Origin: a virus
Virus record (IMG/VR): IMGVR_UViG_3300028400_000205
Coordinates: 1-39,370 of that record
DNA length: 39,370 nt
Direction: 5' to 3' (one strand)
The translations under genes and the position numbers were made by a program. The notes under the pieces were generated by a model, which saw only the letters and a list, made by a program, of their open reading frames with translations, had not been told where the DNA came from and searched no databases. Positions 1 to 39,370 of the stretch are shown here, one piece after another. The first letter of the stretch is position 1; every line of letters begins with the position of its first letter.

Positions 1-1207
1 TATATTCGGCATGTGGTCCCATTGCATCTAAACTTGCACCCACACTAACTGAATCAAATTTACGCCAAAAATCAAATACCTCTCTATCTTTTAATTTTGT
101 TTTTGTAAAGTTGGTATTATAAATTAAGCGGACATCAAACTTTTTACGTTTTTCAAGTTCTTCTAAAATTATATAATGTTCGTCCATCATTAACGGTTCG
201 CCGCCGGCAAAATAAATTTGTTCTACACAATCAATATGTTCCATTAATTGTTCAATCATATCTGTTTCGGACCGACCAGCAATTTGTAATGCTTTATTAT
301 TTTTTGCCCATTCCGGACCAGCTAATATCGTTTGATCTTTATACCACGATGAACTAAAAATATGACCGCAACTGCGACAACTTAAATTACATAAATTTGA
401 AAAACGTATATCCCAATAAATCATTTCAAAATTATTCAATGATCCATCAGCATTTGTTTCTTTAACTTTACTTATATGATGACCGTGATGTTTATTTGCA
501 GAGTTTCTACCGCTAAAAAATCCATGTTTTTCTTGCTCATAACAGGCCTGACAGGCTTCGTTTGGTTTGTTAGAAAGCATATCAAGACGCAACTGATTCA
601 TATCATTACTATTGATAATTTCTTTAATTGTATTTCTTTTAACACTACCAACCGAACAGTTCATTTTTGTAAAACAACACGGATATGCTGCCCCATTAGG
701 GTGAGCATGTAAATGTATCCATGGATAGATACAAAATGTGTCACTCTTAAGAAGTAATTCTTTTTCATAATCATCTAATTCACTTAAACTAATTTTCCAC
801 GGAATTCGAGATCCATATTCATATATTTTTGGCTTTTTATCAATAATTTCTTTTTGAAATTCTCCATCAATTATTTCAAATTTAATTTCAACTGGATCGG
901 TACTAATATTCTTTAAATTGTTTATTTCTTGCCTAATATTAGGATTTGTAGTTTTAATAACAACAAAAAAATTACTAATATCGACTTTGTTAATTACTTC
1001 TTGAATTGTTTGTAATCTAAGCCCAATTGAATTTTCTGGATCATAACTATCCTTTGTATATTCAAAATAAATACGATCATTATTATTAAATACTTTTTTA
1101 TAATGTTGTTTACATTGATTTGTTAACCAATCTACAAATTCATCGTGTAATTCAAATGATTCGTAGACACCATCTATTTTAATTGTTGCAATTTCATTAA
1201 TCATCAT
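1..1207 (-). CDS. Radical SAM protein with twitch-like Cys region (3' end outside window)
   Basis: About 402 codons are visible and the gene runs off the left edge. The radical-SAM cluster motif CX3CX2C is at Cys273/277/280 (CNLSCRSC), followed by a GGEP SAM-binding motif in the context YFAGGEPLM. Upstream, from Cys159 on, there is a Cys-rich region (CIYPW, PCC, and ACQAC before the core) of the kind that binds an auxiliary Fe-S cluster in SPASM/twitch enzymes. The first ~150 residues have no motif I recognise. Start: two adjacent ATGs at 1207 and 1204; 1207 lies 6 nt after the stop of the 73-aa gene, with only a weak purine-rich AAAAGAAA before it. It is the last visible gene of the cassette. 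Family assignment is secure; substrate and reaction are unknown. It is more diverged from the other three radical-SAM proteins than two of them are from each other. Confidence 0.88.
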   Translation of the reverse strand, partial: MMINEIATIKIDGVYESFELHDEFVDWLTNQCKQHYKKVFNNNDRIYFEYTKDSYDPENSIGLRLQTIQEVINKVDISNFFVVIKTTNPNIRQEINNLKNISTDPVEIKFEIIDGEFQKEIIDKKPKIYEYGSRIPWKISLSELDDYEKELLLKSDTFCIYPWIHLHAHPNGAAYPCCFTKMNCSVGSVKRNTIKEIINSNDMNQLRLDMLSNKPNEACQACYEQEKHGFFSGRNSANKHHGHHISKVKETNADGSLNNFEMIYWDIRFSNLCNLSCRSCGHIFSSSWYKDQTILAGPEWAKNNKALQIAGRSETDMIEQLMEHIDCVEQIYFAGGEPLMMDEHYIILEELEKRKKFDVRLIYNTNFTKTKLKDREVFDFWRKFDSVSVGASLDAMGPHAEY

Positions 1208-1213
1208 TTTCTT

Positions 1214-1435
1214 TTATTGATTCCACCATTTTAATTTAAACCATAAAGCTTCTTCATCATTCATAAAATTTAATGTCATTCCTTCTCTTGTATTCAAACC
1301 TTGTTTTGTATTTTCCTGCAACCATAATGCAAGTTCTTTTTCGTGTGCTACCCACCACTGTGGATCTGTAATAATAAATATTGGCCGTTTAAGCACTTCG
1401 TCATATGTTTCTACAAATTTCGATTTAAAGCTCAT
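1214..1435 (-). CDS. 73-aa Trp-rich small protein between radical-SAM genes
   Basis: A short hypothetical protein between two radical-SAM genes. It overlaps the end of the 450-aa radical-SAM gene by 11 nt and stops 6 nt before the next one. Seven of 73 residues are Trp, in two patches: DPQWW...LALWLQ in the middle and ALWFKLKWWNQ at the C-terminus. There is no signal peptide or membrane segment. Two readings are open. It may be a small conserved phage protein; a C-terminal pattern of acidic residues followed by a hydrophobic xWFxLKW strand is something I associate with many small marine-phage proteins. Or it may be a peptide substrate of the flanking radical-SAM enzymes, which often act on Trp or Lys side chains. 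The sequence does not decide between them. Coding status is supported by tight overlap packing on both sides. Confidence 0.7.
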   Translation of the reverse strand: MSFKSKFVETYDEVLKRPIFIITDPQWWVAHEKELALWLQENTKQGLNTREGMTLNFMNDEEALWFKLKWWNQ

Positions 1436-2777
1436 TGTACCATTTAGCTAATTTTGGAAAAGTGTTAACAAAATCTTTGTTGCGACGTTTGTCATATTGA
1501 CTATAGAATTGCTTAAAGTCATTATGAAGTGATGGCATATCAAAAGTATCATCATGCGGTGTTTTGACAATATCAAGATAATCAATTAACCGTTGAACCT
1601 GATTAATTTCCATTTGATGCAGCAAAGGGCTATTCTTATATGTGTCTAGCCACGATTCTAAATCATTCCGAAATTCCATTCGTAATTTATCTGGTAATAC
1701 CAACGGGCTTTGAAATGAAGGGAAACGTAGAATATTTAATGAAAATGTTGGATAATTTTTTCCATATTCATCTTTTAATATCATTAATTTGGTAAGAAAT
1801 TTTGGTAATGATTCAAGACATAATGCGTTAATGGTGCACATCATATGGAATCCATCGACCTTGCCTTTTCTGAGGATTTTATGAATATTACTCATCCATT
1901 TATGCCATTCTAGCCCGTCGCGAATATATTCTGCTTGATCAAAAATACTTTCATTACTGGTGTATAGTTGAAAATTTTTAATATGATGTGTGGCTTCTAT
2001 TAATTTATCTATTAGATCATTATTGGCGCAAAGATTACTATTTAACGCAAATTGCATATCTGGCTCATCCTCAATAAATTTATCAAGCAATCTCCAGGTA
2101 TATCCGCTCATTAATGGTTCGCCACCAGTGAGTCTTAATTCTTGCAAAGTATATTTTAAATCGCTATCCCACCATTTAAAAAATGCTTCGGCATATGGAT
2201 TTTCTTCATTTATTTTATAAAGTTGGGCAGAATCGTGAGTATGAGTAAAATGATTTCTTCCATCGCTTATTAAATTTTGATATGGTCCGTTATTTTTTAT
2301 ATCTTTAACCCAAGATGAACTAAAAGCAGGATTACAGTAACTACAAGCAAAATTACAAGTTCTATCAAAGGCGATTTCAAGTGTTTTGAGATTAATATCT
2401 TCTGAATGGTTTGTTTTAATTGCATTCTGGAGATCCTCTTCATTATATATTACACTTTTATAAGCTCGGTCGCTTATTGCATCTTTGCCCATATCTTCAA
2501 TTCGCCAACAATATTGACAACCCACAGGTCTTTCGCCACATTGCATCATTCTTCTGTCTTCTTTTTTTTGATCGGTATTATGAATAGCTTTTGGATTTAA
2601 TTTTATTTCTTCAAGAGAAATCTTATGTGCTGGTGGATGATGGCAACTTGTTGTCATTCCGCTGCCTAACCAAATCGTGGCGTTATACCATTTAGCAAGA
2701 CACAATGATGGACTAAACGAATTAAGATATTCGAGAACTTCTTTATCTGTTTTTCTTCCGTTTTTGCGTAAACTCAT
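1425..2777 (-). CDS. Radical SAM protein with N-terminal twitch-like region (450 aa)
   Basis: The radical-SAM CX3CX2C motif is at Cys141/145/148 (CNFACSYC), followed by LTGGEPLMS. The N-terminal region contains five further cysteines, Cys26, Cys45, Cys80, Cys87 and Cys90, in SLCLAKW, SCHHPP and CGERPxxCxYCW, probably ligands of an auxiliary [4Fe-4S] cluster placed before the core rather than after it. It is a clear paralogue of the 468-aa protein at 3932-5338; the CLAKW, HPPxHKI, HNT and CGERP blocks are shared. The start ATG lies one nucleotide after the stop of the preceding 395-aa gene (TAATATG), consistent with coupled translation. The final 40 residues include a YDKRRNxDFxxxFPxL segment also present at the end of the paralogue. 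The product formed is unknown. Confidence 0.9.
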   Translation of the reverse strand: MSLRKNGRKTDKEVLEYLNSFSPSLCLAKWYNATIWLGSGMTTSCHHPPAHKISLEEIKLNPKAIHNTDQKKEDRRMMQCGERPVGCQYCWRIEDMGKDAISDRAYKSVIYNEEDLQNAIKTNHSEDINLKTLEIAFDRTCNFACSYCNPAFSSSWVKDIKNNGPYQNLISDGRNHFTHTHDSAQLYKINEENPYAEAFFKWWDSDLKYTLQELRLTGGEPLMSGYTWRLLDKFIEDEPDMQFALNSNLCANNDLIDKLIEATHHIKNFQLYTSNESIFDQAEYIRDGLEWHKWMSNIHKILRKGKVDGFHMMCTINALCLESLPKFLTKLMILKDEYGKNYPTFSLNILRFPSFQSPLVLPDKLRMEFRNDLESWLDTYKNSPLLHQMEINQVQRLIDYLDIVKTPHDDTFDMPSLHNDFKQFYSQYDKRRNKDFVNTFPKLAKWYNEL

Positions 2778-2778
2778 A

Positions 2779-3966
2779 TTATTTTTCTTTTATCAAAAAC
2801 TCTAATTCTTTTGGTGTTGTAATATTATGCCTTTCATTAAATTGTTTAAAAAAATTCTGTTGGTCTTTTCGGACTTCATGATTGAATTTTGTATTCTGAA
2901 GAATTGATATCAGAGTATTAATTTGCATATATTCTTTATCAAATTTATATCGTAATGTTGATTTTGGCAATAATTTTTCTATTTCTAATTTAATTTTTTC
3001 TAACTTAGGAATTGCCATTTCTTTTTCTTCTTCTTTTAATATTTCAAATGAACATATTCTTGGCTGCACACATGGTGACATAAACCAATTAATTCTTTCT
3101 AAATAATCCTCCTTAAGAGCATATATGAATTCATATAATTTGTCAATTCCAAAAATTGTATGGGCAGTAATTAAAGAATTAAAATGAATTCTGACAGGTG
3201 TCTGAGTGAAAAGAAAATTCAAATTTTTATTAAAAATTTTCCAATCAAACCCATACCGAATATATTCTTGAACATTTGGATTAACTGTATCCAAACTCGG
3301 ATTTATCCCTAAAACTCGACCATCTGCAAATGATAAGAATTTATCCAATGTTTTTGTATTAGGAAAACTTAAATTACTCGAAACAAAAATTTTCTTTATG
3401 TTTGAAAGATCAGCATTAGAAAGAATTTCGTATAGAACATCGCCCATAAATGGCTCACCGCCTGAAATAAACAACGAGGTAATTTGTGGATTTTTATCTA
3501 GATACTCTAAAAAAACCTCAGCTGGTTTATTTTCACATTCGACACCATCATAATACACCGACGAATCATACTTTAGTTTTATACGCCCATTAAGTTTTTC
3601 ATCTGTTTGCCACCGAGAACTATATTTTGCATTACAATATGTACATTGAAAATTACAAAGATTTCCGAGAACTAAAGTTGCTTTTACGTTATCGTGCCAT
3701 TCCTTAGCTAACCTAATTTTATATTGACGTAAACTTTCTTGGCCACTATCCTCTATTTCCCAACAATAACTGCACCCTTCATCTCTAATTCCATTTAAAG
3801 AATTTTCTCGACGTTTTTCAAATTCTTCAGGTTCTAAAATATCAATTGGTTTTGATTTGCAACATGCATAGGAATACCCTTGCGAAGGTGCAAAATATAA
3901 ATCGTTCCAGTGCCCTGGACAAAATGAATTTTTATTTTTGTCGTTCAGCATAATATCTGCATTCAT
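2779..3966 (-). CDS. Radical SAM protein, divergent member (395 aa)
   Basis: Radical-SAM core with CX3CX2C at Cys104/108/111 (CNFQCTYC) and FISGGEPFMG. The N-terminal cysteine set is shorter than in its neighbours: Cys16 (FCPGHW), Cys35-Cys36 (ACCKS) and Cys65/68 (GCSYCWEIED). The CxYCWxxED signature is shared with the 450- and 468-aa proteins, but the HPPxHKI and CGERP blocks are missing. It ends with a FNERHNIT segment related to the end motif of the paralogues. It overlaps the 468-aa gene by 35 nt, the longest overlap in the cassette. M1 at 3966 is used; a second ATG at 3951 (M6) is possible and neither has a strong Shine-Dalgarno. Family certain, reaction unknown. Confidence 0.9.
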   Translation of the reverse strand: MNADIMLNDKNKNSFCPGHWNDLYFAPSQGYSYACCKSKPIDILEPEEFEKRRENSLNGIRDEGCSYCWEIEDSGQESLRQYKIRLAKEWHDNVKATLVLGNLCNFQCTYCNAKYSSRWQTDEKLNGRIKLKYDSSVYYDGVECENKPAEVFLEYLDKNPQITSLFISGGEPFMGDVLYEILSNADLSNIKKIFVSSNLSFPNTKTLDKFLSFADGRVLGINPSLDTVNPNVQEYIRYGFDWKIFNKNLNFLFTQTPVRIHFNSLITAHTIFGIDKLYEFIYALKEDYLERINWFMSPCVQPRICSFEILKEEEKEMAIPKLEKIKLEIEKLLPKSTLRYKFDKEYMQINTLISILQNTKFNHEVRKDQQNFFKQFNERHNITTPKELEFLIKEK

Positions 3967-5338
3967 CCCAAAATGGCTTTAGATCGGGAAATACCTCTAA
4001 AAAATTTGTATTATGTCTTTTATCATATTCATTAAAAAAATTGTAAAAGTCGGCTTTTTTGCGTTCTACATTATTTGTTCCTTGTCGCATCAGAGTTATA
4101 TCTCTATCCAGACGCTGAACTTCGTAATCTTTAAATCCTTTAAATCGATTGTTTGGTGATTCAAGATTTTCGAGCATAAACTGTTTTGACTTTTCTAATT
4201 TTTCAACATAATGTTCTGGTAATATTTGCATACTCATCCATTCTGGATGACGCAAAATTGGTGTGTCGAACCAAACCCGCTGAAAATTATTACTGTATTC
4301 TTTTCGCAAATATAAAATATATCGTAGAAGTAAATCTAAATTATGAATAGATAAATTACTCATTGTAATGATAAATGTAATACTACTATAACTTGGTATT
4401 TCACTTAAAAACTGTTCAACCCTTTTAATAAGTAAATTAAAATCGAGACCACTCCTTATATATTCTGCATGTTTCCCCCATGTGTCAACTGAAACATATT
4501 GCATAAAATGTTCAATGTTACCAGTGGTTAATTTTTTTACATACGAAATATATTTTTCCCATAATTTTTCTTCTACTGAAAAATTACTTGTAACATTAAG
4601 ATGTAAATCTGGTTTTGAGTTTTCGAGTACATAATCAAAAACCTTATAAGTATTTTTATCCATGAGTGGTTCACCACCAGTCATTCGAAAATGCACTAAC
4701 TCTTTGTATAATTCTGGCCACCATTTCCAAAATGCTTCGAGGTAAGGATTATATTCTCTGTTTGGTATTGGCCGCCTATCGCCTGTAAAATACATAGGGT
4801 CGTTGTGTGGTTGTGTAGTGGGATAGGCTCCGTATTTCTTTACTTCTTTCATCCAGGTTGATGAAAACTGTGGGCTACAATAAGAACATGCTAAGTTACA
4901 TGCATTATTAAAATTTACTTCGACATATGAAGGAATTACATTTGATTCTGGGTTTGAAACAATTGCATCAAAATCTTTTGCTGCCCAGGGCTCGCCACTT
5001 CGGTAATGCCGATCACTTAATTTTCCTTGATCTTCCATGTCCCAACAATAGCTACACTCCAAAGGACGTTCCCCACACATCATTTGTTTTCGTGCTTTAA
5101 ATTTTTGTTTGGTATTATGAAGTGCTGACGGATCTTTTTTAATATCTTCAATATTGATTTTGTGCAACGGTGGATGGTAACAAGAGTTATTAAGTCCTGT
5201 GGATAAATGTAAAGATACCTGTTTCCATTTAGCAAGACAAAACGAAGGACTAACAGAATCAAGTTTTTCTTTCATTAACTCTGCATCTGACAAAAATTTA
5301 CTTTTAAAATTTTTATCTACTTCGTCGCCTTTATTCAT
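3932..5338 (-). CDS. Radical SAM protein with N-terminal twitch-like region (468 aa)
   Basis: First of the four radical-SAM genes in transcription order. CX3CX2C is at Cys147/151/154 (CNLACSYC), followed by MTGGEPLMD. N-terminal auxiliary-type cysteines are Cys34 (FCLAKW), Cys53 (SCYHPP), Cys88 (CGERP), Cys95 and Cys98 (CSYCW). Start: ATG at 5338, which shares one base with the TAA of the upstream 311-aa gene (TAATG) and is preceded by AAGAAGG on the mRNA. The in-frame TTG six bases earlier is less likely. The strong similarity to the 450-aa protein, including a common C-terminal FFNEYDKRHNxxF motif, indicates a gene duplication with the 395-aa gene lying between the two copies. Peptide or small-molecule modification is likely from family knowledge, but no substrate can be named. 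Confidence 0.9.
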   Translation of the reverse strand: MNKGDEVDKNFKSKFLSDAELMKEKLDSVSPSFCLAKWKQVSLHLSTGLNNSCYHPPLHKINIEDIKKDPSALHNTKQKFKARKQMMCGERPLECSYCWDMEDQGKLSDRHYRSGEPWAAKDFDAIVSNPESNVIPSYVEVNFNNACNLACSYCSPQFSSTWMKEVKKYGAYPTTQPHNDPMYFTGDRRPIPNREYNPYLEAFWKWWPELYKELVHFRMTGGEPLMDKNTYKVFDYVLENSKPDLHLNVTSNFSVEEKLWEKYISYVKKLTTGNIEHFMQYVSVDTWGKHAEYIRSGLDFNLLIKRVEQFLSEIPSYSSITFIITMSNLSIHNLDLLLRYILYLRKEYSNNFQRVWFDTPILRHPEWMSMQILPEHYVEKLEKSKQFMLENLESPNNRFKGFKDYEVQRLDRDITLMRQGTNNVERKKADFYNFFNEYDKRHNTNFLEVFPDLKPFWDECRYYAERQK

Positions 5339-6273
5339 TACCAACCTTCTTGTTCTCTAATAACATCAATTTCTCTAACCATTATACCCCTATTATAAAA
5401 ATCTGATTTATAATGACATTTAAAGAATGTGCTATAACCTTTGTCACACAAATCTATCATCGGCAAATCTAATTGCTCATTAAGTTCATTTCCTAACGTG
5501 GCGAGCTGTAAACCAAGTTCATTATGATTAACATTTTTCTTATATATTTCTTCTAGATTTGGAAACCACTGTACTTCTTTATAATTCCAATCTGTAAGCA
5601 TGGTCATGTGTGTTCCCATACGCGCACCAAGTATAGCATATAAACCATATTCTACATCAGCACCTATATTATGCCAGATAGTTAGGTTGTCCATGTTGCG
5701 CTTGTGTACCGCATCTTTAAACTCTCCAATTGTAGGCTTTGAACCTTTATTAAGACACATTTTAACACCTTCGCGAAATCCTGCCCTCCATGCATGGAAT
5801 TCACTACCATTAGGATATGTAGTACTATAGCAATCGTGCATTGCCCAATAATATGGGTCGAAACAAAATTCGACATCTGTATCGTCACTTCCTTCACTAT
5901 TTTCGTGGGTTTTCATATTGTAAATAAATTCTTTGGTCCAACAACTAATACCTCCATTACCATACATCAACCCATTAATGTAATTTTTGGCGCGCCAACG
6001 AAATACTGCCTTCTCATATTCTTCATTTGGAAATTCGAGTGTTTCATTAAAAAATTCAAAATCAGGTAAATTATCACCATCAATTAAAATAAAACGATCA
6101 GTATCACTAACATCAGCAGCCGCTTTATGTGCAGCATCACTTCCCTGGACACCGTCAACACGTTTTGCCCACGGAATCATATTTTTTATTTTTACCCAAA
6201 ATTCTTCTTTTTGCGGCTCATCAAAACTTAGATATATTACATCTAAATCAGCGATATCAATACTCTTACTCAT
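5338..6273 (-). CDS. GT-A glycosyltransferase-like protein (311 aa)
   Basis: A soluble protein with a GT-A-type layout: an N-terminal nucleotide-binding-like strand (DVIYLSFDEP), then a strand ending in ILIDGDN at residues 62-68, where DGD takes the place of the DxD metal and nucleotide-sugar motif. The later part is rich in aromatic residues (WRAKNYINGLMYGNGG, FCFDPYYWAMHD) and contains HAWRAGFREGVK, possibly the acceptor side. It overlaps the 106-aa gene by 8 nt and is coupled to the radical-SAM gene through TAATG. The family call rests on the strand-DxD pattern and on two further GT-like genes in the same operon, not on a full domain match, so the sugar donor and acceptor are unknown. Confidence 0.65.
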   Translation of the reverse strand: MSKSIDIADLDVIYLSFDEPQKEEFWVKIKNMIPWAKRVDGVQGSDAAHKAAADVSDTDRFILIDGDNLPDFEFFNETLEFPNEEYEKAVFRWRAKNYINGLMYGNGGISCWTKEFIYNMKTHENSEGSDDTDVEFCFDPYYWAMHDCYSTTYPNGSEFHAWRAGFREGVKMCLNKGSKPTIGEFKDAVHKRNMDNLTIWHNIGADVEYGLYAILGARMGTHMTMLTDWNYKEVQWFPNLEEIYKKNVNHNELGLQLATLGNELNEQLDLPMIDLCDKGYSTFFKCHYKSDFYNRGIMVREIDVIREQEGW

Positions 6274-6586
6274 AAGTTTTAACCTTCCAGAAAGCTTCGT
6301 TTCCGACTATACTAATATCATTTTTAAGAGTTCCATATCCAGATGTTGATGGTACTAATTTACCAATTGGTATATTCTTTATTTTTTTTATCTTACCGTC
6401 TTTAACAATTATATCAAACCTACCAGCAGCATATTCATCTTTTGTTATGGTAATATAGTCACCCGGCAAGTCCTCCATTGAATAAGCAATTGGTAAATTT
6501 GTTTTTGGATCATAATATAATCGATATTCAATTTTTTTTGGCGATACTTCATCAACTAGGTCAAGAGCCTTAAAAAAATTTGTCAT
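6266..6586 (-). CDS. 106-aa conserved-type hypothetical protein
   Basis: I do not recognise the family. The sequence reads as a small mostly beta protein: EYRLYYDPKTNLPIAYSME, then DYITITKDEYAAG and FDIIVKDGKIKKI, with the phrase YYDPxTxxPIxY typical of a compact beta domain. It has no cysteines, signal peptide or membrane helix. The ATG at 6586 has a good Shine-Dalgarno (AAAGGAAT) inside the end of the preceding glycosyltransferase-like gene, which it overlaps by 17 nt, and it overlaps the following one by 8 nt. Its place between two GT-like genes suggests a partner or accessory subunit of the sugar-transfer step. This is inference from position only. Confidence 0.7.
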   Translation of the reverse strand: MTNFFKALDLVDEVSPKKIEYRLYYDPKTNLPIAYSMEDLPGDYITITKDEYAAGRFDIIVKDGKIKKIKNIPIGKLVPSTSGYGTLKNDISIVGNEAFWKVKTYE

Positions 6587-7382
6587 GGTAATATTCCTTT
6601 AATTTTTTATTGAAATCTTTTATGTAATAGTGAAATGGATATTCTTGATCAATAGTGTTAATACGTACCTGAGGACCATCAAATTCCCAAACCAATTCTT
6701 TTGTCCAATCTTCGCCTATTAAGTTATTAACTTTTCCTTTCATATGAATTATTGATGGATATGTGGTGTTAGGTAATGTTACTTTATCAATACCTATCAT
6801 TTTTGCTGCAATAGCATAAACTAAATCAGTTGTCCCATCGTCATTCATTCCCATTTTAATTTGTGTTTGAACTCTATTCCAATTATCAAAAAGATTTCTA
6901 ACCAAATCAAAAAAGTTCTTTGCTTCTTTACTTAATCTCCAATAGGTAATTGCATTATAGACATCTGGCAAATCATTTGCATCAAATATTTTTCTATATG
7001 TTCTATTAGTTATAATCTGATTTTGCCAATTACGAGCTTTTGTAGTTAAAACGACATCTCTTTTTTCAAACATCAACCACCAATGATCGATACTATGAGG
7101 GACAATCATATCAGCTTCAATTTTGATTGTTTCTCTAAAAGGACTTGCATAAAAAACTTGCCAATCATTTGCAAATAAATTATTATAATTAACAGGATAA
7201 GGAAATGTTTCTATATAATCAAAAACTCCATAGTCAACATCATCATGACAATCCGACAATAATGCAATTTTAGCATCTGGTGTGTGAAATCGGATACTTT
7301 TAGCACAAGTTACAGCACATTCAAGATACTCTTTACCGATTGCCCAAATAAGATATCCTCGATCATCTTTAACTGTTGGCAT
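6570..7382 (-). CDS. Glycosyltransferase-like protein (GT8-like GT-A fold, 270 aa)
   Basis: The N-terminus reads GYLIWAIGKEYLECAVTCAKSIR, the usual opening strand and helix of GT-A/GT8-like enzymes, followed by a second strand AKIALLSDC. An acidic motif EAD sits at residues 89-91 in ETIKIEADMIVP, where GT8 enzymes have DxD, so the first metal ligand would be Glu instead of Asp. A later HMKG segment near residue 213 could supply the C-terminal His metal ligand. The ATG at 7382 has a Shine-Dalgarno GAGGAA and overlaps the upstream gene by 14 nt. No membrane segment is present, so action in the host cytoplasm is expected. Donor and acceptor are unknown. Confidence 0.7.
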   Translation of the reverse strand: MPTVKDDRGYLIWAIGKEYLECAVTCAKSIRFHTPDAKIALLSDCHDDVDYGVFDYIETFPYPVNYNNLFANDWQVFYASPFRETIKIEADMIVPHSIDHWWLMFEKRDVVLTTKARNWQNQIITNRTYRKIFDANDLPDVYNAITYWRLSKEAKNFFDLVRNLFDNWNRVQTQIKMGMNDDGTTDLVYAIAAKMIGIDKVTLPNTTYPSIIHMKGKVNNLIGEDWTKELVWEFDGPQVRINTIDQEYPFHYYIKDFNKKLKEYYHDKFF

Positions 7383-8187
7383 TCACAATTTCCTCAAGTG
7401 ATTTTTTATTCATGCAATGAATATCATGATTACTAACAATACTTCTCATTGATCTTAATTTATTCATAAAAAATTTTTCATATTCGAGTTCGAATTCGTT
7501 TTCGTTAATTTGTTTAACCTTAATATCTGTTAATGCCGTTGGCAATCCCCATGGAATTGTTGGAATTGAAGTAATTCTATGACCATATGCAATTGATAAA
7601 GCAATACTAACTGCATAATCGTTACGAAAAGGTGCAGGCTCGAATTTATAGAGTTTACTATAAAAAGAATAATTTTCTCGTATCATTGCTAAAAAATCAA
7701 AAATTAACTTAGCAAAACTTGACTTTCTAAAAAATAAAACAGTTGCCCAATAATGAGGAAATTTTAACATTCCAAAAGTTTGATAAGATCTAAGACTATC
7801 TTTATTGGCCAAATCATAAGCATATCTATGACACAGAAAATTATGTGGCGAGTCAAATAAAAGATTTAATCGATCACTATTAACAATGTAATCGCTATCA
7901 ATTACGATTGTTTCATCATAAGGTGATAATTCATATGCTTGAAATCGATTAGCATTATACCATGAACTACGAAAATCAGATTCTGAAATATCAAAATTCC
8001 TTTGGTTTGCTTCTACCTTTTCCTTTAAGACTATATTGTGTTTTGTGTCACAAGCACTATTTTCGTCTGTTACAATAGTAGTAGGCAAACCAAGGAATTT
8101 TTCAACTCGGTTAGCGATCCATGTCGCTTGCTTAAAATAATTTATTTTTTCGTTATTAAATGCAAAAATTAAAATTCCACGAGTCAT
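7369..8187 (-). CDS. Glycosyltransferase-like protein (GT-A type, 272 aa)
   Basis: Opens with GILIFAFNNEKINYFKQA, a strand-helix unit like that of nucleotide-sugar enzymes, and carries a DxD motif DSD at residues 97-99 in ETIVIDSDYIV. Toward the C-terminus, VSNHDIHCMNK offers histidines that could complete a metal site. Same general architecture as the 270-aa protein, but little sequence in common beyond the motif positions, so it is either an old duplication or an independent acquisition. The start overlaps the stop of the 100-aa gene as ATGA. It is the first GT-like gene after the cassette promoter. Confidence 0.68.
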   Translation of the reverse strand: MTRGILIFAFNNEKINYFKQATWIANRVEKFLGLPTTIVTDENSACDTKHNIVLKEKVEANQRNFDISESDFRSSWYNANRFQAYELSPYDETIVIDSDYIVNSDRLNLLFDSPHNFLCHRYAYDLANKDSLRSYQTFGMLKFPHYWATVLFFRKSSFAKLIFDFLAMIRENYSFYSKLYKFEPAPFRNDYAVSIALSIAYGHRITSIPTIPWGLPTALTDIKVKQINENEFELEYEKFFMNKLRSMRSIVSNHDIHCMNKKSLEEIVNANS

Positions 8188-8486
8188 CGTTTTTTCTGTA
8201 ATTCTGAATATTCATTATACCAGGCGTTCATTTGTTCTTGCCAACGTTCTTTTGCCATACGGTATAATTCGGTCCCATTAACTTTGCATGGATTACCATA
8301 TTCGTCGGGTAAATAGATTTCATTATTAGATTCTGACATACTCGCATTTATTATATTCAATAATTCAGGGCCTGCTTTCCACATACCATCGTATGCTGAG
8401 AATAGCATTTTAGCTTCGTATTTTTCTTTAAGAATTCTTTTGGCTGACTCGTGATCAAAACGACGTTTTACATCTATACTATCCAT
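8184..8486 (-). CDS. 100-aa unknown, first gene of the accessory cassette
   Basis: A small charged, mostly helical protein (KRRFDHESAKRILKEKYEAKM in the first 30 residues, WQEQMNAWYNEYSELQKKR at the end) with a central NEIYLPDEYGNPCKV strand region. I do not recognise a function; it gives the impression of a conserved marine T4-like phage hypothetical. The start is set to the ATG at 8486, because the Shine-Dalgarno AGAGGT lies 6 nt before it. An in-frame ATG at 8516 is upstream of the -10 element and would not be in the transcript. The stop overlaps the next ATG as ATGA. Confidence 0.75.
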   Translation of the reverse strand: MDSIDVKRRFDHESAKRILKEKYEAKMLFSAYDGMWKAGPELLNIINASMSESNNEIYLPDEYGNPCKVNGTELYRMAKERWQEQMNAWYNEYSELQKKR

Positions 8487-8492
8487 AAAATT

Positions 8493-8498
8493 ACCTCT
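8493..8498 (-). promoter_or_regulatory. Shine-Dalgarno AGAGGT deciding the start of the 100-aa gene
   Basis: The mRNA-sense AGAGGT lies six bases before the ATG at 8486. It excludes the longer start at 8516 and sits at about the predicted transcription start, so the leader is very short. Confidence 0.75.
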
Positions 8499-8504
8499 AT
8501 GAAT

Positions 8505-8533
8505 AGTATAGTGCAAAACTATAGAAATGTAAA
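8505..8533 (-). promoter_or_regulatory. Sigma70-like promoter of the accessory cassette
   Basis: On the minus strand TTTACA (8533-8528) is followed after exactly 17 bases by TATACT (8510-8505). This is a good host-type promoter in the 57-bp gap between the last structural gene and the cassette. It lacks the NATAAATA octamer of the late promoters, so the cassette is probably transcribed early or middle, with possible late read-through from the structural block. Confidence 0.7.
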
Positions 8534-8543
8534 GTAAATTTGG

Positions 8544-9491
8544 TTAACTACCAGTTTGAGAACTACTCATAGTTGGGGTACCCCAACTATTCGAAAGATA
8601 CGTTGTACTTGGTGGATAAAGGGTAACCGATGAGGTTAATGTTCCATCAACAAGTTCATCAGTATTAGCATCAGCATTATCAATAAACTTAACCAAAACT
8701 GTTACAACATTGGCTGATCGAGCAGCGGTAATTTCAATATAGTTAGCAGTATAATCAACAGTATCATCATATTGACGAAAACGAACAGCTTGTGTTGTTC
8801 CGTATTGCATTACACCATTAGTAGTATCGATAGTGTTAACAACACCAGAACCACCAACTTTAGTTGTTCCGTCGTAAGTGGTACCAGCAATAACTGCTGG
8901 AGATCCCCAGCCAGTTAAATTAATCGTACCAATAGCAGAACAAAGATTCGACCATCCTGTGTTTTTTGCTTCTGCTGATCCACCTGTGCGGCTAGTTTGA
9001 ATAGCAATTCGTCCTCCTGCATTAAACCAATAACGAGCCTGTAGTTCAGATGGAAATGTAATAGTGTGAGTTGCAGTTACTGATACATTCCATGCTGTTG
9101 TTCTGGTGGCTGTACCACCAGTGGTGATAGCAGTTCCATTAGCAGCGGCATTGCGACGATTTGTAACAATTGCAGAAATATTACTTTGTAATGCAGAATA
9201 TACAGCAATTGTGTCACCAACCGAAGGGTTAGTTATTGGAGTAATAGAAGTACCTTGATGATTTGCAAGAGTTGATATTTTATTTAATAGTGTTGCCCAC
9301 TGTGCTGCGGTAATCACAGATCCTTGTGCAACTGCTGGAACAGTAGTTTGTCCATAACCTCTATCGCCAGACCCAACACCTGCAACAGTATTTACATTAT
9401 TGTTTGTGTTATTGATTGTTCCGTCTGGGTTCCCCCACGCAAAAATATTGTAATCATCGTCAAGGATAGTACTGCCTGAAGTATATGCCAT
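8544..9491 (-). CDS. Virion structural/fibre-like protein (315 aa)
   Basis: Low-complexity composition rich in Thr, Ser, Ala, Asn and Gly, without membrane helices, typical of phage fibre or neck/tail decoration proteins. The N-terminal 80 residues contain ILDDDYNIFAWG and a short helical block AAQWATLLNKISTLANHQG. The rest is beta-rich, with repeated short strands such as RIAIQTSRTGG and YIEITAARSANVVTVLVKFID. It is the last gene of the late block, starts 15 nt after the stop of the 493-aa fibre gene, and its 3' end contains a perfect 18-bp palindrome. Function is inferred from composition and position; attachment point and receptor are unknown. Confidence 0.65.
   Translation of the reverse strand: MAYTSGSTILDDDYNIFAWGNPDGTINNTNNNVNTVAGVGSGDRGYGQTTVPAVAQGSVITAAQWATLLNKISTLANHQGTSITPITNPSVGDTIAVYSALQSNISAIVTNRRNAAANGTAITTGGTATRTTAWNVSVTATHTITFPSELQARYWFNAGGRIAIQTSRTGGSAEAKNTGWSNLCSAIGTINLTGWGSPAVIAGTTYDGTTKVGGSGVVNTIDTTNGVMQYGTTQAVRFRQYDDTVDYTANYIEITAARSANVVTVLVKFIDNADANTDELVDGTLTSSVTLYPPSTTYLSNSWGTPTMSSSQTGS
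8571..8588. repeat. Perfect 18-bp palindrome at the end of the structural block
   Basis: AGTTGGGGTACCCCAACT is identical to its reverse complement. It lies in the last 15 codons of the 315-aa gene. In RNA it could fold as a 7-bp stem with a GUAC loop. No U-run follows, so it is not a standard intrinsic terminator. Confidence 0.8.
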
Positions 9492-9506
9492 GTTTTTATT
9501 CCTGTT

Positions 9507-10988
9507 TTAATTAACTGTTACAAAGGCTTCGATCACACCTTCGCCATCTGTATCTTTATCTTCAAGAGCACGACCAATAACATTAAATGGTGTTATTTCA
9601 TCGGGTGTTGCTGCTCTTGCAAGACCATTTCCTGCCGAAACAAGCCTTTGTCCTTTTTGTATTCGACCAATAACACGAACAGGAACGCGCCCGCTCATTG
9701 CCACTGGCGGATGTGTGTTATCTTCACCTGCATCACTATTCATTAAGAATGCTGCATTACTACTTATAACACCAAACACATCTTCAGATAATTCTTCAAC
9801 CGCTTTAGTAATTTCGGCAGTACCACCTAATTTAACTACTGTTCCAGGTTCGAGCATTTGATCTGCTTCAAATCTTTCAGCTAAGTCAGCGTATTGTGCT
9901 GTTGTTGCCTGACCATTAAATGTTACAGCGTGAATGGTTGCAAAGCGTTGAGTTGCAGTTCCAAAATCAATTGTATTATCAGTTGATGGATTAATAATAC
10001 CAGTGATATCGACTGTGCCGTCGGCTAAAAGAACGCCCGACAATGATGTTGAAATAGATGTATCAACATAATCTTTATTGGTAATATCTGTGCCTGCTAA
10101 TGGTGCCGACACCGAAGCTCTTCCACTTATACCATTAATAGTAATAACATCTGTTGGTGTACCATTACTATTAATTTGAAGTATTAAATTACCATTGTTA
10201 GTAACGTTCGACAGAATAACGTCATTATTAAGAATTCTAAGTTTCGCATCACTATCGGCACCAACCGATAGTCCATTATCGTTAAGAATGCCTAACGTTC
10301 CGAGAGTCGTATCATTGGTAGTTGAACTTAAAAATCCAGAACTATCAATGCCATCGAGTGTTTGTGCATTCGTGGCGTCACCAACAAAGAGTGGTGTTTG
10401 TCCTCCTATTGTCTGAGCCAATTGGATACCTGGTTTGATAGTGCCTGCGAAACCTGTAATCGGTGTAGCTGGAGTAAATTCTGCATCTTTGCTAACAATC
10501 GCTACAATATCATTATTAGCATATAATTTGATTACAACGTGATCAACTGTTAAATTATCTGTAATTGTATCAACAATTGCGCCAGATGTTCCTGTTCCAG
10601 AAGTGAATGCCGGTCCTACAAGAATAAATTGAGATCCGTCCCAAACATTTAATTGTGAGTTAACTGTGTCAAACCACATATCACCAACAACATTGTTTGT
10701 CGGCGGTGTTGATTGCGAAGTAGCTGCACCTAAATTCTTAAACGATGACCCATTATAAACTTTTAATAGGCCAGCCGACGAATCATACCAAAGTTGCCCG
10801 GTTAGCGGATTAACTGGTGGTGAAGCACTTGCACTATTTTCAAGCATTCGAATAAAGTTTTCGCCTAAAAACTCACCGTAACCAGCATAATTTTTACCGA
10901 TAATTGTTACAGACGAATCAGTGTTAATTGTACCGTCTGCAACCGTAGCAAAAATTGAACCGTCTGTTTTATTAATTGTATATGCCAT
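9507..10988 (-). CDS. Tail fibre-like structural protein, paralogue A (493 aa)
   Basis: Residues 1-310 are clearly homologous to the 666-aa protein next to it; both open with MAY(T/I)IN(K/R)TDGSIFAT and a DGTINTDSSVT block. Two copies of a small module G-x-L/M-W-Y/F-D...V-Y/W-(N/D)-G-S-x-F lie at residues 64-84 and 102-121; such modules are common in phage tail fibres. The C-terminal ~140 residues are unique: YADLAERFEADQMLEPGT opens a beta-rich domain with repeated Val-Ile strands, ending in DKDTDGEGVIEAFVTVN. This end could be a trimerisation, chaperone-like or receptor domain. The gene has its own late promoter 25 nt upstream and a GGAG ribosome site. Fibre role is inferred from composition and position. 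Confidence 0.75.
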   Translation of the reverse strand: MAYTINKTDGSIFATVADGTINTDSSVTIIGKNYAGYGEFLGENFIRMLENSASASPPVNPLTGQLWYDSSAGLLKVYNGSSFKNLGAATSQSTPPTNNVVGDMWFDTVNSQLNVWDGSQFILVGPAFTSGTGTSGAIVDTITDNLTVDHVVIKLYANNDIVAIVSKDAEFTPATPITGFAGTIKPGIQLAQTIGGQTPLFVGDATNAQTLDGIDSSGFLSSTTNDTTLGTLGILNDNGLSVGADSDAKLRILNNDVILSNVTNNGNLILQINSNGTPTDVITINGISGRASVSAPLAGTDITNKDYVDTSISTSLSGVLLADGTVDITGIINPSTDNTIDFGTATQRFATIHAVTFNGQATTAQYADLAERFEADQMLEPGTVVKLGGTAEITKAVEELSEDVFGVISSNAAFLMNSDAGEDNTHPPVAMSGRVPVRVIGRIQKGQRLVSAGNGLARAATPDEITPFNVIGRALEDKDTDGEGVIEAFVTVN

Positions 10989-11013
10989 CTAATGATAACT
11001 CCATTATTACCTT

Positions 11014-11021
11014 TATTTATC
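11014..11021 (-). promoter_or_regulatory. T4-type late promoter GATAAATA
   Basis: GATAAATA on the minus strand, in the 38-nt gap before the 493-aa fibre gene, with 25 nt between octamer and ATG. It matches the NATAAATA form of the T4 late promoter (TATAAATA) described for marine T4-like phages and recognised by gp55-type sigma factors. Confidence 0.65.
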
Positions 11022-11026
11022 AAATA

Positions 11027-13027
11027 TTAATAGCTAATGATAACTAATCCATCGCCGCCTTTACCACCAGTTGAACGACATCCACTGGTTCCTGGAGAAC
11101 CAGTTCCAATTGTAATTGTTAATACTTCGCCTGGAGTCACAAACATTGGAATACCAACTCCTGCCCAACCACTGTGACCGCCAGCGCCAGCTAAACTGTC
11201 TTGCCCCTGGTTACCAGCGCCACCGGATCCAAGCGACCCTGGATTAGCGGTTGTATAATAACCTGGGGTGCCGCCGCGTCCGCCAGGCGCAAATAAACTA
11301 TCGCCACCATGACCACCACGTTCAGGGTTTCCGTAAGTGGTATCTCGACGTTCACCAGCGTTACCAAATGCTAAATTTGATAAATTAACTGTATATGAAT
11401 TTTTGATTCTATAAACTTTTGTTGTAATAGTATCAGGCGATACGGCACCAGTGCCGCTGATTACTGCCCTTCCGCCTGAAAAATATAATGCATCTTGAGA
11501 TCCAACTATTGATGTTGTTCCTCCTCGGGCTGGATTTCCGCCAGCGCCACAGGAGCCACCATCGCCGCCGCCCTGACCGCCTTGTCCTCCGCCGACTCCA
11601 GTAACAGTAATTACAGTTACACCTGCAGGAACAACAAATGTTCCATTAGATGTAAACACTTCGGTTCCTGAAGGCGGCAAAGGTTGAGGATTTGATGGGC
11701 TATAGAAATAAGAACTATCGTATCCATCTAATGTATCAGCATCTAAACCACTACCTGACCCGTCGACTGTTTTAATTGCTGTTAACAAATCACTTGAAGT
11801 AACAGTACCGGTATAACCACCAACCGACTGTACAGCATCTACCGGTGTAAGCATTTCTTCCCAATCGGATAATATTGACGGATCTGTACCAGCTAAAATA
11901 AATGATTTACTTAGATCGGTCCGAATTGCAACATCACCTGTTTCGGCAGTTAATGCTAACATCGATGGCTCATCGGATACAACATAGGTATTTGTAATTG
12001 CTATTTTTGGTAATTGTGTTTGATATATTAAACCTGATGGATCAAGTGATGCAAGACCGTTTGGTACACCTTTTTGAGAATTAATTTCCGAGACAATAGT
12101 ATTATCAACATAATTCTTTGTTGTAATATCTTGTAAATCAACTGGTTCAAGTGTTGTTGCTCTACCGGTATCACCTCGCAAAGTTAACGGTTCAACAACC
12201 GTTATGCCGTTATGTACTTGAAATTTTATATTGTTTGATGGTGTAACACTTCTTATATAAACATTTTGGCCAACAACCGTCAGGCTTAAATCATTACTGG
12301 CTCCTACACTAAGGCCACCATCATTTAAGATAGATAACGAACCGGTGGTCGAATCACTGTTAATTGAACTTAAAAAGTTACTAGCAGGTTGTCCTTCGAG
12401 TCTTAACGAATTAGAAGCATCACCATTAAAAATTGGTGTATTGCCATTAATATCTGAAGATAAATTAACTCCAGGTTTAATGGTACTAAACCCTGGTATT
12501 GGTGTTGCTGGTGTAAACTCGCTGTCAACACTATAAATATTAACTAACTCATTAGCAACATACATTTCAACTACGACATGATCAATACCATTGTCGTCAG
12601 TAATAGTGTTAAGAACATTTCCAGATTTTCCAGCTGATTGTGATACTTGTGGGCCAATTAAGTTGAACTCTGTCCCATCCCATACAAAAAGTTGAGAGTT
12701 ATTTGTATCAAACCATAAATCGCCAATTGATTTTTCTATTGGTTCGTCAGCTGAAACTGTGGCTCCACTTAAACTTTTAAAGGTTGATCCATTAAAAACT
12801 TTTAATGTATTAGTTGATGTATCAAACCACAATTCGCCACTTAGTGGATTGGCTGGTGGTGAGGAATCAGCACTATTTTCTAATAGTCTTAAAAAGTTTT
12901 CTGCAATTGCTTCGCCATAATCAGTATAGTTTCGTCCAACCAATGTTACAGAACTATCTGTATTGATAGTACCATCAGCAATTGTAGCAAATATTGATCC
13001 ATCTGTTCTGTTTATAATATATGCCAT
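11027..13027 (-). CDS. Tail fibre-like protein with glycine-rich tip, paralogue B (666 aa)
   Basis: The N-terminal ~310 residues are shared with the 493-aa fibre, including two GxLWFD modules. A middle segment (residues ~310-420) has the SEINSQKGVPNGLASLDPSG pattern and a YVVSDEPSMLAL block often seen in fibres. From about residue 475 it becomes strongly glycine-rich (VGGGQGGQGGGDGG, ERGGHGG, GGRGG, GGAGNQG, TGGKGGDG) and ends in LVIISY. Such polyglycine stretches are known from receptor-binding adhesins of the gp38 type in T4-like phages, where they form packed polyglycine-II helices. The likely role is a receptor-binding tip. It starts 11 nt after the 200-aa gene. Confidence 0.78.
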   Translation of the reverse strand: MAYIINRTDGSIFATIADGTINTDSSVTLVGRNYTDYGEAIAENFLRLLENSADSSPPANPLSGELWFDTSTNTLKVFNGSTFKSLSGATVSADEPIEKSIGDLWFDTNNSQLFVWDGTEFNLIGPQVSQSAGKSGNVLNTITDDNGIDHVVVEMYVANELVNIYSVDSEFTPATPIPGFSTIKPGVNLSSDINGNTPIFNGDASNSLRLEGQPASNFLSSINSDSTTGSLSILNDGGLSVGASNDLSLTVVGQNVYIRSVTPSNNIKFQVHNGITVVEPLTLRGDTGRATTLEPVDLQDITTKNYVDNTIVSEINSQKGVPNGLASLDPSGLIYQTQLPKIAITNTYVVSDEPSMLALTAETGDVAIRTDLSKSFILAGTDPSILSDWEEMLTPVDAVQSVGGYTGTVTSSDLLTAIKTVDGSGSGLDADTLDGYDSSYFYSPSNPQPLPPSGTEVFTSNGTFVVPAGVTVITVTGVGGGQGGQGGGDGGSCGAGGNPARGGTTSIVGSQDALYFSGGRAVISGTGAVSPDTITTKVYRIKNSYTVNLSNLAFGNAGERRDTTYGNPERGGHGGDSLFAPGGRGGTPGYYTTANPGSLGSGGAGNQGQDSLAGAGGHSGWAGVGIPMFVTPGEVLTITIGTGSPGTSGCRSTGGKGGDGLVIISY

Positions 13028-13038
13028 TAGCTATTTCC

Positions 13039-13641
13039 TCACGCTGTTAGATGCGTTAGAGTTTGTATTCTTACAGTGTAATCAATTTGAATTTGTCTAT
13101 TCAATGCCTTTTGGATAGGATGAAAAACAACATGTGTAATTAATTTCAATTCACTTGACGATCCAAACCAGGCTTTCAGTCCTAACTCGTCAAAAACAAA
13201 ATCGCCATCAATCTGTGTACTATTATCGAATGCTTGCTGGCCAGCTGGTTCGCCATAATCTAGCAAACAACTTACCAAAATATCTGTATAATATTTGCCG
13301 CTTGTATGAATTACTGTTAAATTATTACGTGTTACATCTGTATTAGCAGTTGAATTATCATCAACAACCTTAGAATAAGTTTCATTGTATAGATCGGCAT
13401 TCTGTCCTACTGTATTTGGCGGAAGATATGTAATTACACCAGTTGGATCGACACTCGATCCACCATTACCAAAGGACATTTGGTAAATCTGACCGATGTT
13501 TTTGTTTGCGATGCTATAAGCCAGGGCTTCTGAGAAATTTTCGTGATGAATAGCATTATTCTTATCTTCAAATACTTCTAGAGTATTTGGATCATAAATT
13601 TTAATATGTCCTGATACTTTTATTTTTGAATTTTCAATCAT
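13039..13641 (-). CDS. 200-aa virion structural protein
   Basis: A mostly beta protein starting with MIENSKIKVSGHIKIYD and containing YQMSFGNGGSSVDPTG, ITYLPPN and KYYTDILVSCLLDYGEP. It has no membrane or signal segment. The pattern SFGNGG...DPTG is one I associate with baseplate or fibre-connector proteins of marine T4-like phages, but I cannot name a T4 equivalent. Its ATG shares one base with the TAA of the 44-aa gene (TAATG), so the two are translationally coupled. It lies between the giant wedge-region protein and the fibres, which suggests a fibre-attachment role. Confidence 0.65.
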   Translation of the reverse strand: MIENSKIKVSGHIKIYDPNTLEVFEDKNNAIHHENFSEALAYSIANKNIGQIYQMSFGNGGSSVDPTGVITYLPPNTVGQNADLYNETYSKVVDDNSTANTDVTRNNLTVIHTSGKYYTDILVSCLLDYGEPAGQQAFDNSTQIDGDFVFDELGLKAWFGSSSELKLITHVVFHPIQKALNRQIQIDYTVRIQTLTHLTA

Positions 13642-13775
13642 TATGAATCTCTCTTGTTAACTATAATCTCAGAAGTTTCAGGATCAGAAATTTTCAGAAA
13701 TTCTGAAATGTGAATTGACCCAGACTCATCAACTTTTGTATTTTCGTTTTCTTCTTTTTTAGTTTCGTCGTTCAT
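13641..13775 (-). CDS. 44-aa acidic small protein coupled to the 200-aa gene
   Basis: A short reading frame filling the gap between the giant gene and the 200-aa gene. Its product opens with MNDETKKEENENTKVDES and ends in SEIIVNKRDS. It is highly charged, with no cysteines and no membrane segment. The stop TAA overlaps the next ATG as TAATG, the same junction used at four other gene pairs here, which is the main evidence that it is translated. A Shine-Dalgarno is weak (AGGT about 15 nt upstream). I do not recognise a family; it could be a small structural or assembly cofactor, or a leader peptide that couples translation. Confidence 0.6.
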   Translation of the reverse strand: MNDETKKEENENTKVDESGSIHISEFLKISDPETSEIIVNKRDS

Positions 13776-13806
13776 AATATACGTTATTTACCTACTTTAA
13801 AAACCG

Positions 13807-16800
13807 CTAATTTTTAATGAAAACTATTGGAATAGTATTCTGATCTTGCATTGGAATTGCATTTTCATCGCCTAATTGAGTACCAGGTTCGTACCAAATT
13901 TTATCGTAGTCCCATCGAACTAAACTATTTCTGCTAACATCAGTTACTATGGTATTTGCTGGATAAGACGATTTAATAGCAGTACCAGCAGTTCCTCGAC
14001 GTAAACCACTAATAGTGTTATTTACAAGATCTCGTTCACGATAAGTAATACGTTCGCCGCCGATCATTATAATACCAAATCTTCCAATTGATAAATTTGG
14101 TTGTTCGAGAACGCTTGCATCATTAACATGAATAATATCATCACCTTCGTTAAAATCTTGTGTTAGATATGTTGTATTAAATTCATTAAATTTATACATT
14201 CCGACATTATCACGCATATCCTTGAATAATCTAAATTTAACACCATCTGTAACAATGTTATCGGTAAAACTGGTAACAGTAACAACATCAGTATTTGCTA
14301 TCGGCGGGCCATTAATTAACAATTGATTCTCGTTAATAATTTCATAATCTGTGTTGGCAAGCAATCTTCTACCATTTAATGTTACCCAAAGTCTGTCAGG
14401 ATTTTTAATCTCTTCTCTGTCAATATCAAAGATATTAACAAAACTATTAACCCCTTGCTCTAAATCAAATGGTTCAGAATCAAAAAGTGCACTATCGAAC
14501 AATTCTAATTGTTGTTCTGCAATTTGTTTTGGACCAACAAATACTTCGGTCAATGGATCTTGTTCCCTTACATCTCTAAATGTTGTAACGGCTACTAAAT
14601 CGCCATTATTTACAGGTGCTGTAATTTGAAGTAATGATCCATTCCACCAATAATCGGCTGCATGTCTTACATAAACATCAACTTTATCACCAGCTGCTGG
14701 CGGATTATTCAAAATCACGTAACGCGGCGGTGTTAATGCAGGATCATAGAAGAATGATTCACCAAATCTTGCAGATCCAAATGTTGCCGGCGGTGGCGAT
14801 GGTGGACTAAGTGTAAAATCGAGTCCTTCACGTAATAATGTATCATTAACCCAAACATCAACTTCATTTTGAGCTACACTATCATGCAGATATCCGCCAC
14901 ATTGTGGTAGAACAAAATTAGATGTTAAACCATCAGCAATGTATCGAGCGGCTTCTGGCGGACGTAAACGTAAACCATTAACTTCAACTATTGCATTAAA
15001 TTTATTTTTTCCACCAATGGCTCCACCAACATCAAGTGTATCCGTACCATATACAAATGTCTGTACTTTTGGATAACTCCTTCTATATTGAGGTGAATCA
15101 TAACCAAATATAACAACAGTAATAAAATCAGTATTTGCTGGTGTTGCAGGTAAAGTAATTAATGAAGTTTGGTTATCAATTGCCGAAATAGTGATTGATT
15201 GTGTTATACCATTTAATCGAACAAAAGCATCGTAAATTTCTGTATCTTTTACCGGAACCGTGAAAGAATCACCATTTACATCGCTTCCACGCAATGTACC
15301 GCGATATAATTGATTTCCGCCGCCAACTTCGTAAACAAAAATCTTAATAGTGTCATTAATAGAAATTCCAGAAGTAATATTTACAGATTGATTTGACCAA
15401 TCTACTGTAAAATCGATTCCTTCATATAATGATTTTCCTGTTGTTGTATTTGCTACTAAAATTGATATTGGTAATCTTGACAATCCATCAAATGAAAATG
15501 TTTGTGGGACGCTCACCACATCATATAATGTAGAAACAATATTGAAACCGTGTCCATCTTTTCTGTAATCGGCGCCTGGACGACTATACACTTTAATATC
15601 AAGCGTATCATATATCATTCCTGGAATTAATTCTTCAGGTGCATGTGAATGATACGTATCAATAAATGCACCACCATCGACATCAATATCTGTCGGTCTT
15701 GTTCCTAAATAAGGATCAAGGAATGAACTTTCGTATATCGTATCAATTAAACTTTCGCTGTATGTTGGCAGCCCTTCAGGTCCAATATCAAAGTTATCAA
15801 ATGTTGTATTGTCAAATGCCGACACATCAAAACCAGTGTTTTGATCAAAATCAATACTATCTACTTCGACGCCTGGGAATGCAATACCGTTAATAAGTAA
15901 TGATAAATCAAGTCCTGGATTATTAACATCGGCAACATAAAATCCTGTTGTTCGATCAATTCCACTAAGTGTTTCAATATCGACTAATTCGTGTAAAGCT
16001 GGGTCGAAATCTACTAGCCAATTATATCTTACGGTATATTGATCATCGACGTAGATAATACCATCTGTTCCTTCTTCAGGAAAATCTTCAAAAGTATCAT
16101 AATGCTCTTCAGTATTTCCTTGAATGAGAATCTTATAAACTACATTACTAACACGTACAAGTTGATTTTCTTTATAGTATTTGTTTACTTCCCATTCAAC
16201 AACATTAGACTCATACTCATAACGATCATATTTGATCCTTGTGGTAGTCGACCTAACTAAATCGTTACCCATTATAGGTATAGCAGCAGCATCGTATCCA
16301 TTACCACCTTCAAAAGTAATAGTTGGTGTTTGAACGAAACCACTACCCGGATTAATAATTTCAACTTTAGATATTGTTCCATCTGGACCAAGTTTTGCAA
16401 TTAATTCTGGCTCGACTAAATAATTTCCATTTACTACAACCTTAGGTGGCACTGAATAATTCCGGCCAGGATTTGTAATTACAATATCTTTTATTCCTAA
16501 ATGATAATTTTCAAACCAATAATTCCATGGTTTGGTTTGCCATATTCCGTCATCGGCGGTTTTATTACTTGGATCAGTAACAAGGATTGCTCCGTCGTCT
16601 AAAATTGGACTAATATATTTCTTATAATCAACATCATAATATGCTGGACAATCAAAATCTATCAGTTCTGTTTCATTTGTATCGATACCATTGTACGTTA
16701 ACAAGAAATCTCTTATCTTTGTATGATATGGTTTTGCTTCTTTAATATATTCTAATAGGTAGTTTTGGTTGTCTTCTTGATATACAGCATATTGAGCAAG

Positions 16801-19800
16801 ACTACGTACATTCTGGGTTACGTCAATAAGGCTGGTTTTGAAAAGCCAATTAACTGTTGGCTGCTCCGCAAGAATATAATTAAAAATTGTTAAAATTGTT
16901 TTGTTTCTTTCAAAGGCTAAATTACCAATAAAAATTTCTTCGTTAATTGATCGAATAATTTGACGTAACTCAAGAACTGGTTCTTCATCTAAATATTGTC
17001 CATCGAACACTTCGACATCCCAACCATATCGACCAGCTTGATAATTCCATAATTTTTCAAGGAATTGAATAGTACCATTTTCGAGAGCTACTCGAGTCCA
17101 AGTATTGTCAACAAATTTATAAATTTCCCAATTTCCGACACTGTTATGGAGAACTTTGCCAATTGCATTATTTTCAATATTTGTTAAACTCGATAATTCT
17201 GTGAAGTTATCTACAACATAATCAATCTTGGTATTTGGGTCAAAACTTTCATCATACCAATTGACATATTCCCAGAATCTCTTAGTATCATAACTCTGAA
17301 CTCTAGCGAGTCGCAATGTTTTTTCTGAAGTCACTTCATATATTGTCCATAAGCCATTATTGTTTGTATCGACTTCAATGAGATATTTGTACCCGACTGG
17401 TACAACTGTTAAATCTTGGTATGATAATTCTTCAACATCCAATAATTTTTCATCCCATTCACCAGAATCCTTAGGTGGAACGGGTTCTTCAGTATTAAGT
17501 AAAGTAAATTTGTGTGTTTCGGCTATGGTATATTTTCTTAAAATTGAATTTACCTTCTCCATATAAGTTTTTAGAGCAGCAAATCGATCAATAAACATTG
17601 ACTGCCGTGGTCTGAAATCAATACCATATCTTTCAGATTCTGTTAGAGTAACATCTGGTACAAGATTACCGAGGATATCAACACCACACAAACTATCTTG
17701 TAATTTTCTATAAATTCTATCTGATAGAAAATCATCTGGGTTATTTTCTTTGAATAAATCGTATTCAATAAAGACATTATTGTCATTACGAGTTTTATTG
17801 TATTCAACCCTTAAAATTGAATTCTTATCTTTAATATATTCTTTACAATTATAAAGACCAATTTGATTTGAACTAATAAATGCAACATAAGCAATACCAG
17901 AACTATTAGGTGATTCGATATATGAAGCAATTGCATCAGCACTTAATGTCTTTTCAGAATGAGCACTAACTGTTTCGACTCGATTAACCCAATAATAATA
18001 GGTATTTTGAGGTACGCCTGATCTGCCGATTGTTGTTTTTGTAACATATTTCTCAGTTGAATAAACTGATCCTGTACCTTGATACTCGCTTGGGGGTACA
18101 TCGCTTTCAATCCATTGATAAACATCTACACTGCTGCCCGGGAATACTTTACCCCACACTTTACTAGCTTCTTTAATATCATCAACATTATAATTCATGA
18201 ACCGAACATTTGAAATATCCCACCAAATTTTTCCAATCTGTTTTTCGCTCCATAATGATCCGCGATATTCATTATCGTACACTGCTGGATCATAGACTGT
18301 AATAAAATCTAAATTCTGAGCAGCTACTCCAAGAATTTTACCATTAAGAGGATCAATATAATCTAAATATTGCTCTGTTTTTAACGAAGATTTATTGTAG
18401 ATACTAACCGAATCAATTAACTCAATATCAACAACATCTTTTTCAACTGTTACTGGAACCCAACTTAATGAATCGTCTGAATTATAAAATACCGCAAATC
18501 GTCCATAGCCTTCATAACCGGGGGAAGTAATAACCAATACTCCATCAATTAAACTAATGTCTTTACCAAAACCGTGAGTGTCGTCAACAGAAGTATCTAC
18601 GATTTGTTGCCCAAACACTAATTTTCCTAGAGTGAAATCATCGCCATCATCGAGTAAGTCATATGAATACACAACACCTGAATTTTCAACAATTCGTTGA
18701 CTATCAGCAGGAACAAGCTCGTCGGCAGTAACCTTTGTTGTATCGGCAGTGTAATTATTGTTATAATGAGTGTTGCCGTTATTAGCTCCAACAATTAATT
18801 GGTTAAAGTTATCGCTGATATATAACGATTTTCCGAAATGTTGATCTTGTGTTGATGAAACCGGACTAACAATAATCTGTGATTCGGTATAAGTTTCTAA
18901 ACCGAGTGTAGATAAATCGATACCTTGACCTGGTTGAATATCTAAACGGTTTGAAAGGGATTTAACATTTTTATTAACCAGCTCAATTGTTAGATATCCA
19001 TTATTGGCACTTGCCTTAACATTTGGAATAATTGCATTGTTAATTACATCAGCAATTTCTTGTGAATTATTTGATGCTGGTAATGCAATTTCAATATTGT
19101 TTATTCTAATAGTGCCAGCTGGAATTGTTGGGTTTTGCAAAGTTGACGTAATTGAACTCTGAATGCGAGATCTATTAATAAATCTTGTAACAAACCCATT
19201 ATTACCTGGTGCTCCAATATATACAGAACATTTAGTGTTACATAAACTAATTGCCTCACCAAAATTTGAACCTGCTTCGACAGTCGACGGTACTAACTTT
19301 CCTACGTATCCAAACGATTTAGTTTCGATATCTATAATATCACCTGTTGATAAAATATCTGATTTGAGAAAGTTAATATCATTGCCATTTATTTCAAAAT
19401 CAGGATCAATGGATAAACTATCGCCGTTTAATTTTCTTCCGTTTAATAAAACGCCATTTGGTGTTCTATTTGCTGTATATGTTAAATTATTTTTGTCAAT
19501 AACAATAAATCTTTCGACAATTCTATCAAAAACGTAAACTGCTCCTTCACCACCATTTGTTTGTGGTGCTCCAATAATAATAGTGGTGCCATCGTTTGAA
19601 ACATCAATTGATGCTCCAAAATTATCTCCTGGAACTACACCAACAGTTGAACCATCAATTGTTCCTTTATATCTGAATTTTGATTTCAATAAAATTATTA
19701 TCTGCTTGCCAGCTGGCACAGGATTAGTAAAAATAATTTGATCTGGTGATGTTGTAATTTGATAATCAACTTTAGGTATTTGAATTACGTTATCAACTGT

Positions 19801-22800
19801 TACAACAACTGAATCTTCACCATCGAAAGCATAAAGATCTGTTATATTGAAAATTGTCTGAGCGCCATCACCAATAAACGAAATGGCGTCACGTCGTAAA
19901 ATTTCGATTTTATCCGTATTATCTGGTGGCAAACCTTGAAGAATAACATAGGTACCATTATAAACATAATCAGCACCAGGTGTTAAAATATTTCCATTAA
20001 TACTTACGATAAGTTGAGTAGCTCCATTCAATGGATCAACTACAATATTTTCATCAATCTTAAATTGTTTTGTGTGACCGTCACCCTTAAATGTTACTGA
20101 TTGATTTTCGTAATTAATATATTCGTATGCGTGAACTTTGTTTTCTGAAGGCTCACCAATAAATAGCCATTTTTCATCGCCGCTAAGGTTTACAAATTGT
20201 CCAAAATTAGACACATACCCAACATTTTGATTAGGTGAAACAATTACATGTGATTCAACAATTGTACGATTAAATTTATTTCTGTCTATTGCTATTGCTA
20301 CACCTAAATTAGTGTCAGTGCCAGGTGCTCCGACAACACCTAATGATTCGATAAAATCAATTGATTCGCCGTATCTTGAAATAGCTGGGTTATTTCCAAA
20401 ATTAAGCAACGATGAATAAGCAAATTCAAATGCTTTTAGTTTATCATAAAAATATACAGTATTATTACTCGGATCACCGACGAGCATCCCAGCATTATTT
20501 TTTGCCTGTGCGACACTAAAACCATATTCAAGACTTGGATTCGGTCCTTTTACTGATTGAGTAAAGACAAATGGTTCTATTTTTTCATATGTTGCCGCCT
20601 TATTATGATCGTTATCAATCCAAACTTTTTCTTTTGCAAATAATTGATTATCGAAAATACTACCGGCAATATCGCTTGGTACTTCAATTCGAGACGAAAT
20701 AAATTTACGAACATCGCCTACTTGATTTTCAATAATAGTTTGGTTTTTAGCTAACGAACCTTCAATCTTAATACTTGTATCTGTAATTCTTTCAATAACG
20801 ATATGCGTTCCATCAACCTGCTCATCAAAATTTGATATACTAATGATATTATTTTTGTCAAGGTTATGATTTTGATCAAATTCGATACTGAGAGTACCGT
20901 CAAGATTGTCAAGCGCAAAAATTACTTTTGGTTCAATATCTGTAACTCGATAAACATTCCAATCTGTTAAGCTATCTTTAGCAACCCATACAAATGTTCC
21001 ATCAGTTAAATCGCCTGAAATCTCAGTAATATCAAATACTGCTAAATCAACATCGCGGGTTAAAACAGAACCAGCACTTGGCAAAGAAATATCTAGATTC
21101 TTTTCTTCCAATAATGGGAAAATATTTTTATCTGAAATTTTTTCTGATTGACGATAAATTTGATCAACTGAGATTTTTTGGTCAGCAGCTGATTCGTCAA
21201 TGAGAGAATTAACAATCTCAATTGTACTAGGTGTGGTTGTTAATTCATTTTCGTTTAATTGCAAATCAATCTGTAAACGATTACTTGTGGCACCATATGC
21301 TGCTCGTCGAATAGCCCAATTTTCAAAAATTTTATAATCAATTGGTTCGTTGTTTAAATTAGCATTCTGAAATAGCTCGAGACTTTCAACGGTGCCTTTA
21401 TTTTTAATCATGTTGCTATAAATGTTAACTTGGCTTATATCGTCAAGATTTAGAGATTGCATATAATCTCTGGTCCTATATCCAATTAAGCCAAATGCTA
21501 ACAAGTCGGCATCTGATTCAAGGTTGGCAGTTTTGTTATTATAAAATTGTAATTGTTGATCTGCTTTAGTAGCTAAGTTAGGCAATAATCCTTTGTTGAT
21601 ATCATCATAATTTGTCTTAGTCCATTGGTTAAAATTAAACTCGTCTGATGGCTGAACTTTTTCTGTTGCACTCCAATAGATATTCTTAAATTTAACGATA
21701 TCGCCTTTATTATAAGTTTTATTTGGCGACCATTCTTGAATATTATCTTCATTATACAAGAAACCTTGTGCATCTAATTGTCCATTCCAATCATACGTTG
21801 TAAATCCAGAAAGTTTTACACGTTGTTGTCTAATTCCAGTTACTGGATTATAAATAAGATCGCCAAAAATACTTTCATTATCGAGAATTAGTAAATGCTC
21901 AAAATTAACTAAATTAAGTCTGATGTAATTAATTACGTTGTCGTCGATAATTGAAATCTTAAAGTTGTTATCAATACGATCAATAACGTAACTATCATCA
22001 CTTAAAGGTTCTTTATTTTGATTTAATGGTTGTTCAATTAAATCAAGTTCTTTAAGATTTTCAACAATATATTGTTCTCTTTCAAATTCAAAAGATTTAG
22101 CTGATGGATTTAGATTTATTATGCTGCCAATGGCCCATCCTTGCGATGCCCAAGTTCCGAAGTCCTTGGCCATCATGACCCAATCAACTTCCTGACCTTC
22201 TTCTTGAGTGTTAAATTTTAATCCTTGACGTTTTAAGTATTCGCCATATTCAACTAAGAAACTTGCAACTGCTTCTCTACTCTTAAAGATATGACCGTAT
22301 GGTATCTGCGTTGTCTTTTCTGTGAATTCTGTTGGAATTGAAATTATCGAAGCATCAGATTCTGTTTCGCCAATGATTAAATCAATGTATTTGCCGTTTA
22401 CTTCTGGTTCTTGTACTATAAAATATGGATCGGTTAAACTATTGCCAGTTACTGAATAACCGCCATTAACTTTTTGTACAATAACTGATGAAAAAATAAT
22501 TTCATCGTATGGCTGATTTTTGTAAAGAAGTAAACTATAACTTTCATCAGGTAATAACAAACTGCCACTATTACGATCTGGGGAATTTTTATCAACAAAA
22601 ATCTTGAGAATATTTTTTCCTGTGAAAGATGCCATATGATGGCACAAATTCACATCTAAATTAGATAGTTTTTCTTGTAATTCATTAAATGTGTTAAATC
22701 CATAATGACGGTTGTACTCGAGAATCCAATTAATATAACTATGTTTAACAGTACCATCAAGGGCTAGTTCGATATTTCTGGCATCAAGTCTATGTCTTTT

Positions 22801-25800
22801 ATCGTAAAGATATTGATCAAAATCTTCATCATAAACATAACGATCTCTATCAGCCATTAATGAAAAATATTCGGCTGGTTTTGTTAATGCAAATAGTCTT
22901 TGCAAATCAAATCGATATGCACTTGATCTTTTCCATGCTGTTTCAGCTGGACCTTCGTCACCTAATTTCCACGATTTTTTAAAATCATATGATGAATAAT
23001 TACCAACAACTGAATCAATTGGTGGTAACAAATTACCTTCGCCGTCAACAGGAAGAATAGTTGTTAAACCAGGTCTTACATATCGATCGTCAATGCGCTC
23101 ATTTCCAGGTTCTTTAATCAACCCTTGTTCAAGATCATCCCATAAAACCAAGTTACCACTTGTGTACGGTGCTGGTCCATAACGTTCTTCCCACCAAAGC
23201 GGCTTTTCAGATAATCCAAGCATTTCCCATGGACGCTCGTGCGGAGCATCTGTATCGTAAAAACAGTTATAAACTCCACGCCAAAATCCTTTTGTAATCG
23301 GTTCGTTTTCTAATTTACAAACCGAATTATTGTAGTTCCATGACCTTGGTTCGTTTTCACGATAATTTTGTGTTCTGAATTCGATTTTATTCCAGCCTAG
23401 CCAAGATAATAAGCTGGTATTAAGAATTCCTTGAATCTCATCTAATGTATAATCAGTATCTCTAAATACACCCGGAATGATGTCATTTTCAATTATTGGA
23501 ATTTTGTCATTTACTTTAATGTTATTGTAGATACGTTTTTCAAATTCAAGTAAAACATCGTCACGAATATCATTGAATGCAACAGTTATACTTCCATCGT
23601 GTCCACGAATAACATTTGTTGGATTAAGATAAGTATTATCTTCAAAAATTTCTGGTTTATATTTTGGGTATAATCCAAGTTTAGTGGGTGTACTTGGAAT
23701 TGTTGAACCAGCGGTTGATTCAAATTCTCTAATTTCAATAATATCACCCGGTGTTAAATCAAACAATATTTCGATGCGCGGACCATCAGTTGCAACTACA
23801 TAATCAATATCTTTAATAAGCAACTTGTCATTATAATAAACTAATAATGCTTCAGAATTAGCTTTTTCAAAATCATGCGTTCTTAATGTTGTAAAAATAT
23901 TTGTCGAAATTGGAGTAATTTCGTAAATTGTTTTATCGTAATTTGATCCAAACGGAAGCATATCACTCCAATAAAAAGGACTATCAACATTTTTACCTTG
24001 TGTGATATCTTTAATAGCAGCATCTAAAATTTCAGCCGGTGACATATCAACAACATTATTTTTTTCAACCCAATCAATCAAACGAAACTTAATTTTTTCG
24101 TATTGACGTGAAGCAAATTTTAATGCAGCAAAGAAATTATATTCTTTATTGCGCATAAACATAGCAGTTAGCGCCAACGGTGCTGATTGTTGAGTTATAA
24201 AATTGCCATATTGTTCGATATTTCCTAAATCACGAGAATTATTCGAACCACTGATTCTTCCTTCGAACTCGATAATATTTTGAACCATTCCAATGTAATG
24301 ATTTCGAATTGTTCCTAATGTTAGTTGTGATGTATTTTCATTGAATACATTACGTGAAAGATTTACAGGAATATCATAATGACCAATTGATGAAACTTCA
24401 TCGCTGATAATTTTGATTTCAATTATTGATCCTTCTTCTACAGTCTCATCGAATGTTATCGATTTATTTTCAATAACATAATGATCACTACTTAAAAAGT
24501 CTCCGTTGACTGTAACCACCACCGACGGTATTTTTAAATCATCGCGTGGTGTAATATCAAATTCAAAAGGTGCGCCCGGAACATTATATTCAAATGTAAA
24601 TACCTGAGGTAAGAATGATTTTTCAATACTTTTTACCCAACCAATTTCATTGGTAAAATCAGTTCGTGAGGTATATTTTCTTACATATCCATCTTTAACC
24701 TGACCAACTTTAGACTTGTTTTCTTCGACATAATTAAATGTGTCAGTATAAAGATTATTATCAAATACAATATCGCCAAGGTTACCAATATTCAAATATT
24801 TTAATGGAAAACCAAGAACAGAATCATTTGTTCCATTACCGATAGCATAGCTGAATAATTTTGTACCTTTGAAATTAGTACTTGGATAATGTGTTAAATC
24901 ACTAAATGAATTTCCATCAATATCAAAAATATCAAATAATGGAGGTTGATTAACATCTGATTTTAATTGTGATTCGATCCATTCGTTACCATCAAAGGTG
25001 AAAACTTTACCTTGATTATTAACACCGTTGCCTATTACAACAACATCGTCTTTTTCATTTTGTGCATCATCTGCTAAAACCAAACGAATCGTTTTGATTC
25101 CGTCGCCGTCAGTATCTACAAATTCAACAACAAAAATTTTATCTCTAACCGATGGGTCAGTATCGTTAGCAAAAATTACTCGACTACCATTATTCAAGCT
25201 ATATCCATCAATTGCATAACCTTCTGCACCATTAACATATGACATTGCATCGGTTTGTTCGAAATCAATAACGTTAATGGCTTTTTTACCTCGAGTACCG
25301 TGATTAAATAAACGAAGACCTGGATCAAATTCAATAATAGGTCTTTTTCCTCTCATATCATTGTCGATAGAGACATCAGTATTATTATATTCGGCAGTCT
25401 TTTCGAGGATATCAACATGGAACCATCTATTACTTCTAGACCAAGCATTTAAATCAGGGCTTGCTCGATTAATTGTAATATAATCTTGAATTTCTGGAGC
25501 ATTAAGTGAACCATCCCAACCTTTAATATCCCATCCTTTAATATCCCAAGGGATTGTTGAACTTTTTGTGTATTTTTCAGGAACAATATAATCAACTGTT
25601 GGTAATAATTTGATACTTTCACCAACACCTTCAACATAAAATTCTTTGTCTACGTATTCTTCTGGGATTACATTTCCGCGAAGTTTTACTTTTAGTCCAT
25701 TACTAAATACAACGCCATTTGGACTTGTATAATATTTTTTCCCTTCAATTTCTGAAATATCAATCGGCGATATATCAACATCATCAACAATTTTAATAAC

Positions 25801-26973
25801 ACCAAAACGATTTGGGTTGTTCCCGTCTTGGTAATAAAGCGTATCTAACGATGCAGTATCTAATGGAATTCTTTCAAAGTATCCATTTGAATTTTTATAG
25901 TAACTAACACCACTATGATTCACACCATATAAAATAGTAAATTTTTCAAACTGTTGCACTTGTTGAATTGGTACTAACCTAATATAAGTAGTTCCGGCGA
26001 CGTCTTCGAATTGAATTCGATAAATTTGATAACGATCGTTAATATCAGTTAGGGGTGTTCCATTATTAACCCATCCTAAATCAACAGCATCGCCTGGAGT
26101 ATCATCAAGAAATACAATAGTTTTGTTTTGAAAATCATAAATTCCTTCAATCTCTGACACATCTGTCAAAGGCTTGTCGGCAATTGAATCCATACGATTG
26201 AAAGTTGCTAAATCGACTTCGCCTATATCGGTTAACGTTGAATAAAAGCTCTGTGCATCAGCTGACGGTACATTGAAAATAATAGTGCCGTTATCTTCAC
26301 CATTATTTTGTACACCATAAACATCGCGACTTGAAATATTATTTGACCATGGCACCGTACCATCGGTGCCCGGAAAGGCTTGAATATAAAATGGATTTCC
26401 TGGTTGATTAACATTGAATTTATACGAACCATTACGTCGAAGAGTAATAATAGGGTTTCCAATTGAAAATCTTTCAAAAATATACTCGTCCCCATCAATT
26501 GAAACATTAAACTCAGATGTTAGATACACATCTGTGCCAATAACATCAACTGCATCGGGACCATTTGGTAGCCAGACATATTGACTGTAATTAACAAATT
26601 TGTCAAAATCAATAAGTGGATTCCAACTATATGTTTCTGATCTAAAAAGTCTATCGTGATTAGAAACTTCAGAACCGAGTGTTTTTAAGCCATTAATCAA
26701 TCCTAAATATGTTAATGCATCGATTGTTTGACCATTTTTATCTTTGAACACTATTCCTGGTTCAAGTTGATAGTGTTCACGTTCTTTAGAAGGTTCAGAA
26801 ACATATCCGTCGGTATTTAATGCACCGGGTGCGTTACGACGACCAATATATCCTTGTGTCGGCTTTAATTTTGGTTCTTGTACTAATTGATCTAATGTAG
26901 AATTAAGAAATTTTTTATTGGTATTAGTTCTAAAAATTTCAGGTAAAAAATCTACAGTTCGAATTCTTGCCAT
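13807..26973 (-). CDS. Giant virion structural protein (4388 aa), baseplate-wedge/tail region
   Basis: One uninterrupted 13.2-kb frame, a third of the window, starting 3 nt after gp6 with GGTAGAG as ribosome site. It takes the place where T4 has gp7 and following wedge genes. Visible parts: an N-terminal region (MARIRTVDFLPEIFR; SQYVWLPNGPDAV near residue 130); a tandem WDIKG duplication near 475-485; a Ca-loop-like DTDGDG near 617; beta-sandwich modules near 792 and 2293-2430; a Trp/Tyr-rich block around 1200-1650; a ChtBD3-like segment (YNKGDIVKFKNIYWSA) near 1750 and a similar one near 3600; six or seven FG-GAP-like repeats at 2148-2830; paired NPGxxY/F...P repeats near 3495-3560; and further (V)xVNGxxL...DY...I modules up to the end. 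There is no enzyme motif. The likely role is peripheral baseplate or long tail appendage. Confidence 0.85.
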   Translation of the reverse strand: MARIRTVDFLPEIFRTNTNKKFLNSTLDQLVQEPKLKPTQGYIGRRNAPGALNTDGYVSEPSKEREHYQLEPGIVFKDKNGQTIDALTYLGLINGLKTLGSEVSNHDRLFRSETYSWNPLIDFDKFVNYSQYVWLPNGPDAVDVIGTDVYLTSEFNVSIDGDEYIFERFSIGNPIITLRRNGSYKFNVNQPGNPFYIQAFPGTDGTVPWSNNISSRDVYGVQNNGEDNGTIIFNVPSADAQSFYSTLTDIGEVDLATFNRMDSIADKPLTDVSEIEGIYDFQNKTIVFLDDTPGDAVDLGWVNNGTPLTDINDRYQIYRIQFEDVAGTTYIRLVPIQQVQQFEKFTILYGVNHSGVSYYKNSNGYFERIPLDTASLDTLYYQDGNNPNRFGVIKIVDDVDISPIDISEIEGKKYYTSPNGVVFSNGLKVKLRGNVIPEEYVDKEFYVEGVGESIKLLPTVDYIVPEKYTKSSTIPWDIKGWDIKGWDGSLNAPEIQDYITINRASPDLNAWSRSNRWFHVDILEKTAEYNNTDVSIDNDMRGKRPIIEFDPGLRLFNHGTRGKKAINVIDFEQTDAMSYVNGAEGYAIDGYSLNNGSRVIFANDTDPSVRDKIFVVEFVDTDGDGIKTIRLVLADDAQNEKDDVVVIGNGVNNQGKVFTFDGNEWIESQLKSDVNQPPLFDIFDIDGNSFSDLTHYPSTNFKGTKLFSYAIGNGTNDSVLGFPLKYLNIGNLGDIVFDNNLYTDTFNYVEENKSKVGQVKDGYVRKYTSRTDFTNEIGWVKSIEKSFLPQVFTFEYNVPGAPFEFDITPRDDLKIPSVVVTVNGDFLSSDHYVIENKSITFDETVEEGSIIEIKIISDEVSSIGHYDIPVNLSRNVFNENTSQLTLGTIRNHYIGMVQNIIEFEGRISGSNNSRDLGNIEQYGNFITQQSAPLALTAMFMRNKEYNFFAALKFASRQYEKIKFRLIDWVEKNNVVDMSPAEILDAAIKDITQGKNVDSPFYWSDMLPFGSNYDKTIYEITPISTNIFTTLRTHDFEKANSEALLVYYNDKLLIKDIDYVVATDGPRIEILFDLTPGDIIEIREFESTAGSTIPSTPTKLGLYPKYKPEIFEDNTYLNPTNVIRGHDGSITVAFNDIRDDVLLEFEKRIYNNIKVNDKIPIIENDIIPGVFRDTDYTLDEIQGILNTSLLSWLGWNKIEFRTQNYRENEPRSWNYNNSVCKLENEPITKGFWRGVYNCFYDTDAPHERPWEMLGLSEKPLWWEERYGPAPYTSGNLVLWDDLEQGLIKEPGNERIDDRYVRPGLTTILPVDGEGNLLPPIDSVVGNYSSYDFKKSWKLGDEGPAETAWKRSSAYRFDLQRLFALTKPAEYFSLMADRDRYVYDEDFDQYLYDKRHRLDARNIELALDGTVKHSYINWILEYNRHYGFNTFNELQEKLSNLDVNLCHHMASFTGKNILKIFVDKNSPDRNSGSLLLPDESYSLLLYKNQPYDEIIFSSVIVQKVNGGYSVTGNSLTDPYFIVQEPEVNGKYIDLIIGETESDASIISIPTEFTEKTTQIPYGHIFKSREAVASFLVEYGEYLKRQGLKFNTQEEGQEVDWVMMAKDFGTWASQGWAIGSIINLNPSAKSFEFEREQYIVENLKELDLIEQPLNQNKEPLSDDSYVIDRIDNNFKISIIDDNVINYIRLNLVNFEHLLILDNESIFGDLIYNPVTGIRQQRVKLSGFTTYDWNGQLDAQGFLYNEDNIQEWSPNKTYNKGDIVKFKNIYWSATEKVQPSDEFNFNQWTKTNYDDINKGLLPNLATKADQQLQFYNNKTANLESDADLLAFGLIGYRTRDYMQSLNLDDISQVNIYSNMIKNKGTVESLELFQNANLNNEPIDYKIFENWAIRRAAYGATSNRLQIDLQLNENELTTTPSTIEIVNSLIDESAADQKISVDQIYRQSEKISDKNIFPLLEEKNLDISLPSAGSVLTRDVDLAVFDITEISGDLTDGTFVWVAKDSLTDWNVYRVTDIEPKVIFALDNLDGTLSIEFDQNHNLDKNNIISISNFDEQVDGTHIVIERITDTSIKIEGSLAKNQTIIENQVGDVRKFISSRIEVPSDIAGSIFDNQLFAKEKVWIDNDHNKAATYEKIEPFVFTQSVKGPNPSLEYGFSVAQAKNNAGMLVGDPSNNTVYFYDKLKAFEFAYSSLLNFGNNPAISRYGESIDFIESLGVVGAPGTDTNLGVAIAIDRNKFNRTIVESHVIVSPNQNVGYVSNFGQFVNLSGDEKWLFIGEPSENKVHAYEYINYENQSVTFKGDGHTKQFKIDENIVVDPLNGATQLIVSINGNILTPGADYVYNGTYVILQGLPPDNTDKIEILRRDAISFIGDGAQTIFNITDLYAFDGEDSVVVTVDNVIQIPKVDYQITTSPDQIIFTNPVPAGKQIIILLKSKFRYKGTIDGSTVGVVPGDNFGASIDVSNDGTTIIIGAPQTNGGEGAVYVFDRIVERFIVIDKNNLTYTANRTPNGVLLNGRKLNGDSLSIDPDFEINGNDINFLKSDILSTGDIIDIETKSFGYVGKLVPSTVEAGSNFGEAISLCNTKCSVYIGAPGNNGFVTRFINRSRIQSSITSTLQNPTIPAGTIRINNIEIALPASNNSQEIADVINNAIIPNVKASANNGYLTIELVNKNVKSLSNRLDIQPGQGIDLSTLGLETYTESQIIVSPVSSTQDQHFGKSLYISDNFNQLIVGANNGNTHYNNNYTADTTKVTADELVPADSQRIVENSGVVYSYDLLDDGDDFTLGKLVFGQQIVDTSVDDTHGFGKDISLIDGVLVITSPGYEGYGRFAVFYNSDDSLSWVPVTVEKDVVDIELIDSVSIYNKSSLKTEQYLDYIDPLNGKILGVAAQNLDFITVYDPAVYDNEYRGSLWSEKQIGKIWWDISNVRFMNYNVDDIKEASKVWGKVFPGSSVDVYQWIESDVPPSEYQGTGSVYSTEKYVTKTTIGRSGVPQNTYYYWVNRVETVSAHSEKTLSADAIASYIESPNSSGIAYVAFISSNQIGLYNCKEYIKDKNSILRVEYNKTRNDNNVFIEYDLFKENNPDDFLSDRIYRKLQDSLCGVDILGNLVPDVTLTESERYGIDFRPRQSMFIDRFAALKTYMEKVNSILRKYTIAETHKFTLLNTEEPVPPKDSGEWDEKLLDVEELSYQDLTVVPVGYKYLIEVDTNNNGLWTIYEVTSEKTLRLARVQSYDTKRFWEYVNWYDESFDPNTKIDYVVDNFTELSSLTNIENNAIGKVLHNSVGNWEIYKFVDNTWTRVALENGTIQFLEKLWNYQAGRYGWDVEVFDGQYLDEEPVLELRQIIRSINEEIFIGNLAFERNKTILTIFNYILAEQPTVNWLFKTSLIDVTQNVRSLAQYAVYQEDNQNYLLEYIKEAKPYHTKIRDFLLTYNGIDTNETELIDFDCPAYYDVDYKKYISPILDDGAILVTDPSNKTADDGIWQTKPWNYWFENYHLGIKDIVITNPGRNYSVPPKVVVNGNYLVEPELIAKLGPDGTISKVEIINPGSGFVQTPTITFEGGNGYDAAAIPIMGNDLVRSTTTRIKYDRYEYESNVVEWEVNKYYKENQLVRVSNVVYKILIQGNTEEHYDTFEDFPEEGTDGIIYVDDQYTVRYNWLVDFDPALHELVDIETLSGIDRTTGFYVADVNNPGLDLSLLINGIAFPGVEVDSIDFDQNTGFDVSAFDNTTFDNFDIGPEGLPTYSESLIDTIYESSFLDPYLGTRPTDIDVDGGAFIDTYHSHAPEELIPGMIYDTLDIKVYSRPGADYRKDGHGFNIVSTLYDVVSVPQTFSFDGLSRLPISILVANTTTGKSLYEGIDFTVDWSNQSVNITSGISINDTIKIFVYEVGGGNQLYRGTLRGSDVNGDSFTVPVKDTEIYDAFVRLNGITQSITISAIDNQTSLITLPATPANTDFITVVIFGYDSPQYRRSYPKVQTFVYGTDTLDVGGAIGGKNKFNAIVEVNGLRLRPPEAARYIADGLTSNFVLPQCGGYLHDSVAQNEVDVWVNDTLLREGLDFTLSPPSPPPATFGSARFGESFFYDPALTPPRYVILNNPPAAGDKVDVYVRHAADYWWNGSLLQITAPVNNGDLVAVTTFRDVREQDPLTEVFVGPKQIAEQQLELFDSALFDSEPFDLEQGVNSFVNIFDIDREEIKNPDRLWVTLNGRRLLANTDYEIINENQLLINGPPIANTDVVTVTSFTDNIVTDGVKFRLFKDMRDNVGMYKFNEFNTTYLTQDFNEGDDIIHVNDASVLEQPNLSIGRFGIIMIGGERITYRERDLVNNTISGLRRGTAGTAIKSSYPANTIVTDVSRNSLVRWDYDKIWYEPGTQLGDENAIPMQDQNTIPIVFIKN
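25520..25549 (-). repeat. 15-bp tandem duplication in the giant gene
   Basis: The 15-base unit CCTTTAATATCCCA(T/A) occurs twice in direct succession on the plus strand. On the coding strand it encodes WDIKG twice, followed by a partial third WDG. The reading frame is kept. Confidence 0.85.
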
Positions 26974-26976
26974 TTA

Positions 26977-29900
26977 TTACTCTACCTTAGCTTGTATATT
27001 TTCAGATGTAAGTGAATCGATAATATCAATATCATCAACCGTTGCAGCACTTACAAAAATTTCATATGGTGCCGATTTAATCTCGTATAAATCACCAAAA
27101 ACTTTTGTTGGATCTTTTGGTACTATAATAATAGATCCAACTAAATCACCCAATTTAGAATGCAAATATGCACTTAATTCTGAGAAATAGAAAGTATCTC
27201 CAAAATCCCAATTTTCGATATCGAAATAATTGTTTATTTCCGAAATAATTCGACTTTTAATCTCACTATCACTTGCTACACTATTATTTGGTCGAACTAC
27301 TCTAATATAAGCCTGTAAACTTTCTTCAGCCTTCTTGCCAAATAACGGTTTAAATTTTACACTACTTAAAACAATATTATCTGATACCATTTTTTTGTTT
27401 TGTAATTCTTCGTATTGAACCTGAAGTTGATCTGTTGTCGGAGCTTCGGGTTCTTTAATGGTACCAGTATTATCTCTGATATATCTAATATAAGCATCAT
27501 AATAACTCGATGTTACAACGTAAATATCAATGATATTAGTTACACTTGGGTTAATTCTTCTTGTTTCTGGGCTATTATGTTTATATTGAAAATGTAATTT
27601 ATCTCGTCCAATTTTAGCTATAAAATCATCACGTTCTACTAAATTTCTATTATCATTTTCGTAAACTAATTCAAAGAATTTTTTATCTTCATAGGCGTAA
27701 AAAATTTGTCCTATTAAGAATTCTGTTTTTATAATAGCAATATCACCTTCGGTCGCATAATCATCAATAATTGTATCTGATGGAATCGGCAAATATCTTT
27801 CTAAGTTGTCAAAATCGACTGTACGTTGGAAATAAACAGTTTTTGATGATCCGATACCTGTTTCATCAACTAGTTTTTCAAAATAATCTGGGTCGTCGGC
27901 GATACCATCATTATCACTATCAACAAAACTAATTTCGACATGATAATCATTAACGAATCCGTCAGATTCGACTGTTTGACCAATAATATCAACTATGATA
28001 TCTTGACTTAGCGGTTCATTTGAACCATCTGGTTTACTATTTGTTTTTAATATTCTAATGAAATCATTAATTACTTTTCCTGTTTTTGGATCAAATATTT
28101 TTTGATTTTCATCAAAGAAAAATCTTGTTTCGAGAATACTTGCAAAATAATAGTGCAATGCTCGTCCAGTAACAATATAACCTGATGGTGTTGATATAAA
28201 TTTAACTAACCAACTTGAATCTTCATTTGTACTTGACATTGATCGTGCGTTATCAAGACTGAATTCACCGTTAATATCTAAATTATTAGATGTTATCAAA
28301 TACCATTCGTTTGTTAAATGATCGTATCCGATGCCAAAATCTCTCGATAATTCAATTTGTTCGAGCATTTCTTGCTCAATTGATACTGGCAGATCTGAAT
28401 TAAACAAAGGAATAATTTCAACAGGTATTGCACCAGTTGGAACAAAATTATTGATCTCTACCGGACCTTTTGTTCCTGGGGGTTCTGTAGCAATACTACC
28501 ATTTTTTGTTCCTTCGTTTTCAACATCTATAATAGTTGCCCAAATTTCCAACTTGTCGCCTGCTGATAATGATGTACCGGCCACCAACTTATTATTCTCA
28601 TTGAAATGAGTTCCTGGCGGTGCCACGAATTTTACTAAAGCACCAGGAATTAAGTATTGTCTATTATCATTAACATAAGGCCCAATTGCTTTAGCATTAC
28701 CGGCACTATCACTGAACCAGCCGGTAGTTTTGTTTGTTATAACTGTATTTTGAACCCAAGACAAATCTAAATTGGATAAATCAATTCTACTGAACTTGTC
28801 GTAGTAATATTGAATAGTACTTCTTGCTGCTAATAAAGGCTCGACTTGATTTTTTATTACTAAAACAATGTCATTTTTATCATTAAATGTAAATCTAAAT
28901 GATTTTTCGTTGCTATCTTTATAAATTAAGCCGTCGCTACCGTATGTATTAATACTTGAATAACGTCCGGTTGGGTCAACAAGATCAAGATAACGACTTG
29001 CACCGATGTTTGTTCGGTTAATTGCCTTGCTTTTTATAATACTACTATAACTAGCATAAGGAAAATTATTGTAATCTTCACCGTTAGCCATTCGATTTTG
29101 TGTGTAAAAACGAGGCGGCGCACGTCTTTTTATTTCTTCGATATCTTCGCTTGCTTTTGCGTTTGAAACTGGCTGTGTTAATGATAAAGTAAAGGTAATT
29201 GTTTCTGTTCTGCCTTCGCGACTAATATAAGGCAATGCTACATTTATATTCTGTATTTCTTCTGGGTTTATTACATATTCAAGCCCGTTGCTTTCGCGAA
29301 GGTATGCACGAAAATCGCCAACAGGAATAGTACTAAAAACTCCGTCACCGAAATTTAAAGTAACCTGATCATTGTTTCTACTTGATACACTAAAAAATTT
29401 TCTTTCTTCAATATCTAATTGTGTATTATTTGCAGCATATATATTTTCTACTTTTGACCATTCTTCAAATCGACCACTAGTAATATTAAAAAGCCACACA
29501 TCTGTATTATTGACACCAACGGTATCGAGTTCTATAGATCTGTTTGCAATTTTTTCAACAAATGAAAAATCTTCGTTTCTAAGTGTTCCTTGCTTAAAAT
29601 AGAAAAAGTATCCAGTATTTGAACTTGCGAATCCTTGTCCGTCATTGCGATATAAAATATTTAAAGGACCATTATCACGTGGTGCTGGTTCAAAAATATT
29701 ATTCTTGCCAACTGATGTTCCATTTACTATTTCAAAATCCATTGCTATTCCATCAACGGTAGCTTCAAATGGAACAATCGGCAAAAATCCTGGAACAACA
29801 CTCAATTCGTATTCATCTGTTTTAACGCCAACAATTTCAGCAGAATGTCCTGGTTGTCCTATTTTTTGGCTATCTATTAATGCAGCATTTAATATCGCTG

Positions 29901-30369
29901 TGAATTGTTCTTGCCAATCATCGTTGGTCTTGTCGTTCCAACGAATAGTAATATTACTTAAATCATTTTTATTGTAATCAATAACATGTTCAGTGGTACT
30001 TATGCCGGTTACTTTTAAATAACCACTGGCTGCTTCATTTCTTTTTGCTACGTAACTTATAAGTGAAGTTAGATTATTGACACTATCTCTTCTTTGGGCT
30101 GTGTCAAGGAAGTTTTCTCTGGTGTTCAAATCATTACGAAATGCTAAAGATTGGCCCATGAATGCAATAACATTTAAAAGAGCAATATACTCTGAACTCT
30201 CAATAAAATCATTGAAAGTTTCTGGATGATGCTGTCTTAGATAGTCAATAAATGTTTTGCGTAATGTTTCAAAATTGTAACTTTGGAAATCAGCTTCTTT
30301 ATAAGTCTTGTATAGACGCTTCCAATCTTCTGTTCCAAAAATTGCTGTTTGTCTTGATGTTTTAGCCAT
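26977..30369 (-). CDS. 6: Baseplate wedge subunit gp6 (Baseplate J-like), enlarged
   Basis: The N-terminal 120 residues are diagnostic of T4 gp6: FGTEDWKRLYKTYKEADF, LRQHHPETFNDFIESSEYIALLNVIAFMGQ and NLNTREN/AQRRDSV-type motifs. In T4, gp6 forms the wedge dimer that holds the baseplate ring around the hub. At 1130 aa this copy is much longer than T4 gp6 (660 aa); the extra length lies mainly in the middle and second half, with SFVDSDNDGIADDPDYFE near residue 815. The C-terminal part (SSVKFKPLFGKKAEESLQAYIRVVRP and a WDFGDTFYFSELSAYLHSKLGD block) is the conserved Baseplate-J-like end. The gene has its own late promoter. It lies between gp25 and the giant protein, as expected for wedge components. 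Confidence 0.93.
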   Translation of the reverse strand: MAKTSRQTAIFGTEDWKRLYKTYKEADFQSYNFETLRKTFIDYLRQHHPETFNDFIESSEYIALLNVIAFMGQSLAFRNDLNTRENFLDTAQRRDSVNNLTSLISYVAKRNEAASGYLKVTGISTTEHVIDYNKNDLSNITIRWNDKTNDDWQEQFTAILNAALIDSQKIGQPGHSAEIVGVKTDEYELSVVPGFLPIVPFEATVDGIAMDFEIVNGTSVGKNNIFEPAPRDNGPLNILYRNDGQGFASSNTGYFFYFKQGTLRNEDFSFVEKIANRSIELDTVGVNNTDVWLFNITSGRFEEWSKVENIYAANNTQLDIEERKFFSVSSRNNDQVTLNFGDGVFSTIPVGDFRAYLRESNGLEYVINPEEIQNINVALPYISREGRTETITFTLSLTQPVSNAKASEDIEEIKRRAPPRFYTQNRMANGEDYNNFPYASYSSIIKSKAINRTNIGASRYLDLVDPTGRYSSINTYGSDGLIYKDSNEKSFRFTFNDKNDIVLVIKNQVEPLLAARSTIQYYYDKFSRIDLSNLDLSWVQNTVITNKTTGWFSDSAGNAKAIGPYVNDNRQYLIPGALVKFVAPPGTHFNENNKLVAGTSLSAGDKLEIWATIIDVENEGTKNGSIATEPPGTKGPVEINNFVPTGAIPVEIIPLFNSDLPVSIEQEMLEQIELSRDFGIGYDHLTNEWYLITSNNLDINGEFSLDNARSMSSTNEDSSWLVKFISTPSGYIVTGRALHYYFASILETRFFFDENQKIFDPKTGKVINDFIRILKTNSKPDGSNEPLSQDIIVDIIGQTVESDGFVNDYHVEISFVDSDNDGIADDPDYFEKLVDETGIGSSKTVYFQRTVDFDNLERYLPIPSDTIIDDYATEGDIAIIKTEFLIGQIFYAYEDKKFFELVYENDNRNLVERDDFIAKIGRDKLHFQYKHNSPETRRINPSVTNIIDIYVVTSSYYDAYIRYIRDNTGTIKEPEAPTTDQLQVQYEELQNKKMVSDNIVLSSVKFKPLFGKKAEESLQAYIRVVRPNNSVASDSEIKSRIISEINNYFDIENWDFGDTFYFSELSAYLHSKLGDLVGSIIIVPKDPTKVFGDLYEIKSAPYEIFVSAATVDDIDIIDSLTSENIQAKVE

Positions 30370-30392
30370 TCTTTAACAATCTCTCTTTTACT

Positions 30393-30400
30393 TATTTATG
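30393..30400 (-). promoter_or_regulatory. T4-type late promoter CATAAATA before gp6
   Basis: CATAAATA on the minus strand in the 52-nt gap between gp25 and gp6, with 23 nt between it and the gp6 ATG. Same octamer and same spacing as upstream of the tail-tube cap gene. Confidence 0.7.
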
Positions 30401-30421
30401 GAGATTTATTAACGGCGTATA

Positions 30422-30796
30422 TTATATAATCGTTGCAGTTTGTTGATCTTCGAGGAATCGAATATAGAAAGTTTCGATATTTTGCGCCGGATCAATACTA
30501 ATAGAAATTTCTGCGGTGATGGTATTATTATCAGAAACAACTTCTAGGTTGTGTAATTCAATTCTTATATCTTTATCAATTATACGAATTATTTCTGATT
30601 TAATTTTTTCAGTGGTAAACTCATCATTTGGATCAAAAATGTAATCCCAGATTTGTGAGCCAACCTCGGGCCGCCCGGGCATTTCACCTGAACGAATGGT
30701 TAACGCATTAAGTAAATCTCTTTTAACTAAATCAATATCTGTTAAGGTAAATTTTTTATATTGATCTATTGTATTAAAACCCTTAAATGTTGGCAT
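30422..30796 (-). CDS. 25: Baseplate wedge subunit gp25
   Basis: At 124 aa it has the size and pattern of gp25 (GPW/gp25 family), the small wedge protein that contacts gp6 and the sheath at the core of the wedge. Visible signs: LTDIDLVKRDLLNALTIRSGEMPGRPEVGS, then WDYIFDPNDEFT and the alternating IRIELHNLEVVSDNNTITAEISIS strands; RxGExPxxPxxG is the family hallmark. It starts through a TAATG overlap with the 244-aa gene. It is often called lysozyme-like from fold similarity, but no catalytic residues are expected. Confidence 0.95.
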   Translation of the reverse strand: MPTFKGFNTIDQYKKFTLTDIDLVKRDLLNALTIRSGEMPGRPEVGSQIWDYIFDPNDEFTTEKIKSEIIRIIDKDIRIELHNLEVVSDNNTITAEISISIDPAQNIETFYIRFLEDQQTATII

Positions 30797-31530
30797 TAAA
30801 ATAAATCCTCTGGTTTTATTGTTGTTGATTTGATAATTTCTTTTGTTGAAAATTTAATTCTTTTACTACCGATAATTTTATTAATTTCGCTATCAATATC
30901 CGATAAATCTACTGTTCCTTTAGAAAAAGTAGGTGTAATTACTGTACCGCCGCCAATTCCTTGTATTTGTTGTAGAGTGTCAGCAGCCTTAGTATTTACT
31001 AGATTAATGCTATATTTGGTCGACTCTTTAATAGTATTCATTTCAGAATTTATTTCATCAGAAGCTGTGCCATCGACCCATTTATTCAAATCATCCGGGT
31101 TAAATTTTAATGACCCAATGGCTAATGTTGAAATTATATCCGATGTAGCTTCTGTTAATATTATTCCTAGACTAGTTAACAATATTATTTTTTGTTTCAG
31201 AATTTGTGTTGCAATTTCAGACTGAATTTTTTCATTTAACAAATCATCGAAATTATAAATTTGATTTTTACCTGTGTAAATTGACGGATCATGCCACACT
31301 AATTCTGTAATTAAAATATTTTTCTTTATAAAACCAATATCTTGCAAATGTTGAATTTGCAGCCCATATTTTCCAAATCCTTTGTCGGTGATCTCATCAA
31401 TAGACTGTTGAGTTAACTTAGACAAAGTAGTTAGAACCCCAATTGTTTCATCATGAGAAAGTCCTGGCAATACATCAATTGCACCAGCAATTAACCCTTC
31501 ACTAACAATATCTTCAATTTTTACTATCAT
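30796..31530 (-). CDS. 244-aa virion-associated protein with a phage peptidoglycan-binding-like motif
   Basis: I do not recognise a T4 orthologue. Residues ~50-110 show the pattern GxGKYGLQxxxLxxxGFIK...YTGKNQIYNFDDLLN, which resembles a segment seen in several phage tail-tip or hub proteins, sometimes annotated as peptidoglycan binding. The middle (ILLTSLGIILTEATSDIISTLAIG) is hydrophobic but reads more like buried helices than a secure membrane segment. The C-terminal third has a GIGGGTVITPTFSKGTVDLSDID stretch. The gene overlaps the gp5 end by 17 nt and gp25 by one base, so it is probably made together with hub and wedge. A hub-associated or wall-contacting role is inference. Confidence 0.6.
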   Translation of the reverse strand: MIVKIEDIVSEGLIAGAIDVLPGLSHDETIGVLTTLSKLTQQSIDEITDKGFGKYGLQIQHLQDIGFIKKNILITELVWHDPSIYTGKNQIYNFDDLLNEKIQSEIATQILKQKIILLTSLGIILTEATSDIISTLAIGSLKFNPDDLNKWVDGTASDEINSEMNTIKESTKYSINLVNTKAADTLQQIQGIGGGTVITPTFSKGTVDLSDIDSEINKIIGSKRIKFSTKEIIKSTTIKPEDLF

Positions 31531-32965
31531 ATGGTTTCACATTCTCTATTCCGGTACCATGACCATCCCACGGTTCATGTGTAGTAACTCTTGACGCAAT
31601 ACTCTTTATTTTATTAGGTTCAAGCTCCCATCCTTTTACTGTACTTTTTACTGTATCTGGAAAACTATTTTTGTTTAATGCCTTGGGTGCTGTTACAGAT
31701 GATGCCGATCCATTGTTTAACCCAATAGTCGAACCTTTAATTTCGGTGTGCCCGCCAGATTTATAAGAAGCTGAGCTTGAAACATCAATTGCTAATGTTC
31801 CATCACTTTTAATACCAACAGTTGATTTACTGTAAGCAGTTAATTTTTTCTTCCCCGTTAAATCTAAATTTTCGTCTGCTTCAACAATAACATTTTTCTT
31901 TGCAAACATTTTAATATTTTCTTCTGCGTGCATATTGATATTTTTGTCTGAATGTATATTAAAATCGCCACGAGTTCTCATATTGATGCTATTAGCAGCA
32001 AAAATATCAATTGTTCCTTCGGCACCTAATTCAATCCAGGTATTACCGTTTGCGTGTAAAATATAAATTGATTCACCGTCATCTGACATTGTAATTTGAT
32101 GACCTGAAGATGTACGAATACGCACTAAATTATTCTCACCCGAGATATCTCCGTCGTCCATAACAAAAGTATGTCCACCTTTTCGGGCTTGAACAGTAAT
32201 ATCAACTTCTTCGCCGGCATCAATTTTTTGTTTTAGTTCGTTATCTTGGATGCCAGAAGAATAAACTGGTCTGCCGGGTGTACTAATACCAAATACACTC
32301 GATGGACTTTCTCTTTGAGCACTTGAACTAATGGGGCCTCTTATTGGATCAGTAATGATTCCTTGCTTCCACATTTGACTTGCAACAATTGCGTGTATTG
32401 GTCGTTTTGCTGCGGTAAAACCTGGATCATTAATTGATTCTCTTTTCTTGTCAATTTCAATTACAGGTACCCTTGATGCGTGAGAAAATTTTTCTGTTTG
32501 TGCATCGTTATCAAATTTAACCTGGTCTATTTTTTTAGCACCAATAGCAGGTAACATTTGATTCATTTGTGGTTCTGGAATAAAACCAATATAAAAACCT
32601 TTGTTTGGATCACCTTCTGCAAAAACTACCAATACCTTCGTTCCGACATCCGGAGTATTCATCCACATTCCATAGGCGTGACCATTTTCTTCAAAATGAC
32701 TTTCGGGTACTCCTTTAACTAATCCATGAGGTGTAACACCATAATATGGCGAAAGATAACTCACTGTAAACCAAGTTGATTCGTCATATTTTTGTGACAC
32801 GTCACCAAAACTTTCAACCCAAACTCTAATTCGTCCTTGACGAGCTGGATCAACTGTACTCATGATTTCAGCAACAAATGGACCTGTATGACCTAAGGTT
32901 CCTTCTCTATCAAGCCTAAAATTATTATCTGGATTTATATTAAAACTATCGTTAATTTGTGACAT
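31514..32965 (-). CDS. 5: Baseplate hub/tail spike gp5 (OB-fold plus beta-helix, no lysozyme domain seen)
   Basis: The N-terminal OB-fold (residues ~25-135) has GPFVAEIMSTVDPARQGRIRVWVE, ESTWFTVSYLSPYYG and GTKVLVVFAEGDPNKGFYIGFI, the gp5/VgrG pattern. From about residue 265 it passes into a repetitive beta-helix spike: GHTFVMDDGD, SGHQITMSDDGE, then short repeats INMRTRGDFNIHSDKNINMHAEENIKMFA and on. T4 gp5 has a T4-lysozyme-like domain between these parts; here the ~110-130 residues between them show no lysozyme motif. The C-terminus carries THEPWDGHGTG, which I recall from marine-phage gp5 proteins. Shine-Dalgarno AAGGT 7 nt before ATG. Role: membrane-puncturing spike at the hub centre. 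Confidence 0.88.
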   Translation of the reverse strand: MSQINDSFNINPDNNFRLDREGTLGHTGPFVAEIMSTVDPARQGRIRVWVESFGDVSQKYDESTWFTVSYLSPYYGVTPHGLVKGVPESHFEENGHAYGMWMNTPDVGTKVLVVFAEGDPNKGFYIGFIPEPQMNQMLPAIGAKKIDQVKFDNDAQTEKFSHASRVPVIEIDKKRESINDPGFTAAKRPIHAIVASQMWKQGIITDPIRGPISSSAQRESPSSVFGISTPGRPVYSSGIQDNELKQKIDAGEEVDITVQARKGGHTFVMDDGDISGENNLVRIRTSSGHQITMSDDGESIYILHANGNTWIELGAEGTIDIFAANSINMRTRGDFNIHSDKNINMHAEENIKMFAKKNVIVEADENLDLTGKKKLTAYSKSTVGIKSDGTLAIDVSSSASYKSGGHTEIKGSTIGLNNGSASSVTAPKALNKNSFPDTVKSTVKGWELEPNKIKSIASRVTTHEPWDGHGTGIENVKPYDSKN

Positions 32966-32974
32966 ATCTATACC

Positions 32975-35380
32975 TTATTTGCATTGATTTTTTGGGTTTG
33001 CTTTTGGAGTATCGCTTTCAACTGTTGATTTTGCTTTTTTAACAATTTCGCATCCTGGAGGCAAAGTTTTTATTTCTCGTCGATTTGTTGGCATAGGAGA
33101 TTCGCAACCAGCCTCAGTTTGTTGATTATCTTTTTCAACTCCGGTAATACATTTTTCTGGAATAAACATCAAGTTCCCTTCGAGTTTCTGAACAAATTTA
33201 CCATCACTGAATTGAGAAATAATAGTATTAGCTCTATATACATAGCTATATTGCGAAACACCACCAGATAAAGCTCCGTATGGGTCTTTTTTATTTTTTT
33301 GTGTTACATCTGCTACACCAGTTTCAAGATCATAATCGACAACTACATTAAAATTTATTGCAAAATAAACTTCAGCGGTGTCGTAATTTATCGATCCATC
33401 TGGTAGAAATCTTTTGTATTTTGGATTTTCAACAGCAGCATCATAAAATAATTCACTTTGTGCTATCCATTCTGGATCACCAACTATGTCGATAGTTGCT
33501 AATGCTTGATCTGCTGGCGAATACAATTCGCTTGCAGCATTTGCTGCTGGGTCAGCAGCATTACGATCACCACCTAAATTAGATTGTGTCGGTGAACTAC
33601 GATAAGCATATATGCTTCTGGCATTAGCGGTTTGGATTTCCGGTTTTGAAGGATTTGGTGAATATCTATTACCAAACGTAGTGTAATATAAAAAGTTAAA
33701 ATCTTGTCTAAAACTTAATACCTCAGTATTTCTTCCTGTAAACCAATAATTATATTCTTTGTGCGGAAAGTAACATTCATTCTGTGGAGCAAATTCTAAA
33801 GAACTTAAACTTTTTATTTCTTGTTTTCTGATTTTATAGGTAATTTTATATGCCCATTGATTTCGAATATTATCAAAACCTAAAATTTCAATTTTTGTGC
33901 GGATTTTGAACCAATTGAGTGGTCCAGGATTTTTTTTCTTAAATTCTTTTATTTCGTTTGTTGCAGGATCATATACTGCGTCATACTGATTTGAAATATA
34001 TTTGCTGGTTCTAATTACTAAATCTAAAAATCGAATAATTTTTATTCCGGCATTTATAGAAAAAGTTTTTGTCTTAATAGCATTTTGGTAATCTTCGACT
34101 CGTGCCTTTAATTCATCTAATGGATTACTATCATTAGTCATACCTGTTCTTTCAACAACAATTGATCCAGGAGCAACCAATTCAGCTTCGGCTATTTCGT
34201 CATCTATATCAATTTCGTACACATCAGCTAAAGATTGTTTATTACATTTAACTTGTTTTTCTTGCCATTTGTTTAATGCATCTACAAGCCCAACACTAAC
34301 AATTGATTTTTCTTTGAGTTTACTTTTTCCGTTAATTAAATCTTTTAGTTTTTGTCCTTGGAGCCCGATATTGAACGGAATAATACCATGTATTTGATCA
34401 TTTGCTATATGTGATTGTGGTGTTACTGCCGTACATAAATACTTAATCCCTGTTTCCTCAAGAGTAAATTTAATATCTGTAAATATAAAAGGAATCCATT
34501 TTTCAGCAAAAGCATTTTCATCTGAATTTTCGGATTCTTTTCCTCTAAGTTGATTTCCATCTTCATCATAACCGTAAAATCTAATTACCATCAAATAATG
34601 TTGATTTAAAAATGTTGCTGGTGAATCAACTCCTAATTCTTTATTATATTCAATAATTGCATTATAAAGACTTTCAAGAAAAGTAATACCCATTGGCTCG
34701 GTGATACTAAAGTTAAGTTCATAACTATTATGTGACATTCCAACAGATGTGCCGCTAATTAAACTTTTTAGTTGTACTTCATTAATATAAAAATCATTAT
34801 TAAAATGTTTACTTCTAATTGCACCAAAATTGGCGGTAGGTGACCCGGTATCGTTAATACCACCACTTTGCATTAATAAATGCAAACCTTTAACACTTTT
34901 AGTACCTGTGTTTATGAATTTTTTATAGTGCTCAGCCGATAACGTATAGATAGAAATATTATACGTCATGTTATTAAATTTAAGTAACGGATTTGGTCGA
35001 GGTTTAAAATTTTCTAAATCTATCTTTTTTAGAGAAATTGGCTTTAATGACCTTGTTATTTGTTTTGGTTTTGATTTTGGTTTTGGATTTACTACCGTTT
35101 CAGGTTCTGTTTCAGCACATTTAGCATTACTTATTTTTGCCAATCTTTTAATTTGATCTGGATCTTTTGCTTCGATAAATTTACGTAATGCTTCATTATA
35201 TTCTGGTGTACCAACAGTTCCTTCAGGTCCTTTAGTAAAGGGATTTGCTGCATCATAATATAATCCATAAACAGTTAACCAATATGCAAACGGAGAAACC
35301 ACTCCGCCATTCATAGTATATTGGGTATCGTCAAGATTTAAATCTCGATAATCAAAAATGTATTCTGGACATACCGCCAT
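32975..35380 (-). CDS. 801-aa baseplate hub candidate/structural protein
   Basis: A large soluble protein between gp53 and gp5. It begins MAVCPEYIFDYRDLN, has a Lys/Pro-rich linker at residues ~95-125 (PKPKSKPKQITRSLKP), then mixed alpha/beta sequence (MTYNISIYTLSAEHYKKF; EPMGITFLESLYNAIIEYNKELG; LMVIRFYGYDEDG; WIPFIFTDIKFTLEETGIKYLCTAV). T4 gp5 needs gp27 as hub partner; no gp27 is otherwise present here, and the position just before gp5 makes this the best candidate for the gp27 role. No gp27 sequence motif can be shown by eye. The last 60 residues are Cys- and Lys-rich. It starts through a TAATG overlap with gp53. Confidence 0.75.
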   Translation of the reverse strand: MAVCPEYIFDYRDLNLDDTQYTMNGGVVSPFAYWLTVYGLYYDAANPFTKGPEGTVGTPEYNEALRKFIEAKDPDQIKRLAKISNAKCAETEPETVVNPKPKSKPKQITRSLKPISLKKIDLENFKPRPNPLLKFNNMTYNISIYTLSAEHYKKFINTGTKSVKGLHLLMQSGGINDTGSPTANFGAIRSKHFNNDFYINEVQLKSLISGTSVGMSHNSYELNFSITEPMGITFLESLYNAIIEYNKELGVDSPATFLNQHYLMVIRFYGYDEDGNQLRGKESENSDENAFAEKWIPFIFTDIKFTLEETGIKYLCTAVTPQSHIANDQIHGIIPFNIGLQGQKLKDLINGKSKLKEKSIVSVGLVDALNKWQEKQVKCNKQSLADVYEIDIDDEIAEAELVAPGSIVVERTGMTNDSNPLDELKARVEDYQNAIKTKTFSINAGIKIIRFLDLVIRTSKYISNQYDAVYDPATNEIKEFKKKNPGPLNWFKIRTKIEILGFDNIRNQWAYKITYKIRKQEIKSLSSLEFAPQNECYFPHKEYNYWFTGRNTEVLSFRQDFNFLYYTTFGNRYSPNPSKPEIQTANARSIYAYRSSPTQSNLGGDRNAADPAANAASELYSPADQALATIDIVGDPEWIAQSELFYDAAVENPKYKRFLPDGSINYDTAEVYFAINFNVVVDYDLETGVADVTQKNKKDPYGALSGGVSQYSYVYRANTIISQFSDGKFVQKLEGNLMFIPEKCITGVEKDNQQTEAGCESPMPTNRREIKTLPPGCEIVKKAKSTVESDTPKANPKNQCK

Positions 35381-35679
35381 TAAAATCCTAATGCCTCTTT
35401 AAGTGTTTCTAATTTTGGTATATAAATCATGGTTCCGTTCGTAAAATCACCTAATGGATTTTTTAAAATATCTGGATTTCGTTGAGCAAATACCCACCAT
35501 AATTCAGCATCACCATATAAATCATATGCTAATAAATCTGGTCTTAAATTATAGGTATCGTTTATTACTACCAATTCATCATCTTCATTAAATGGTATTG
35601 GTCTATCAACCATTAAATCAAGATAAAATTCTGTTATCGGTGTATCTGCATAAGCACTTTTTTTTGAATATTCTGCCAT
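35380..35679 (-). CDS. 53: Baseplate wedge subunit gp53 (short form)
   Basis: 99 aa. The hallmark of gp53 is clear: DTYNLRPDLLAYDLYGDAELWW followed by VFAQRNPD and a TMIYIPKL end, a LysM-like core. T4 gp53 is 196 aa, so this is the core domain without the extra half. gp53 binds wedges to each other around the hub. Start: ATG at 35679, sharing a base with the TAA of the cap gene (TAATG); the TTG six bases upstream is possible but less likely. It overlaps the next gene in the same way. Confidence 0.92.
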   Translation of the reverse strand: MAEYSKKSAYADTPITEFYLDLMVDRPIPFNEDDELVVINDTYNLRPDLLAYDLYGDAELWWVFAQRNPDILKNPLGDFTNGTMIYIPKLETLKEALGF

Positions 35680-36449
35680 TACCAAAATCCTTTTTTGAGT
35701 AATTTGCCCGAAGCATATTCTTCGAGACTAAATTTCTTACTAATCTGTTCGCGTGTTTGTATTGGAATCATAGTAAAATTGATATCAATTTTTGTTGGAA
35801 CGTATGTAGTTCCATTATAATTCCGTATCACATTTCTATTAGCAGGATCTAAGGTTGATTGTGGAGCAGGTTTACCTGCTTTTGCTAAGCCTATTGACCT
35901 TGCTCGTGCAATTCTAGGATCTGAATTTGTTATTGGATATTCTCTGTCTGGTATTCCTTCAACTTTTCCACATGGGATGTAATCAACATCATTTGGAAGG
36001 TTATAACTTAACTGCGTAATCGCACAAGGATGATTATTAAATTGAAATTCACCTAATCCTGTTAAAAACACTATTGGTGGCGGCATTCCATTTTGTTCAT
36101 CGTTTCCGTAGAACATTTTTGTACATGCTCTAAGAAAATGCATCGATGCTAACAAATAATCAGCTTCTTTTACATCATTAGCTGTAAACGTAGCAGTTAT
36201 GATAGAATTTTGTACTGTACTACCAGTATAAAAATATCCGCGATAATTACTATGAATTAAATCATAATTACTATAATTCGCATTATATTGTACAACAATA
36301 GATGGAGTATAAGGAAAGATAATACCATCGGTTTCAACCAACGGAGCTAGAATACTGCCTTTTTTCATTTGGGCTTCATTTTTGTAAAGATACGTTGCTT
36401 TCGGACTTAGGTGTAATCGTACTCTCCAATCCTTGGTTACTTCTTCCAT
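35679..36449 (-). CDS. Baseplate tail-tube cap/initiator (gp48/gp54-type)
   Basis: 256 aa. The sequence IIFPYTPSIVVQYNANYSNY, then HSNYRGYFYTGS, ATFTANDVKEADYLLASMHFLRACTKMFYG and GMPPPIVFLTGLGEFQFNNHP is the tube-cap pattern of marine T4-like phages; the protein sits on the hub and starts tail-tube polymerisation. gp48 and gp54 are related in structure and both are longer in T4 (364 and 320 aa), so I cannot decide between them from sequence alone; gp48 is slightly preferred. Strong Shine-Dalgarno AGGAGT 7 nt before ATG, and a late promoter 23 nt upstream. It is the first gene of the structural block on this side. Confidence 0.7.
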   Translation of the reverse strand: MEEVTKDWRVRLHLSPKATYLYKNEAQMKKGSILAPLVETDGIIFPYTPSIVVQYNANYSNYDLIHSNYRGYFYTGSTVQNSIITATFTANDVKEADYLLASMHFLRACTKMFYGNDEQNGMPPPIVFLTGLGEFQFNNHPCAITQLSYNLPNDVDYIPCGKVEGIPDREYPITNSDPRIARARSIGLAKAGKPAPQSTLDPANRNVIRNYNGTTYVPTKIDINFTMIPIQTREQISKKFSLEEYASGKLLKKGFW

Positions 36450-36472
36450 ATAAATACTCCTGATGATTACTA

Positions 36473-36480
36473 TATTTATG
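36473..36480 (-). promoter_or_regulatory. T4-type late promoter CATAAATA before the tail-tube cap gene
   Basis: CATAAATA on the minus strand, 23 nt before the ATG at 36449, at the same distance as the octamer before gp6. Matches the NATAAATA late motif. Confidence 0.7.
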
Positions 36481-36495
36481 GTTTATAATTATAAC

Positions 36496-36513
36496 CCAAT
36501 ATAATAATATTGG
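36496..36513. repeat. Inverted repeat next to the gp55 promoter
   Basis: CCAATAT-AATA-ATATTGG: perfect 7-bp arms with a 4-nt spacer, ending at the base before the -35 TTGACA. Its position fits an operator that could block or activate the gp55 promoter; no binding protein is known from the sequence. Confidence 0.6.
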
Positions 36514-36541
36514 TTGACAAAATCTTAATTTGTGTTATAAT
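36514..36541 (+). promoter_or_regulatory. Consensus sigma70 promoter of gp55
   Basis: TTGACA (36514-36519), 16-bp spacer, TATAAT (36536-36541), with an extended -10 TG two bases upstream (TGtTATAAT). Both hexamers are perfect. Expected transcription start near 36548, so a leader of about 22 nt containing the ribosome site. Confidence 0.88.
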
Positions 36542-36559
36542 TCAGCTACTTAGAGCAAC

Positions 36560-36566
36560 GAGGGAG
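36560..36566 (+). promoter_or_regulatory. Shine-Dalgarno GAGGGAG deciding the gp55 start
   Basis: GAGGGAG precedes the ATG at 36570. The longer in-frame start at 36510 lies before the promoter and is excluded. Confidence 0.8.
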
Positions 36567-36569
36567 AAA

Positions 36570-37538
36570 ATGGCTAAAAGAAAAAAGAACTATCTTAATA
36601 ATAAAGACATGCTTAAAGAAATTCATTTAAGTAAAATTTCATATTGTGCATTCCGAGACCGCGACAACGATCATCAACAAGATATAATAGTCGATTCAAC
36701 AGACGAAATTTTCGGAACAAGAAAAGTTAGTGTTGGAAAAGACAAAAATGGCAACACAATTTATAAAGATGTTCCAATAATTGAATTAGCAAAACAAGCA
36801 AGAGCTGATCGACTTACCAAAGAACATGGTATTCCTACTAAACCTGAAGATATCGACGTTGAAGATCTTGTGTTCCGTGTTATGACTGACGAACATATTC
36901 CCCGAGTACCAAAGAAAAAATCAAAAGCGGCTTTAGCTAAAGAAGCAAAAAAAGCAAAAAGTGATGCTATCTTTAATGAATTACTCGATGATGATGAAGA
37001 AGAACAATTAGATATTAAGGATCCGAATGTTGAACTCGTTCCTATGAAAGTGAATTTTCCGCCATTTAAACACTATCGGCTTTTTGATTTTGAAAAACAC
37101 GGTATTGCTAAACCAGAAAATGGAAAACCATACGATCTTGTTTTAGTAGGAAAGAGTCACTGGAAAGGAGATCTCGAAAACGGACATTTTTCAAAAGATC
37201 ATGGAAAAACAACAGACAACCTTGCTATGATGTATATGAAACTGTGTGAAAGATATGCAACACGAAGTAACTGGAGAAATTATACATACAACGACGAAAT
37301 GAAAAGTCAAGCACTTTTGCAACTAGCCCAAGTAGGGTTACAATTTAATGAAGCAAAATATGACAACCCTTTTGCATATTATACTACAACTGTAACACAT
37401 TCATTCACTAGAGTATTAAACACAGAAAAAAATCTACAAAAAATACGTGACGATATTTTAGAAGCAAACGGTTTAACACCGTCATGGACTAGGCAACTTG
37501 AAAACGAAATAAGTAATAAAGATAACCATGACAGCTAA
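36570..37538 (+). CDS. 55: Late-transcription sigma factor gp55
   Basis: 322 aa. The C-terminal ~110 residues are sigma70-region-2-like and diagnostic of gp55: NLAMMYMKLCERYATRSNWRN, then EMKSQALLQLAQVGLQFNE and NPFAYYTTTVTHSFTRVLNTEKN. The protein replaces host sigma on RNA polymerase and reads the NATAAATA promoters of the structural genes. It is much longer than T4 gp55 (185 aa); the first ~200 residues contain a basic start (MAKRKKNYLNNKDMLKEI), a Lys/Ala-rich helix (KKKSKAALAKEAKKAKSDA) and an acidic patch (LLDDDEEEEQ-like). The C-terminus is polar (ISNKDNHDS) and lacks an obvious hydrophobic clamp-binding tail such as T4 gp55 has. It overlaps the next gene by 11 nt. Confidence 0.93.
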   Translation: MAKRKKNYLNNKDMLKEIHLSKISYCAFRDRDNDHQQDIIVDSTDEIFGTRKVSVGKDKNGNTIYKDVPIIELAKQARADRLTKEHGIPTKPEDIDVEDLVFRVMTDEHIPRVPKKKSKAALAKEAKKAKSDAIFNELLDDDEEEQLDIKDPNVELVPMKVNFPPFKHYRLFDFEKHGIAKPENGKPYDLVLVGKSHWKGDLENGHFSKDHGKTTDNLAMMYMKLCERYATRSNWRNYTYNDEMKSQALLQLAQVGLQFNEAKYDNPFAYYTTTVTHSFTRVLNTEKNLQKIRDDILEANGLTPSWTRQLENEISNKDNHDS

Positions 37539-38394
37539 AATTGTGTTTACACAGGATATTCCTGGTGAACGTGAGTGGCTCGAATATCGGCTGGGCTCAA
37601 AAAGTTTGCAAACTCGATCAAGCGGATTATGGAAAACCATTTCTAATTCTAATAATATTTTTGAGATTCCACCTGAGGACGATTTTTCCGATTTAGATAT
37701 CAAAAATAACCTAACTTACAAAAGTGTGTTTTCCAATTGTCTTGGAATTCACGATAAAAATTGGGTATATTCAAAAAATTTAATAACAGATTTAGCATTC
37801 TCAAATAACCCTAATTTAGAAACTTTTCAAGTTTTTACGTTTGGACGATCTGCTACTGAATTTACTGAATCGATTCTTTATTCAAAATACAAAAAATTGA
37901 AACCTCATTATACAATAAAAAACGAACACCAAGATCAAAAATTATTAGAATTATTAAAAATTAAAAAACCTTTTGTTGTATTTTTATATAGAAAGAATTG
38001 GTGGGATTGGATAATTAGCACTTATGTTGGTCATAACACTGGTATGCCTCATTTCGATATCAATTGGGATGAACTACTTTTTACATTAACATCAGAAATT
38101 ATAGATGAATTTGAAGATTACGCAAAACAAACCTGGAATTATTGGTGTAATATTCGAGTAGCAAATCCTGATTTATCATGTTATCTACTTGAAACATCTG
38201 AAATTATTACAAAATATAAAGATTTTCCATCAGAACACAAAAAACTTTCATATGATAAAGAAAAAATAATTAGCAACTATTCAGAAATGAAAGATATATT
38301 TTATAACCAATACTACAATAGATGGAAATTTTTTGAAAAAAATGCTCGTCGTCATTTACTAAAAATGGGTTGTCAAACAGAATTGCCAATTTAA
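37528..38394 (+). CDS. Sulfotransferase-like protein (288 aa)
   Basis: Two motifs suggest a sulfotransferase fold. FTFGRSATEF (residues 103-112) resembles the 5'-phosphosulfate P-loop consensus GRSGTTxL that binds PAPS. VVFLYRKNWWDWIIS (from residue 150, Arg155) resembles the 3'-phosphate motif LVRdPxxxxxSxY, with Ser after the WDW block. The rest is helical and charged, without a signal peptide. The P-loop lacks the usual second Gly (SAT in place of SGT), so binding could be weakened or altered. It overlaps gp55 by 11 nt and shares its promoter, so it is probably made early. It is an accessory gene between two core replication/transcription genes. Substrate unknown. Confidence 0.55.
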   Translation: MTAKIVFTQDIPGEREWLEYRLGSKSLQTRSSGLWKTISNSNNIFEIPPEDDFSDLDIKNNLTYKSVFSNCLGIHDKNWVYSKNLITDLAFSNNPNLETFQVFTFGRSATEFTESILYSKYKKLKPHYTIKNEHQDQKLLELLKIKKPFVVFLYRKNWWDWIISTYVGHNTGMPHFDINWDELLFTLTSEIIDEFEDYAKQTWNYWCNIRVANPDLSCYLLETSEIITKYKDFPSEHKKLSYDKEKIISNYSEMKDIFYNQYYNRWKFFEKNARRHLLKMGCQTELPI

Positions 38395-38423
38395 TTGCGA
38401 TATTATTAAATTCATAGTATAGT
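38395..38423 (+). promoter_or_regulatory. Sigma70-like promoter of gp47
   Basis: TTGCGA (38395-38400), 17-bp spacer, TATAGT (38418-38423), 26 bases before the gp47 ATG. The -35 matches consensus at four of six bases and the -10 at five. It starts one base after the stop of the sulfotransferase-like gene. Confidence 0.6.
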
Positions 38424-38449
38424 ATTAAGAATAGGATAATAATTATAAT

Positions 38450-39370
38450 ATGAATCAACTATTCAAGAAGGCACTTGTCTTTACCGACATACATTTTGGA
38501 TTAAAATCAAACAGCTTAACGCATAATAAAGATTGCGAAAATTTTATTGATTGGGCAATTGATTTAGCCAAAGAGCACAATTGCGAAACCGGTTTCTTTT
38601 TAGGTGACTGGCATCATCACCGCGCTTCGCTAAATCTCCAAACACTAAATTATAGTCTTAGAAGTTTGGAAAAATTAAATGATGCATTTGACACCTTTTA
38701 TTTTATTCCAGGAAACCATGATTTGTATTATCGCGATAAACGTGATATTCATGGTGTTGAATGGGCTAAACATTTACCCAATATCGTTATTTGCAACGAC
38801 TGGTTTGAAAAAGATAATGTTGCTATTGTTCCGTGGCTTGTAGGCGATGATTATAAGAAACTAATTAAAATCAAAGCCAAATATATGTTTGGACATTTCG
38901 AACTTCCGCACTTCAAAATGAATGCATTAGTTGAAATGCCCGATCACGGAACCGTTAAAAGTGAGCAAATGGCTAATGTTGGTCATGTCTTCAGTGGCCA
39001 TTTTCATATGAGACAACAGCGCGGTAATATCACTTATATTGGTAATTGTTTCCCTCATAACTTTGCAGACGCCGGTGACGATCAACGCGGTGCAATGATT
39101 CTCGAATGGGATAAAGAACCAGAATTTTATTCGTGGCCGGACCAACCTCTTTATACAGTTACTAAATTAAGTGATCTATTAAACGATGCTGACAACATAT
39201 TAAAACCAAATATGTATGTTCGAGTAAACCTTGATATAGAAATTTCATATGAAGAAGCTAATTTTATTAAAGAAACATTTATTAGCAAATATGGTTTAAG
39301 AGAAATTAGTTTAATTCCTATAAAGGACCAAGAATACGAAAATGATAACAATGAAGAAATATCATTTAAT
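38450..39370 (+). CDS. 47: Recombination nuclease subunit gp47 (SbcD/Mre11-like), 3' end outside window
   Basis: 307 codons are visible; T4 gp47 is 339 aa, so about 90 percent is present. All metallophosphatase motifs are there: DxH at Asp13/His15 (FTDIHFG), GDWHHH at 52-57, GNHD at 88-91, GHFE at 148-151 and GHFH at 183-186. With gp46 (SbcC/Rad50-like, expected just outside the window) it forms the nuclease that resects double-strand ends for recombination-dependent replication and host DNA degradation. The second Asp of the GDxH motif is followed by a triple His. Start ATG at 38450 has a weak AGGA 13 nt upstream. The gene has its own promoter and is in the early/middle gene group on the plus strand. 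Confidence 0.95.
   Translation, partial: MNQLFKKALVFTDIHFGLKSNSLTHNKDCENFIDWAIDLAKEHNCETGFFLGDWHHHRASLNLQTLNYSLRSLEKLNDAFDTFYFIPGNHDLYYRDKRDIHGVEWAKHLPNIVICNDWFEKDNVAIVPWLVGDDYKKLIKIKAKYMFGHFELPHFKMNALVEMPDHGTVKSEQMANVGHVFSGHFHMRQQRGNITYIGNCFPHNFADAGDDQRGAMILEWDKEPEFYSWPDQPLYTVTKLSDLLNDADNILKPNMYVRVNLDIEISYEEANFIKETFISKYGLREISLIPIKDQEYENDNNEEISFN

Follow-up and report, generated by a model that had tools for sequence, protein, structure and literature searches.

A conserved operon of glycosyltransferase-like and N-twitch radical-SAM genes beside a fiber-like gene of T4-like environmental phages

Glycosyltransferase genes and radical-SAM cassettes have been described near the tail fiber genes of pelagimyophages, within their host-recognition cluster (PMC7029224), and a T4-like environmental genome carries 12 radical-SAM genes (PMC5332604). 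The accessible portions of both papers treat such genes as variable or auxiliary and do not report a fixed operon, radical-SAM classes, a promoter or a linkage to the fiber-like gene F4 described below. Here, the window is the entire record IMGVR_UViG_3300028400_000205 (39,370 b). Its type of cassette is conserved on over 100 non-redundant phage loci but essentially absent from the 50,697 sequenced phage records searched.

The minus-strand operon of the window runs from position 8486 to beyond position 1 and contains the small gene s5, two glycosyltransferase genes, the small gene s7, a glycosyltransferase-like gene and four radical-SAM genes together with a 73-aa ORF. All ten nearly gapless minus-strand ORFs proposed by the first-pass annotation were verified, with junctions formed by overlaps of 1-35 nt or gaps of 1-6 nt; H and R1, for example, overlap in TAATG, the start codon of R1 being the ATG at 5338. 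The setting next to fiber genes of a T4-like phage, noted at the same time, was seen as well, the adjacent fiber genes lying in a T4-like tail and baseplate context and a late sigma factor being present. The features are as follows.

13039..13641, minus strand: c8, conserved protein of the structural region (phrog_11259), opening the syntenic block
9507..13027, minus strand: F2, two fiber proteins (13027-11027 and 10988-9507), the second with a Peptidase_G2-like C-terminal region
8544..9491, minus strand: F4, fiber-like protein of 315 aa, candidate acceptor
8505..8533, minus strand: sigma70-type promoter TTTACA-17-TATACT (8533-8505) between F4 and s5, its position kept in relatives
8184..8486, minus strand: s5, conserved protein of 100 aa, first gene of the operon, ATG at 8486
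7369..8187, minus strand: G1, GT8-like glycosyltransferase, DxD motif DSD
6570..7382, minus strand: G2, GT8-like glycosyltransferase, ExD motif EAD
6266..6586, minus strand: s7, small conserved protein of 106 aa, fast-evolving
5338..6273, minus strand: H, 311 aa, new family, probably a GT-A-type glycosyltransferase
3932..5338, minus strand: R1-class N-twitch radical-SAM enzyme (NF033640, 331 bits)
2779..3966, minus strand: extra N-twitch radical-SAM enzyme of 395 aa, outside the five classes
1425..2777, minus strand: R2-class N-twitch radical-SAM enzyme of 450 aa
1214..1435, minus strand: Trp-rich ORF of 73 aa, no homologue detected, probably outside the conserved system
2..1207, minus strand: R3-class N-twitch radical-SAM enzyme, ~155 aa at its N-terminus forming an optional domain; the ORF (1207 to 2) exits the contig end and the gene is incomplete

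None of the three glycosyltransferase-like proteins matched Pfam, including Glyco_transf_8 (PF01501) for G1 and G2, or received a glycosyltransferase name from Pfam, NCBIfam or PHROGs, and structure prediction was therefore applied. The AF2 model of G2 reached a pLDDT of 93.3, and its top PDB matches in Foldseek were to glycogenin (E 2.4e-8, probability 1.00), followed by the glycoprotein-acting glycosyltransferases LARGE1 and UGGT, strong support for a GT8 fold of the glycogenin type. G1 is a paralogue of G2 and is considered GT8-like by paralogy only; both are termed GT8-like here and not members of PF01501. Their metal-binding motif is DxD in 201 of 204 G1 sequences and ExD in all 204 of G2. 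The model of H (pLDDT 77.5) matched mostly glycosyltransferases or nucleotidyltransferases, with a weak best PDB match (E 0.017) and a similar picture in BFVD, while a DGD motif is present in 211/211 sequences; H is a new family, probably of GT-A-type glycosyltransferases. Of the three GT-A-like genes originally proposed, G2 is strongly supported, G1 follows as its paralogue, and the support for H is weak.

For the radical-SAM enzymes, the first description of four genes with Cys-rich twitch-like regions is borne out by the N_Twi_rSAM model (NF033640; curated cut-off 170 bits), which gave the R1-class protein 331 bits, two others 310 and 269 bits, and the 395-aa protein 169.3 bits, 0.7 bit short. 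The motif CxxxCxxC occurs in 337/337 homologues of at least 340 aa, and ahead of the core lies an N-terminal Cys-rich twitch, where C36, C97 and C100 are invariant in A7 and C55 is nearly so. A SPASM match was given by Pfam at residues 159-223 of the R3-class protein. The radical-SAM profile matches the twitch of BtrN (residues 183-258) and the core of BlsE, but also SkfB, YydG and the anaerobic sulfatase-maturating enzyme, and cassette proteins matched QueE-type models weakly.

Across 108 non-redundant environmental phage loci with H and enough flank, the order F4–s5–G1–G2–s7–H–radical SAM is near-invariant, with F4 present in 107, s5 in 104, G in 108, s7 in 89 and radical SAM in 107. Searches anchored on F4 recovered G and H in 58/58 cases, and those anchored on H recovered F4 and G in 57/57. 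Downstream, the radical-SAM genes fall into five orthologous classes, R1–R5, in a fixed order that no class pair breaks more than once, the complete set being found in 55 loci. Median dN/dS was lowest for H (0.054) and R1 (0.061), the slowest-evolving genes of the cassette, followed by R2-R5 (0.084-0.104), G2 (0.101) and G1 (0.111), and R1–R5 are under purifying selection. A search for independent gain and loss or disrupted motifs, proposed with the first-pass annotation as a check, had the opposite outcome, glycosyltransferase and radical-SAM genes being linked and their motifs intact; the near-invariant synteny, fixed R1–R5 order and low dN/dS likewise agree with its view of a whole pathway instead of a stray gene.

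Two genes had to be removed from that picture, as neither the 73-aa Trp-rich ORF nor the 395-aa radical-SAM gene is conserved in relatives. The former has no homologue in phages, the viral scan or the cassette loci, and its role as a peptide precursor was rejected on that ground; the viral scan returned zero relatives of the latter. Variable genes further downstream in relatives encode a carbamoyltransferase, SGNH/GDSL-like proteins, epimerases and the uncharacterised c6 family. The single sigma70-like promoter ahead of the operon was confirmed and is conserved, scoring at least 10/12 at 64 of 151 distinct F4-s5 junctions vs 3.7% of shuffled junctions. Matches to the T4-type late promoter TATAAATA fell below chance level and were uninformative.

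We regard it as about evenly balanced that the cassette encodes a soluble cytoplasmic pathway of glycan building and radical remodelling, acting most likely on the co-inherited F4. Co-inheritance, fixed gene order, intact motifs, purifying selection, the GT8 fold of G2 and the separate, conserved promoter support it. Also in its favor are the module with F4 on a Bdellovibrionota chromosome, the radical-SAM/GT8 pairing of Vibrio phage K566 and the joint occurrence of H and N_Twi_rSAM in bacteria (all three described below), the matches to BtrN and BlsE, the lack of membrane segments in cassette proteins and the carbamoyltransferase gene downstream in relatives. In such a pathway, G1, G2 and H would move sugars from nucleotide donors onto F4 residues or a growing chain, and R1 to R5 would then each contribute one oxidation, epimerisation, deoxygenation or coupling, on the glycan or on the glycosylated protein. 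The variable downstream genes could add lineage-specific decorations, a chaperone or carrier role is possible for s5 and s7, and the modified fiber would tune host recognition or shield the virion.

F4 has no match in Pfam, PHROGs or the PDB, a PDB profile search of F4 and H gave nothing informative, and neither family is represented in the libraries searched. F4 is the most likely acceptor of the proposed modification. A virion fiber as target, as initially suggested, is supported only through the linkage of F4 with the cassette, which persists even on one Bdellovibrionota chromosome carrying F4–s5–G1–G2–H and radical-SAM genes beside pheT, without other phage structural genes; the H protein encoded there is sister to the phage H clade. 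With confidence a little below even, we propose a dedicated and hitherto undescribed pathway of virion modification, in which the three sugar transferases and then five N-twitch radical-SAM enzymes acting in sequence would form an unusual glycan or glycan-peptide linkage on F4, as a module common to T4-like phages and at least one Bdellovibrionota chromosome, whose bearer may employ the phage-type fiber as an adhesin.

F4 is set apart transcriptionally from the operon by the promoter and often also a hairpin, which we count against an F4-directed glycan pathway, as we do the weak GT-A assignment of H. The same applies to PA5oct, where the annotation of the F4 relative records its detection by mass spectrometry: no cassette lies beside this gene, and no N_Twi_rSAM protein exceeds the cut-off genome-wide. 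A viral-contig scan with the PA5oct-type F4 gave zero matches. By tblastn, G2, H and s5 had no match in isolated phages, and R1 only in two Vibrio phages. In the isolated jumbo Vibrio phage K566, two GT8 genes adjoin four N-twitch radical-SAM genes, a pairing independent of the environmental-phage cassette; F4, s5, s7 and H were undetected near it, the missing F4, s5 and H also counting against the pathway, and a viral-contig scan with the K566-type radical-SAM gave zero matches. Among bacteria, F4 occurs in only 1/369 genomes, and tandem radical-SAM arrays sometimes lie away from glycosyltransferases, both again counted on the opposing side. Bacterial H was found in 9/129 genomes, all nine also N_Twi_rSAM-positive vs 63/129 overall, and often adjoins N_Twi_rSAM near GT2 genes. 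Acquisition from a bacterial host was considered and rejected, the genome scan yielding no more than 10 loci, with L237-L240 being phage contigs within metagenome bins and the rest mostly Bdellovibrionota; a search of 297 genomes from the phylum of G005 (L246, Flavobacterium) did not recover H.

An altered lipopolysaccharide or capsule of the infected host, blocking superinfection or releasing progeny, is a rather unlikely alternative. The cassette lies within the host-recognition region of the genome, its sigma70-type promoter is separate from F4, the carbamoyltransferase, SGNH and epimerase genes of the accessory set look like those for surface polysaccharides, and bacterial relatives of H and the radical-SAM genes have GT2, DegT and GDP-mannose dehydratase genes nearby; in the pelagimyophage study, glycosyltransferases of the host-recognition cluster are so interpreted, with variable radical-SAM cassettes (PMC7029224). 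A host-surface role, however, does not predict the strict F4 linkage, seen also on a bacterial chromosome, and the cassette has no flippase, no polyprenyl-phosphate or membrane transferase and no membrane acyltransferase. Its proteins are soluble, with no membrane-like segments, which 7/107 extra ORFs have, and the GT8 matches of G2 are closest to protein-directed enzymes, although GT8 includes lipopolysaccharide enzymes, too.

The peptide product considered reasonable in the first-pass annotation is so far unsupported. RiPP-like radical chemistry, crosslinking or epimerising F4, s5 or s7 with glycosylation second, would suit SPASM/twitch enzymes, which frequently act on peptides, as well as the SkfB, YydG and sulfatase-maturase matches, the bacterial arrays away from glycosyltransferases and the small, conserved s5 and s7. 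These two are not precursor-like, however, Pfam and NCBIfam revealed neither an RRE/PqqD domain nor a peptide resembling a precursor, the Trp-rich ORF is unconserved, and both the independent radical-SAM/GT8 pairing and the bacterial polysaccharide loci point to sugars, which makes this explanation improbable. Hypermodification of DNA or nucleotides against restriction would draw on known roles of phage glycosyltransferases and of radical-SAM enzymes such as QueE, in line with the weak QueE-type matches, but is very improbable for a cassette that sits in the fiber region, tracks F4 across phages and one bacterium, and contains no recurrent nucleotide-modifying partner gene.

Radical-SAM genes of aquatic phages, earlier catalogued singly as auxiliary metabolic genes, appear here as an ordered five-enzyme set. 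This set lies in a glycosyltransferase operon beside a fiber-like gene, and what a large class of viral radical-SAM genes does therefore becomes testable. The arrangement hints at a glycan chemistry directed at the virion and distinct from known phage glycosylation. With NF033640 the cassette proteins share the radical-SAM core and the N-terminal Cys-rich twitch, but that subfamily has no named reaction, whereas the cassette has five orthologous classes in one ordered operon with glycosyltransferases. G2 resembles glycogenin in fold and acidic metal-binding motif at an identity of ~12%, and differs from GT8 in that ExD replaces DxD in all loci scored and a Pfam GT8 match is absent. BtrN and BlsE, matched in twitch and core, are radical-SAM enzymes of aminocyclitols and sugar nucleosides; the BtrN twitch is C-terminal, in contrast to the N-terminal matching region of the cassette proteins. 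The module of K566 combines radical-SAM and GT8 genes as the cassette does, in a different gene order, and Vibrio phages K566 and K567 are isolated phages that offer a related module.

The window, an entire virus record of 39,370 bases with both ends cut, shows a T4-like character: its genes for the baseplate wedge and hub are accompanied by ones for a late sigma factor and an SbcD-like nuclease. All ten genes of the cassette described in the first-pass annotation are present on the minus strand, overlapping or separated by only a few bases. They include s5 (100 aa), the GT8-like glycosyltransferase genes G1 and G2, s7 (106 aa), the GT-like H (311 aa) and a radical-SAM complement of R1, an additional 395-aa gene, R2 and the beginning of R3 (R1-R5 being orthologue classes), the last gene being incomplete at the contig end.

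8544-9491, minus strand: F4, a 315-aa fibre-like protein
8486, minus strand: start ATG of the operon's first ORF, s5, 3' of the promoter TTTACA-17-TATACT
734-1207, minus strand: optional N-terminal domain (~155 aa) of the R3 class, which occurs in 420-aa and 570-aa forms
37528-38394, plus strand: ORF of 288 aa, sulfotransferase-like by eye, with the late sigma factor and the SbcD-like gene as its neighbours on either side

Scans of IMG/VR with R1, F4 and H gave the best 80 relatives of the queries, about 230 loci in all, so "near-invariant" here applies to relatives of this cassette and not to all F4-like proteins. After near-identical contigs were dropped, 172 loci remained, 108 of them with H and sufficient flank. 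Independent of the anchor gene, the order c8-F2-F4-s5-G1-G2-s7-H-R1 was near-invariant, c8 being a structural-region protein and F2 two fibre proteins. Among the 108 loci, F4 was found in 107, s5 in 104, G in 108, s7 in 89, radical SAM in 107 and at least one downstream accessory gene in 96. Classes R1-R5, complete in 55 loci, revealed at most one exception to their order per pair. Every cassette gene is under purifying selection, strongest for H and R1. Two loci depart from this synteny: L148, where H is present twice and radical-SAM genes are missing within reach, and L199, which carries its radical-SAM genes on the opposite strand.

In the relatives, all junctions downstream from s5 are overlapping or close to it, with median gaps of -4 to -22; between F4 and s5 the median gap is 59. 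The sigma70-type promoter proposed previously is indeed conserved there, with at least 10/12 in 64 of 151 distinct junctions versus 3.7% of shuffles. Tight junctions from s5 on, together with this promoter-bearing gap, indicate that the operon starts at s5 and can be transcribed separately from F4. Many loci also display a GC-rich hairpin at this junction, absent from that of the window, which looks like a terminator for F4; in loci such as L005, L012 and L021 the hairpin (AAAGGGCC...GGCCCTTT) lies immediately 5' of the conserved promoter.

The radical-SAM assignment was borne out by NCBIfam NF033640 (N-terminal twitch), matched by all four window proteins, one of them 0.7 bit below the cut-off. 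Pfam detected the core, with one match under its cut-off. The last protein also has a SPASM-like domain (residues 159-223), N-terminal to the core. A profile of 33 paralogues matched solved radical-SAM enzymes; its N-terminal part resembles the twitch of BtrN, where, however, it is C-terminal.

The three GT-like proteins received no Pfam or NCBIfam name and no confident PHROGs name, G2 matching phrog_1903 (unknown function). The predicted structure of G2 (pLDDT 93.3) is closest to glycogenins among solved structures (E 2.4e-8), followed by UGGT and LARGE1; G1 is a paralogue with DxD, and all G2 have ExD. For H (pLDDT 77.5), the nearest PDB folds are glycosyltransferases and nucleotidyltransferases, none with E <0.001; BFVD gave a similar outcome, its two strong matches being unnamed phage proteins. 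The DGD motif occurs in 211/211 sequences; H is probably GT-A.

Scanning GTDB genome contigs yielded ten loci, four of which (L237-L240) are cassette-bearing phage contigs inside metagenome bins; these bins are assigned to Betaproteobacteria, Rickettsiales, Pelagibacter and Verrucomicrobia. Most of the others come from Bdellovibrionota and bear radical-SAM genes in tandem. Within the order to which one such locus belongs, N_Twi_rSAM scored above cut-off in 63 of 129 genomes, often in many copies, and in none of 14 control genomes. Expansions exceed 10 per genome in G003, G035-G037 and others of G002's order (Bdellovibrionota), in tandem arrays of 4-8, some located between housekeeping genes. 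H occurs in nine of the 129 genomes, all nine N_Twi_rSAM-positive. GT2 genes lie near bacterial H in two of the regions examined, along with an amine-oxidase-type flavoprotein in one, and another radical-SAM locus neighbours DegT, GT2 and GDP-mannose dehydratase genes.

G061, the sole carrier of the F4 module among 369 genomes of the phylum, encodes F4-s5-G1-G2-(163 aa)-H, flanked on both sides by radical-SAM genes (L314 7061-18379, G061:C21), on a Bdellovibrionota-type chromosome. The module directly follows pheT; rnhB, rplS and trmD (named by eye from sequence) are in the same segment, and the stretch read contains no phage structural gene. L314 also encodes a protein of 516 aa, both halves of which are H-like. 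In phylogeny, the H of G061 and the phage clade are sisters and the remaining bacterial H sequences fall outside, so the module did not arrive by recent insertion of a sampled phage. The isolated jumbo Vibrio phage K566, with no F4 or H detected near the module, carries four N-twitch radical-SAM genes among which two GT8 genes and one GT4-like gene are interspersed (L316 4591-14058); a further 225-aa ORF there is fibre-like in appearance. Together, the bacterial loci and K566 support a functional link of N-twitch radical-SAM enzymes with sugar transferases.

Given soluble cassette proteins, glycogenin-like transferases and no export or lipid-carrier gene in the cassette, a cytoplasmic pathway building and reworking a glycan is most likely. 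G1, G2 and H would assemble the glycan in the cytoplasm, R1-R5 would rework it, and variable enzymes, e.g., a carbamoyltransferase, may decorate it. As the only virion-type gene kept with the module, the bacterium included, F4 appears to be the best candidate acceptor, but PA5oct has an F4-like protein without the cassette, and the promoter separating F4 from the operon likewise counts against it. The main rival is that the enzymes modify the host surface, an interpretation given to pelagimyophage glycosyltransferases in PMC7029224.

The cassette is a real, conserved system with parts of known kinds. PMC5332604 and PMC7029224 mention a T4-like genome holding as many as 12 radical-SAM genes, and cassettes of such genes within the host-recognition region. 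Fibres are known to play a role when Bdellovibrio recognises its prey (PMC10769870). Literature searches joining radical SAM to tail fibres and glycosyltransferases gave no account of this operon; to the extent of these searches, the system is undescribed. There is a substantial chance that it represents a new kind of virion modification, its kin among known systems being the phage glycosyltransferase/radical-SAM cassettes.
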